Under the pieces are notes generated by a model. That model did no database searches, had not been told where the DNA came from, and saw only the letters and a program-made list of their open reading frames with translations. A stretch of 64,000 nt of DNA, taken from NCBI RefSeq assembly GCF_035083965.1, contig NC_089732.1:3301383-3365382 (forward strand), given 5' to 3'. Origin of the DNA: Branchiostoma lanceolatum. Taxonomy: Eukaryota > Chordata > Leptocardii > Amphioxiformes > Branchiostomatidae. Positions 1-64,000 of this stretch are shown here, piece by piece. Made by a program: the position numbers and the translations under genes. Within the stretch, counting starts at the first letter, position 1; each line of letters begins with the position of its first letter.

Positions 1-178
1 GTCATCTGTTCATTGACAAGCGTCCTGACCACGTAGATTTCGCAATGAAGGCAACTTTTTGAAAATCATTTCTTTATTCGCACGCTCGTATCGGTTTTAG
101 GGGTTTCCATGACCATGTAATCAAATCAACATGGCCTTATGTCAAAAACGAATGGCTAAAAATCTCGTGAAAGTTAAG

Positions 179-224
179 TCAGCGTCTTTCTCAGATGACC
201 TTCAGCGTCTTTCTCAGATGACCT
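179..224. repeat. 23-bp tandem duplication across the TMLHE stop codon
   Basis: Two perfect back-to-back 23-bp copies (179-201 and 202-224). The second copy holds the last codons (Val-Ile-stop) of the minus-strand TMLHE frame; the first lies just inside its 3' UTR, so an echo of the stop region follows the real stop. Downstream of it (1-178) I see no gene. Confidence 0.9.
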
Positions 225-3200
225 TCAGGATCCTCGCCTTGCTGAAGAAGTCATCCCTCGGCATGTAGTAGCCGCCGAGCTTCCGTTGTCCTCCTTGGTA
301 GGCTGACCGGCCGTGCAGCACCCGCCAGTTATAAATCAGCAGAATTTGACCTGAAACATACAAAAGGAAGGAATCTATTTGACTGAGATATTGGGATAGC
401 CCTGGATATGTATTTTCTGCAACATCTAGGATTGATTCAGACTGAGTTGTCAGTTCAACTTTCTTTGAAAAATCAAACCATCTAAACTATGATATGTTGA
501 CATCCATTTTTAGCCTTCCTGCTAATTCTGGACAGGAGCTAAAAGGTCGTACAAGACTCTCGCAGAATCATGTTACCTGTAAAATTGAAATGATAAAATG
601 TTTTGACCTTTTAAAAGAATATTATTCAATCATTATTTTGTCAACGTGTACAAGGGGAACGACAAAATTGATTTTAATATTCCTGATTGCTGGTGACAGT
701 GTAGTTACCTGGTTTGAGTTGGAACCAGTACTCGTTGGAGGGATCCCGGATATACTTAGTGAAGTTCCTCAGTGCAGCGTGCCAGCGGCCCACATCCTCC
801 ATCGGTATGGTGTCCAGAACAGCTCGGTCATACAGGCAGTACCTGAATGGATCGAGATCAGAGTCATTTTTAAACAAGTTGGCAGATATCTCCGTGTCCA
901 GGACAAAAAATACAACAACCGGAAGTTCTGCTGCAGTACCAACGTCACATACCAGGAGGCCCAAAATCAATATCGAGCATTGTGTTTCCAACACCTACCC
1001 ACATACAAAATATCATCACAATCCATCAAGAGCTTCTCAAGTAATAACTCGGAATAAACACACATACAAAAAACCGGGAAAGAGATTTGCAAGTAACCCC
1101 AAACCTTATCATCATCAGTTCCTTTCGAGACCCGGTCTTCAACCTCTGCTAGAAAATTAATGTAGGTAAAAGAGATTTGCTAGTAACCCCAAACCTCATC
1201 ATCTTGAGTTCCCTGCGAGAGCCAGGCTCCAGCTCGACTACCGGCCCCGCCCCTGTGGTGTGTAGGAAAGGCTCCAAGAAGTGGTGCGGGACCGGCAGAG
1301 ACGACAGGACAGCGAACCCCTCCGGGTCGTCCTGCCGCAGCTTCTCTGCAGCGTGGAAGCCGTCAACAAGCAGCGAGGTTCCTCCGGAGTCCCCCTCTTC
1401 CAGCATTTGGGTCACTATCAAGCTGAAGAAAAGGAATGGGCATCATCATCATTGATGAAAAAAGCACTGTTTACTGAGTTGTGAATTGTGAACAATGGGG
1501 TCATGTTTTAGTTAAGTTAAAAGAGTACTCTCCTGCTTGACAAAACGCTTTGAAGCGTTTTTGTCCAGCAGGAGAAAAAAAACAGCCGGACCCATTCCTC
1601 TGCTCGGAGAGTAAGACGTTTCCCCAGACTCAGACGTTAACACATGATAGTATTTGTATTCGTAATAAGTACCAGTATCAGAGAACGTTTTGCATTTCGC
1701 ACTTACTCTTATATCCCACCGCTGCCACCAATTGTTATGTAGAGATAACAAGGCTAGGAGAGACACAGCCGCACACACGGAGATGGACTTCAGACTGACT
1801 CCGGACCGCATGACCGGAGGTTTATTAATCAGGGACAGTGCCCTAACTCGTCCCAGATGTCAATTGTGTCATCCCCCCATATTTGGTGAATACTACAATA
1901 CTACGTACCCTGTCGGCTCATTAAAGTGTGTGTTGTCCGTGTGCACGGGAAGAGCCGCAGTAGTGTACCCTGTGTCGTGCCTCTCAAAGTCGCTGGTTAC
2001 AAACCAGTGCTTACCAAAGAACGTCTCCCGGACGTGACTGATCCTTTCCGCAACAGCCTGGTGATTTGGAAATAAGAATATAATTTATAGACAACTCTTC
2101 TCATTTTAAGGATTTTTTAATGAAATTATACTTAAGTTGTTCTTGAGACAGATAATTAGGAAAAAGATGCTGTTTTGCTGACTTAAAAAAAATGATCTTT
2201 TATCTGCATTTCCGTCTACCGTCACACTTGTGCGTATATTCAGTCGTATAAGTTGCGTTTCCGGTTCGAAAACCAGACTACACAACGGTGGGTCAAAGTT
2301 AAAAATAACGTCTTTGCCGCAAACTTTACCTCAGACAAAAAATATCAATACGCAACTCATACGGACTTTAACATGAATGTTCTTACCTCAATATTATACA
2401 AAGGTAACAAGATTGTCCTCAAATGTAGTTTACGGGCAGCTATATCAGAGCAACTTCTGTGTTATATTGAAAGACACAACTTCTCACAATCAGTCAATAT
2501 AGAACCAACCATCTATAAAAACACTACCAACCAATGTTGCTTCCATTGTTACAGGAGCTTCTTCCACAAAGGCAAATCCGTATTTCATCAGAGTGTGCAG
2601 CACCTTAGCCAGCTGCCGGTCGTCTGCCAGGTAGTCCTTGTACAGAACCCTGGGCGGGGGAGAGGCTGTCAGGGCAGCGGCGTTCCACAGGAAGGGCTCC
2701 AGGGTCCCGAGAACGTGCTTTTTGCCCTCATAAGTGTTGCTAAGCAACCAGTCCAGGCCGTACTCTGATTGGTGGCCATCCGGCCCTGAAGAGAGAGAGA
2801 GAACAAACAAAAAACATTCGTAAGGTATTATGTGATGTAATGATATATGTCGATAGATTCATCAGGGCTTGAATTATGTAATCCGTATCTCTGTTATATT
2901 TTGTATGAGCCTTCCCTCTTCCCGCATGACCTCAATGAAAAGCGACCTGCAGGCCGATTTGAGCTCCTCATGAATAGATAAAGGTTCAAACAAACAAAGT
3001 ATCACTATCCGAAAATGAAGGAAACGGGGCATAAGAAAAACATAGGTTAAAGATATGTTAAAGATCTGCTGCCCCTATGGTAGCCGTGGCGACTAACGAA
3101 GGGTGTTTTTGCTTGATATTACAATACAGTGTATGTAATATCAAGCAAAAACACCCTTCGTTAGTCGCCACGGCTACCCCTATGGCTGCTGAATAGCTAT

Positions 3201-3844
3201 GGGAATGGTGAGGTGAGGTGAGGTGAAGTGAAAGATCTATTTCTATTGTTTTCACGATCATTCCGGCAGTACTTACAAGTGATTCCAAGAGTCACCTCTT
3301 CTACGGTTACATTTACCGGCTGGATGTTGGGGTCAATCGTGACAGAGTCCACCACGTGTTCGCCGGTCAGATGGTTGACTCCTGTCCTGCAGATAAAGGT
3401 AAAAGTAAAGCAGTCATCCTGTAAAAAGTAAAGCAGTAAAAGTGAAGCATGCATGGTGCTTTTTCAAGTAGATATAGAACAGTCGGTGCGCGTACTTGTT
3501 CGTTGGAACAAAGTTTGAGTTGCAAAAGATTCTCACCTGCAATGGTCCCTGAGCCAGACGTAGTTCAGCATGAGCTTGACCCCTTTATATTTCAGGATCA
3601 AGTGGTCCTCAAACTCCAGAAACTCGGCCGTAGGGACGGGAGCCTCAGCAGCCCTCGTCTCTCTCTCCTCACCTGGAAAAGTGCTACAGAAGCTCCTGCT
3701 TGCAGTTGGAGCCAGCCACCCTGGAAGCTTCCCGTCTTGCAGACGTGCACTTTGCGACGCCAGAAGACCAGCTGCAGACTTTCGGGCTGCGGACAGGCCC
3801 TGTGAAATCCTGCCCGAGAAACCTGCCAACCTTCTGAGATACAT
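214..3844 (-). CDS. TMLHE: Trimethyllysine dioxygenase, mitochondrial (7 exons, complete)
   Basis: Fe(II)/2-oxoglutarate dioxygenase that hydroxylates N6-trimethyllysine, the first step of carnitine synthesis in mitochondria. Exons: 3537-3844, 3277-3386, 2532-2785, 1909-2057, 1195-1422, 709-842, 214-350; phases all agree and the joined frame is 1320 nt (439 aa; the human enzyme is about 420). The N-terminus is Arg/Ala/Ser-rich with few acidic residues, as in a mitochondrial presequence. Exon 1 ends in the family motif YVWLRDHCR; exon 3 has TWPDGH and FLWNA; exon 4 carries the iron ligands H263-x-D265 (PVHTDNTHF); exon 5 has LLVDGFHAAE; exon 6 has YDRAVLDTIP; exon 7 has NWRVLHGR with the distal ligand H407. 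The start is the first Met of the first exon. The exon 3 donor (GTTGGT) is weak, but phase requires it. Close paralogue BBOX1 is less likely because the spacing and motifs follow TMLHE. Confidence 0.95.
3080..3177. repeat. Near-perfect palindrome (foldback) in TMLHE intron 2
   Basis: The left arm (from 3080) is repeated inverted up to 3177 with almost no mismatch, separated by only a few bases around 3127-3133. The RNA or single strand would form a hairpin of about 47 bp. The near identity of the arms suggests recent arrival or gene conversion. No coding capacity; likely a small foldback/MITE-type element. Confidence 0.85.
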
Positions 3845-3963
3845 GGTGAAGTGGAGACTTTGAGATCGTTCTGATACAATTTATTCCTGTAACAGAGGAT
3901 ACGTTTTGACGCTACTGAAACTTTTTTACTTAATAGCGCACACAGACACGCACCAAACACCCA

Positions 3964-4206
3964 AGGATTGACGTGTTCAAAAATTCGTATTTCCCGAGAA
4001 CCATAGTAGAATGGAACTCGTTGTCATCAAGTACTGTAGGAGCTTCATCACTAAGTAGCTTTAAAGAACGGTTGCAGTCAGATATGCAAAGACTAGGTGT
4101 AACAGACCGTTCGGTGTAATATGACCAGCTGCTGCCGCGCCGCGTGCCTGCGAAGCTGGTGTGTTACGCCTGATGGCGGTTATACCGGCTATATAGATAT
4201 AGATAT
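3964..4206 (+). mobile_element. CR1-like LINE 3' fragment with TATAGA tail
   Basis: Translates in the plus sense to the C-terminal end of a non-LTR reverse transcriptase: a segment reading YFPRTIVEWNSLSS followed by LSSFKERLQSD, which is the usual 'fprt..WNsLp..sl..Fk..L' tail of CR1/L2-type ORF2. It ends in a short TATAGA microsatellite, a common LINE 3' end. Related copies lie at 16083-16230, 18003-18212 and, inverted, about 56650-56712. Confidence 0.7.
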
Positions 4207-4321
4207 AGAAACACACACACGCACACACACACACGCACACACACACACACACACACACAGACACACATACGTGACACACAGACACAGACACAGACACACA
4301 CACACACACACATACACACAC
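4207..4321. repeat. (CA)n microsatellite, imperfect
   Basis: About 115 bp of CA repeat interrupted by CG, TA and GACA units, directly after the LINE tail. The Cys/Val or His/Thr open frames across it are artefacts. Confidence 0.95.
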
Positions 4322-5035
4322 AGGCAATTTGCATCTAGTTATGTGCTTCTCTGTAGTACCTTAGCTTAACCTACATGGCAAAACTAATACCGTCCATTCT
4401 TGACATATAGGCTCCCAGAGCTTACGACCGACGGAAACGCCCATGCGGCTCTAAAAGGCTATTCATTACCCAGCCTTGTCTAGACACCACCTCTCCCTGG
4501 CGCATGGCCAAATGTGTTGTAAATCTGGCACACAGGTACACACACACCCTCCTCCCAACGTAGGGAATTACAAGGTAAACGTGGCGCAAATGACGATATT
4601 CGGCCAGATCTGAAAGGTAGAAACCCCTCCTGTTTCCACTAGCATAACACTAGTCCACTGAAACGAAAATATCCCACAGAAAAAAGAAAAAGAAGAAAAG
4701 CTGTAATATGCCGATGGATTACTGGTCCCACCTCTGGACTTGGCTTGATCATGATATCATATCCAGTCAAGAAGAGAGTTTTCTTCCCCCTTAGAAAGTC
4801 CCCTACCGTGATGTTCCTTATAAAGTTAAATCAGATTGAACAACAACAAAGAATACCTCTAAATGAAGTCCCCAATCATGCACTTGCCTTGTCTCACTTG
4901 CGATACAATCTCAAGCCTTGATATACCGGTTTGGTGACCCCAAGCACAGATTTTGCTTGCGGCATTTTTTGCGGTTATCTGATGGCGGGCATTGCTACCT
5001 CAATGATTAATAGAGGCGTTGTTTTATATATGTAT

Positions 5036-5067
5036 GTGTGTGTCTCTGTTAGTGTCACGGTGTGTAT

Positions 5068-5126
<59 letters not shown>

Positions 5127-5147
5127 TGTGTGTTTGTCTGTCAGTCT
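5036..5147. repeat. (TG)n microsatellite
   Basis: Mostly uninterrupted TG/GT dinucleotides with a short variant 5' part. Lies in the divergent promoter interval. Confidence 0.95.
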
Positions 5148-5790
5148 GTTTGTGTTTTCGGATATTTGTTCCCCACTGTTACATTACTTAAAAACCTATG
5201 GATGGATTATGATTATATCTGCTAAGTAGTAGGTTTTAAGAATACGAAGGCCGGGGTCAAGTTTGGGCCTCCTGACGGCTTTCCTGGGTACTACAGTATG
5301 TCTGCCAGACAACGAGGTCCCCAAAATTCTAAACGAAATCTACTGTGGCCGACAGGTACAATGAACAACACACACCTACTTTGGGTGCGTCAAAGTAGTT
5401 GCGTGCGTACCCAAACTAGGTGTGTCCGCACCCAAAGTAGGATGCCCTGGTTCTTGAAGACAAGGATGCGATGTTTTGTTTTCAAGATTTGAACAAAAAC
5501 GCCTCTGCAGTTCCAGAGTAAGCTGCTAGGTTCTCAAACCTACACCAATTCTTCCTTACATGAAAAGCTATCTAGAACAGTTACCACCAAAAATCAAGAA
5601 CATAGCATGTCCAGGACAAAAGATACAAAAACCGGAAATTTTGCTGCAGTACCAAGTCGCACAACAGGGGGCCAAAATGGACCTTGACCTTTATCTTCCC
5701 AAGGAGGTTAAAACAGATCTTCCCAAGTCCACACACCAAATATTACAATCCGTCTAGAGGTTCTAAAGTCATGACCATAGATATCCGTAA

Positions 5791-5908
<118 letters not shown>

Positions 5909-6196
5909 ATTCTAATGGAGATAAAAAGGGTTTGAGTCAGGGAATATTGGTTATGAGGCTTTTGCGTTAGATCATTACATATGACCAAGGATCAGATCTG
6001 ACCGATTAAACCTCCTTGCCGCAAGCAAGTCATTACTCGGATTTCTATATTTTCCTAAATCCCCCCGGTAGTTAAGTGGCATCTCCCAGTTTCAAGATGG
6101 CGGTGATCAGCTGGTTGCTAAGATGGTAGCGGTGAAAGTCGTGTTGCGTCGATGTCGATGGTCTCACTTCTCATGAATGTAGCATTATTCTCCAGA

Positions 6197-9100
6197 ATGG
6201 CTGCCAAGGAGTTCTACAAACTCACGCCGATCAAGATGAGTACCAAGTCTGTTTATACTTTTGTTGAGTACATCGATCAAGAACTGCTTTTGCTTCTGGA
6301 ACTAGCGCTAGTGTGATAGTTTAGTGAACTTTTAGGTGTTACCGTAACGTGCTTTGGCGCACGTAGCGCTCTGCTCTGTCGCACGAAGCGCTCTGCTCTG
6401 TCGCACGAAGCGCTCTGCTCTGTCGCACGAAGCGCTCTGCTCTGTCGCACGTAGCGCTCTGCTCTGTCGCACGTAGCGCTCTGCTCTGTCGCACGTAGCG
6501 CTCTGCTCTGTCGCACCTAGCGCTCTGCCCTGTCGCACGAAGCGCTCTGCCCTGTCGCACGTAGCGCTCTGCCCTGTCGCACGTAGCTCTCTGCCCTGTC
6601 GCACGTAGCGCTCTGCCCTGTCGCACGAAGCGCTCTGTTCTGTCGAACGTTACGCTTTGGGGTTGGTGGAAAAACTCGTCCGTGAGTCTGGATAGAGGAA
6701 AAACCTGTCCAGTCTGGGTAGGGAGTGGAAAAAATTGTCCCCACCTCTTTTCTTCGTGTGGTTGCGTCCCCTGGCAGAAAGTGATAGAATTGCAAGCAGT
6801 AATGGTATGCTCCGTTTATCCCTATAGCTAGATGAACCGCGCTGATCGTCTACATGGGGGTCGGCATACAAATGCCAATTTCATTTGCCAAATGGAAACC
6901 TATGTCATACAAGCTGGGGCCAATTAGGTACTCTCCAAGCAGAGGTTAGGCTCCGGCTTGCTACACTGCCAAGTGTTATGATAAACAAGAAACAACTGCC
7001 TGGACATAAATGGAAACTGGTTAAAGAAATTGTTATTCTTGGAAAAGAGGGTATCAAACACCTTAACACACATATAAGCACCAGAATTATTACTTCACAG
7101 AGGTTTGTGTCATACAACCACTTGTTATTGTAGTCTGTGTTTCGCAAACTCCGCTATCCCGGTGAATAATAGCCCCTCCCCACAGAGTTCTAGGGTCTGA
7201 CCAGTGTTGGGCGGCCGCTATGACTTACAGTACTTAGACTTGAGGTCTCCCGTGTCGTCCGGCACATGATGCAGTCAGGTTGGCCCAGCAGGCTCGATCA
7301 GCAGCCATCCTCCTTATATCCCTCCAGTTCAGGTTGACTGCTTGGAGGTCCTTCTTGATTGTCTGTCTGTAGTACATCCTGGGGCGACCTCTGTGCCTCT
7401 TTCCCTGTGGGGTCCACTGCAGGACTTGGTTTGCCAGTCTGTCAGGTACGAGCCTTGTAGCATGGGCTAGCCAGCATACAGCTATGCCGCTATATATAAG
7501 CATGATTCAATCATGTTAAAGTTTTGTATCTTTGCACAATAATTAGGAGCAGAAGTCCGGGGCATCGACTTGAAGCAAGAGATTCCAGCGGAAGTCATCG
7601 AACAGATCAAGAAGGACGTCACGAGACATCGCATCCTCGTCTTCAAGAACCAGGGCACCGTCAGCGGCAGCCGCCATGTCAAAATCAGCCACTGGTTCGG
7701 AGAACTGGAATCAACGTTCTACAAGCATCCGAAGTCGCCACATCCCGACGTGTTTCGGGTGTCGAATGACGAGGCAGAAGGATGTACGGGGGTGGGCCGG
7801 ACAGGCTGGCACATCGACGGCAGTTTCCAGCCGGCGCCGTTCGGCTACTCCCTGTACCACATGGTGTCAGTGCCGAAGCAGGGAAACACAGGTACGAAAT
7901 ACAATCCTTATTGACACAAAAAAGTACAGCGACTTTCGTACAGGTCCTCTACAACTATACATACAAACAAACAAGTGGATACAAATGAATTAAGCTACGT
8001 ACAGGTCAATGAATTGAGTCATACCAAAGACTTTATAAAAATGGTACATACTTCTGAAACAGTATGGAAGTTAAACACACTCCACTGCCAGTGGACTAGC
8101 CCCCTGCTGCAGTGATTGCACCACAGTGTGGCCCAGGGCTATGAAACGGAGATGGGCACCGCCCTATACACCTTATGGTGTGGGAGGATTTTAACTTTAA
8201 CTAACAGGTCAATGAATGAATGTGTCAAGTTTAACATTATTACAGAATATAGCAGATACCCCTTACTGTGTTTAGATACAGTAGGTAAATATCACTTCGC
8301 AGGCATGTATACGTAGCGCATGTGCAGCAGCAGCTTGTCATGATCATATTACACTGAAGGACCTGAATTTACATCTAGTTGCAAGTGTTTTTTTAACCTT
8401 CTCCCTGCTGCCTAACTCTGTAACCAATAGGTAATTGGGTGCCAAACGGCTACTTCAGAGTGCGTGAGGTTAAAACTATCCAGCAAAAATGCCCCTACTG
8501 TACTGCAATGAGTTGAGTTGAGTTTTATTTAGATTCACAATTAGCCTCATAAGAGACTATTCTTCCTGTGGTCTATTTACACATTACAATCGGGATATAC
8601 AAAGACATACAACGTGACAGTAGAGGACAAAAATAACATAATTCCTTAAAAGCAATGATTACAGTCCAATTATTTTCTAATAGCCGCCGGTCTTGTTCCA
8701 CAACTGAGACATTCTGTAAAGAAAGCGCCTTTTCTGCGAGTTGGATTTTGGTTTTGGAAGTCTGATTGTGTTTGTTCTGGTTGAGCGTGTTTGGTAGCTG
8801 TGGATCTCTGACTGGAATGTTAGTTTGTTGTACAGGACCCTAGGTTGTTTGGTGAGCATTATTCGTCTAAATGTGGCAAGGCTTTTGTGTTGAATTCTGT
8901 CCCTAACAGTCAGCCAGCCCACGGTCTGCAGCATGCTGTCCACATGTGTGTCACGATCACAACCAAGAGCGAGCCTTGCAATAACACTGTACTTGGTGAT
9001 GATGTGTTTCAGTGTTTGCACCGCTAAATGAGGTGGTTTCTGGACTGACAGAGGAGCAGCGATGGCGCTGGGAGCGGCTCTGGATGGTCAGCGACCGCCG

Positions 9101-10452
9101 AAGCGGACCGGTCCACCCCCTGATCTACAGCCACCCACTGACCGGGAATAAGGTCAAACTTCCAGAATATTTGTTTGTTTGTCATCATCATCATCATCAT
9201 CATCGGCCTCCTTCCGTTTGAACAGACGATGGCACGCGCCCCCTCCTGATGCAGGTTCTCCGGTGGCTGTGCAGTCCGATCCGCGAGTGTTTGTTTGTAT
9301 TGCATGATTATATGTTGTATGTTGTCCTCAAACAGACACGGAACTTCCATTTAACATCCTACATTTGTATCCTAGGGAAAGCCCTACTAAGTAACCAAAG
9401 CTAGGTAATCCTTAGTCAACGCCGAGTTACTACAAACTGGGACCCGACCATGCCCAAAAATTGCCCGGTAACGGCAGGGTGTCCCACGGGGCTACGTAGG
9501 AGTGGCGCCCGAAAGTGAAAAAAAAAACAGCCACAAAACTACCCCGCCAGGCCCCTTTTTCCAATTGTGACCGAAGTATAAGTGTTTGCACCACACACAT
9601 TACAAGTAATAGATACAATGCATTGCCTGAATACGAGATAGAAAATACAATTAAAAGCAATGAAGTAACTCTGCTGTTGTTGACTTGTCCTGCGTTTCCA
9701 ACAGACGCTGTGTTTCCATCTGGGCATGACAGAGTTCTTCCTGGTCGGCCTGCCGCACGCCGAGAAGAGAAGAACGGAATGGAAGGAAACCAACCAGATT
9801 ATGATGGAAATCCACCAGGAGTTGGTCAAGAACAACAAAGCCATTCAGTACTCGCACAAGGTACATGTATCCGTGAATAATTTCATAAGGGTGGTGAATG
9901 ACTCACAAAGTTCTTACTAAAGAAAAGTCTGTACTAAATAACTCCAAACTTCATCAGAATGAAATGTAGATATAGGTGTAAGTATATATCAGTTTTCGTA
10001 TAACATTTCCCCAGGTAATTAAGTATGTATTGTAGTACACGGAAAACATTAAAGATTATAAAAATAGGCCTAAAAGAGCACCAGATCTGATGGAAATGAT
10101 TTATTTTTAACATATGATCAGAGGAGGTTCCTGAAGACATATGATCAGAGGAGGTTATTGAAGACATATGATCAGAGGAGGTTATTGAAGATGAAGACCT
10201 TGAGCCTTAGGTCTGCAATTATGTACCTTTGAATGTGTTATCTTATTAAACCAGTTCATCTTGTTTCAGTGGGAGGTTGGAGATTTCATCATCTCAGACA
10301 ACCTTGCGGTGGGGCATGAAGCCAGCCCACAAACCCAGCTTCCAGTGGAGCAGGTGGGGCTGAGAGTTCTACACAGAACTACAGTCAAGGGAACGGTTCC
10401 ACCCAAGAAGAACTATACCGTAGAACCACCAGCAGAACATCAGGAGCTATAG
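6197..10452 (+). CDS. TauD/TfdA-family Fe(II)/2-oxoglutarate dioxygenase (5 exons)
   Basis: Non-haem iron dioxygenase of the taurine/2,4-D dioxygenase family (PF02668); the substrate cannot be read from sequence. Exons: 6197-6239, 7547-7891, 9013-9152, 9705-9860, 10270-10452, total 867 nt (288 aa), normal for TauD (about 280). Exon 2 starts with the family N-terminal strand (AEVRGIDL) and holds H103-x-D105 in TGWHIDGSF. Exon 3 includes IYSHPLTGNK; exon 4 TLCFHLGMT; exon 5 has the distal H244 in NLAVGH and R260/R264 in GLRVLHRTT, the expected 2-oxoglutarate and substrate arginines. Exon 1 is short (MAAKEFYKLTPIKM) and is the least certain part, though its phase and a 'LTP' opening strand fit. 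Introns 1, 2, 3 and 4 contain a minisatellite, LINE and SINE pieces. Such proteins are commonest in bacteria and fungi. Confidence 0.9.
6363..6648. repeat. 22-bp minisatellite, 13 copies, in TauD-like intron 1
   Basis: Thirteen head-to-tail 22-bp units sharing GCGCTCTG and CTGTCGCAC, with a diagnostic CTC-to-CCC change that marks copies 8-12. Because 22 is not a multiple of three and the unit has no minus-strand stop, all three minus frames are open for about 90 codons with an 'RQSRALRATE'-type repeat. These are not genes. Confidence 0.95.
7225..7500 (-). mobile_element. Non-LTR retrotransposon ORF C-terminal fragment
   Basis: Minus strand encodes the typical post-RT tail of a LINE polyprotein: WLAHATRLVPDRL, then QVLQWTPQGKRHRGRPR and DRACWANLTASCAGRHG. 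The 'R.P..R..G....GRP' and final 'C.GRHG' patterns are characteristic. It lies in TauD-like intron 1 and lacks the RT core, so it is a truncated copy. Confidence 0.75.
8017..8203 (+). mobile_element. SINE (family A), 5'-truncated copy
   Basis: Matches the body of the full SINE at 16500-16780: the shared segments include GTCATACCAAAGAC, GTGGACTAGCCCCCTGCTG and GAGATGGGC. The tRNA-like head is missing. Located in TauD-like intron 2. Confidence 0.75.
8396..8478. repeat. Short interspersed repeat with TTAACCTTCTCCCTG termini
   Basis: About 80-bp unit beginning AACCTTCTCCCTGCTGCC and ending near GTGAGGTTAAAA, so its ends are inverted. Related copies: 13268-13440 (split by a foldback), 13578-13664 and 46750-46812. 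No coding potential; probably a very short MITE. Confidence 0.65.
8508..9010 (-). mobile_element. LINE 3' fragment (reverse transcriptase C-terminus plus 3' UTR)
   Basis: Minus strand at 8677-9010 encodes DSMLQTVGWLTVRDRIQHKS, then PRVLYNKLTFQSEIHSYQTR and RRFLYRMSQLWN, the usual end of a non-LTR reverse transcriptase ('WlpvrdRi.yk', 'h.y.TRs', 'rrsF.yr...WN'). The AT-rich 8508-8676 portion would be its 3' UTR, ending in AATAAAACTCAACTCAAC on that strand. Inserted antisense in intron 2, abutting TauD-like exon 3. Confidence 0.8.
10111..10191. repeat. 27-bp tandem repeat, 3 copies
   Basis: Units starting at 10111, 10138 and 10165 share CATATGATCAGAGGAGGTT. Lies in the last intron of the TauD-like gene. 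Confidence 0.9.
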
Positions 10453-10606
10453 AACTACTAGCACATTAGGACTATAGAACTATACATAACTAGAACTACA
10501 TGAGGACTATAGAACTACATGACTAGAACTACATCAGGAGCTATAGCAACAGTCAAGGGGACGGTTCCACCCAAGAAGAACTACACATTAGAACCACCAG
10601 CTGAAC
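10390..10606 (+). repeat. Partial duplication of the TauD-like last-exon tail
   Basis: The end of the coding exon (about 10390-10445, encoding TVPPKKNYTVEPPAEH) recurs after the stop at about 10553-10606 with few changes, joined by simple 'AGAACTAC' repeats. The second copy lies in the 3' UTR. A short-range duplication rather than another exon, since no acceptor precedes it. Confidence 0.8.
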
Positions 10607-12063
10607 ATCATAACGTCGCTATAGATAGGGGGTTCTTCTTAAATTCAACATAAAGCGCTGTCTGGCCCCCCATGCAGACCCTCTTACATACTGTACAATG
10701 TGTGCAGTTTCCAGTTTTTACAACATACCTTGAAAACAAAAGGAATTGGACTTTTAAGCATGAAATTTTATCTATATAGTACCTACAGTTCTAGCATGCT
10801 GCTAAGAAAGTATGCAAGATTTAGAATGTACATGTAAATCACATTTTTTTTTGTTTACAAATGCTGCTACTAGTAGCCAATAATGTGTTTGCGTTTAGAT
10901 GTGTGTTTAGCCAAAAATCTAACAATTTCTTAGGACAAGACCTAACCACGAACCAACTTCATGAGTTTATCCATGGATATGTTGATGAAGGTTAGATATC
11001 CAGGTCATAAGATATACCAAAAACAGTTACTCAAGCAACTGGATGCAAATTTTGAAACAGATGTTTCAGACAGTATCCGCTGTCTTTCGTCAGTGACTAT
11101 AAGGGAAGAATGTCCATAGCTTCATGAGTTACCCTGTTCATCCACAAACAGCAGATAACAAACAGACCTAAATATAAAAGCTATCGAAAAAAACGAAACT
11201 TCTTGGCGAAGGTGATAAGATCAGACAAGCAGAGACTGCAGACTGAATCATAGTGTTGTTGTGTTAATGTCCAGTTTTGTCTTTGTTCTTGCACTGTGTG
11301 TATAGATCTGATTTGTAAGATCAATGCAATGTATACTTGGGTATGAGCTCTTAAAGAAATGATGCTTGATAGGGCAATGTGGAGTGAAATATGTAGTACT
11401 ACTTCTTGTTTGGTCCTGGCTGATACAGGCCGATAGATGATGATGATATGCATATTTCTGCTATGTTGATTCAAATGAACAAAGATTAAGACTATTATTC
11501 GTTATGGAGAAATGTAACATTTTTAATAGAACTACGCAAACAGAGCAGCAAGACTATTCACAGGTACTACATTAAGCTTCAATCAAAATAAATATACACA
11601 AATCATCCTAATCACTCAACAAATGTACAGATCAAGGATTCCTGAGTAATTAATAATACACAAAGATGCCGTCTAAGACGTGAATGATATACGATAGCCC
11701 ATCACAAAGCTACTACATGTAATTACAAAAGATTCAGAAAGACACACTATAACCCACACAAAATACGTCAAAACTGTGGCTTTCTCACATATATGTGCAT
11801 ACAGGGAAAAGTTACACTGATCAATATTGGTTTTCCTTCTTGGAGCAATTTTTGAAATCCCTACATGTTATTCTTTATACTTACAACCAGGCTTTTAGCT
11901 AGAATTTAGAGACGGCGTCCAAAATAGGGGTGGGTGGGGGGCAGAGCTTTCCAATGGGCTCTGTACACATGTATATTATATGGATCAGATTGGTACCCTT
12001 GCATGTCAATGAATTTTCATGATGTCCCAGGAAAAAATGAGTGACTGTGTGTGTAGGGAACAC

Positions 12064-12186
12064 ATGTAATTACCAGGGATACTGGGTGTCCTCTGGGTGT
12101 CGCCTGCAAAAAGGGGGAGTTTAATTTCGTTTCCTTGCTATGGCATAGGGCATCCAGAAGACGCCCTGACACCCTGCTAGCTAATA
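12064..12186. repeat. Interspersed repeat, 'CTAGCAGGGCGTC' family
   Basis: Shares blocks with 16783-16945, 48171-48260 and 58465-58592: GGGTGTCCTCTGGGTGTC, a stretch around TGCAAAAGGAGG..TTTAATTTC, and a terminal CTAGCAGGGCGTCAGGGCGTC (here inverted). Short, non-coding, probably a MITE. Confidence 0.65.
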
Positions 12187-13267
12187 GTGATAGTCACCTT
12201 ACAACTGTAATCTGCATAAAGTTGTACATCGATCTCCATGTTTTACAACTATCATGTTCATCTTTCCACTCTTAAGTTGAAAAAAATGTTATGTCTGTTT
12301 CCAAATCTCACGAAATGAAGACACTAGAATGTAAAATACATTTGCCATTTCTGCAGCTGGCATATGGTTAACTTGTACACCATTTGGGGGGGGGGGGGGC
12401 ATACCTTAGCAAGGCTGCTTTTATGTACAATATACTCCCTGTGTCAATTTCAAGATGTGTACATGGCTATGGTATGTTTATTTGCACACAGGCAGGATAG
12501 CTTTCACAAAAACACAAGAGCACTTTGGTATCAATAACATTAACACTTAGTACTTGTTCAATATATGTACATGTTCATTGTCAAGTTCTTTACACAGGCA
12601 TTGGTATACAAAAGTCTACTGCGAATTGTACGCATGTCATTTTTTATGAATATTTAGCCTGTTAACAGTGAGAGGGATGAACACACAACATTTAAAATTT
12701 TCAGTTCATCGAAATTCAATTAGGTCTTTACACAATGACAGTACTGTTTTGCCATCGCTTTTCGTTTTCATGCATCAATACAGAATAGTAATGAGTAGGC
12801 TTGTTGTAAGATACTGAAAATGCCTTTAAACGTTGCAGGGATTTGATTTCACGGTAGCGAAAAAATGGACTGTACCTGGTGACTTTTTCTAAAGCGTTTT
12901 GAAACAAAACGACAGAACAAGCATTTTCCCGGTGGTTTAAAGTTCTCTGTGAAGAATTTCACCGCAACAATTTCAACAGTTACATTACATGCTAGGCACA
13001 TTTCATTTGAGACAATCTAAAAACAATAATTTACATCATTCCAATATATGCCACAACGACGAAAAAAAGAACTATTATATGGTAAGTCAAACACCACAAT
13101 GGATATGAACTAATATGTACAGATGTATGAAATACATGTCACAACAGAGTTTCAACTTAATGCTATAGATTTCCCACATTCAAAGGTTTGAATGGTAAGC
13201 AAATATGGCCATACTAGCTCGATTGTATGGATGACATCCTCTAAACAATTCTCAAGACAGACGTGTG

Positions 13268-13440
13268 TTTACCTTCTCCCTGTTGCCTAACTCTGTAACC
13301 AATAAAGGATGGGGGGCCAAATAACTATTCTCCAAGCAAAGGCTTCGATCGAGAGGGGTAGACAAAACTACCCCTCTCGATCGAAGCCTCTGCTTGGAGA
13401 GAACCAAATAACTACTTTCAGTGTGCTAATGGTAAATCTA
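13268..13440. repeat. TTAACCTTCTCCC repeat interrupted by a foldback element
   Basis: The outer sequence matches the uninterrupted copies at 8396 and 13578; a 78-bp palindrome (13326-13403) sits inside it. The uninterrupted copies therefore act as paralogous empty sites. Confidence 0.8.
13326..13403. mobile_element. Foldback element, family 1 (CTCCAAGCAG ends), with 9-bp target duplication
   Basis: Inverted arms of about 33 bp ending in TCTCCAAGC/GCTTGGAGA. It is flanked by the direct repeat CCAAATAAC (13317-13325 and 13404-13412). Same termini as the elements at 21306, 29163 and 50801, but a different internal sequence. Confidence 0.85.
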
Positions 13441-13577
13441 AAAAATGGACAAAAAAAAAAGACGCCTAAATTCTGACATGAAAATGCTCACAGAGGTTGT
13501 AAAAAATAAGTGAAATTTCTTGAATTATGGCATTGTCACCAATTTTGCCTTTAGTTCCGAGGGGGCATAACCCTGCT

Positions 13578-13664
13578 TTTTAACCTTCTCCCTGCTGCCT
13601 AACTCTGTAACCAATAGAGAATGGGGTGCCAAACAGCTTCTTCAGTGTGCTAAAGGTTAAAATC
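13578..13664. repeat. TTAACCTTCTCCC short repeat, intact copy
   Basis: Begins TTTAACCTTCTCCCTGCTGC and ends TGTGCTAAAGGTTAAAA, with short terminal inversion. Best preserved copy of this family in the window. Confidence 0.7.
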
Positions 13665-15164
13665 TGTCAGGGCATTTGGATGTCATCCTTAAAATCAAGT
13701 CTGTGCGGCCTAATCAGACTCTAAAAAAGGAGAAACTGACACTACACATACATGAGCTTTAGATACAGACTGATACCAATGTACAACCATGTAACACATT
13801 TAGGCCTATATGACATTGTATACTGCCATTATAAATACAACTTAGCACATAAGACGTACACAAAACGATGGTAGGAAATAATACTTATAATCAAGTTTAC
13901 TAATTAAAAATGACCTTGGCTTCCAGGTGCTGATGTGGCACTTTTAATGCCGCCTCAAAAATAGAACATGCCAAAATACTGTGATTTCAAAGTATCTTGT
14001 GCATAAACCATAGCAGCAGTACCTTAAAAAGACAATAAATAGGTGAGGTACATTATATATTGTAATTTCATCATTTTTGAAATGTTACACACATAGGAAG
14101 CTTGCATTCTTACACATACTATAAAAAAAATAATGGAAAAGAAAAATAATTCTAGATAACACAACATTGTAATTTACAGGTAGTAACTGAAAGATGTACA
14201 CTGCATGGGTAGTCCTTTAAAAATCTGATTATTGTTAGTTATGACATCTAAAAACACAAAAAAAGAAAATCTTTTCAAATTATGTTAATTTCTCTTTTCT
14301 CGGACACTATGAAAGTCTTTCCATCACAGTCTGTTTCCGTTGTTTTCAAAGACCTGACCATAAGAAAAGCTGGCAGTGGTTTTCCCGTCTTTCGTACCAT
14401 CAAAGAATAAATCAATTGGTGAATGCATCAAGATGCAAAATATAGCATACACAGCAACAAAATTCTACATGTACAGATAGTCAGTGGCAAGAACATTTAC
14501 AACATAGAAGGCTGCATGTTTTCCCACGTGCACTTACTTAGTAACTGTAACATATACATGAAGCTTCTTTAGTTTAAAAAAAAAAGTGGTCTATGGCCAG
14601 ATTCACACGCAAGTTTTCAAAGTCGACTAAGGGCTGTGTGTGAGGAGCTTTGGGTCGCTCAAGTGGAATTTTCCTACTAGGCAAACGCTACTTGAGTGGC
14701 CTAGAGTTCTCCATACACAGTCCTGAGTCGACTCCAACTCGACTGAAAACGTGTGTAAACGCAGCCTACTTAGGGGGATGTCTGAGTATGTTTTGAAAAG
14801 TTACTTCATACAATGTTTATAACATAGCACATAGAGCTGTACTTTCCTATGGTGTACTGAAGCCTTGTGCTTCCCAGTTTTCATGATTCTACATTTAATT
14901 TTGTCCCACATGTTTAAAACCATTTTCCTTTTGTCATTCAGCCGAAGCCCGTGTATCAAGCTGTATAACTAAGCTCTAAAATGCTTGGAAAGTTTGTCCT
15001 ATATGAAGCTGTTGTGCTCTACCATACTTGAAAATAAGTAACTTCTGCATTTGTACACACATATACGGACACCAGCAAATCTTGGCAGCAAAGAGTTTCA
15101 ACATTTCAGCTTCCGGCCTTATCACAGTCACAAAAAAGCACCACAAGTACTGCTGAGTTAGTAC

Positions 15165-15373
15165 TAGCCTCTACCAGGCTCCAGAGGCGGCTGGAAAGAG
15201 TAGAAATTAGCCAAATAGAAAGATAAAACATGCAAGTCTGCTAAAGGGTCACAGTTTGTCGCATGGCATATTATTGGACCCTCTCTGTAGCCGACTCCCT
15301 TAGCATACTATTCACTCTATTTGGCCAATTTCTACTATTTTTCCAGCCATCTGAGGGGCCTGGTAGAGTCTAG
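15165..15373. mobile_element. Foldback element, family 2 (TAGCCTCTACCAGGCTCC ends)
   Basis: Arms contain TAGCCTCTACCAGGCTCC, a GCTGGAAA..TAGTAGAAATT block, GGCCAAATAGA and AGCATACTATTC, inverted around about 15270. Sister copies at 31123-31347, 32393-32645 and 54100-54319. Confidence 0.85.
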
Positions 15374-15505
15374 TTTAATACCACACTATCTGTACTGTTT
15401 CTAAACGCACAGTTCTCTTGCACACACAGGCTAGTATAGTTTCACACATTGATGCTAAGTCTGTCTCTAACTATCTTTGATGAACTGATACAAAAATAGA
15501 CCTTA

Positions 15506-18500
15506 TCATACTTCTTCTGCGGTGCCGCCGCATCTTAACCGGAACTTGCCGGTCTTCCATTTGATGCTGCGCGACGTCGCGCCGCGTAAAAACCACCAGT
15601 AGGTCAAGGTCTCTCGCAGAAGCCAGGCGATGAGAAATTCAAATTTGTTGACAGAAGTGGCGCCCATCATCTGTGGTAGGGAGGAGAGTACTGATTAATT
15701 CACTAATTAATTCACTGCTATATCAATTTCCCATGTACAGTCTGTACAACCTGGACCACTTGGTGGGTGTAGCACATGTGTTGCTTCAAGACCACACTAT
15801 GTTCTGGCTTCAACATAATAATATTATTTCTTTGTATATCAAAATCCGGATTATTTTTCACTATTTTTATGACCTGCTCTCTATATTTGCAGATATAGTT
15901 GATTTTGTAATGTATTGTACTGTTGTTGTTTTTAGTGTGTACAACTTGCAATAAAGGAAGATATGCCTCTGTTTTGACCTCGCTTTCACTTTGTGATAAA
16001 CCCAAATAAACAAATTAAGCGCTATTAAGTTGTACGGACTACAAAATATCTAAAGTATCAAAAGTACCAAACTTATCAACCACGGATTGATGTGTTCAAA
16101 AATTCATACTTTCCTAGAACTAACGTAGAGTGGAACTCGTTCTCATTAAGTACTGTGGGAGGATTTTCACTTAGATAGTTTTAAACAATGCTTGCAGGTC
16201 AGATCTAGATGTGCAAAGATTATACATGTCACAGCACCCCCTACCTGGCAGGTCCTGAACTGCAGGTAGTCAGAGATCATCCAGGCTGTGACGTGGAAAA
16301 TGAAATAGGTGACAGGGTCCCAGAGGAAGAGGTGGTTGAAGGCCCAGCTGCAGATCAGACCCAGGAGGAAACACTCCGTAAACGGCTCCCACATCGCCAG
16401 GAAAGGGATCATCGTCACTCGAAGCTGCGTCCACCTGAAGGGAAACAAGGAAATTACCTAATAGCAAGTACTAGGCAAGTTATTAGCTAGCCAGAACCTG
16501 TGCAATGGCCTAGTGGGTAGAGTGTTTGCCTTGCAAACGGTAGGTCATGAGTTTGATCCCCGGCCGAGTCATACCAAAGACTTTTAAAATGGTACCTACT
16601 TCTTTCTCTGCTCAACACTCAGTATTTGGGAAAGAGTATGGAAGTTAAACACACACCACCACCAGTGGACTAGCCCCCTGCTGTAGTGATTGCACAAAGT
16701 TGTGGGGCCTAAGGGCTATTGAAACAGAGATGGGCGCTGCCCTATGCACCACCGGTGTGGGAAGGAACTTTGACTTTACTATTAGCTAGCAGGGCGTCAG
16801 GGCGTCTTCTGGCTGCCCTACACTAAGAAAGCATAGAAATTAGATGCCTCCTTTTGCAGGGAACACCCATAGAACACCCTGTTTTGGATCCATAGTACAT
16901 GTACATACACATCTTCATGCAATTAGCAGGCTATTAGCTAGCAGGGCATTGGGGTGTCTTTTGGACACCTTACACAATATCAATGATAAGTATCACTAGT
17001 TTTTGTAATACGAGCAAAACAGAATTTTAATAGAACAGTGAGAATAAACTTTAAGTAATATGATGATGTCGCACCTGCTCATCCTGGAGCTGAATGCTCT
17101 GATGGAGTACGTCCCACAATTCTGCTGGGCAACCTGGTTACTCATGGAGGCCTTCAAACCCCTGTAACATAAAGGATGATTATGAATATGATACAGGAAA
17201 CATTAGGGCTACAGTAGAGTAAAGGTAGGTAAAGGTAGTCCTATAGCCTTTTTGATGCCGTAGGGGCAACAGGTTGTTATCCACTGTGTTTAGGGCACGG
17301 TATTGGAAGGTGCCGTTTACCTCCCCAACCAAAGTCAGGTACCGATTTTTTACACAAATTTCCTCACTTCACTCAGCTAAAAATGAATACCTAGCTTTGG
17401 TTAGGGACGTCCCTCGGATAGGACATTAAATGGAGATCCAGTGTTAGAGGAGAGCCGCACTTTGAGCACGTAAAAGAACCCACCATACTTATCGAAAGGA
17501 GTGGGGCTGAGTGGATCAATAAATCTGTTCAGTACAAACCTGGTGTGTTATGCCATGAGGTGGTTCACCGGGTATGCAATACAAACGACACAAAACAGAA
17601 CAAAAACCCACCTATCTACCACTGCCTTGGCCATGAAGTAGTCCTCGGCCAGGTACTGTGAGAAGACCTCCAGGCCGCCCGCGTCGTCGATGACTTTTTT
17701 ACTCCAGAGACTGGACATGCCGGTCACACACAGGATCCCAAGCACGTTGGCCGAGGTGTACATCCGGGCATGCGCTGTGCCGAAATACACCTGCCGACAT
17801 CAAACAAGAGGTTAGTGCTAACCATTCTGTGTTCAGTAACAAAGCAAATTTCCTACCTGAAACAGCCGACCGTTTCCAAATCTTATCCAGATGCTTGTTA
17901 TAAAAAGCATGCATATGATTAACTGCTATTTTGGCATATTTTATTACCTGGATGTCTAACCTTCATTGATACAAGGTTAGACATACAGGTATGTCCCTAC
18001 CAGGGATTGATGTGTTCAAAAATTCGTATTTTCCGAGAACCATACTCGTAGAATGGAACTTGTTGTCATCGAGTACAGTAGGAGCATCCTCACTAAATAT
18101 AGCTTTAAAGAACTGGGCGTTCAGTGTAAAATAACCAGCTGCTGCCACGTCGTGTGCCTGCAAAGCTGGTGTGTTATGCCGAGTGGCGGTTATACCGGCT
18201 ACACAGATACAGATTCAGATCCATCTGTACAGTACTCACCTTCTCAAGCAGGCTGGAGAACCCTTTCCTGTCGCACACATATGGCATCTGGTGCACCACT
18301 CCGACGTTGTCTGTCATGTGCCCAGCCATGTCTGACAGGGTGTCTCTACTCACTGGGAGGAACAACACAGGTACAATCTCAGCACTCTGGAGATTCAATT
18401 AATTTATCGACCTATTTTACAATTTGCTCATTTTTTATTTTTGAAATACAGTTGTGATGTCAACAAGGGCTAAGCCATGTCTGACAGGGTGTCTCTACTC

Positions 18501-21500
18501 ACTGGGAGGAACAACACAGGTACAATCTCAGCACTCTGGAGATACAATTAATCTATCGACCTATTTTACAATTTTTATATTTTCTATTTTTGAAATACTG
18601 TTGTGATGTCAACAAGGGCTAAGCCATGTCCGACAGGGTGTCTCTATTCACTGGGAGGAACAACACAGGTACAATCAGTCCCTGTTACGTGTAGAAGTAA
18701 AAAAACAAAAACATCTTTAATCTTGAACTTTAACAGAATCCTTGCCCTGAGGCAGTTTCTGGGTGTGAAATGAGTGTCTATAGATACTTCTGATGCCACT
18801 CCTTTCTGTGAAAATTAACTTTAACGTCTGATATACTGTAAATGCATTTAAGATAAAAATTAAAAATGATAAAAGTGTTTGCTGTGGATTTCAGTTCGTG
18901 GTTCAAACAAGGTGGTCAGCGGGCAAAAGACAGCACAAGCTTACTCTACGACCCTGTTCATATGAAACCTATCATAGCCGGTTGGGGTTGAATCAAATTA
19001 CAGAGTTACCAGGCTAATCTAGCCGGCTATCCTAGCCTGATATGACAATCAACCAGCTACATACGTGTAAGGGTTTTAACAGGGCAAATAATATCATTTA
19101 ATCCACCTCAGGAGGATAGGACATTTCTTCCTAAAACCCTTATTTAGCTGGTCAATTTGCTATGATAGGATTAATATGAGTCTAAACGTTTTTCTGGTGG
19201 TTTTCAGTTCGCAGTGATAAGGTTACTGCAAAAACCGCCAAAAATAAACCATGGCTAATATCAAATGCATCTACAGTATCCTTATCTTGCAGGAAATTTT
19301 GGGTGTGAAATGAGGAGTGCACATCATGTCATGTCCTGAAACAATATCTGTATATCTAGGCCAATATATCTATACATCTATGCAAAAAAGAATCTGTGAA
19401 ATAGCGATTTGATTGTATAAGACATTCATCTCCTCATCATGTAATTGTATAATATACGACTCCCTATTGTATCTCCGTTGATATCATCTACCTTAATTTA
19501 TTTGACAATATTATATACGTAGTGCCTTCATGTAGTTTGAAAAGCCTAGAACCTAACCATTGTATAGCATAGAACCTAACTATAGCTTTTAGTAGTTTGA
19601 TGTACATGTAAGTAGCCAGTAATATTTCATTATTGCCTTACATTGTACCTGTTGCAATCGTTGTGCAATAAACTTTGACTTGACTTGACTTGACATACCT
19701 CTGATGCCACTGTCGCACACCCAGATCAAGGGGAACTTGGACGCTCGATAGCCCGGCATCAAGTTGTTGATCTTGGGATTGATGCCAACGCGCTCCCCTC
19801 CTGCCATGCAACAGAGAACCGGGCATTGGTAAAAAAAGTAAAGGTAGTCCCGTAGCCATTTTGAGGCCGTAGGGGCAGTGGGTTGTTATTCACTGTGTCT
19901 AAGGCACGGTTTTGGAAGGCAGAGCCCAACCCTCACTGTCCACTGTCTTTACTTCACCAACCAAAGTCAGGTACCCCTTTTTACACCAGGTTGGAGTGAG
20001 GAACGTTGTGTTAAGTGCCTTCCCCAAGAGCACAAGAACTAGATTGGTGAGATAACAGGATTCGACCTAGGACCTCTGGGTTCCGGGCCAAACACCCTGC
20101 CGTCACGCCACACGACCCCACTGACAAGTCATGGCTAAACTACAAACAAAGTAGGTACTCATTTTCACCTGAGTGGAGTGAGGGAATTGGTGCTAAGTTC
20201 CTTTCCGAAGGTCAACATCAGGACCTGTCAGGGATCCGGTTACTCAATACCTCCAGTTTCTGAGTCAACAGTTTATCCTAACCATCAGGCCACCAAGCCA
20301 TTGGTGGCCTTGAGTAGTATGTATGGGGATCGATTAGCCTCCATTGCAGACTCCTTCCAGTTGTTTTCTTTTTCAAGTTACAGTTTTCTTATTTACTATT
20401 ACATTTTTTTCTTATCGCTGGCCGGGAAGCAGTAAGAAAAAAAATGTGATTATAATAAAACTGTAACTTAAAGAAGAAAACAGCTGGAAGGAGTCTGCAA
20501 CGGAGGCTACATGTAGGGATCGATGTTAGAACCAGGGGTTCATCTAAATCGGGAAAGAGGGGCGCTGCGCCCTCTTGTTTCAGCCCAGCGCCCCCTTGCG
20601 GAATTCCGATTTTAGCTTAAATCCAGCATACAGCCTTCCCTCAGCGATCGATTCTTCCATAAATACATAGAATTCGCTCCCTTGCCTGTGTGTGCTCCCT
20701 CTTATTCAATTTTTCTAGAAAAAACCCTGAGAACGATTCAATTTTTACTTACCAACAAATATCTGACAGGGTACTGAGGGGAATTCCTTCTTTAACTGCT
20801 GCAGCAGGTCCAGAACTGGGTCTCCGTCGTCTTGGACACAAAATAAAATCTCAAACTGCAGAGAAAAAACAGAAATGTCATCATTACGTACATGATACTA
20901 ATACGGATGGTACTGCTTCAGCACAGTTAGGAATATATACCGGTACAGTACCGCAAAAATTATTTAGGTATGGGTCCAAAATACCAAAACATCAATGTAC
21001 TCATGATTTGAAAAAAAAAACAGGTACCTTTCATGATATGAATCAAAGTAGCAAAGGCTTATAATTAACAGTAGAAAGAAGCCCTGTCTTTCTAATAAAT
21101 GTTTTCTAACTTGTTCATCAAAAGTTGAAATACAAAAAACATTAACCAGCCTGGTTGTTGACTTGGTGGCCCCTATTTAGACATCTGTTTCTTTTTTTCA
21201 CATTCATTTTCATCTATTTCTTGTAAAAATACGCGAACCGAAAAATCAAATTATTGAAGTTAAATACATGTATTACTAGTTTTACTGTAGTTAGTACATA
21301 ATTGTTAGTCTCCAAGCAGAGGTCATGGGGCAGAGCCTCACCGTTTTATCATATGCCTTTTTTTTTCGCTGGCCCCATGTATGATAAAACAGTGACACTC
21401 TGCCCCATGAACCCCTGCTTGGAGAGTACATAATTGTACTTATGTCGCAATCTGTAGAAGTACATACCTGTGGATAATCTAATTTAAAAAATGTTTCTAG

Positions 21501-24500
21501 GTTGCTCCTGAGGTTGGGGTCCGTCCCCGTGAGAGGCTTGAGGATAGAGACACCGGGAACCTCAGTCTTCATGAGGAAGGCTGCGGGAGGGGGGCGGTGC
21601 AACTTGTACCTCCTGGAATAAAAGGATAAATTATGGTTAAGTTTAAGGTAGTCACTTAAGCCTTTTAGAGGCTCTATTGGCTCTATTGTGTCTAGGGCAC
21701 GGTATTGGAAGGTGGAGCCTGACCCTCTCCTTCTGCCTTTTACCTCCCAAACCAAAGTCATCTACCCATTTTACACCTGGGTGGAGTCACTGGGGTAGGG
21801 AATATTGTGCTTTTCCCAGGGATACAACATTGGGGGCATGTCAGAGGATTCGAACCCAGGACCTCTGGTTTCTGGGCCATACACCCTGTTGTTAGTAATC
21901 GTAAGTACAGGTCCTGGAGTACCCCCTATAAAGCTAGTAGGGGTGGGTACATGCACATGATACCGGTACAAAACTGCAGCTAGTTATTTCTTGATGGACC
22001 AATCTGGAAGAAAAAGGCCAGAAAAAAGCCCAAACATGTCACAACTCGCATACATTGCATGGTTAGAGCAAATGCGACTACCATGATCAAGGTTAAGTTG
22101 ACTGTGTGACCAGCTAGGAAGGTCATGGCTTCTAAAGAATTGGTCCAAAATCTCGGGTAGGCAAATCTAGTACCTCTTGTACGACCTAGGCTTGTCCTAG
22201 CCTAGATGAAGTGTATGAATTGAAAGTTTTTTTTTGTGGAAAGGGGGGGGTCATCGGCTACCGATAGAACAGCCTGGAGGGCACTCGTATCAAGAGCTAC
22301 TACAGCCTTTGAGGAAGAAAGGAGGCAGCGGCTACATGCTGCAACGGTCAAACGCCATAGGACAGCAACAGCAGCAATCCTGACAATGGACCACCAGTGT
22401 GCGATGTGTGGATGCCCGTGAGCCTCAAGTTTCAGGCTTGGAAGCCACATGAGGTCACATCCCCCGTGAGTGAGAAACACTGACGGTCATCTTCGACTTC
22501 GAAGGACTACCAAGAAGAGTGGGTGGGGAGGGGGGCTTGCATGACTGCTGTCATCATGGGAGCACTCGGCAATGATGACCTTCATTTCACACAAAACAAA
22601 TGAATCATGGAGCAACAACATTGATTATTAATTAGTTCACTCAATTCTCTTCAGCAATCAGAACTGAAGTCATTGATGAAGGTTTAAGACATCAAGGTAA
22701 TAAGATACGGCAAAAATAGTTACTCAAGGAACTGGATAAAATTTTGATATAGCCAGACGCTCATCAGTGACAGGAAAGGACCGGAATACCAGAAATTCAG
22801 AACTAAAGTTGTTGGTCTTCTGTTATCATCATGTTATTATCCAAACTCAGCCCACACCTAATTTATTGATTCTATGATTTGAAACTTAGGAAACAATTGA
22901 CGTGCTGAACTAGAAAATCAACATGAAAACATGACAGAGCCTGAGGGGGAACACTGTACCTTAACTGCATGTAATGCCAATGGTGCAATGATTCTGAATG
23001 CCAAGCTCTAGAACTAGTAGAAGTCTAAACGTTTTCATATTGTATTAATATTCCTGCTAATTTTTCACTCAAAAATGTCAAAGATTACCAAGGAAATAAA
23101 TTGATGAGACCAGGGCTGTCTCCATCTTTTAATTCTTGTCCGTCTCATCTTTTAATTTTTGTCTGGGTTGTACAATGCAGGTCTTGTAAGCATGATTTAT
23201 TAATGGTTGGAAAGGAAAAGGCAGAATTTGATTGAATTGGAATTTAGAAGCCAATGTTGTTAATCTTCCTTGTTCAATCTGTCATTTCCACTGATGAAAA
23301 TACATCTTCATAATTCATTGTCATGAAGTTCAGATTTTTTGACTGATGAGGTGAAATCTTTCTGTCCCAACAAGCAAATTACTGTCCCGGGACTGAGGTC
23401 ACTGGCCTGGGTGTGACCCTACATATGTACATGCACATACTACATGTACCTGTACATCTGGGAGAGTCAAATCAAATTATCACCAAGTGTCCATGTTAAA
23501 CTATCATGGGGTGGGGGGGTGTTGTGCTACACTTCTGTAACCTCCCCCTATCCTGGCTATAGCCTTGATTAGAAAGTAAACCTCACTGTTTAGTGCTAAA
23601 CTGATATTTCGTCCTTGTATGTACTGTAAATGCATTAAGTTTGCGTGGTTTTAATTTCGCGGCAGGGAGAAAATTGAGTGTTAACAGTGGTTTTAAGTTC
23701 GCGTTTGAGACAATAGTAGACAAGGGGGTAGGAGGGTAAAAAATATTGCGGTAGTTTTAAGATCGCGGCCAAGAGATAACCGCGAACATAAAACCAACGT
23801 GAACATTTCTGCATTTACAGTATCTGAAAAAACTCTCTTCTTACAGGATGTAAGGGCATAACCAATTAACAGAGAGATGCCAGCAAACAAGTCATGCTGA
23901 CCCCGTCACACTGTCTGAACACAACATCACACTTCAGGCAGGGCTCTAGGTTCATTTTTGGGAATAGGTGCACCTATTAAATCTAAGATGTTAGCAAAAA
24001 ATCAGGTGCACAGAAAGGATTTCAGTAACACATAAAACAAAGTATATAGCATTAAATGTTGTATTGCTTTATCTGTACTTAAATTTGTTCTGTATACTAG
24101 ACTACATGTACAATAGGTCCTTTACCCTATAGCCCTAGGGCGTTAGGCTGCCTACCCTATACATGTTAAGCCTTAGGCTGGCTACACCCACAATCAAAAA
24201 TTAGGTGCACAGCTCCAATTTTGGTGTACAAAAGTGCACATGCACCCAGTATGTATAACATACTGGTTGAGTGGGTACTAGTAAGTTAAAGGATGGGCGG
24301 ATTGCTCGTATATGTGGATTTGGTACAGCCCTGCACCCCCCTCGGATTTTGTTGGCTACCAACAAAATCCTTGGGAGGGCGGGGCTGTACCAAATCCACA
24401 TAAACTCGCCCCGCCCATCCTTTAACTATTACGCGTCTCTCTAAGTCTAACCCAATGCCACGCTGGACTGGTGGGATACTATGGAATTGGAAGGCACTGT

Positions 24501-27376
24501 TGCCAGCTGACTGGTAATACTAATAGTGCTGTACTCATTGAGTTATAACCGTTGAAATATACAATACGTACAGAATATTAATAGACTAGGAAGTAAAGAG
24601 GCACGACACACTGGTAACCACACTTATACGACATATGATAAATTGATTTTGTGTATTAAGATGTAATGGCAGTTGTTCATTGATCATAACTTCCCTGGGC
24701 CCCCAACTTTTACTCACGCGATCACCACACGAATAGACTGTGATTGTTTGTACATAACAATGTATTGCTACTACAATTAGTACAAGACAGAGATGTCACC
24801 AGAAATGCAGAGAATGTGTGCTTGCGGTAAAACCACCCAAGGCAGCATGCATGATTATGCACAATGGTGCTGATCGTGTAGATTTCATACCACGATAATC
24901 AGAAAGACAGGTTTACACATCTTGTATCTGCAGCAAGTTTAGTCTTTGAGGGGATGTTTTAGGTTGCAGGTGCAGGTTATGTGTGTCTGTCTCAGTTCAT
25001 TTGCTTAGTCCCTTTTCTCAACCAGGATAGACATATAATTTATTAAAAACGTTTTATTGTTTTAATTGACAAAAATGGTTTCCATGTGGTACTTAATAAA
25101 TCTCTGATTGGGGCCGAGCAAAACTAATAGCATGTTTCTACTAGTAGTTACAGTCTTAAAAAAATTAGGGGCAGTACAATTAGGGATTTTCTTCTTTTAC
25201 AAGTTTGTCACCTATCATGCCAGGAGTTAACAAGATAAAGAGGACCTTATCTAGATCTGTTGAGTCTGTTGTTATCATCCCCTTTAATCTCTCCAGCGAT
25301 CAGAATATCAAATCATGTTGGATAACTATTATGCTGTAACATTTCCATAATTTAGGGATCACAAATTTCATGATGTAACAGCTCTGTCTCTCACAAGTGG
25401 CTGAGGAAAGGAAAGACAATGGTTGACAGGTTTTGTTAGAGGCAGACGGATAAAGGGAAACACAACGTTTTGTTTTTACTTGGCCTTCCTGATTACCATA
25501 TGATGACCTGGTTTAACAGACCACACCCACTATGTTGTTATTGTCCTCCACGGACCCGTACATTTGCATTTGCCCACTGATGTGTTCATCATCACAAGGA
25601 CATTCTTGATCATCATCCTAATCATAGTAAATGTGTGCAACTCAGAACGATTTGATTGTTCTTGCCTTAGAGCTACATCAATTTAATTGATTGTTTTTGA
25701 CACCTTTCATCTGAAAGTTGAAGCATGATAGCAACAAAAACAACACATTTCAACATTCCAATTTCTACACCAGTTTTACATGTAATGATGTTTTTTCTGT
25801 GCGAAATTGTATATTCAATATTGTCTGACATGTCTGATACTGATCAATGATATCAACCCAAATAAAACCTGATTTGAACATTCAAACCATCTTACTACTG
25901 TCCCCATGTATATCATACATTCACCTGATAAAAAAAAAATACTCAATTGCAATAGGGTCCATGTTGATTCCCTGATCATGACTTGAGTGCCTGACCTGGC
26001 CTGGGTAAACCCTGGCATGAATAATGGGGTCAAATCTATACCAGTATTTCCAATCACAGTACTAAATGTTTTTCTCACAAACAGCGCCATTGTTGTAAAT
26101 AGTAAAAGCTGGGGGTGGTGAAATCCACAGGCAAACGTGCTGCAGTTTGAGATGAATGAAACTAATCACTGTGAACTCGCTAATTACATGTATAGTAGAA
26201 AGGTAAACAGGGGGATTGTTGTTGTTTATCTTTTAATCTAAGTGACAATAACCACACCCATTATCCTATTACATGCCCATTCTTGGCTAAATTGTCAGCT
26301 TAAAAACAATCTGCTTAGTGCTAGATAATATATGTGTGTGTGTGTGTGTCTCTGTGTATGTGTGTGTGTGTGCGTATGAGCATTCGATGGTGGTTTGTGC
26401 TATGTAGAAGGGCGTGTCTGTGTCTATATGTGTGTGAGTGCATGTGTGTGTGTGTGGGGGGGGGGGGGGTAGTGGTGTATATGTATGTACTTGTGTCTGT
26501 GTGAATGTGTGTGAGAATGCATGTGTGTCACTGTGTGGAGTGTGCTTATCCTTATCAGAACACCCCTGCATGTTTTTTTTAAAGTAAGAACCACCAAGAT
26601 GTCCCAAGGATGAGACCACCCTAACTCTTCTTGACTTAGGATTATCCTTGAGACAAACATACACACCGAGATACTAGTAAATTATTACCCGGACCTCATT
26701 ATTGATACAACAGTCACTATGATTATGGACACTAGGGTTTGACTTTGAGTCATGTTCTGCCTTTGGTTTTACAACGTTTCCATACATGTGGCTAGCTAGT
26801 CTAAGCACACATGGTCTTTTAGTACTACCCTGTATAGGGAACTAGGACGAGTCTAAAGTGTGTTGTATTTTCCGTAATGAAACGTATTTCAGCCCAAACG
26901 GTTGGCTGTCCATACGGAATTGTGTTTTGGGTCCAAATTTGTGCCGTGCCCAAGAGAACAGTCATGTTTCTTACACAACACACAGGCCCGCTTCAACTCT
27001 TAACCTCACACCGGCACATGAAAGCCTTCTATCCTTGAGGATCTATTCCCACGTATACAAACAGAGCTCCAAAAACAGTATAGTTTTGTTGGCTAGAATA
27101 CCCACAACAGTTTTACAGGACCGACCGACATGCCGTGCACACTAAGGCCCCCGGCGAAAGGCGGATCATTTGAACACGACTAGGAACATCAGAACACAGT
27201 CGTGTGTGAGAACGGACCAAAAACCTCTACAGACATGCTATCTACGTACGAAGGAAAACGTCTACTTACCCATAGATAAGTGCTATAATGTGGGTGAACC
27301 ATATTAGACAGAAACAGCCGAGAACTAGCGCGGCCACGACGTCTGCTACACCCACCGACATCATCGGGTCCGCCAT
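15506..27376 (-). CDS. UGCG: Ceramide glucosyltransferase (9 exons, complete)
   Basis: Golgi membrane glycosyltransferase (GT21) that transfers glucose from UDP-glucose to ceramide, committing it to glycosphingolipids. Exons: 27270-27376, 21468-21612, 20753-20855, 19699-19800, 18240-18352, 17612-17790, 17075-17161, 16245-16434, 15506-15670; 1191 nt, 396 aa (human 394). All splice phases match. The N-terminal hydrophobic segment (about residues 10-34) is the signal anchor. Motifs: [24 protein letters not shown] (D93), [22 protein letters not shown] (D148), YFGTAHAR (H197), AEDYFMAKA (D240) and RMSRW (276-280, the QxxRW position), then C-terminal membrane segments and the conserved end [10 protein letters not shown]. 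Intron 1 is 5.7 kb. Exon 5 has extra copies of its acceptor upstream. Confidence 0.97.
16083..16230 (+). mobile_element. CR1-like LINE 3' fragment
   Basis: Diverged copy of the 3964-4206 fragment (shares GTGTTCAAAAATTC, GTGGAACTCGTTCTC and AAGTACTGTGGGAG), running up to the end of UGCG exon 8 in the last intron. Confidence 0.65.
16500..16780 (+). mobile_element. tRNA-derived SINE, family A, full length
   Basis: The head resembles a tRNA: GGCCTAGTGGGTAGAG matches an A box and GAGTTTGATCCCCGG a B box (GGTTCGANNCC-like). An unrelated body follows, shared with 8017-8203. Pol III transcription is inferred from these boxes. It sits in UGCG intron 7. Confidence 0.8.
16783..16945. repeat. 'CTAGCAGGGCGTC' repeat family
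   Basis: Contains AGCTAGCAGGGCGTCAGGGC near its start and a second AGCTAGCAGGGCATTGGGGTG at about 16935, i.e. one unit followed by the start of another. Confidence 0.65.
17219..17510 (-). mobile_element. SINE family B-related sequence
   Basis: Shares the tail blocks of the family B copies: AAAGGTAGTCC, GCCGTAGGGGCA, GTTGTTATCCACTGTGT and ACCAAAGTCAGGTACC. The tRNA-like head is replaced by another sequence, with 'AGGGACGTCCCT' as at 50270-50575. In UGCG intron 6. Confidence 0.65.
18003..18212 (+). mobile_element. CR1-like LINE 3' fragment
   Basis: Close to 3964-4206 (same GTTCAAAAATTCGTATTTTCC, GTGTGTTATGCC and GTTATACCGGCTA), ending just before UGCG exon 5. Frameshifted and truncated. Confidence 0.7.
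18326..18675. repeat. 149-bp tandem repeat containing the UGCG exon 5 splice acceptor (2.3 copies)
   Basis: Units begin at 18326, 18475 and 18624. Each contains the first about 27 nt of UGCG exon 5 plus its polypyrimidine tract and AG. Only the copy at 18326-18360 continues into the rest of exon 5; the other two are upstream decoys on the minus strand, each with an AG followed by exon-like sequence. Confidence 0.9.
18836..19277. mobile_element. TIR element, 'TACTGTAAATGCATTTA' family
   Basis: Opens ATACTGTAAATGCATTTAAG and closes ATGCATCTACAGTATCC, with internal GGTTTTCAGTTCG blocks inverted. Related to 23627-23823 and 41160-41345. In UGCG intron 4. Confidence 0.65.
19831..20121 (-). mobile_element. 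tRNA-derived SINE, family B, minus orientation
   Basis: On the minus strand it starts with a tRNA-like head (GTGTGGCGTGACGGCAGG, then a B-box-like GGTCGAATCC) and continues through the tail shared with 21645-21893 and 63281-63563. In UGCG intron 3. Confidence 0.75.
20321..20524. repeat. Foldback palindrome in UGCG intron 3
   Basis: The left arm (GATCGATTAGCCTCC and on) is mirrored on the right (GGAGGCTACATGTAGGGATC), about 90-bp arms with A/T-rich cores. No relation to families 1 or 2 was seen. Confidence 0.75.
21306..21428. mobile_element. Foldback element, family 1, with 9-bp flanking repeat
   Basis: Ends TAGTCTCCAAGCAGAGG / CCTGCTTGGAGAGTA; inner arms repeat CATGGGGCAGAG inverted. CATAATTGT is present on both sides, a likely target duplication. 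Lies in UGCG intron 2. Confidence 0.8.
21645..21893 (-). mobile_element. SINE family B, minus orientation
   Basis: Shares GTGTCTAGGGCACGG, CCAAAGTC and the B-box region (GGTTCGAATCC read on minus is GGATTCGAACC on plus). Head partly lost. In UGCG intron 1. Confidence 0.7.
22232..22510 (+). mobile_element. LINE ORF C-terminal fragment with decayed zinc finger
   Basis: Plus strand encodes [20 protein letters not shown] followed by a Cys-x2-Cys knuckle (CAMC) and, after an in-frame TGA, an LGSHMRSH segment. This is the post-RT tail and C2H2-like finger common in CR1/Jockey-type LINEs. The stop and lack of an RT core mark a dead copy. In UGCG intron 1. Confidence 0.7.
23627..23823. mobile_element. 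TIR element, 'TACTGTAAATGCATTAAG' family
   Basis: Opens TACTGTAAATGCATTAAG and closes CATTTCTGCATTTACAGTA; inside are repeated TTTTAAGTTCGCG / CGCGAACATAAAA blocks in both orientations. No ORF. Non-autonomous DNA transposon-like. Confidence 0.75.
24285..24426. repeat. Foldback palindrome in UGCG intron 1
   Basis: Arms GTTAAAGGATGGGCGG ... CCGCCCATCCTTTAAC, with GTGGATTTGGTACAGCCC mirrored inside. GC-rich compared with the surrounding intron. Confidence 0.8.
26327..26530. repeat. (TG)n-rich microsatellite cluster
   Basis: Several TG tracts with a G run at 26456-26470, in UGCG intron 1. The His/Thr-rich minus frames across it are artefacts. Confidence 0.9.
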
Positions 27377-27959
27377 CTTTCTTCTGTAAACAACCCACAA
27401 ACCACCGCGCAACCCGACCTTGTCACGGAGAATGCCTCCACTAACGGGAGGCATGGTTAGACAGTTCCAACTTACAGAATTACGTTTTAAATATATTTTA
27501 CTTCCCACAGACTTTACCTTACTGTAAAATTTATAAAACTTATGTATAATAATCAATTATGATTATCGATTTGTTATCAGAAAACGTTAGTAGAAGCTAA
27601 AAAAAGTAGCGTTGTACTTTTATTGAAAATAAGTAACGTATCGTGTTTGCGTCATTCCTGTAAATAGTTCAAAAGGGTGTTCTTCCGGTGTGGTATTAGT
27701 CATAGGCACAGGGTGCACGTCATGCGTATCACACCATTCAACTTTTGTTTAAACAACGTGGCTGCGCCAGGTATCGGGCGGCACTGCCTGTCACCTAATA
27801 CACACATCAACAATGCCGCCCCAACGGACTCTGTTTTCATAGGAAACGCCACACCTGGCAACGCACATTCCCTAAAAATAGCATCACCAAACATTGACCA
27901 TCACCGTCTCGTAGCCAGGGTTTTCATGGGGGGTGGGGGCTTGGGGCGCGGAAAATTAA

Positions 27960-28330
27960 AAAAAAAGAAGAACCTTCTGATATGGCATTTACTGTGTTTT
28001 AAGAGGATTTCAAATAAAGAAATCAGAGACAAAGTGAGCAGTTTTTCTTGGATTCCAGCCCCGCTGGTGATACAAATAAGTCCACATTGAAAAAAAACAA
28101 CCTTGGACGTTAAAATGCGGACCTTCGAGCGTGTAAAATTTAAAAAATTGAACCTTCTGAAAGGCCATTTCATGTGTTTTTGAAAGGGTTTCAGAGAAAA
28201 GAAAAATCTGAGACAAATTAAAGTGAACAGTTTTTTCTAGGATTCCAGCCTCTGTGGCCTTGCCGCGGGTGATACAAATACGGTTGGCCTTGAAAAATCT
28301 TAATCTAAAAAGCGGACCTTCAAGCCTGTG
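27960..28330. repeat. Two-copy tandem repeat (about 185 bp) within the array
   Basis: Segments at about 27965-28130 and 28145-28330 share AACCTTCTGA, TTTTTCTTGGATTCCAGCC-like and GGTGATACAAATA blocks in the same order. Distinct from the 0.3-kb unit around it. Confidence 0.7.
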
Positions 28331-28675
28331 AAAGTGGACCTTGAAGCCTGGGGGCGACAAATCTTGCATCGACAATGGTGTCACAAAAGCCCCACCAACA
28401 AGTCAAATATTAGACGTACGTATAAAGACCCTCAATTGCCGCACTAAACAAGATAAATGTATTTTTAGTTGCAGTGACTTATCTGACAACAGCGGTTTAG
28501 TTTATAGCTTCTTTCAAGTTGTTGTATGCCATTATCACTTTATATAAGAAAACGTCCTTGGCATTTTCCGCAGCCAGCAATACTGCTTAAACTGACTCTT
28601 GTTTAAAAGACAACGACACACCATCAACTTTCTCACTGTTAAGAGTAATCGACCTTTATTACAGAGGACCATAGA

Positions 28676-28965
28676 GCTCTTTAATAATAATAAGTTTATT
28701 GCAAATTCATGCCCGAAGGCTAAATGCAAATAACATACATAAAAGAACAGTGTACAAAATAAGTATAAAAGCTGCTTATCTAAATTTTACAAATGTAATT
28801 GTCTATAACTAGTGAAGGGTTTGACTTCTCTTTTGTAAGCAATGGAAGACGTAATGTCCCACCTTTTCTATAATTTGTGGGTTTTTGGTAGTTAAAAGAA
28901 GAATAGTCTTTTCTTTGTCTGTAAGCTTAGGGAAATTCGGATAGATTTTAGTGGTCTGAGTAGAC
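28676..28965 (-). mobile_element. Retroelement 3' end (minus orientation)
   Basis: Shares TTTATTGCAAATTCATGCCCG and GGCTAA..TGCA with 53862-54075. On the minus strand both end in GCAATAAACTTATT, i.e. a poly(A)-signal-like 3' terminus. Coding part not preserved. Confidence 0.55.
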
Positions 28966-29162
28966 AACCACCTTGCGGTGACAATGGTGTCACAAAAGCC
29001 CCACAAACAAGTCGAATATTAGATGTATAAATAGTAATAGATAGTAACTAGTAATTAGATATATGAATACCCGTACCTTCATTACCGCTCTGAATGATAA
29101 AAGATGAATGCGCTTTTAGCCGATTTCTATCTGACAACAGCGGTTTATTTCATAGCTATAGC

Positions 29163-29273
29163 TAGTCTCCAAGCAGACCTACGGGTTGCAAACTCAACTG
29201 GCAGAAGGGTTATAAAAACTCCTTCTGCCAGTTGGATACGGTCTTTGCAACCCGTAGGTCTGCTTGGAGACTA
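29163..29273. mobile_element. Foldback element, family 1
   Basis: TAGTCTCCAAGCAG ... CTGCTTGGAGACTA, 111 bp, arms nearly complete. Internally almost the same as the element in the P450 exon (50801-50930): both carry ACGGGTTGCAAA and CTCCTTCTGCCAGTTGGAT. AGCTATAGC/AGCTTTAGC flank it. Confidence 0.88.
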
Positions 29274-31122
29274 AGCTTTAGCTTCTTCAGTTGTGTGCCG
29301 ATGAAGTCACAACACAGGTAACGTTGAATGTCCTTGGCATTTTCCGCAACCAGCTACGCTGCTATAGCTGACACTTGTTTGAAAGATAACGACACACCTG
29401 GCAACACACATTCACTAAAACAGCACCCGAACATGGATCATTAACTTTCCTTACTGTTAAACTTTTAAATTAAAAGAGGATCTTCTTCGGATTCACTGGG
29501 TAGCCTACTCTATTCTCCAAGCAGCAGTAGTTGGGCACCCCCGTATAAGTGGAGTTCCTGACCGCGCGGCCGCATCTCTTGACCGCACGGTCTCAGCTCC
29601 TGACCGTACGGCCAGGTACTGCACTAATTATAAGTTATAACGTACGGCCCGGGGGTGTTGGGGCTTCCGATCATAATTGCCCCGTCTTTTGGTCCGCATC
29701 CCACGTGAACAAGGAGTGCGAACAAAACGGGGCATATGATACATGTTGAAGTATTCATATACTTGTTATATTTGTACTAAGGTGAATCATTTTGTATCCC
29801 ATTGTTATTGTTTGCATGTTTAGTTGTAGAAGACCTTACGGAAGTCGCTGTATTTCTGTTGTGTCAATAAAGATTTCTATGATAAGAAGACCACAACTGA
29901 GTTCCACAACAACCTCTGTTTGTAGACCGTTGCCAACCGTTAACCTGTATAGCGTTTTAATAGGCAACCACATTGCGTTGACAATGGTGTCACAAAAGCG
30001 CCGCAAACAAGTCAAATCAGATACGCAAAGACCCTTAATGGCCGCACTAAATAAGTAAGATGTGTTTTTAGTTGTAGTGACCTGCCGTAATTTATTAGCT
30101 TCATTTATTGTTATTTGCCAATGAAGTCAGTACACACGTAAACGTCCTTGGCATTTTCCACATCCAACAGTCACCGCTATTGAAAAACACGTCTGTTCTT
30201 TTATATCTACTATAACCGAAAAGCGAGAAGTAGAATTTATCTAATGATAGTCATATTCTTTTTGTATCCGTTAGCTGTACTTGTTATTTTGTTTTGTTGC
30301 GACCTGTACTTAATTAGGCAAGTGTGGCAGAAATGTGCAATAAAGGTTCATTCATATAACTGAATTGTTTGAAAGACAAGACACCCGACAACGCAAATTC
30401 CCTAAAAACATCATTACCAAACACAGATTATCAAACTATTTTAACAGAGGAATTCATAGAGCTTTGTGATAGGCAACCTACATTGCTGTCACTAAAGTGC
30501 CACCAACCAAGGATCCTATATAACGGTCCTTGCACAAACAAGTCAAATATTAGACATATGAATACCCTCAATTGCCGCACTAAGCAAGATAAACATGTTT
30601 TTAATTGCAGATTTATCTGACGACAACGACAGTAGGTTAGAGCCTCTTCTGTTGTATGCCATGATGTCAGTAACTTAAAACGTCCTTGGCATTTTCCGCA
30701 GCCAACAATGATAATACTGCTCTAAATGACTCTTGTTTGAAAGACAACGACACGCCTAGCAACGCAAATTCACTAAAAACATCATTACCAAACATAGATC
30801 ATTGAATTATCTTAACAGAGGATCATAGAGCTTTGTGATACCCAATCGGTGACAACGATGTCACTGCAAAGAAGTCAAACATTAGATATCCTAATTGCCG
30901 CACTAAACAAGATAAATGTGTTTTAGTTGAAAACAGCGACGGTAGATAAACGTAAGCTTCTTCTGTTGTATGTCAATGACGTCAGTTACTTAAATGTCCT
31001 TGGCATTTTCCGCAGCCAACAATACCGCTCTGACTCTTGTTTCAAAGGCAACGACACACCTGGAAACGGACATTCCCTGAGAACAACATCAGCAAACATA
31101 GATTATCAACTTCACTGTAAAC

Positions 31123-31347
31123 TAGCCTCTACTCAGGCTCCACAGGTCGCTGGAAAATTAGCAGAAAATTGGCCAAAATAGACGGATAACATGCCAGAGG
31201 AGTTGGTCCGGCAAAGGGGTTACAGTTTGCGATCTATAAAACTAACTTCTTTAGCGGACCAACTCCTCTGGCATGTTATCAATGCATCTATTTGGCCAAT
31301 CATTCTACTTTTTTTCCAGCGACCTGTGGAGCCTGGTAGAGGCTAGT
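31123..31347. mobile_element. Foldback element, family 2
   Basis: TAGCCTCTACTCAGGCTCC ... GAGCCTGGTAGAGGCTA with CGGCAAAGGGG-type centre and AGGAGTTGGTCC arms; inserted in the tandem array. Confidence 0.85.
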
Positions 31348-32392
31348 AGCCAACATCTAACGTTACGCAGATGTTGAACCCCCTATACTAACAAAGAGTG
31401 CAGACAAACAATGGGGCATGAGAATAAGATTAGGCTACAATTTTCCCCAACAACCGTTCTGCTAGGAAAGTAGTCAACATCGACCTGTAGTAGCTTTTTA
31501 ATAGGCAACCACGTTGCGGTGACAATGGTGTCACAAAAGCGTCGCAAACAAGTCAAATCAGATATGTAGGCGCACTAAACAAGTTAGATGTGTTTTAGTT
31601 GTAGTGACCTGACGTAATTTATAAGCCTCATCTGCTGTTTGCCAATGAAGTCAGTACACACGTAAACGTCCTTGACATTTTCCGCATCCAGCAATCGACC
31701 ACACGCCTGGCAACGCACATTCCCTAAAAACAGCATCACCAAACATAGATCATTGAATTATTTCAACAGTGGATTATAGAGCTTTTTGATAGGCAACGAT
31801 GCGGTGACAACGATGTCACTAAAGCGCTGCAAACAAGTCAAATATGATATATAAATACCTTTAATTGACGCACTAAACAAGATAAATGTATTTTCAGTTG
31901 CAGATTTATCTGACAACAGCGACGGTAGCTTAGAGCTTATTCTGTTGTATGCCAATGACGTCACTCACTTAAAATCGACCTTCAGGTACAATGTATTCTT
32001 TACAGCCAACAATACCAGGGTGTGCACAGGGGATAACAACATTACAGTCTGTGACGCCGGCAGGGATTTGTTTATAACAAAGCATCTTAACCCAGTTAAG
32101 CCCCGGTTAGACCAGCTGAACATGGCCTCCGGCTCCTAACCTTCCACCAACAACGAATATGTTGAATCATGGCCTATTGGGTCAAGTCAATAGTTACAGG
32201 CCAACTTCTAGAATTATCAGATCTTTTAATGAAATATGATCAAAAGAATATACAAAATATACAGTCAAAATCACTGACTTCTTCAAATTAAATAAGAACA
32301 TTATTTTCGTCAATTTTGCCCCCTCCCCCTACTCCTGGTACAACCCTCAGTTGATTATAGAGTAATAATGACCGATGATTATGGCAAAATGG

Positions 32393-32645
32393 TAGCCTCT
32401 ACCAGTCTCCGCAGGTCGCTGAGAAAATAGTAGAAATTGGCCAAATAGAGTCAATTGTATGAAGGGAGTCGGCTACGGAGGGTCCAATAGGCAACCCTAG
32501 AGCCTGTCTTATGTCGGTGCCTTCTTTGATCGGCACTAATCACTATCTAATAGGTGCCTGTGGATGTGAATGTTATCCTCCATGGCCAAAGTCCCCTGGC
32601 AAATGTTCTCTCTATTTCCGACGCGGTTAGTCTGGTAGAGACTAG
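32393..32645. mobile_element. Foldback element, family 2, diverged
   Basis: Left arm TAGCCTCTACCAGTCTCCGC with GAGAAAATAGTAGAAATTGG; right arm CTGGTAGAGACTAG. The middle (about 32490-32600) differs from sister copies. Confidence 0.7.
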
Positions 32646-32921
32646 CAAAATGGAGCCTTCTGATTAGTCAACATAACCTGGCTATATGATGAAGACTCAG
32701 AAGGCATGGTCAGTTCCTATAACTTTGCTCACACAATGGTTTGTTTATTCAGTAGCTATAGGAAACAACCATGTCTTATAACAACATGTATACCCCAGGG
32801 CAGGTAGAACCCTGCTATTACACATTGTGCAGATTATCAGATAAACATTCCAACAAAATGCAGTCACAAACTTACAAGTAACACAGCAACAGTGACATTC
32901 TGTTTTTTCTCTTTGAAAACT

Positions 32922-32927
32922 TTTATT
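32922..32927 (-). other. Candidate TERT poly(A) signal (AATAAA)
   Basis: AATAAA on the minus strand about 415 nt beyond the TERT stop codon. Position is reasonable for a 3' end; no independent evidence. Confidence 0.35.
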
Positions 32928-33342
32928 CAACATAACAATAGAACACAATGACACGGTATATAAGTTACAAATTAAACCCAAATGCAATAGATTTGGCTTT
33001 TTCTTGTTAATACGAAATAATTTGTGCATCATCTAGTAAATACTTTACAAGAAACCATCTAAGGAAAGTAAATGATATTTTCAGACAGGATTCTCTTAGT
33101 GGTCATATTCAGCCTATTACTTTATCAAGAAGATGTTTAAAACATTTTCAATGGCATCGGATTCTGTATACAGTATATCTGTATAAATACATCATCATCA
33201 ACAGTCAATGTGCTTAATATATACATGTACCAGAAAAAAGGTGACATTGAAAGAAACTGCGCTTAACAGGAATGAGTTTGTGTGACGTCTCTGTTAAGCT
33301 GTCTATGGAGGTTATGGAAGAAAGCCATGTCCAAGTCTATCA

Positions 33343-36300
33343 TTAAGCCAGGATGGAGTTGAACTCTGCTACACTCTGTTGGCTGGTTACCTGCTGCAGT
33401 TCCTGACAGTCCTGCAAGGGGGCACCATTTACATACTGAGTACATTTCTTGCATATTTGAAAAACAAAACAGTACAACCGGAATAGCTATAAGTACTGTA
33501 ATTCTTGATTTGTTAACGGTAACTTAATTTTAGCTACTTTAACAGTCACTGGTCAACCGCTAAAATTTCATCATTGCAAATATTTGATCACTAACATTTG
33601 AGACAGTAATGTTTGTTCCCACTGTTAAAATTAGATGCTGTGAACTACTCACTTTGCCCCAACCGCTAAAATTACTAGTAGCAACTGCAACATTAAATGG
33701 ATTTACAGTATAACTATATTAGCCACTTAAATAACCCCTAGCGACAAGTAAATGTTACAATCTCTTGATGGAAGGAAAAAAAAACTTCCACACCCCCTGT
33801 GTGATACATCATGGCATTGTCTACTTCATTTCATAAACTAAAAAAGGAACATTTGCTAGCAAATGCAAAATATTTCACTCCCATCCCTCCTCCATGCATT
33901 TCATTTCATTTATCTATATGCAAAAGGAACTGTTAAAAAAACACTGCTGGGTGACGGGAACATCAAATCTTACCAAGTCCTTCTCCAGGGTCCTCAGACA
34001 TTTCCCCAGAGTCTTGAGCAGTGCGAAGTAAACTGATCTGTGAGAGTACAGCTTGGACTTGAAGGCTTGCAGGCACAACCTAGAAAAATGTTTCAACATT
34101 TAATTACTTAATGATGAATAATATGTATATTGACAATTCTCAGCTGCAATACTATAGAATGTGATGAGTGATTATACTCGATTCTGCTAAAAGGTTTCAT
34201 AAGAAGTCACCAGATTATAAAATCGAACTGTTTTGGAACCAGACAAATTTGTAACATCAACTCTTCCCCGAGCCCGCCTGGTAAATAAAAAATTGTTAGT
34301 CTAAACAAGGACTTTACCATTCCACTGCATCCTGGGATACAGGAAGCTGCTCTGACATCACTTCCTGTGGAACGAATGGAACAAACGAATAGATGACACC
34401 AAAAACAAAATAGTAATGGGAAATAAACACTCACATTAAAATTCAAATTTAAAATCTAGTAAATATTGCTTTGCCCTATAGATATGACATTAAGCCCAAC
34501 AGGTTTCACCTTTGCCACCATTGCATCCACCAGTATAAGGGGGTAATGGCAGATGTCCATGATCATTCCTGTAAAGACAAGGTACGAGGGGTGATTAATG
34601 AGTTCTGGACCCCACCAAGAAATAAGGTGCGCAACTTGCGATTTTCAACATATTGGGGCCAGGATCCTGTGCTGGGAAGATTGTATTGCCGCACCGATAT
34701 GTTGAAAATCAGGAATCAGCACTCCCCTGTAAAAATAAACAATGCTATACTTAGAAGGCTGTGATGGAGGCTAGACTATAGCAGTCTTTTTTTTTTTTAC
34801 TTCGCTTTTGGGACATGGACAATGAGGCACTGCACTCAAGTTTCTCATAGAATATTGTAACAGTGCCATGTACAGGGAACAATAACCCATTTTTGCACCT
34901 AGGTGGAGTGAAGAAAGTCGTGTTGAGTGGCTTTGAAATGGGCACAACATCGGTGGCATCAGGGGATTCAAACCCGAGATCTAGACTGGGTTCTGGGCCG
35001 AACACCCTGCCGTTACGCCACACGACCCCACTATGTTGCTATGCAAATCGGGAATCAGCACTCATTTGTCAAAATAAACAATGCTGCTCCTAGAGGGCTG
35101 TAAAGTAGGCTAGCTGTAGACTATTATAATAATAGTCTTGATTTTCTTCATCATGGGACTTACTGAGGAAGAATGCAGGGTTGTCCTGTGCCCTGCACTT
35201 GTAGGGGAGGCATGTGTTGTAGCAGTGGAACTGATGGGCTGTGAACAGGAACGCCTTGTAGAGAGTTTGGGAAATCACAGATGCTGAGTTCACCTGGAAG
35301 GTAGTAAGAAATACTTAGTAGATGTTACATGCTGGGTTCCATGCTGTGGAAGTCTTCCAACAATCGTGAAAGTAAGGGAACAATTAATGGACTATCCACT
35401 GAAACCAAAAGTGAAACAATTTCTACTATTGAGATTGGATCACCAGTCAGTACCAAGGACAAAAACATTGTCAAGAAAACGGGCTGGCTCATGTGATTTT
35501 TCATCTCTTGCGATTCAGTTACAGTAAAAATTTCATTGCCATATTTACAGTAAAAAGAATGGCAAAACTTTGTTTTGTCGGAAAACAAATAGAGCTAATC
35601 CCAGGTTGGACACAAATGTTCTGTGAAAACGAAATATCTTTGTTAAAAAGGGTAAAAAGAGGGAGGTACCTAGAAGGCAAAAAACTATCTGAAGGATGGT
35701 TAAACATGGTCTTGACAAAGTACCTTAGAATCCAGGAAGAAGGCATGACATTTGGCCTTGACAGTGTTTATCAGCTTTTGCTTCATGAACTGACCTGGAG
35801 TCTGATGGAGGTCAAAGGTCAAGGTGTACCTGATACCTGCAATAGAGAGTCATACAAAGGTCAAAGGTAAAGCGGTGACTTTTACAGGATGTTTTAAAAA
35901 CGTAGCAACCATGTTAAATATGTTAAGGTGACATGACAATAAAATCGTCATCTAAGTTTGTTCCATAGTTTTACGCAGTAGAGTAGAAACAAAACTTTCA
36001 CTCACTGCGGTTGGCATATTTTGTGTAGTCCTTCATGCTCCCTAGCAGGCGTGTGTGGAACTGCATGCCGCACCACGGGAACCAGCTGACCGTCGGCTGA
36101 CACGTGATGACAACGTCCTTGTACCAGGCAGGAAAGTTGGTCATGACTTTGTCAGGATGCACACTGCACCCATATTCGGGGATACCTAAGTAATAATACA
36201 CCATTTGATGTGAAGAAAAATGTAACATTGTATGATTCTATGAGTGCACAAAGGTATATGTGGTGTCACAAAGCAAGACATTAGCTCTCTCCACAGAGAT

Positions 36301-39300
36301 AAATCTGCAACTAAAAACACATTTATCTTGTTTAGTGCGGCAATTAAGGGTATTTAGAGGTCTAAAGGACATTTTTGGATTCTATCTAGGGATCAGCTGA
36401 ATGTCTGCAAGTCATTGAGCTCCATCAAATGTAAGAGCAAAGGCTAAAAAAATACAATTTTTAAAGTCAATGTCAATGACCATCTTGTGATCAACAAACT
36501 GCAATTCCTTTATACATGATGCCAGCTTTGCAATTCCTTTCCGCACGCATCAGGTAATTTCTTATGATACAAAGACAATTTAGTAAATGAGTATGATTGT
36601 ACTGATGGTATTCTAAACACTTACCGTCCAGCATGGTATGGAGGAAGGCTGTAGCCTGGTCCAGATGTGGAGTAACTAACAGAAAGTCATCCACCAGACG
36701 TAGCAGCAACTTATATATGGGAAAAAGTTTTTGTCAATTTCAACAAAAAACTACCTGTTTATATAAAGGCTACCAAATACTTCTAAACTTAAATCTTGAA
36801 CAGACTTTATTACATTTTTACATTAATGTAAATTGTAGTTTCATGTTTGGGTTTTTTGCCATCTCTTTACTACGATTTTAAAAGCATGTCTAGTTGAGAC
36901 ACAAAGCAAACTGAGTTCAGTCCTGCACTAAAAAATAATGACATTCTTGGCTTTACTTTGTTGAAGAAAAATCTTCCAGAATGAAAACTATTCTGTGTAC
37001 AAGAATAAGACTGTGAGGACGTTAATTTTTCTTAGAATATTTTTCTCTGACCAAGTTGTTGTTTCTCACACTTATATATGACTATAAACTTCTAGATCAA
37101 TTTTCTTGTTGTTATAATTCTTCTGTGGTACAGAATTTATACCAGCGAGACTAATATAATTTTTGTCCAACTCACCCCATCCTTGTCCATCCCCTGCAGA
37201 TATCTCCTCTCCATGTCGGCATAGAAGTAGTTACAGAGCAGAGTGGAGAGGCGGGATCCCTGGCTGATCCCCGTGATCTGAAGGTAGTAGATCCCGCCGA
37301 TCTGGATCACGTTGTTCTGGACATGCTGCTTTAGCTGACTCAACAGACTGGCGGAAGTTGTATAGTGCTGGCAGACCTAGGGACGGGTTCAAGGGACAGC
37401 CAAAAATGTTTAAAAGGGTAAAGCAGTCATCCTCAATTGAGGTGATTAGAGAAGTATGATAACATGACGTTTTTTCAAGTAGCTAGTGGTATATTGTATA
37501 TTCTTACAGGGAGAGATTGCTTGACAGGGCTTTAGCTCGTTTCTGTGGTGTACTGGCCTAGTGTGTAGCTGATTCAGTTTCTGTGACTGTCGGGGGCTGA
37601 GATTGTACTGGGGTGGCTGTGAAGTTCAATTTTTCAGAAAACGGGGACTTTCCTGGTCCTGTTAGCTTATAAGAGCTTCTCCTTTAACATGCTCGAGGCG
37701 CCTCCTCAAACATGGGACCCCCAATCTACATCCCTTCCAAAAAGAAGGCTGCACAGCCCCAACCAAGATGTCCTGACCCAGGACTGAACCGGGGTCTGCC
37801 AGTTAGCAACTAATTGGAACCGGGAGCTCAACAGAAAGTCAGCTACCAGTTGAACTACAGGGACATCCCTAAAGAAGTACTATGTAATATGTTACCCCTG
37901 GTGAAACAAACGAACAAACAAACGACAACTCGCACCTGATCAACAGCAATGGCATCGTACATCGTTCCAGCTTGGTTTTGAAGTAACACAAAGTCCTGGA
38001 AGTTTGGGATGAAGTCTTCCAACACAGAAACGTCTTTCTCAAAGGTGCACTGAACACCCCTTCTAGTGGCTATCACTTTTGCATACCTCCTGTGATAATG
38101 TGGAGACTTTGTCATTGTTATCACTGTGACAATATGTTAAAGGCGACTTTTTCTGATAAGCAGCAAAGGATAATATTTAGGTCCTGGAGTTATCCTATCA
38201 TCATAATAGGAATCTTATAGTGTGCAATCATATTTTACTCCAACTTAGCGTCACTGTTATCTCAAGTGTGTTCGATATCTATATTTCACACGGATCAATA
38301 TGAAAACGACACATTCAAAAGATTAGGAGTTTTAAAAAACACCTTGGTCAGCCTCTTAATCAGATCAACAGATATCTGTGGGAGCAAGTTCTTAAAAAAA
38401 GTGCTGTGCATGCACCGGCAATCAATATTTTACTTAATTATAACGTATCTCACAGTAAAGAAAGGTACCTGAATCAAAGTTGAACTGTAAATTGCCTTAA
38501 CCCAAAAGGGACACACCAAAACCTCAGTCTTTGTCAAGGACATGGATGGTTTCTTCTATTCCTCTTGCAAAAAAGGCAGGCTATGGGTCCAAGGATAGCT
38601 CATTTCTTGACAAAGACTGGAGCTGTTCTGTCAAAAAGTCCAAGTTACAATTCAACTTTGATTCAATCAGACTGGATTCTACCAGCACAGATGAACTTTC
38701 AAGTGGAGACGGGTACCTGATCAGGTAGTCAGCCCTCCTGGTGAGAACATTGGTCATCACCTTGAGAAGTTTCTCCTGAGGGATGCTGTCGAAACAGTGC
38801 TGGATATCGACCTTCACAAAGTACAGGGGACTGGAAAAAACACACAAACAGGAAGACAGATAGTCTGTGCAATGCAAACTGTTACTCTGAGAATGATTTC
38901 ATCAGGTTGGAACATCAGTAGATAATAAGGATGCGTTCTGCCGTCTGTCGCTGTCATTCTGTCAGGAGAACCAGGATAAATGGTCTCTTATCGCGGTCTT
39001 CAGTTTCAGGGCCGTATTCTTGGAAGAAGATACACACACCCTGTAGCACTTCGTGAGAGTCTGCATGCTCTTTTCAGTAAGGTGTAGGCAGGCCCTTTTG
39101 ATTTTGCGTATAATTCGTAGGGAAGTTATTTTCTTTTACGTAGTTCGTAGGGAGGAGGTGAAAATTTCCCGTAAGTTACAGCCAGTGCATGTCGCGTAAA
39201 GCGTAATCAAGCCGAAAAATTTGACTATCCTCCATTTTTGTACGCGGCCTGGCGTCTTGGAGAGCTTGCTTTCGGGTGGAAGTGTTGGGTCGACTCGATA

Positions 39301-42300
39301 AATTTCATCTTTGTTGGGATCTGTTGGGAGGGGTTGGGTACTTAGAGATCTGATTTTCAAAGAGCGGGATTTATGTAACCCGGCGGTTAATATTAATGGA
39401 GGTTACCCAAACAGAATACATAGTATACATAGAATAACCTTCTATCATGTGAAGGTTGAAGGCCATGACACAACAAATTCTGTTTCTTACTCAGTGCACC
39501 CAGAAGCTTTGCGCTTGACCACAAAGTCTTTCCACTTCTTGTAGATGTCGTTTATCCCAAACACAGAAGCTCCCAGCACGTCTGGCACCGCTTCCTTCTC
39601 GTATGTCAGGACTTTGAACAGGTTCTGCAGCTTGTAGTTGATGGAAGTGCCTGTACTATTCATTTCAGTCTACAGAGAAAGTAAAGATTACTTAGTTCTC
39701 TGAATAGTTTCATCAGGTTGGTAGAACATAGGATATTGAAGTTCTCTTGACACAAAAAAGTACCACATACTTTGGCTACATACAGCAGCGAGAATCAGCG
39801 CTCCAGTCAAAATTGACCAATCAATCTACACCAAGAACAGATAGTACACAGCCAATCAGATATAATTTAAACTGACAGTTAAACAACTGACCAATCAGCA
39901 CCATAGACAGATACAGTAGTACATTAGGCAATCAGATAAAAGCTACAGACTGCTTTCCACTCCATACTGTAACCTACTGACCAATCAGCACCATGGACAA
40001 AACAGTACACAGCCAATCAGATACATCTAAAAGCTAAACAGTTATCCACTTGACCAATCAGCACCATGCACAGAACAGTACACAGCCAATCAGATAAAAG
40101 CTACAGACTGCTATCCTTTTTCATACTATCACCTGATGACAAATCAGCACCAAGGACAGTATAGTACTTGTTGCTTTATTCAATATTGTCAATGTCAAGC
40201 AATTTAGCCCTTGACTCCCAGAGCTGCAACCACGCATTTAGTGGCCAAAGGACACGAATAAGCGACTCAAGATGCGTAGTTACAACAGAGGAATTCTAAT
40301 ATTCACAACATCATGGCGGAGTGGAAAAGACTGAAGAACCATGTGATCCCTACCGGTAACTATCATGTCATCTCATTAACATAAACTAACTCTAGTAGTG
40401 GCGCTACTTGACAAATTGTCACTCACCTTCTCTTGTCTGCCCATGTTGACGACTGGTCTCAGTCCTGTTTTCTTGGGAACAAACCTGAGGTTGGCCACGC
40501 CCAGACACTGCTGGTCCCTGGTACAGACAACAACATTTCGTAAGAGAATTGCTGTAAGTCGTACAATATTTGTAGCAGTCTATAATATAATTATGTTTAA
40601 CTTGGCATTTGATTACTACCAGGGCTCCTACACTTGCTGCCCTGAATAAATGGTGATTTTGGCAGCAAGTATAGAAGCCCCGGTTGTAATCGGATGGCAT
40701 CCAGGCTAGCAACTTCCTGCAATTCAAAGAGTTGCGAACATTAATAGTTTCAGTCACTGGACCTGTACTATTGCATAGAAAAGTTTACCTGATGAGGTTT
40801 TGGACAGTGGTCTGGCTGACTGGGCTCAGCATGTGCCTGCTGAGGTGCTGCTCTGTGGCCTTGTCCTTTAAGATTTTCCAGACGGAGCTCCTGTAGTACA
40901 GCACCTGGTTCCGCTGGGCTGTTGTCTCTGTGATGTAGAAGTACGACTGGAATATGTAGTGAAGAAAAATTCGAAAGTCAACAACTGGGTTAAACCATTC
41001 AATCTTCTGCATTCATTGACATGTTGTGTTGGCGCAATGGTTAATGTGTTTGGGCCCCAAATCCAGAGGTTCTGGGTTCGAATTCGCTGATATGCCACCA
41101 ATGTTGTGCCCTACGGAATGGCACTTTAAAACTGAAGACTTTCCTCACTTTGAAAAGTCTGGCTGAAGTCACTTTAAATGCATTTAAGTTCGCATGCTTT
41201 TTATTTCACGGTAAACAGAAAACGGAGTGTTTGCGTCAGTTTTAAATTCGCGTTTGAAACAATAGTAGCGCTACAGTCCTAGGTGGGCAAAAAGTTTTGC
41301 GGCGGTTTTAAGTTCACCACGAACATTTCTGCATTTACAGTACCGTAGTACACTGAAGTCACTATATCTACACAAGCAGTTTGGCCACAGCTGTCACTCT
41401 AAAGATGCCATTATTGTATATTCTAAAGAACTTGGTACATGTACGTACCTTGAGAACTGTGATCACAAAGTTGTTGAAGAGCCACCACACCAACTTGCCC
41501 AGAACTGCTCGTCTGGTCCGGAACTCTTGTAGTGTGTTGGAGTCTAACTTCAGCCAGTCACAGTCGTTCAACTGAAAATGAAAAACGCTGCTCAATAAAT
41601 CAACTAGAAACATACCAATTTAAATACTTCGATTCTTACGGAAAAATAACAAAGCAGGCAATTGTATTTGACAGAAATGAAAGAGACACTGTCATTCTGT
41701 ACCCTGTACCTGTACCCACCTCTACAGATGAACATATTAAGTAAAACCATGGATTTATAAACAAGTGAGAATCTGTTGAACAGACCCTCATTCCAGTCAT
41801 AAGCCGGTGCAGTGAGATCCTCTCATACCGACCCATCCTCAGGAACAGTAAGACGTTGGTCAGGAAACAGGCTTTGTTGTGCCGGGAACCCCACAGGTCC
41901 TCTGGGATAACTTTACGCAGTATACTCCTCAGCAGCTGATAGATCTGTGCGGCAATATTTTTGGTTACATAGTGCAGACATAGTGCTCTAACGAGTTGAA
42001 GCACATACAGAGTTCAGCTTCCACTTCCATTATTCTCTCTTTTGGGTTGCAAAAAAACAAACATATCTGGGGCAAAATAGGTGAAGTATCTGAACATTTT
42101 AAATGCCAAAATTATCAGGATTTATTTCAAAGCGATAATCCTAAAATGGTTCTACGAAACTACATGTTTTTTGTAATGTGGACTTCAGCAGGAGAAGAGG
42201 ACTGTACCTTAGCTTAGAGAAGTGTACCTTAGCCTCCTTCCCAGGCTTCCTAGTACGTCCCTCGGCTACATAACTCCATTGGCAGCGGAACTCCCTTGCC

Positions 42301-45300
42301 GGCATTAGAGAGCCTTGGCCCTTGTTAGAACTCGCGTCCCCCCCTCCCCCAAATATATACGCCGCCATTTTAGGAAGCCTGCGAAGGAGGCTAGGTGTAC
42401 CTGTTGTACACTGGAATGTTGGGACATGAGGAACTCCTGTGATGCTCCATCATCTGTTCTCTGTGGAATGCTATGTGAAACTGCCTCATGCTGGACACCT
42501 ACATGTACAAACAGGATGACTCTGTGAGACAATTTGATGGACAATTGATAGTAGAGATATGAATGTGGAAAATTTCAAAACATTCGTCTGGCACAGCCGA
42601 ACACCAGGCAACCAAGCAAAACACCAGCCATCCAAGCAAGACACCAGCCAACCACGGCTGACCTAGCTTCTGTACCACTCCCAACCATGGTTGGAGGAAC
42701 GTCGGGAGGCCTTGTTCCGTTATGTACCACTAGTAGACAGTTTAACTGACCATTGGGATTCTCTGTAGCTGTGCTCTTCCTGTCTGTCCAATTTGGAGGC
42801 CTCCTATAAAAGACAGGGGCATCTTGGAGGTGCGTGTCTCTTGGAGTCTCCTCCCTGGCATTGCCTGCTGAACTTTCCCTTTGCTGCTGTCCTAATGATA
42901 GGAGACCTACTGTGTTCTCCCTAGCTGTCTCATTTGGAGGCCTCCTGTATAAGACAGGGGCATCTTGGAGGTGCTTGTCTTTTGGACTCTTCTCTCTGTC
43001 GCTGCCTGGTGATCCTTCTTTTTGCTGCTGTCCTGGTGGTCTCAGACTGACTGGACAGTGATACTCCACCAAGTAGTAATATCTACACTGTCTGAAAGAT
43101 TGTCAATGAGATTCATTCATCAATGTCTTGTCTTTGTCAGCAGGGCTAGCCCTTTGTAATAGCCATATGATAGTTGGGCAGCCCTGGCTGTGTGCCCTGA
43201 ACAGCCAAATCAATATATAATTAATTCATCAACTGAATTCAATTGCAAATCTAAATTAATGATGTTTGTATCTGTACAAACATGCATTAGAGAATATGAA
43301 GAAAACCGGTAGTACAATATTGTTTATCATTCTCATATGAATTAGGTACTAAATTTAGACAGAACAAAACTTACTTGCGTCTCTTCAGGAGCTCCACAAA
43401 CAGCTTCTGGACTTTAACATATCTCCTCGGAGTTCTGATCACCTGTGAATAAGATGGACTGTATATGTGAACTCTGAGTTGGCTCACACGACTGTCATTG
43501 TTCTTTAAACATTTGAACACAAGTGACCAATATTTAGTATTTATCTATTGGTCATCTTTATCTATTGGTCATCTTACATTTATTTCGTTCAGCACATCTT
43601 TGGATGATCCAATGACAGTGACCACATGACAGGCCGAATAAAAGTTCTAAACTGGAACTGTGCGGCTCCAGATGTCTTACTGAAGGAAGACTGCGGTGAC
43701 AAAGATGTCAGTTACATGTAACTGAGGATTATGAATCGACCACGTACCTTGCATTTCTGAGTTTGCTGCTGATTAACTGTGGGAAGTGTAGCTGCTGCAG
43801 TGCTGTCTGTAGGTTCGTGGACATGTTTCTGTACGTCCTGCAGGAAAATTTCCTCCACCAACTTCTGAGCACCTCTGTTGCTTGCAGGAAGCCCATCCAG
43901 AATAGCTAAGCAGTACAGAATATCACTCTCAATGGTACAATGTGCAAACTTGCATCTGTGAAATTCAATCTATGATTTTGTTGTAAACTTAAGCATTGCA
44001 TGTGTGAAAGTCTTTTCCGTGGCAGAATTTCATGTTTTTGTTTCATCACAAGTTGTGCAAATGACTTCCACATGTAAATGATTTATGTATGGTGATGTAC
44101 ACCCTTAACTAACTTACATGTCTCACTAGTAGGAATAACAATAAAATACAATACAATGTACTAGTAATTGATGTATAAAGATGCTTACAATCTTCAGATC
44201 TCTGTGGATGACCTGCATAAAGTACCACAGTTTTAGAGATGACCTTTTCTGAACTGTGGGAAGAAAAATACATTTTGTTACTGTAACAATGAAAACATGA
44301 AGACTGCTTAGGGGTATTCTATTTGGAAATAAATCTTTGCGGCTGAGAGCAATTTCTTGATTTTAAAAGGAAACCTTCAGATCTGCCTGATGAGAATGCT
44401 TCCAGGTTAGGGAGGAAAAAAAAGGAAAGCCAAAATGAAATTAGAATCGTCATTTCGTCATGATCATTGTACTTTTCTATATAATTATATAGGTGTGACT
44501 GAGAATACTTTAAATTCCTGATGTACATGAAGCATCAACTGTCATAATCAAACCATAAGACTGCCACATTGAAAAAAGGTGATATAAAGAGATCTACTAA
44601 TGCAGCATCAGTGATCCCAGAGGCATGCACACTTCAGGTATCCGGGTGTTCAAGACATTCTTAAAAGGCCTTGATAACAGTTTTATATGTGGCAGTCTTA
44701 GAGTACTGGGCAGAATTATGATAGTTGACAGGCCAAGGGTCACTGCTAAAAGTCAACTATGTTGTCAAGACCTGTTTGATATCTCTTCACTTGTTTGACT
44801 CCTTGCTCCTGGAGTGTCTCTCTTTCCTGCTTTTGTGGAAATTTTCACTTTAAGTTCTCTCTTCCTTTTTCTTCTCCCTTGTCTATGGTTCTTTTTCTTT
44901 CTCCTTCTCTTCTGTTTTCTCTTTCCTGTCGATGTCTCTGATGCCCTTAGTTCCTGCCTTGATCTTTTAACTTCTCTGTCATCATCCTTCTCACAATGTT
45001 TCCATTTCTTGCCCGCCAGTCTTGTCTGACTTGCATCAGTTAGCATGGGATCGCTGTCTGTGATGTCTGTATCCTGTCTGGTACATACGTGGTCAAAGGT
45101 CTCACCGTCACGAGACGCACGTCTTTGCTCTGCGTCTGACCAATGATGACCTTCAAGCGACCTCTGCAGATGACCCACATTAGGGTGATGAGAACACAAT
45201 GGCAACACAGGATCAGCCATGACTGCCATCTCGCCTTCTTCATCTGCAGAGTAGCAGATGGCTTCATCCGCAGGTCTAGAGTAGCAGATGTTTTCTGATG

Positions 45301-48300
45301 CGACCTTGTCATTATTTGAGTCTTCATAGCGTCCAATTTTCTGCCTTTGATGAACTACATTGTGAGATTCCTCAGGATGTTTCCTTTTAAGCCCCCTCTT
45401 TAAGTTGGAAGACATAGATACCACTTTTGCGGAATCAGCGCTCTCTGCATTTTGCTGAACTTTTGATGCATGGCGAAGCTTCTTCTTACATGTGACGTTA
45501 GTGTCTTGTTTGTGCTGTTGTCCATAGTGTTGCCCTTTCTTCTTTGCATGTCCTACCTTCTTCTTTATCATACAGTTCTTGAAAAGTCGGCTGGTATATT
45601 TCAAACTGGTACTTGCTGTTGTTGCCTTTATTAGCCTTCGTGGTGCAGGAACTTTGTGCCAATCACTGTGCAGTGTATACACAGGGACACCTAAGAAAAA
45701 AGGAAAAATTTGTGAAAACAACTACGTTTGTTACATAATAACAAAATAGTCAATAAAGTTCTTCAAGAAGGAGATTAAAGTGAAATTGATCCAGTTTAGC
45801 TCACTGAAGAGCTATTCTTCCCCAGGTTGTGACATAGAATACAGACAATATTTTTACACAGTATTTACAGGTTCATTGTACTAAGTACCAGGGAAATTCC
45901 CTACTCTGAGTAGCTCTTTTCACAAGCACAATGAACAGTGGACCACGGCTTAACGCTCCGTCTTAAGGACTGCGACCCTTTCCACTAGCATACATGCAAC
46001 ACAGCTGGGATCAAGTTCCAGAGGCAGGGCTGCTAACCACTGGACTTTGCACACTAGATCTACTAGTAGAAAGAAGTTGTTGTGAAGAAAAATGTTGTGT
46101 TACACAACTGTATGATGGCATACCTGCAATCTGAATGTAGCAGCTAGGGGGCCCTGCCTGAAAAAGGGAGCAGCTACTGAGGAGATGGGTCATGACATCA
46201 TCACCAATCCTGCAGAAATGTGGAAAAAAATGAAAATCAACAAATTTGTTTCCTATCACAGAAAATACATCCTCGCCTAGTTTTGGAACTTCCATTGCAA
46301 GGTCCTGAAGAGGGGATATCGTGTACATGTCTTTCTTCCATACATGTGGACACACCAATTTGATTTCTTTGTTTGTCGTCTTTTTCATGTCGAAATTTTT
46401 GTAGTATCGTAGTATTTTCATCGCAAATTTAGAACCATTGCAAAAATGCTTGTTCCGTCTTCTGCCCACCGGCCTCATTGTTACAACCATGAACTTAAAA
46501 CCAACGCGAACACTCCATTGTCTCCCTACAATGAAGCTGAATTCCACAAACATAAATGCATTTACAATATAGCAAGACAACGACCCTCTTACCTACTAAG
46601 AAGAGTCTTCCATACTCTTCTCTGAAATTTCCTGATCTTCGCATCTGGATGAACATTCTCAATACGAGGAGCTTTGGTGGAAAAACTCCTGCTGTTGTGG
46701 CTTGCCTGTGGACAAGTAAGGAGGAGGGGGATGTCATTTTCCAAAGAAGTTTAACCTTCTCCCTGCTGCCCAACTCTGTAACCAATAGGGAATCAGGTGC
46801 CAATCGGTTTTCCCAAACCTGTGCTGTAGTGCTGTAGTGCAATGTGAACCAGGCAGAATTGCCCTGAGGAAGGTGACAGATGGTCAACAAAACATTGATT
46901 GAATAAATCACTTGGTTGTGTACAAAGAGTCTTTATATTTAATGGTGGAACTAGTGGAAAGAAATTGCACAGGCTAACTCACCAGCTTGTAGCCTAAACT
47001 GAGGACATTCTGCCCTGGGCCTCCGGGACTTTTGCACAGCTTCTGTACATGTGGAAACAGAGTCTGATGTTACAAAAGTCACACAAATATTAGAAAGGGC
47101 CAACAAGAACGACTATAAAGAAGTCTAAAACAGTCCAGAGTCTAATTAACCCCGCAAACAAAAAATCCCCCATTCTTCCTGAGATGTAACAACAGTCACA
47201 CAAATAAAAGCTATCAAAATAGAAAGGCCAACAGCAACAACTAAAAAGAAGTCTAAAACAGGCCAGGCCGAGGGTCTAACCCCACTTAGATATAAGTCTC
47301 ACCAGTTATGAGAACTAGCTAACAAAAAATCCCACATTCTTCACCTCTATTCACCTGAAATGTAACAACAGTCACACAAATAAAACCTATCAAAATAGAA
47401 AGACCAACAGCAAAACAACGACTAAAAAGACGTCTAAAACAGGCCGGAATCTAACCTCTGCTTGGACAATAGCTAAGATTTTTAATAAGCCCCTTCCAGT
47501 AAGAGCATGCTAATGATGCTACCCATTGGACGGCCAACAGCTGAATATTATGGGCTGTACACACTATACTACCTTCAAGATGGTGGTGGGGATAAGTCAG
47601 TATTGGTCAAGGTGTGTTTGGGAGTCAAACTTGTCTCTTATTCTAAAACTGGGGGTCGTGTGGCGTAACGGCAGGATTTCCGAATCAGAACCAAGGGGTT
47701 CCGGGTTCGAATCCCCTGCTGCCACCGATTTTGTGCCTTTGGGAAAAAAGGCACTTAACACGATTTCCCCCACTCCACCCAAGTGTAAAAATCGGGTACA
47801 TTATGTGTGGGGGTCATAGCATCGGCAATAGCTGCCTGTGTCCCACGTGTATTGCATTGTTGCAATTCCAATAAATCCAAATCCAACTGGTACATGTAAG
47901 ACTGCTTCCAACTTACTGCCAACCTTAGATAGCTGCTGGTTGGGAGCCATGTTCGGCTATGTGTAACTGGGGCTCAAGGCAACTCACCAGTTATGAGAAC
48001 AAACAAGAAATGCCTCACCTCTATTGTCCTGAGAATGACTTCGTCTTGATTTGACACCTGCTGAAACGACACCTGTGGTGGCAGGGGTCGCTGATCGACT
48101 GTCAGACCCACCTGGGTAGTCTGGAGAAGCTGGATGTACCTGAAATCACAGGCAAGACTTACAAACCAGGCTAGCAGGGCGTCAGGGCGTCCCACACTTT
48201 CTGGATGCCCCACACTAAGAAAAAAAAAAGAATTTAGACGTCCTCCTTTTGCTCCTCCTAGAAAAAATTACAAGGGGAGCAAATTGCAAGGCAGCACAGC

Positions 48301-49341
48301 AAACAAGCGGTTACATGGTGCGGATTTCCCCCTTCCATGGTGTGGAGTTTCCCCCCTTCCATGGTTAAGTTAGAATGAGGCATTCTACTTACTAATAGGC
48401 TACCTGAGGGGCAAAATTACTGTCAAACAGGTCACAGTGGAAGATTGTGGCCACATGTGACCTACTAGTACCAGTATCAGTATGGTCAACCAGAATTTTA
48501 TGTTTGTCAGAGGATCTGCTCCCCATGGTATGGGGGTGGATGGTCAGGGCATGGGGGCACAGCGCACTTTTCCCCCTCTTTAGTGAACTACTTACTCCTG
48601 ACTGTCTCCCTCCTGCAGTAGTGGAGGTATTTCATCCTGATCAGCCAACAGCTCTTCCAGATACTCCTGCAGTGTCAGGACCCTGGGGAACAACTGTTGC
48701 AGGATACTACAGGCTGCAGGTACGAAGTTACCAAAGAAAAATGTGAAGAATTGTCAGTTTTTCATTTTCATTCATTTCACTAACATTAATGGGAAAAGAA
48801 GAAAAACAAAGAATTTATTGTTTGGCATACCATGTCCTAGAGTCACAGTGTATGCTCAGTCATTTGTTCAACCTTCCTGACCAATACTACTCAGTACTAA
48901 GTAAAAGTACTGAAATCTATTTATTTATCAATGTAACGTTATAGATTTCATAATTAAGTCAACAGTTTTGCCTGGATACCATACCTGGATGCCTTACATT
49001 TCTTCTTTCTTTGTTTGTTGTTGCTGCACGCTCGCATTAGTTTTGGGGTGCCCAGAGGATGCCATCCATACAATCAAATCAGCATGGCCTAATTCTAGAT
49101 ATATACTGGTGCCAACTTGTGTTTGTAAACACGTGTGTTGTTACTAAGTGTTGTTGCAAAATGTTGTTGACATGAACCTGGGTTGATCCTTCGCCTTATG
49201 TGATGTGACCTGTGCTTTAACATAGCCCAGTGAGACAAATATAATACATATTCACGGTTAAGGTCGTCAGTCATTGAACAAAATAAGTAAAATCATCTCA
49301 CCTTTGCTGTAAGACCCATCTTTTGTCCTGTCCGCCGCCAT
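33343..49341 (-). CDS. TERT: Telomerase reverse transcriptase (28 exons, complete)
   Basis: Catalytic subunit of telomerase. Exons: 49302-49341, 48596-48713, 48019-48139, 46983-47042, 46593-46705, 46124-46209, 44791-45690, 44189-44248, 43748-43905, 43375-43442, 42728-43091, 42401-42490, 41786-41944, 41449-41571, 40789-40946, 40427-40517, 39491-39669, 38717-38830, 37936-38089, 37176-37376, 36625-36709, 36006-36185, 35724-35836, 35164-35293, 34510-34568, 34318-34364, 33974-34079, 33343-33411. Sum 4146 nt, 1381 aa (human 1132). TEN-domain motif about residues 15-175; a 300-residue basic linker in exon 7 with a Lys/Arg cluster near 435-465; CP motif (QCRYYYLVEYHCP); QFP (LWGSRHN, 743-749); T motif (YFYITETT); motif 1 (LRFVPKKTGLRP); A (LYFVKVD, D971); B' (GISQGS, 1088-1093); C (LVDDFLL, D1126/D1127); E (FPWCG). 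C-terminal extension intact. Least certain: donors of exons 7 and 11. Confidence 0.97.
34892..35032 (-). mobile_element. SINE family B, minus orientation
   Basis: tRNA-like head on the minus strand (GGGGTCGTGTGGCGTAACGG, then B box GGTTTGAATCC) followed by the usual GTGCCCATTTC...CTTCACTCCACCTAGGTG tail. In TERT intron 24. Confidence 0.75.
36315..36372 (-). repeat. Stray inverted fragment of the intergenic tandem unit
   Basis: ACACATTTATCTTGTTTAGTGC followed by GGCAATTAAGGGTATTTA is the reverse complement of the GCACTAAACAAGATAAATG part of the 27.7-32 kb array, found here in TERT intron 21. Confidence 0.7.
39821..40165. repeat. CCAAT-box-rich tandem array in TERT intron 16
   Basis: About five diverged 70-90-bp units, each opening GACCAATCAGCACCA and carrying a second CCAATCAGAT about 35 bp later. 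At least six exact CCAATCA motifs lie in the same orientation. Could be a simple minisatellite or, because CCAAT is the NF-Y site, an intronic regulatory array. Confidence 0.8.
41025..41160 (+). mobile_element. SINE family B, plus orientation, diverged
   Basis: GTTGTGTTGGCGCAATGG head, CTGGGTTCGAATTC B box, then GTTGTGCCC and TTTCCTCACTT tail. In TERT intron 14. Confidence 0.7.
41160..41345. mobile_element. TIR element, 'AAATGCATTTAAGTTCGC' family
   Basis: Opens TTTAAATGCATTTAAGTTCGC and closes ACATTTCTGCATTTACAGTA, with internal TTTTAAATTCGCGTTTGA as in 23627-23823. Directly follows the SINE in TERT intron 14. Confidence 0.75.
42780..43035 (-). repeat. Coding tandem duplication in TERT exon 11
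   Basis: Two about 130-nt copies encode about 42-residue repeats, each beginning GQQQ(K/R)E and containing HLQDAPV(L/F)YRRPPN (about residues 595-635 and 642-682). They sit between the CP and QFP motifs, a position where vertebrate TERT has no such repeat. The frame stays open through both copies. Confidence 0.85.
46750..46812. repeat. TTAACCTTCTCCC short repeat, truncated
   Basis: TTTAACCTTCTCCCTGCTGCC through CCAATAGGGAATCAGGTGCC, as in the copies at 8396 and 13578. In TERT intron 4. Confidence 0.65.
47080..47460. repeat. Tandem repeat in TERT intron 3 (about 3 copies)
   Basis: Repeated blocks GTCACACAAATAAAA, CTATCAAAATAGAAAGGCC, AACAGGCC and CCACATTCTTCACCTCTATT. Part of the unit (CTCACCAGTTATGAGAAC, then CACCTCTATT..CCTGA) matches the exon 3 donor flank at about 47984-48030, so the array may have grown from the exon 3/intron 3 junction. 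Confidence 0.75.
47651..47888 (+). mobile_element. SINE family B, best plus-strand copy
   Basis: GGGGGTCGTGTGGCGTAACGG (A-box region), GGTTCCGGGTTCGAATCCCC (B box), body with TTTGTGCCTTTGGG and CCCCACTCCACCC, and an end CCAATAAATCCAAATCC. tRNA-derived head plus tail typical of a V- or CORE-like SINE. In TERT intron 3. Confidence 0.85.
48171..48260. repeat. 'CTAGCAGGGCGTC' repeat family, short copy
   Basis: GCTAGCAGGGCGTCAGGGCG followed by TCTGGATGCCCCACACTAAG and a GACGTCCTCCTTTTGC block. In TERT intron 2, directly upstream of exon 3. Confidence 0.65.
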
Positions 49342-50761
49342 CTATTTAGACCTCCCTCGATCTGTGGTGCACAGCAAATTATATTTTCTAGCAGCCGACA
49401 TGCGCTAGAAAATGCGACGTTACATTATCTCCAATTTGTCCCGTATTGTCTCTGGTTACATACCGGTTACATATAGCATAGAGTGAGACCATTTAGCAAA
49501 GGTGATAAACGCGGGCGTCAAGAAGCACGAATCCCTTCTACCTCTGATCCTGCATGCTGTGCTCTCAGACTTGCCGCGCAAACCAAATTCATGTTACTGT
49601 AAATTCTTTCCATTTCGGAGCACTTAAAATCCTTGAAAGTTGAAAGAAATAAAAATTTCGTGGTATCTTTGAGCTCTTAGTTTGAAATTAAACATTATTT
49701 TTATAACTATGCATTTGTTTGTGGAGTAATCAATTCGTAGCGAAAGTCTACAGTGAAAACTGTGCGCATAAAGTTTCAAAGTCTACGGTAAGCAGCTGGT
49801 CGCAGAGGGGGGCGTGTCTTTCCCCAGAAGTAGGTGGGGTTAAAGGTTAAGGAAGCGGAAAGTGCGGTCCAGTCTGGTAAGGGTGAAAAACTGGTCCGGC
49901 TCTAGATAATTTTTTTCACCGGTGGGGTCGCAATATGGACATTTCTTCATATATTGTCCTAATCCTACATGTACAATGCAGGGGTTATGACTTGTCAATA
50001 TGCACATGAATTTGCTATTTGGATCCATTGAGAGAAATCCTGGTGTAGAAGATGGTAGACCTGTAGTGACTTGTACATTGTATATAGTGAATTTACTCAT
50101 GTCAAAATACTTGTTTGGGACAAACGATTAAAAAGTGACATCCATCGTTTATCACTTCTGGACAAGATGGACATTTATATATTTATTTCGATTTACCACA
50201 CTATTGACATAACAGGTGACTATCACCTTTTCAAGATGTCATCCCAGACCAGACTGTAAGATTTGGACCATCGCACACCGGGGCATGCCCCTACTCTTTT
50301 TCGAAAGGTGTGATGGGTTCTTTAACGTGCGCGGGGTGTGGCTCTCCCCAAACACGGGACCTCCATTTAACGTCCTATCAGAGGGACGTCCCTAACCCTA
50401 GTGAGCTAGGTACTCGTTTACACCTGAGTGAAGTGAGGAAAGTCGTGTTAAGTGCCATTCCCAAGGGCACAACGCCGGGGCGCAAGTTCGGACATATATC
50501 TGGGCACAACCCGGGATTAGATCCCGGGTCCCATTGTTTGACAGCCGCGCACTCTTACACTTGCGCCACACGACATGCCCCCTATTTAACAACCTCCTTG
50601 TTTATGAAAAATTATACTTCTCTATTAATTTTCGACTGACGAGCTCGTTCATTCACTTCTTCAGCTTTGTTACCCAACCCTGATGCACACTCGCACATTC
50701 TTTCTATTCAACCATGAACGTTAACTACTGATCTAACTACTGGGCATTCATTTATTTCCAG
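49342..50761. other. Intergenic: TERT upstream region
   Basis: The TERT promoter should be in 49342-49600 (minus strand); I find no TATA box. The rest holds a SINE (50270-50575) and unassigned sequence, including about 49830-49920, which loosely resembles 6690-6750. Confidence 0.5.
50270..50575 (-). mobile_element. SINE family B-related, minus orientation
   Basis: On the minus strand: GTCGTGTGGCGCAAGTG head, then GGGATCTAATCCCGGG, tail CTTTCCTCACTTCACTCAGG. An additional AGGGACGTCCCT block links it to 17219-17510. Confidence 0.7.
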
Positions 50762-51092
50762 GCTGCTGTGAGTGTACGTGTGTCTTGGTGAGCAGCTGGC
50801 TAGTCTCCAAGCAGAGTTACGGGTTGCAAAGACCGTATCCAACTGGCAAAAGGAGTTTTATAGCAACCCTAAAAACTCCTTCTGCCAGTTGGATACGGTC
50901 TTTGCAACCCGTAGGTATGCTTGGAGACTACAGCTGGCCAGGATGAAACTTTTCCTGTTCTCGACCCTGCTGCAGTCGCTCAACTGCAAGACGCCAGAGG
51001 GCGCTCCACCTCGGCACACTGACGGCGTAGTAAGTATTTCGTCACTGACGTTGGCCCCGCATCCATTCCATCTATGTGCGATACCGCGTTAG
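50762..51092 (+). pseudogene. CYP2-type cytochrome P450, last exon only, with transposon inserted in frame
   Basis: After a good acceptor (TTTATTTCCAG) comes VCLGEQLA, the haem-ligand Cys and L-helix start, then an insert, then LARMKLFLFSTLLQSL, TPEGAPP and a C-terminus ending AIPR-stop, as CYP2-clan proteins end. A 130-bp foldback (50801-50930) plus its 8-bp target duplication adds 138 bp, exactly 46 codons, without a stop. Upstream, the expected Gly-Lys-Arg before Val-Cys is decayed and has a TGA in frame, and no other P450 exon is seen, so I call a pseudogene fragment. AATAAA follows at 51141. Confidence 0.82.
50801..50930. mobile_element. Foldback element, family 1, inserted in the P450 exon
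   Basis: TAGTCTCCAAGCAG ... CTTGGAGACTA with an 8-bp direct repeat CAGCTGGC at 50793-50800 and 50931-50938. Deleting element plus one repeat restores an uninterrupted LGEQLARMK frame, proving the boundaries. Nearly same interior as 29163-29273. Confidence 0.93.
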
Positions 51093-52406
51093 TTATACTG
51101 AATTGTCGGACCAGGAGTCACCGTACATTATGAGAGAAAAAATAAAAGTTTATTGCTCGTCATGAATGGTATTTGATAATGAATGAACGAAGACCTTTAT
51201 TGTGCTCTATGGTACCCCCTGGGATAAGTAACGTTACAGATCACAACAAAAGAATACTATATACAGATATCTCTAAACATTGCCATATGCCCGAAGTCGC
51301 CATGCGTTATACGGACCTGGATAATTACCAGCATGCCAAAATTCAAACAAACCTTTTCAAAGGATCTCGAGTTATACCTGCGAACACACAAACACAATAA
51401 TTGTATCCACAAAAACAGTACCCCTTTCGGAGGTTACTGACCTCCTTCCCGGAGGTAACAACGTGATAATATCGACACACCAGACGCGAAGCCCGTTACG
51501 TTAGCTATAATAATATTATAGCCATTTGTACAGTATACCCTTTCTATGCATTGTTTCATGTTGCAATTAGCCCTTGGACAAGAACGTGCAAATAAAACAT
51601 CATTATAAGTACGACAGCTTTTATTTCGCTTAAGAATTTTAATGTCGTCACCATAGCCACGATAGTGCCATGGGTAAACGGTGTCCATATACCGATGGCA
51701 TTGATGAATTGAACACCCACAGCACATGGGACATTCTGGGGTGACTAACCGGAGGTACCATCCGAGCAATGCGGATCATCTGATGACCATGAAACCATAT
51801 GCGGAGTCAGTCTTTACATACAGAATTAACAACGGAATGAAATGGTATCCTGAATATAGTAAAATCGTGTTGGGTCTGACATGACCTACAAAAAAGAAAC
51901 CGAAGAACACAAAATTCGGGCGCTACATGTACAGAACAATTATGACATATCAGCATACATACATACATAACATACATATATATATATATATATAACAGAC
52001 ATCAACCCGTATCCTGACCCTTAAGCGGGTACCTCACTGGACTGCGTCAGACTGCGCTAGGGAATTGCGCCAACTGAGGAGCGACGCATTTGTGTATGAC
52101 TGAGCCCAGATGAGCCAAACCAAATGGCCGTGCCCGGAATGTGCGATGATTAGAAATTTATTTAAAAAAATGTACATTTGCAGTGATAAAAACCGTTTAC
52201 CGTTTGGGGCCGCTTTGCGCCGCTTTTCGTTTTTGCCAATCAAATGTCAAATTTGAAAAAAGAAGCACTTTCAGGCGGGTTACACGGGCCACTTTGCTTA
52301 TGTCTGGAGCAATTTGGCGCTGTCCAGTGAGATACCAGATTCAGCTCTCGTCTTAGCAATTATCAGCGGCTGTTACATGTATGCGATTGATATTTGAGTC
52401 AGAAAG
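51093..52406. other. Intergenic, no gene recognised
   Basis: Contains the P450 poly(A) signal, a short (TA)n tract at 51975-51993 and an open minus-strand frame at 51434-51769 (111 codons, Cys-rich) that I cannot tie to any family. Between 52030 and 52330 the sequence is GC-mixed with no exon evidence. Confidence 0.5.
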
Positions 52407-53174
52407 CTACTCTGCCCGGATACCCCAGACGATCGCCATCGCGTACAGAGAGCTGTTTTGGCGGGTAAACTCGGCAAAATCGTCCCCTGGCTTCCCCCAG
52501 GTACACTGGCTCGCGCAGAACACAGTGTCTCCCCCGCCCGAAGATCCGACGGTCACGAAACTGACGAACTTGTACCCCTTCGGTCCCTTCTGCAACAACG
52601 TGGTCTTCAGTTCCGCGGACAGCTTCTGCGTCAAGATCTTACAGAACACGGGCTCGTAGCGCCGGCCGACGGCATGACGGTCGATCGTATCCTCTATGAT
52701 GCCTTTGACCTGTACAATGGGGAAGTGTTGTTGACACTGACGTTCCGTGGGGGTCAGACGGGCTCGAGATGTGGTCCAAGCGGGGTCTGGGACCGCCCAG
52801 ACGATGCCTATCCCGTACAGAGACGCATTCTGGAACGACGCCTCCGCGAAGTCATCCCCGGCCGCCTGGCCCAAAGCCTTGACGCACTGGCTCCCGTAGA
52901 ATACAGGCCCGGCTGTCTGGTTCGCCCCCACGTCGATGAAAGTGATGAACTTGTACCCTTTAGGTCCCCGCGTTATCAGCTTATCATTTAGCTGGTCCAG
53001 GATGTTTCCGGTCAGATCCTTGCAGAGGGCAGCGCGGTACGAGCGTCCATCCAGGTTCTGTCGCAGCGTCTCTTGGACGAGGTTTTTCACGTGCAGAGCG
53101 GGAAAGCGTGGCCGGCTCTCGGACGTCATTTTGTTCCAGTTGCTTGTCAGACTTTCGGTGGTCTGGCCAGGCAT
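52407..53174 (-). CDS. Tandem Tctex1-domain protein (dynein light chain Tctex-type)
   Basis: Single-exon frame of 255 aa with two Tctex1/DYNLT domains. Domain 1 (about residues 22-133) has GPKGYKFITFIDVG and NASLYGIGIVWAV; domain 2 (about 146-255) has GPKGYKFVSFVTVG and NSSLYAMAIVWGIRAE, ending at the stop. Each has the helix-helix then beta-strand order of the family, whose members dimerise and bind dynein intermediate chain or cargo. Most family members have one domain (about 110-200 aa), so the tandem arrangement is unusual and may form an internal dimer. The absence of introns, unlike its neighbours, hints at a retrocopy origin. A TATA-like box at 53189-53195 is so close to the first ATG that Met16 (53129) may be the real start. 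Confidence 0.85.
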   Translation of the reverse strand: MPGQTTESLTSNWNKMTSESRPRFPALHVKNLVQETLRQNLDGRSYRAALCKDLTGNILDQLNDKLITRGPKGYKFITFIDVGANQTAGPVFYGSQCVKALGQAAGDDFAEASFQNASLYGIGIVWAVPDPAWTTSRARLTPTERQCQQHFPIVQVKGIIEDTIDRHAVGRRYEPVFCKILTQKLSAELKTTLLQKGPKGYKFVSFVTVGSSGGGDTVFCASQCTWGKPGDDFAEFTRQNSSLYAMAIVWGIRAE

Positions 53175-53188
53175 AGCGACTGCTCGTT

Positions 53189-53195
53189 CTTTATA
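53189..53195 (-). promoter_or_regulatory. TATA-like box upstream of the Tctex1 gene
   Basis: TATAAAG on the minus strand, 15 nt before the first ATG. If transcription starts about 30 nt downstream, it would begin after that ATG, favouring Met16 as initiator. Confidence 0.4.
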
Positions 53196-53861
53196 CGGGC
53201 TTGCGTCAAAGCCTCTCCAGAGGCAAGTAACGATGGATATGGCTGGAGAGAAAGTGGCAACAGTGACGCAGTGAGGGCGCGCTCACTCTCCGGAAAGGAA
53301 GTAACATTCGTCAGATGACTCGCGATCGACACCGATACTCCCCAAACTAGGCAGCCAGCTTCTGAGTAGACAGGAGGACAGGGTGTTTTGCTCAAGGGCA
53401 AAACTGACGGGATCATACCAATGCAGTGATACACGCAGCTAGTTGCTATATTAGTCGCGTTCCTAACGAGTTTACAACTTGGCAAGGGCAACATCCAGAG
53501 ATTGGGACTCTACTCAACGTGCTCTCTTCTCAACTATGCCCCAACAAGAGTAACATTCGTAAATCTGAAAACAGTGAGACAATTTTGGAGCGGACGCATC
53601 GTAACATATCCGGGGTTCTATCAACTACGCGTAACGTTACCCTAAACATAAAAGACGTAAAAGCCATAGGTGGAATGAGATTATATTTGAAATGTGGGTA
53701 GGTCTTAGAAGGACGAAGATTAGGGTTTTACGGATACCATCTTGATGCAGACAGATACGTATAGCGAAGACGTTGAACGTATATCCTACTTGCTTACTTA
53801 TACTTACTTACTTTGGCCTAATAATATATTTCGTTAGCTATCCTAGTCGCCTGTATACAAT

Positions 53862-54075
53862 AATAGTTTATTGCAAATTCATGCCCGTAGGCTAATTGCA
53901 TGTTGACAACAATGTCGAAATACAAATGTAAGGTAAAACAAAAGGTATACATGAATACAAGATCATTCTATATTGCTATTCTACAGTAAGTTTCTATATC
54001 TACGGTACTAATGCGGGGTTTGATTTCTTCTCTGAAAGCTGTGGAAAATAAAAAGTCACACACTTTCATGTAATA
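53862..54075 (-). mobile_element. Retroelement 3' end (minus orientation)
   Basis: Matches 28676-28965 in TTTATTGCAAATTCATGCCCG and in a GGGTTTGA(C/T)TTCTCT block about 150 bp on. No coding part retained. Confidence 0.55.
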
Positions 54076-54099
54076 ACCCTTATCAATCTTCATTTATTC

Positions 54100-54319
54100 T
54101 AGCCTCTACAAGGCCCCGCTGATCGCTGGGAAAATAGTAGCAATCGGCCAAATCGAGTGAATAGTATGCCGCTCTGGGTACTCCGCTATGCACTGGGAAG
54201 TTCAATTAATGGTCGGCTATTGACCTTCCCTGCATAGCGGACTACCCTCGGCATACTATTCACTCTATTTGGCCGATTTCTACTATTTTCCCATCGATCG
54301 GCGGAGCCTGGTAGAGGCT
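54100..54319. mobile_element. Foldback element, family 2, with 9-bp target duplication
   Basis: TAGCCTCTACAAGGCCCCGC ... GCGGAGCCTGGTAGAGGCTA, flanked by CATTTATTC at 54091-54099 and 54320-54328. Arms contain AATAGTATGCC and CTATGCAGGGAAGGTC-type blocks mirrored. Confidence 0.9.
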
Positions 54320-54538
54320 ACATTTATTCCACTATTTGAACTTTATATTGTAATTCATAAAGTGTTTATGTACTGTATGTATTACTTATTTCTTCTTTAT
54401 CATTACATCAAATGTTAAACCAGTTGAATGAGGAGGGTATAGAATAAGCCACTTAAGGTTTTCCCTCCTCCCGCACGTTTTTATAATTATCATGTTATGT
54501 TGTTTATTGTGCAAATAAATAAATAAACAAACAAACCA

Positions 54539-54778
54539 GGATCCCCCATGCAGATCCTCGCTATACAATAAACAACCGGCAACTAAAAAGCGACAGGCTC
54601 CGAGTAAAAAGAGTTAGGGCATTGTTGGAGATGCAGGTAATCGATCCCCCACGCAGACCCTCGCTTTAAAAGAACAACTAAAAAAACACAACAACAACAA
54701 AAAACAACCGGCAACTAAAAAACAACTGGCGACTTTAAAAAAACCCGGCAACTTCGAGTAAAAGAATGTTTCCATTGT
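54539..54778. repeat. Tandem duplications of the tRNA-Ala 3' flank
   Basis: About 100-bp blocks repeat: CAGATCCTCGCT.., CAACCGGCAACTAAAAA, CGAGTAAAA, ATTGTTGGAGATGCAGG and TATCGATCCCC. The copy at about 54629-54655 holds only the tRNA 3' end (acceptor and T arm); the next copy runs into the intact tRNA. Confidence 0.8.
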
Positions 54779-54851
54779 TGGAGATGCAGGGTATCGATCC
54801 CCGTACCTCTCGCATGCTAAGCGAGCGCTCTACCATCTGAGCTACATCCCC
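54779..54851 (-). tRNA. tRNA-Ala (anticodon AGC)
   Basis: 73 nt read on the minus strand, starting GGGGATGTAGCTCAGATGG and ending CATCTCCA. Acceptor stem pairs 7/7 (one G-U), D stem GCTC/GAGC, anticodon stem CTCGC/GCGAG with loop TTAGCAT, T stem CGGGG/CCCTG with loop ATCGATA. No intron. The A at the first T-loop position is a known feature of some animal tRNA-Ala genes. A and B boxes are intact. A T4 stretch (AAAA on plus at 54762-54765) downstream can terminate Pol III. Confidence 0.94.
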
Positions 54852-55606
54852 TTTCACGCCGGTCCCGGAATCCCTTGTCTTCTTGACCCACTCGTACTTT
54901 GAAATAGTCACATCCTTGTCCTATGAATTTGTGCTGCTTTCTTTTGCGACCTTAAAATCGCCGTTTTTAGTATTTCAGCGAGAGAAACTGCCATTATACG
55001 ACTGTCAGACAAGCCAGAAGCCCAACAGTCAGTACAACCTTCTACCCCAACATCTGCTTGGAGATAAGTGTTTGTTCGGTACTTGGCACAAAGCGCCCTT
55101 CTGCGCAAGACGACCGCCAGCCAGACGCCATCGCGATTTGAGCACAAGCGGCGCCCGACCGTAACCCAATCCCTTTCGAAAATGACTACTATATTCACAA
55201 GTGTCTGACGACAGAGGTTCTTGATGGCAGCGGGCGAAAAATCGTGCTGAAATCCACCGATTTCGACTGGATTTGGTACGGCCAAATTAAAGATGGCGGT
55301 TGAGGTCAATGGAATAGTCTACTGCGTTACGGGTGATCTAGTTCACTTTGAATAATTATTATTTATACTCAACCATGCAAATGCACACTTATTTGTTATA
55401 AACTTCATTTGAAAAAGGTTTTCAAAACGTGTGATTTTTTTTACCTAATATATTTTGAAAAAAAAAGGCGTTTGTGTCTGTTGTTTCTGACAAAGTTCAC
55501 TCCCCCATATTACTAGTAGAATATCTCAAGCAGACAAAAGAGTTGGTCGACCACACGGGGCCAAACAATTCATACCAGCCGCGTCTACTAATTCCATATT
55601 TCTACG
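54852..55606. other. Intergenic between tRNA-Ala and the Tigger-derived gene
   Basis: No convincing gene. A minus-strand frame at 54908-55309 (133 codons) starts in AAGATGGCGG-type context on the opposite strand but matches no family I know. The promoter of the plus-strand gene should lie at the right end. Confidence 0.45.
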
Positions 55607-58283
55607 ATGGCGAGCGAATCGTGCGCGCGATCCAAGGTGGTAAAGAAGACTTTGACGCTGGGACAGAAGATCGAAGTGATTCGGCGATACGAGAAGGGCG
55701 GAACCGGGGCTCGAGCCATCGCCCTTGACTTCGGGGTGGGGAAGACTCAGATTCAGAACATCGTCAAGAGAAAGCGTGAGTACTTGGAGGACTACGAGAA
55801 GAACGCGCCGATCAACAAGAAAAGGAACACCCGACTGTCGGCCAATGAAGACATCAACAAACTCTGTTGGCATTACTTCTGTGAAACAAGCGCCCGTCCC
55901 GTAACCGGACCAATGCTGCAGCAACAAGCTCTCAAGTTCGCAGAACAACTCGGAGTTGTAGGCTTCAAAGCGTCAAACGGGTGGCTAGAGAGCTTTAAAA
56001 ACCGCCATAACATCGCGATCGGAGCCAAGATCACCGGAGTCACAGGGGCAGTCGCGAAGGACTGGCCGGACAGGATTGCGGACATCACTGCAGGCTACTC
56101 CGCAGAAGACATCTACAATTTGGACGAATCCGGCCTGTTCTTCCGAACGACGTCCAACCAGACGGTGTTGCCAGTGAAGGGCGATCACTCCTACTTTAGC
56201 AGAGAGAAGCAGGCCCAAGATTCCCTTACCATCCTCCTATGTGTGAACATGGCTGGGGAAAAAGAGAGACCGCTTGTGATCGGCCAGGCGGCCCGCCCTC
56301 CGTGCTTCAAGAACGTGCAACTTTCCAGCCTCCCCGTGAGTTACGCCCACAACAAAATGGCCTGGATGACGTCCGAACTCTTCCTTGACTGGCTGAGGAC
56401 CTTCGATCGCAAGATGGGGAGCCAGGATCGCAAAGTTCTCCTCTTCCTGGACCACGCGCCAAGCCACCCTCATGTCAGGTACAGGAACGTGGAGCTCGTG
56501 TTCTTCCCTCCTAGCACCACGTCCAGATACCAGCCGCTGGGCCAGGGGGTCATCCACAGCTTCAAACTCAACTACCGCAAGAGACAGCTGAGACGCGTCC
56601 TCCAGGAAAGACAGAAACACCGCGAGGCGTCAGGTATTTGGAACTTTTATCTGTATAGCCGGTATAACCGCTCTTCGGCGTAACACACCAGCTTCGAAGT
56701 CACGCCTAACTTTTGTACATCTCGCTCGTTCTTATCTTAGTCATCTTAGAATACTGAAGCTTCAACTTCAAGCGGTACTTGGTGGTAACGCACTCTTCTA
56801 TAGTTTACTTGTTTATTTTTCTGGCTACAATAGTTCTAGAAAATTACGATTTTTTGAACTCATCAATCGGTAACACTGGCACTAAAAAAAACATGACTAC
56901 TTCTAGTTCTCTTTTGAGCCGTTTTAGTCAGTACAGTACTTATCAGTCAGTACATCGGACTACATCCATCAGTTTATCAGTCATTTTCATTTGTACGCCA
57001 TGCAAAGTCTGGACATTTTCCTTCGTCTTCAGGTGAGCAGCTCGCCAGGCAGGTCAGTGTCCTGGAGGCCGTACAGTGGGTCGACTCTGCCTGGCAGGAA
57101 GTTCCCCAGCGCACCATCCAGACATGCTTCAGGAAGGCAGGCTTCGTCTGGAGAATGTCTGGTAAGTTGGCCATTCTGTGTATAAGGGAGTAGCAGATCT
57201 AGAGTTCTTAAAGATGCACTATGTTATAACATTATGACAACATAGAAAGTAGACTTTCCTAACTTTTCCTCCCAACATTTAGAAAATACTGTATGCTGAA
57301 AGGTGTCATTCACATTAAGACATCACAGTTACTGCTTCCCATATATAATAGGAGGCTATAAAACAAGGCTTCACAAAAGTACTAACACAATTTTCATAAT
57401 CAATTAAGAAATTCCATCATTCCAGTTTTTCCCATGGTTATACTGTAATACATGTAAAATGTTAACATATGTCATTTCATTTTCATTTCATTTATGGCTG
57501 GTGGAACATTGAAGGGTACCAAACATGCAAAAATGTGCCTAATTTGCATTCATTTAAGTGATAAACATGATAAATGTTAGCAATTTCCAACTTTTTACAT
57601 TTATAAGTTATACATACATGTAAGTATACATACCCTTGCATAGATTATGTAAATGTGTAAGTTATTTGCATATTTTCAATATATTTTATGGAGGTATGAA
57701 GTTCCCTGATGACAAGTTACAATACAAATTACTTATATGATAGTATACCTTTCTTTGAATACATTTTGTAGCAGGTATTGCTGAGCCGGAGGAAGAAAGG
57801 GGTGAAGCAGAGGACCTGACGTATAACAGAGATCCCGCCGGCACGGACCAGCTGACACAGGAGCTCTTCGGATGTAAGTTTGACGAGCTGTCACTCATCG
57901 ACCGAGATCTGCCCACATGTGACCTGGAGGGGCGCGACTGGGACGAGGACGCAACGATTCTCCTGGATGAACTTCAGGAGGAGACCAGGGAGGGATCTGA
58001 TAATGACAATGAAGAAGACACTACAGATAACATTAACAGGGAAGAGTCGTCAGTCGTTGATAAGGACAAAGCAACAAGCAACACAGAGACGAGGGACGCT
58101 GAACCTCACAAGGACAACCCCATCAAGGACCTGAACACCTTAGTGGAGCTGATGAAACACATCAAGCACTTCTGTGCGGAGGAGGGGCTCGGCGATCTGT
58201 TGAACTCATTCCACCAGGCAGACGAGATGCTGACCTCCATTTGGAGTGAGCGGCAAGGTGCTGCAAACATAGACCAGAATTGA
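55607..58283 (+). CDS. Tigger/pogo transposase-derived protein (TIGD-like), 3 exons
   Basis: Exons 55607-56633, 57033-57161 and 57775-58283 (or from 57772), 554-555 aa. Domains: CENP-B/pogo N-terminal helix-turn-helix (about residues 12-60: TLGQKIEVIRRYEKG), Tc5-type HTH (about 75-140: GWLESFKNRHNI), DDE_1 endonuclease (about 165-340). Catalytic positions: D173 in YNLDESG and D282 in LFLDHAPSH are kept, but the third, normally LDQG, reads PLGQG (G312). C-terminal exons are acidic, as in some TIGD proteins. No terminal inverted repeats were seen close by and two introns interrupt it, so a domesticated gene is likely. TIGD4/TIGD6-like is the best guess. The last acceptor is a NAGNAG (TAGCAG), giving two isoforms one residue apart. 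Confidence 0.92.
56650..56712 (-). mobile_element. CR1-like LINE 3' end fragment, inverted
   Basis: TATAGCCGGTATAACCGC and CGTAACACACCAGCTTCG are the reverse complement of the terminal part of 3964-4206. It begins right after exon 1 of the Tigger-derived gene. Confidence 0.7.
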
Positions 58284-58464
58284 GGACAACAGACTTTAGC
58301 TTGGATTTATAGACAGGATTAGACTTCCCAGATGGATGAACACTTACATGTACCTGGAAGCTTTGATTTGTATGTCAATCCATTTTCATGCTGTCCCGTG
58401 CCGTCTGGTATGAGGAAAAAACAACAATCACAGTGTGTGTGGGGGGAACACATGTACATGTACA

Positions 58465-58592
58465 TGTGTATGTAATTACCAGGGAAACAGGGTGTCCTCT
58501 AGGTGTCCCCTGCAAAAGGAGGGCGTCTAATTTCTTAGTTTTCATAGTGTAGGGCATCCAAAAGACACCCTGATGTCCTGCTAGCTAATAGC
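58465..58592. repeat. 'CTAGCAGGGCGTC' repeat family
   Basis: GGGTGTCCTCTAGGTGTCCCC, TGCAAAAGGAGGGCGTCTAA and AGACACCCTGATGTCCTGCTAGC, same order as 12064-12186. Confidence 0.65.
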
Positions 58593-59064
58593 CTGGAGAA
58601 AAAGCCCAAATTCAATGGAATCATGTAGATTTTTCCATATCTGAATGAGTTTCGTTTGAAAGCTATAGTACATTGAGTTTGTACCCATGACCTGCATACA
58701 TGTAGTACGTTGTAACTTTTGTCTGTAGCTGAGTTTTGACAATGACCTCCCCATCACATTATGAGCAACCTGTGTACAAAATATAACTCATCATTGAATG
58801 TTATATCAACTGAATACGTTTTACTGTAAATATTGTCCCACATAGTCTACATGTTCTCATGTTACTTATAGTTGATTCTTTATTATTGAAACATTTACCC
58901 TCTCCATGTACTTATTCATGATAAAAGTCCAAATTTATGTCTCTCAGCTCTGTCTTGTCTTTTTTGTGTAGTCTACTTTCTCTGTCATAAGATCACCTCT
59001 CTGACTAGATTTATAATGTCCCCTGGGTTGTCTTAGCCAGGTCTGGTAAGAAGTAGGTAGGAAG

Positions 59065-59215
59065 CTTTGAAGAAAGAAAAATCAAAAGAAAGAGAAGAAA
59101 GAAAGACCAAAAGGAAGATTGGATCTTGAAAGAAAGAAAAAGAAATTGGGGTAAAAAGAAAGGAAGCATGAATGGAATAAAGAAATGAGGGATATGTATA
59201 TATTGGGAAGAAAAA
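59065..59215. repeat. GAAA-rich purine tract
   Basis: About 150 bp almost free of C, with AGAAAGAAAG units: a polypurine microsatellite-like stretch. Confidence 0.85.
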
Positions 59216-59375
59216 TGAAGTACAGTATTAAAAAGTTCTAGTTTTTTAAAGTTCTAACGATATATAGGCGCCCTCAAGCGGGAAGCGCGAGGTCTGCAGC
59301 CCCGCCGTCGTGACTCCAATCTAAGACCATCTAATAGTCCCAGTAACAGGCCAAAGGTCACGATTATCTGTAGGA

Positions 59376-59486
59376 TAGCCTGGAATCCAGACCAATTATA
59401 GCTCCCGAGTCTCTCCGCAAATAGCGGAGCTATTGCTATTTGAGGAGAGAGACTCGGGAGCTATAATAGGTCTGGATTCCAGGCTA
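59376..59486. repeat. Foldback palindrome
   Basis: TAGCCTGGAATCCAGACC ... GGTCTGGATTCCAGGCTA, with GCTCCCGAGTCTCTCC mirrored. About 50-bp arms, tiny loop near 59432. A separate family from the others. Confidence 0.85.
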
Positions 59487-59649
59487 TCTGTAGGAGGCCT
59501 CTTTGTTGGAAATGTTGGCGTTTTTGAGCTGGAATTGACAGGTAATGGTTGTGGCTATTTCATTTAGTTAGAAAAACAGGGTTTTAGCCATGTTTGAAGC
59601 GTCCGGTACACTTTGAAATAAGTGTTGTTTGGATCTGCTCATTTTATCG

Positions 59650-60690
59650 GGTCCGTGTATTTACCGAAATACACGAAATACACGTCCGAAATACCGAAAT
59701 ACACATGAAGATGGCAGAAATATACCAAAATACAGCATGATTTGATGAGATAACATCACAGGTTGCTATGTGCCGGCATAAGATAATATATTTATATATA
59801 GCCCTGGCGACAAGAAAATGACAGAAAATACTTCGCGATCCCAGCGCGGCCGGTCGCCGCCATCTTTCTTACCATACGCCATGATGTTTGTTTTACTTTT
59901 TAGTGGTATCTTCTTCTGTCAGTCATTTACACAAACTGGTGGTGAAATCTACCAAAATACAGTATGGTTTGATGAGCAAACATTACAGGCTGCTATATTT
60001 CGGCACAGAATAATGTTATGGCCCTGATGACAAGGAAAATACAGAAAATACTTCGCGATCCCGACCGGCCCGCGGCCGCGTCATCTTTAAATTCTTACCA
60101 TACGCCATGATGTTTGTTTTAAGTGGTATCTGGGTCATTTACACGCAAAAGGGTGGTGAAATGTACCGAAATGCAGTATGAGTTGGTGAGTAAACATCAC
60201 AGGTTGCTACATATCGGCATCAAATAATGTATTTTATGGCCCTGGCGACAAGAAATCCGGAGAAAATACATCGTGAGGGTCCGCATTGCGGATCCCAGCG
60301 GAATTCGAAAATGGCGGATATGCGATTATTTCCCCGATGTTCACAGAATAACACATAACCCTAACCCTAAAAGCTAAAAACAACCCTAACCCCGTGAGGA
60401 TGATCCTGTAAATGGAACAAATGAGAAAATAAAACTGACATCCTTTAGTAAGAAGATACCACTAAAAACAAGATGGCGGCGGCCGGCCGCGCTGGGATCG
60501 CGAAGTATTTTCTGTCATTTTCTTGTCGCCAGGTCTATAAATATAATATCTTATGCAGGCACATAGCAATCTGTGATGTTATCTCATCAAATCATGCTGT
60601 ATTTCGGTAGATTTCTGCCATCTTCATGTGTATTTCGGTATTTCGGACTTGTATTTCGTGTATTTCGGAAAATACACGGACCGCCTTTTA
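59650..60690. repeat. Large inverted repeat with internal direct repeats
   Basis: Arms of about 220 bp (about 59650-59875 and 60470-60690) share CGAAATACACATGAAGATGG, TGATGAGATAACATCACAG, GGCGACAAGAAAATGACAG and CTTCGCGATCCCAGCGCGGC in opposite orientation. Between them are two further direct copies of the GCGACAAGAAAA / CTTCGCGATCCC unit (about 60000-60165 and 60235-60300). Non-coding; a composite foldback. Confidence 0.8.
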
Positions 60691-63170
60691 TCGGTAGGGC
60701 GGTCAAAGGTCATCTCGCAATGTTTTGATAGAATTTCACCAGTTGGCGCTGTGGAAAATCGGCGAAACTCATTAGATTGACACTTTAGAGATCAGACTTC
60801 GCTGCCAATGTGAGTTTTCCATGATCTAAAATTCAGGTAGGTGACTTTTGACAGCCTTTTTCTTATATGTTTACCATTGAAAGTCTAGGGGCCTGTGAAT
60901 GGTGGACTTCAGCCTAACACTAACATGCTGTTGCCGGTTGATGACAAGTTCACTCTATAACGTGATTGTATGAGATTTTTGGAGAAAAAAAATGTGCTCC
61001 TCTGCAGTCGACCGTGACTGTCATTATCTGATTTATGTAAGTTAACGTTATCAAGACTTAAGATTAATAGAAATCAAAATTGTTGAAATCCTTTACGTTT
61101 TCAACAGCAAATATTCTTTTGGTGTGTGATATATGGATTGCTTTGAAAAATGGAAAAAAACACTAACAAAGCATGTAACCACAAAGCATGTGTAAGAGGC
61201 ATGTTTAAAATTCTAGTCTATTTTGCTACCTTACAATATACCAGAATCAATGAAACGAATAGCAAAATGGTGAGTGAAAATTTGCGAATGTGAGTTCTGT
61301 TTTTTTTCTTTTAATTGGAAAAAAGAAATAGGAACGGCGCTTCCAAGAGGCACCAAATACAATTGATGAGGCCTTTCCCGCCTTTTAAATCTCTCCCAAA
61401 ATAAATCGTGCCGTGCAAATTTTCGTCAGAGGTTTTATCAAGATTCAGATATGGAGTCGTCTTAATTTCTGTCCGTCAGCGCCTTTTCTGGCATTTTTCT
61501 AAAAGTAAAAGTGTAACGTTACGTATGACAACATCCCCGGATTTCTTTTGGACGCGCCCCTAACAGACGGCATGATGGGAAAATGGTCAAAGGTTATGAA
61601 AAGTTGCATCCTAGGTGATGAGCATCAATAGCCCCGGGGACATATTTCTTCATTCTGTGGAATTTACGACACGTTATCCTGTTACAATACTGTCTATACC
61701 GCTCATGTGCGTGCGGTAGAACATGTGAACACCTTAGGTAGGTCACGTTTTAGTCTACAAGTCGACAATGGTCGTGTTTTAGTTGAGGGGTGTGCCGAGC
61801 GTGCGTGTTGTTTTACGTCTTGCGTGCGATCAGGCTTTACTACGACTCAAAGGTTGATAATCCGGCCTGCTTGTGTTGTGCGAGTAGTTTTGTCGTAACT
61901 ATAGTCACTAGCTACTCACTGTGTCAAGTAGCTAGCATACGTGGAGCTCGTAGATGTTTATAAAGACTGTAACTTATAAGAGAAGTAAAGTGGGTGACTT
62001 TCACTTCTGCAAAGTATCATGTTTTCCAGTGTGATCGTTGTAAGGTGTCAGACTACTAATCAACATGGCGGATCTATTGTCGAACTGTTGACACCAAACG
62101 TAAGCTTGAAGCAAGGAGCCTCCATGTAACCTCTTTGATTGAAGGAACCAATTGAATATTATGTGCAGAAAAATTCCTTCCCTTTACCATTGTTGATGTA
62201 ACGTTACCTCATTTTGGTGGCAAAACTAAAAGTATTCTGGATAGTAAAATCTTCATGTAAAATTGTTACTGGCAATTAGGCCATACTGGTTCGATTACAT
62301 GTATGACATCTATTGGACAATGCAAAATTGATGTGTGAAAAAAACATAACAGTTGGACAAAAAACAACTTACAATTGCCTTCATGATGAAATCTAACTTC
62401 TAAGTGTAAGAATTTAGGTTTTGAAAATGACCAAGAACACACGGTGTATTAAACAAACAATAGAGTTTTTTTGTTCTTTCACATTTTCTTGGAAGACTTT
62501 GAAAACTTTGCATGGTGTAACTGTAAGTTGACCAGTGGAAGAATATCTGTCAGTAAGCTAAACTGGTTTGAGATCACTTTCACTTCTCATAATATGCCTG
62601 ATGATTTTGAACTGCCACTTGCCAGTCAAGGGTTGTAACTCAATGTAAGGTGTGTTGTTGACAGCCAATCATGACTTTGTCACCAGTTGTTATGAACAAA
62701 AACAATTGATTAGCCAAACTGATTTCCCAGTGTTGTCTTGCACTTGTGCGGGGTATGTGCTCAATACAACTGTTACAGTCTGGTCCAATAATTATAAGGT
62801 TGGGGACTAGCTACAGCTAGATGTATGATCTACATGTATGAGTCAGGCTTTTTTCTGATGACAGATCAGTGCTACTGCACTCAGCTGTACTTGTTGCACT
62901 TGCAGCTGGGCCTCATCAGCTACGAAAGACCGAGTGGCAGTAGAAAAGTTTCAGACTGAATAGAATGTTATGGAATTGATATGCCACCAGAGAAAAGTCT
63001 GACTCATACATACATCGCTAAAGAGTCCTGCTAAAGAGTCTAGTCCCTAGTCTCCATGGACCTCTCAATTTGATGCAAACAATTTGTAAAGAAATTAGCT
63101 CATGTTGATTTCTTGTTCCCCAGTGCCTGAGTTTGATTGTGCAGTGGTTCTAAAGGTGAGACTGTGAACT

Positions 63171-63958
63171 ATGGGCTGTGGAGCTTCTCACAACTACAAC
63201 TACCAGTCACAGGTGGAGAACGCATGGCTGCAGGTAAGACTTCCTACTTCCTATTCGTTTGTTTTATTAAGACAGTAAGGTGAAGGAAAAGGTAGTCCCA
63301 TAGCCTTTTTGAGGCCATAGGGGCAGTGGGTTGTAATCCACTGTGTCTAGCTATAAAGCCGGGTATTGAAAAGCAGAGACCACCCCTCTCTTTCTCCTTT
63401 AACCTCAATCAAATTGAGGTACTTACACCTGGGTGGAGTGAGGAAAGTCATGTAAAGTGCCTTTCCCATGTGCACAACAATGGTGGCATGTCGGGGGATT
63501 TGAACTCAGGACCTCTGGGTTCTGGGCCAAATACCCTACACCATTGTGTCAACATGGCGCCATAAAGACCGTAGAGGGGAGTAATTAACCCTAACAAAAT
63601 TTACAGAAAGGGAAAGCAATTGCATAGTCCTTCTGTTGTGGTTTCAAATCTTAGCAGTTGTTGCTCGCCCAAACATGCTACCAAACAGCTACTTTGGGAA
63701 TTTCCGTGGTACAATGAACATGTAAATACTGTCTTCTCTGTCATCCCATTGTTCTTCAGTAAGCTAAAACAGCTATTAGTAAGACCTTGCAATATTGACA
63801 TATTGTCCTACTGTTGACTGCAGGTTGAAGGTACTGTGGACAAGTCTGCTGGAAAGGGGAAACTCGTGATCAAGAGGGCAGGATGGAAAACCATCAGAAT
63901 ATTCGTATCCTCCACATTCAAGGACTTCAAAGCAGAGAGGGAAATGCTGGTAAAACAG
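63171..63958 (+). CDS. DUF4062 N-terminal protein with myristoylation signal (partial, continues past window)
   Basis: Two coding exons: 63171-63233 and 63824-63958, both phase 0 with good GT/AG sites. The start MGCGAS fits N-myristoylation (Gly2, Ser6) with Cys3 as a possible palmitoylation site, so membrane attachment is likely. Exon 2 gives TIRIFVSSTFKDFKAERE, the opening strand and helix of DUF4062, a domain found N-terminal to NACHT, TPR or WD40 regions in large animal proteins (for example NWD1, TEP1 and TPR-NACHT proteins). The remaining domains lie outside the window, so the family member cannot be named. An intron SINE is at 63281-63563. Confidence 0.75.
63281..63563 (-). mobile_element. 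SINE family B, minus orientation
   Basis: AAAGGTAGTCCCATAGCC, GGGGCAGTGGGTTGTAATCC, ACACCTGGGTGGAGTGAGG and GGATTTGAACTCAGG (B box on the minus strand) in the family order. In the first intron of the DUF4062 gene. Confidence 0.75.
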
Positions 63959-64000
63959 GTGAGGTGGTATCTACTTACATAATTCCACCAGGGAACATAA

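Follow-up and report, generated by a model that had tools for sequence, protein, structure and literature searches.

The window analyzed here, a 64,000-nt stretch of the Branchiostoma lanceolatum genome (GCF_035083965.1; NC_089732.1, positions 3,301,383 to 3,365,382, forward strand), contains a CYP2-like P450 terminal exon interrupted by a short palindromic element that is flanked by direct repeats. The parts of the exon, the element and its relatives in the window are listed in Table 1, and all coordinates are those of the window.

Several other features were recognized in the window. Two minus-strand matches, one to a telomerase RNA-binding domain (41639-42013; Pfam E value, 1.7e-15) and one below threshold to a reverse transcriptase (38584-38898), probably mark exons of TERT, the telomerase gene. 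An uninterrupted 291-aa frame at 52407-53282 (minus strand) contains two stretches matching Tctex-1, a dynein light chain (E value, 1.1e-27), and a tRNA-Ala (AGC) at 54779-54851 (minus strand) was identified with both ARAGORN and Rfam. Two TauD-type dioxygenase matches lie on opposite strands, one clear (7543-7911, plus strand; E value, 8.8e-14) and one under the cut-off (217-486, minus strand). The family scan also gave a Glyco_transf_21 match, a second DDE_1 match and a third TauD match.

Table 1. Features of the interrupted exon and of related elements in the window
Feature	Position	Strand	Details
Terminal-exon splice acceptor (AG)	50760..50761	+	Score 11.16, 99.8th percentile of all window AGs
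5' part of CYP2-like terminal exon	50762..50800	+	Imperfect TG run; about 8 extra nt before Cys codon 50781-50783
Target-site duplication, left copy	50793..50800	+	CAGCTGGC; abuts palindrome end exactly
Foldback MITE, palindromic nonautonomous DNA transposon, 130 bp	50801..50930	.	Ends TAGTCTCCAAGCA
Target-site duplication, right copy	50931..50938	+	CAGCTGGC; abuts palindrome end exactly
3' part of CYP2-like terminal exon	50939..51092	+	RMKLFLF...CAIPR-stop; TAG 51090-51092
AATAAA, possible polyadenylation signal of lost gene	51141..51146	+	Starts 49 nt past the stop
Palindromic element, TAGCC ends	3081..3176	.	Exact 9-bp duplication CCCCTATGG
Palindromic element, near-identical ends (right end GAGAA), other arms	13326..13403	.	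Exact 9-bp duplication CCAAATAAC
Palindromic element, ends same as exon copy, other arms	21306..21428	.	9-bp duplication CATAATTGT
Sibling of the exon element, 111 bp	29163..29273	.	9-bp duplication AGCTATAGC/AGCTTTAGC, one mismatch
Inverted-repeat element, only its short ends paired (TAGCC/TAGTC), incompletely palindromic	32393..32644	.	Exact 9-bp duplication GCAAAATGG
Palindromic element, TAGCC ends	54100..54320	.	Exact 9-bp duplication CATTTATTC
Palindromic element, TAGCC ends	59376..59486	.	Exact 9-bp duplication TCTGTAGGA

A CYP2-like terminal exon

With the element and one repeat removed, the joined flanks read VYVCLGEQLARMKLFLFSTLLQ...CAIPR (full reading, VYVCLGEQLARMKLFLFSTLLQSLNCKTPEGAPPRHTDGVVSISSLTLAPHPFHLCAIPR). 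Joining raised the similarity to human CYP2D6 from 43.9 to 50.4 bits; for CYP2C9 the score went up from 25.4 bits to 38.9. The unjoined frame found CYP2D6 as its best solved-structure match (E value, 1.4e-5); its Pfam p450 score of 17.2 bits fell short of the 22.8-bit cut-off, and no Pfam family was matched by the right flank by itself. Compared with the last exon of human CYP2D6 and CYP2C9, the segment CLGEQLARMKLFLF...CAIPR matches the C-terminal exon, whereas the haem loop is damaged, a 130-bp element is inserted and other exons were not recognized. In tblastn searches of the window with two CYP2 queries, the exon was found by CYP2D6 (E value, 3e-7) and by CYP2C9 only at an E value of 0.11, and nothing besides this exon fell below an E value of 0.4. 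Profile and single-sequence searches of the 2170 stop-to-stop frames of at least 20 aa gave the exon frame E values of 2.7e-5, 0.0012 and 7.6e-8; the same frames included no second P450 frame below an E value of 0.2, a search in which lone exons score low and diverged short ones may be missed.

The P450 haem loop carries the motif FxxGxRxC (G-x-R-x-C), and CYP2 last exons start in phase 1, 11 nt before the Cys codon. The readings that follow apply to this exon in so far as both features hold for amphioxus genes. At the expected haem loop the joined exon reads VYVCLG, with the G and R before the Cys replaced by V-Y-V. Judged by this motif, a functional CYP2 haem loop is present in neither frame, as the C-terminal frame reads VYVC and the entry frame reads CCECTC. 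Here 19 nt precede the Cys codon, against the usual 11, and the 8 nt in excess fall within the imperfect run of TGs, which would fit slippage if the CYP2 exon layout applies.

The acceptor was scored with approximate human matrices. Entered in phase 1 from 50762, the exon reads CCECTCVLVSSWLVSKQSYG... / CCECTCVLVSSW..., crosses the element in a different phase and meets a stop at 50944-50946. The C-terminal frame (50772-51092) is open through the element and encodes 106 aa; phase-1 entry into the CLGEQLA frame would need the alternative AG at 50771-72, which ranked at only the 14th percentile of window AGs. Two statements of the first-pass annotation need to be read against these frames. The upstream TGA that it took as a sign of decay is real (50769-50771) but belongs to the C-terminal frame, whereas the phase-1 frame entered from the acceptor is a different one and reaches its own stop within the 3' part of the exon. 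Removal of the element, which was said to restore a standard CYP2 C terminus, does yield a frame that matches CYP2 better, but that frame is not fully standard, given VYVCLG and an entry that is not from the acceptor. On these grounds the exon probably does not form the end of a working P450, whether or not the element is present. As a point against the dead-exon view, the 3' part is well kept, with an open frame, the expected stop and an AATAAA 49 nt on, so the relic either is not old or stayed under selection until recently.

The inserted element and its relatives

The arms of the element (50801-50859 and 50872-50930) are 59 nt each and 93% complementary around a 12-nt center, forming a near-perfect palindrome with the terminal sequence TANTCTCCAAGCAG. 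The predicted DNA fold of -65.2 kcal/mol compares with a mean of -12.79 for shuffled sequences (z, -20.88; 0 of 200 shuffles folded as well). When the whole window was scanned for 8-bp repeats around 12-bp inverted ends (up to two mismatches; span, 40 to 1500), the exon element was the sole site with an exact repeat. The palindrome, its fold and the CAGCTGGC repeat at both ends confirm the first-pass annotation of a palindromic transposon with an 8-bp duplication inside a P450 exon. MITE traits were all present, namely, a length of 130 bp, absence of a transposase ORF, TIRs and a flanking duplication; multiple copies were also found within the window, comprising the sibling at 29163-29273, alike over the whole element, and relatives with shared ends. 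In the exon copy, 4 of 59 positions differ between the two arms, which suggests a fairly recent insertion, provided that the arms of its parent matched.

Classical Foldback (FB) elements have long TIRs made of tandem subrepeats. Tandem Repeats Finder detected no array in 50801-50930 at a score of 50, and identification as a classical FB element was rejected for this reason. The earlier "foldback" label fits the shape of the element, but no such subrepeats turned up. Exact matches to a 25-base stretch of arm sequence numbered 0 in viral_contigs and 0 in genome_contigs, collections that are not expected to include animal DNA.

One arm of the 29163-29273 sibling is 94.9% identical to the exon element over 59 nt. 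The elements at 21306-21428 and 13326-13403 have approximately 13 terminal bases in common with the exon element, and their arms lack similarity to it. Four like-ended palindromes in the window thereby represent three arm sets without mutual similarity: 13326-13403 (78 bp), 21306-21428 (123 bp), and the pair 29163-29273 and 50801-50930 (111 and 130 bp). Given like ends and unrelated arms, it is as if one transposase had mobilized independently formed hairpins, and local palindromes of this kind are of modest interest for the origin of MITEs. A larger inverted-repeat structure was also seen at 59650-60682, with 147-bp arms that are 95% complementary and 739 nt between them.

The window was scanned for inverted ends of TA type flanked by exact duplications 7 to 11 bp long. 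Five cases had 9 bp (3081, 21306, 32393, 54100 and 59376), one, the exon copy, had 8 bp, and there were zero cases at 7, 10 or 11 bp; direct ends, scanned as a decoy, gave zero at 8 or 9 bp. Among like-ended elements with a recognized duplication, 9 bp was found in seven of eight (29163 with one mismatch) and 8 bp only in the exon copy. By the exact test, 14 foldback-like hits comprised five with a 9-bp duplication at their ends, one in which it was displaced (20335), the exon copy with 8 bp, and seven with none, the last including the 29163 copy, which has 9 bp when one mismatch is allowed. The wider set of TAGCC-like inverted repeats includes 15163-15374, 20335-20509 and 31121-31347. The 9-bp repeat of 20335-20509 is displaced by 6 nt, and the elements at 15163 and 31121 have TAGCC-like ends but no exact duplication, which counts against every such element showing one. 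The pairings 23240-24481 and 29163-32754 were taken as chance (one mismatch in the 8-bp repeat and 6 at one of the ends), and good orphan ends at 6929, 29511, 1613, 47471 and 55067 could not be paired within 6 kb.

Mutator-like elements (MULEs) make duplications of about 9 bp, the length seen in seven of the eight like-ended elements (one mismatched), with 8 bp in the exon copy. Because of these 9-bp duplications, the transposase acting in trans on the exon element was most likely Mutator-like. The hAT superfamily was considered for the 8-bp duplication of the exon copy and dropped, as seven relatives have 9 bp. No MULE domain was detected at an E value of 0.001 in 81 of the 95 window frames of at least 90 aa, and no transposase-bearing member of the exon element's type was seen in the window. 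A pogo/Tigger-like transposase is encoded at 55592-56680 (plus strand) by a 363-aa frame with CENP-B, Tc5 DNA-binding and DDE_1 domains; transposases of the DDE_1/Tc5 type usually make TA duplications.

The amphioxus MITEs known as LanceleTn are short inverted-repeat elements in or near genes. The exon element is of the same short inverted-repeat type from the same kind of animal, a likeness drawn from description and not from sequence. LanceletTn-2 is named once in one report (PMC5802833), and a literature search for LanceleTn found nothing. Tm1, a group of Mutator/Foldback MITE-like elements of root-knot nematodes, is described as having duplications of 8 to 10 bp, most commonly 9, and TIRs that are on average 93% identical within one element (PMC3169594). 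The exon element resembles Tm1 in its foldback shape, the 8- to 10-bp and mostly 9-bp duplications of its kind and a TIR identity of about 93%, but no composite subrepeats were found in its arms. Literature searches covering mostly the opening parts of abstracts turned up no mention of this insertion, a silence that carries little weight, and PMC8277862 does not mention amphioxus or Branchiostoma.

Reading frame and fate of the interrupted exon

The element and one copy of the duplication add 130 + 8 = 138 nt, that is, exactly 46 codons without a stop, as the first-pass annotation had stated, and the frame runs on uninterrupted until its stop at 51092. The three forward frames of the element contain 4, 0 and 0 stops, leaving two of three open, while none of its three reverse frames is free of stops; 1689 of 20,000 base shuffles of the element (8.4%) were open in the present frame. 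Because two of the three forward frames lack stops, the open frame is weak evidence, and it would be a mild coincidence given that and the one-in-three odds on length. The in-frame state may also postdate the insertion, since seven of eight like-ended elements carry 9-bp duplications. A 9-nt left copy, CAGCTGGCC, would make the insertion +1 and give QLA-stop at the first bases of the element, through the element's own TAG. Loss of one base at a junction after a 9-bp duplication could have produced the 138 nt, or the duplication may have been 8 bp from the start.

We favor the view, with a rough probability of 0.86, that a MITE lies in the terminal exon of a now-dead CYP2-type P450 relic and is in frame by chance, a case of ordinary genome decay. 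The MITE would have come from a population of elements whose ends are of TA type and whose target duplications are usually 9 bp long, and would have been cut and pasted into the exon by a transposase supplied in trans, most likely one of Mutator-like type. Death of the exon may have preceded the insertion or been caused by it. The 46-codon frame would then be open by chance, 138 being divisible by three and the phase stop-free, and the strong acceptor would not lead into it in the right phase. The single recognizable P450 exon, the damaged haem loop and the broken entry frame make it most likely that the exon is dead. The same observations, with the limited sensitivity of the exon searches, uphold the dead-exon reading preferred in the first-pass annotation. 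As a counterpoint to chance, the one base by which the duplication falls under the 9-bp norm is precisely what opens the frame.

A variant of this explanation starts from a gene that was alive when the element arrived, was stopped at QLA by a 9-bp duplication and was later reopened by chance through loss of one base. The 9-bp duplications of seven of eight like-ended elements in the window (one mismatched), the QLA* reading of a 9-nt left copy and the mere 4 of 59 differences between the arms agree with this order of events. Duplications of 8 bp do, however, occur in 9-bp families, as in Tm1, where 45 of 53 elements have 8 to 10 bp and 9 is the commonest length (PMC3169594), and the 8-nt excess and lost haem residues of the exon would kill the gene without the element. 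We regard killing of a live gene by the insertion as possible but doubtful.

The element could instead serve as a new introner-like intron, in which a GTGAGC donor at 50788 and an acceptor within the element at 50888 would remove 101 nt and lead from the entry frame into the C-terminal frame. By the approximate human matrices, these sites are at the 98th and 96th percentiles and form the best pair of the stretch, and the frame spliced in this way is open to the stop. Amphioxus PRHOXNB has a MITE in a gained intron according to PMC5802833, and introners carrying TSDs and TIRs are known (PMC9860276), which resemble the present case in being transposons with such features inside an exon. Unlike those introners, this is a single event, known from DNA alone, whose canonical sites allow no exact removal: given the sequence of the two copies, excision of exactly 138 nt is impossible for any GT-AG or GC-AG intron. 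As 24 of 62 GT-AG pairs across the element restore the frame, rescue by the 50788/50888 pair comes cheap, and in its product both the CLGE stretch and the spacing of the haem loop would be lost. A new intron is held to be highly improbable. The first-pass annotation had also raised a P450 that was once made with an insert beside the haem loop, and a protein with 46 residues after CLGEQLA, past or present, is the least probable of the readings weighed. Beyond the 106-aa open frame, nothing at the locus speaks for it. Its precedent is amphioxus Bl_op16, whose last exon is reported to be longer than those of its orthologues owing to palindromic repeats (PMC5802833). The palindromic repeat in a last exon is common to both cases, but the Bl_op16 repeats lie at the end of an exon in an annotated opsin gene. 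The insert reading also has the wrong entry phase from the strong acceptor and a weak alternative acceptor (14th percentile), GxR is lost, an upstream exon was not recognized in the window, and the insert would sit just after the haem Cys in the P450 structure.

That the exon is still transcribed, with the MITE recruited either as a fresh intron (50788/50888) or as an in-frame segment after a one-base loss regained the frame, is on the whole very unlikely. If true, it would be an animal gene caught recruiting a foldback transposon. On the introner and amphioxus precedents, recruitment in this exon would not be absurd, but nothing at the locus calls for it. Under the favored reading of a MITE in a dead CYP2-type exon, the locus illustrates how a transposon inserted in frame can seem meaningful when it is not: local siblings show which duplication length is normal, and the splice acceptor points to the likely entry frame.
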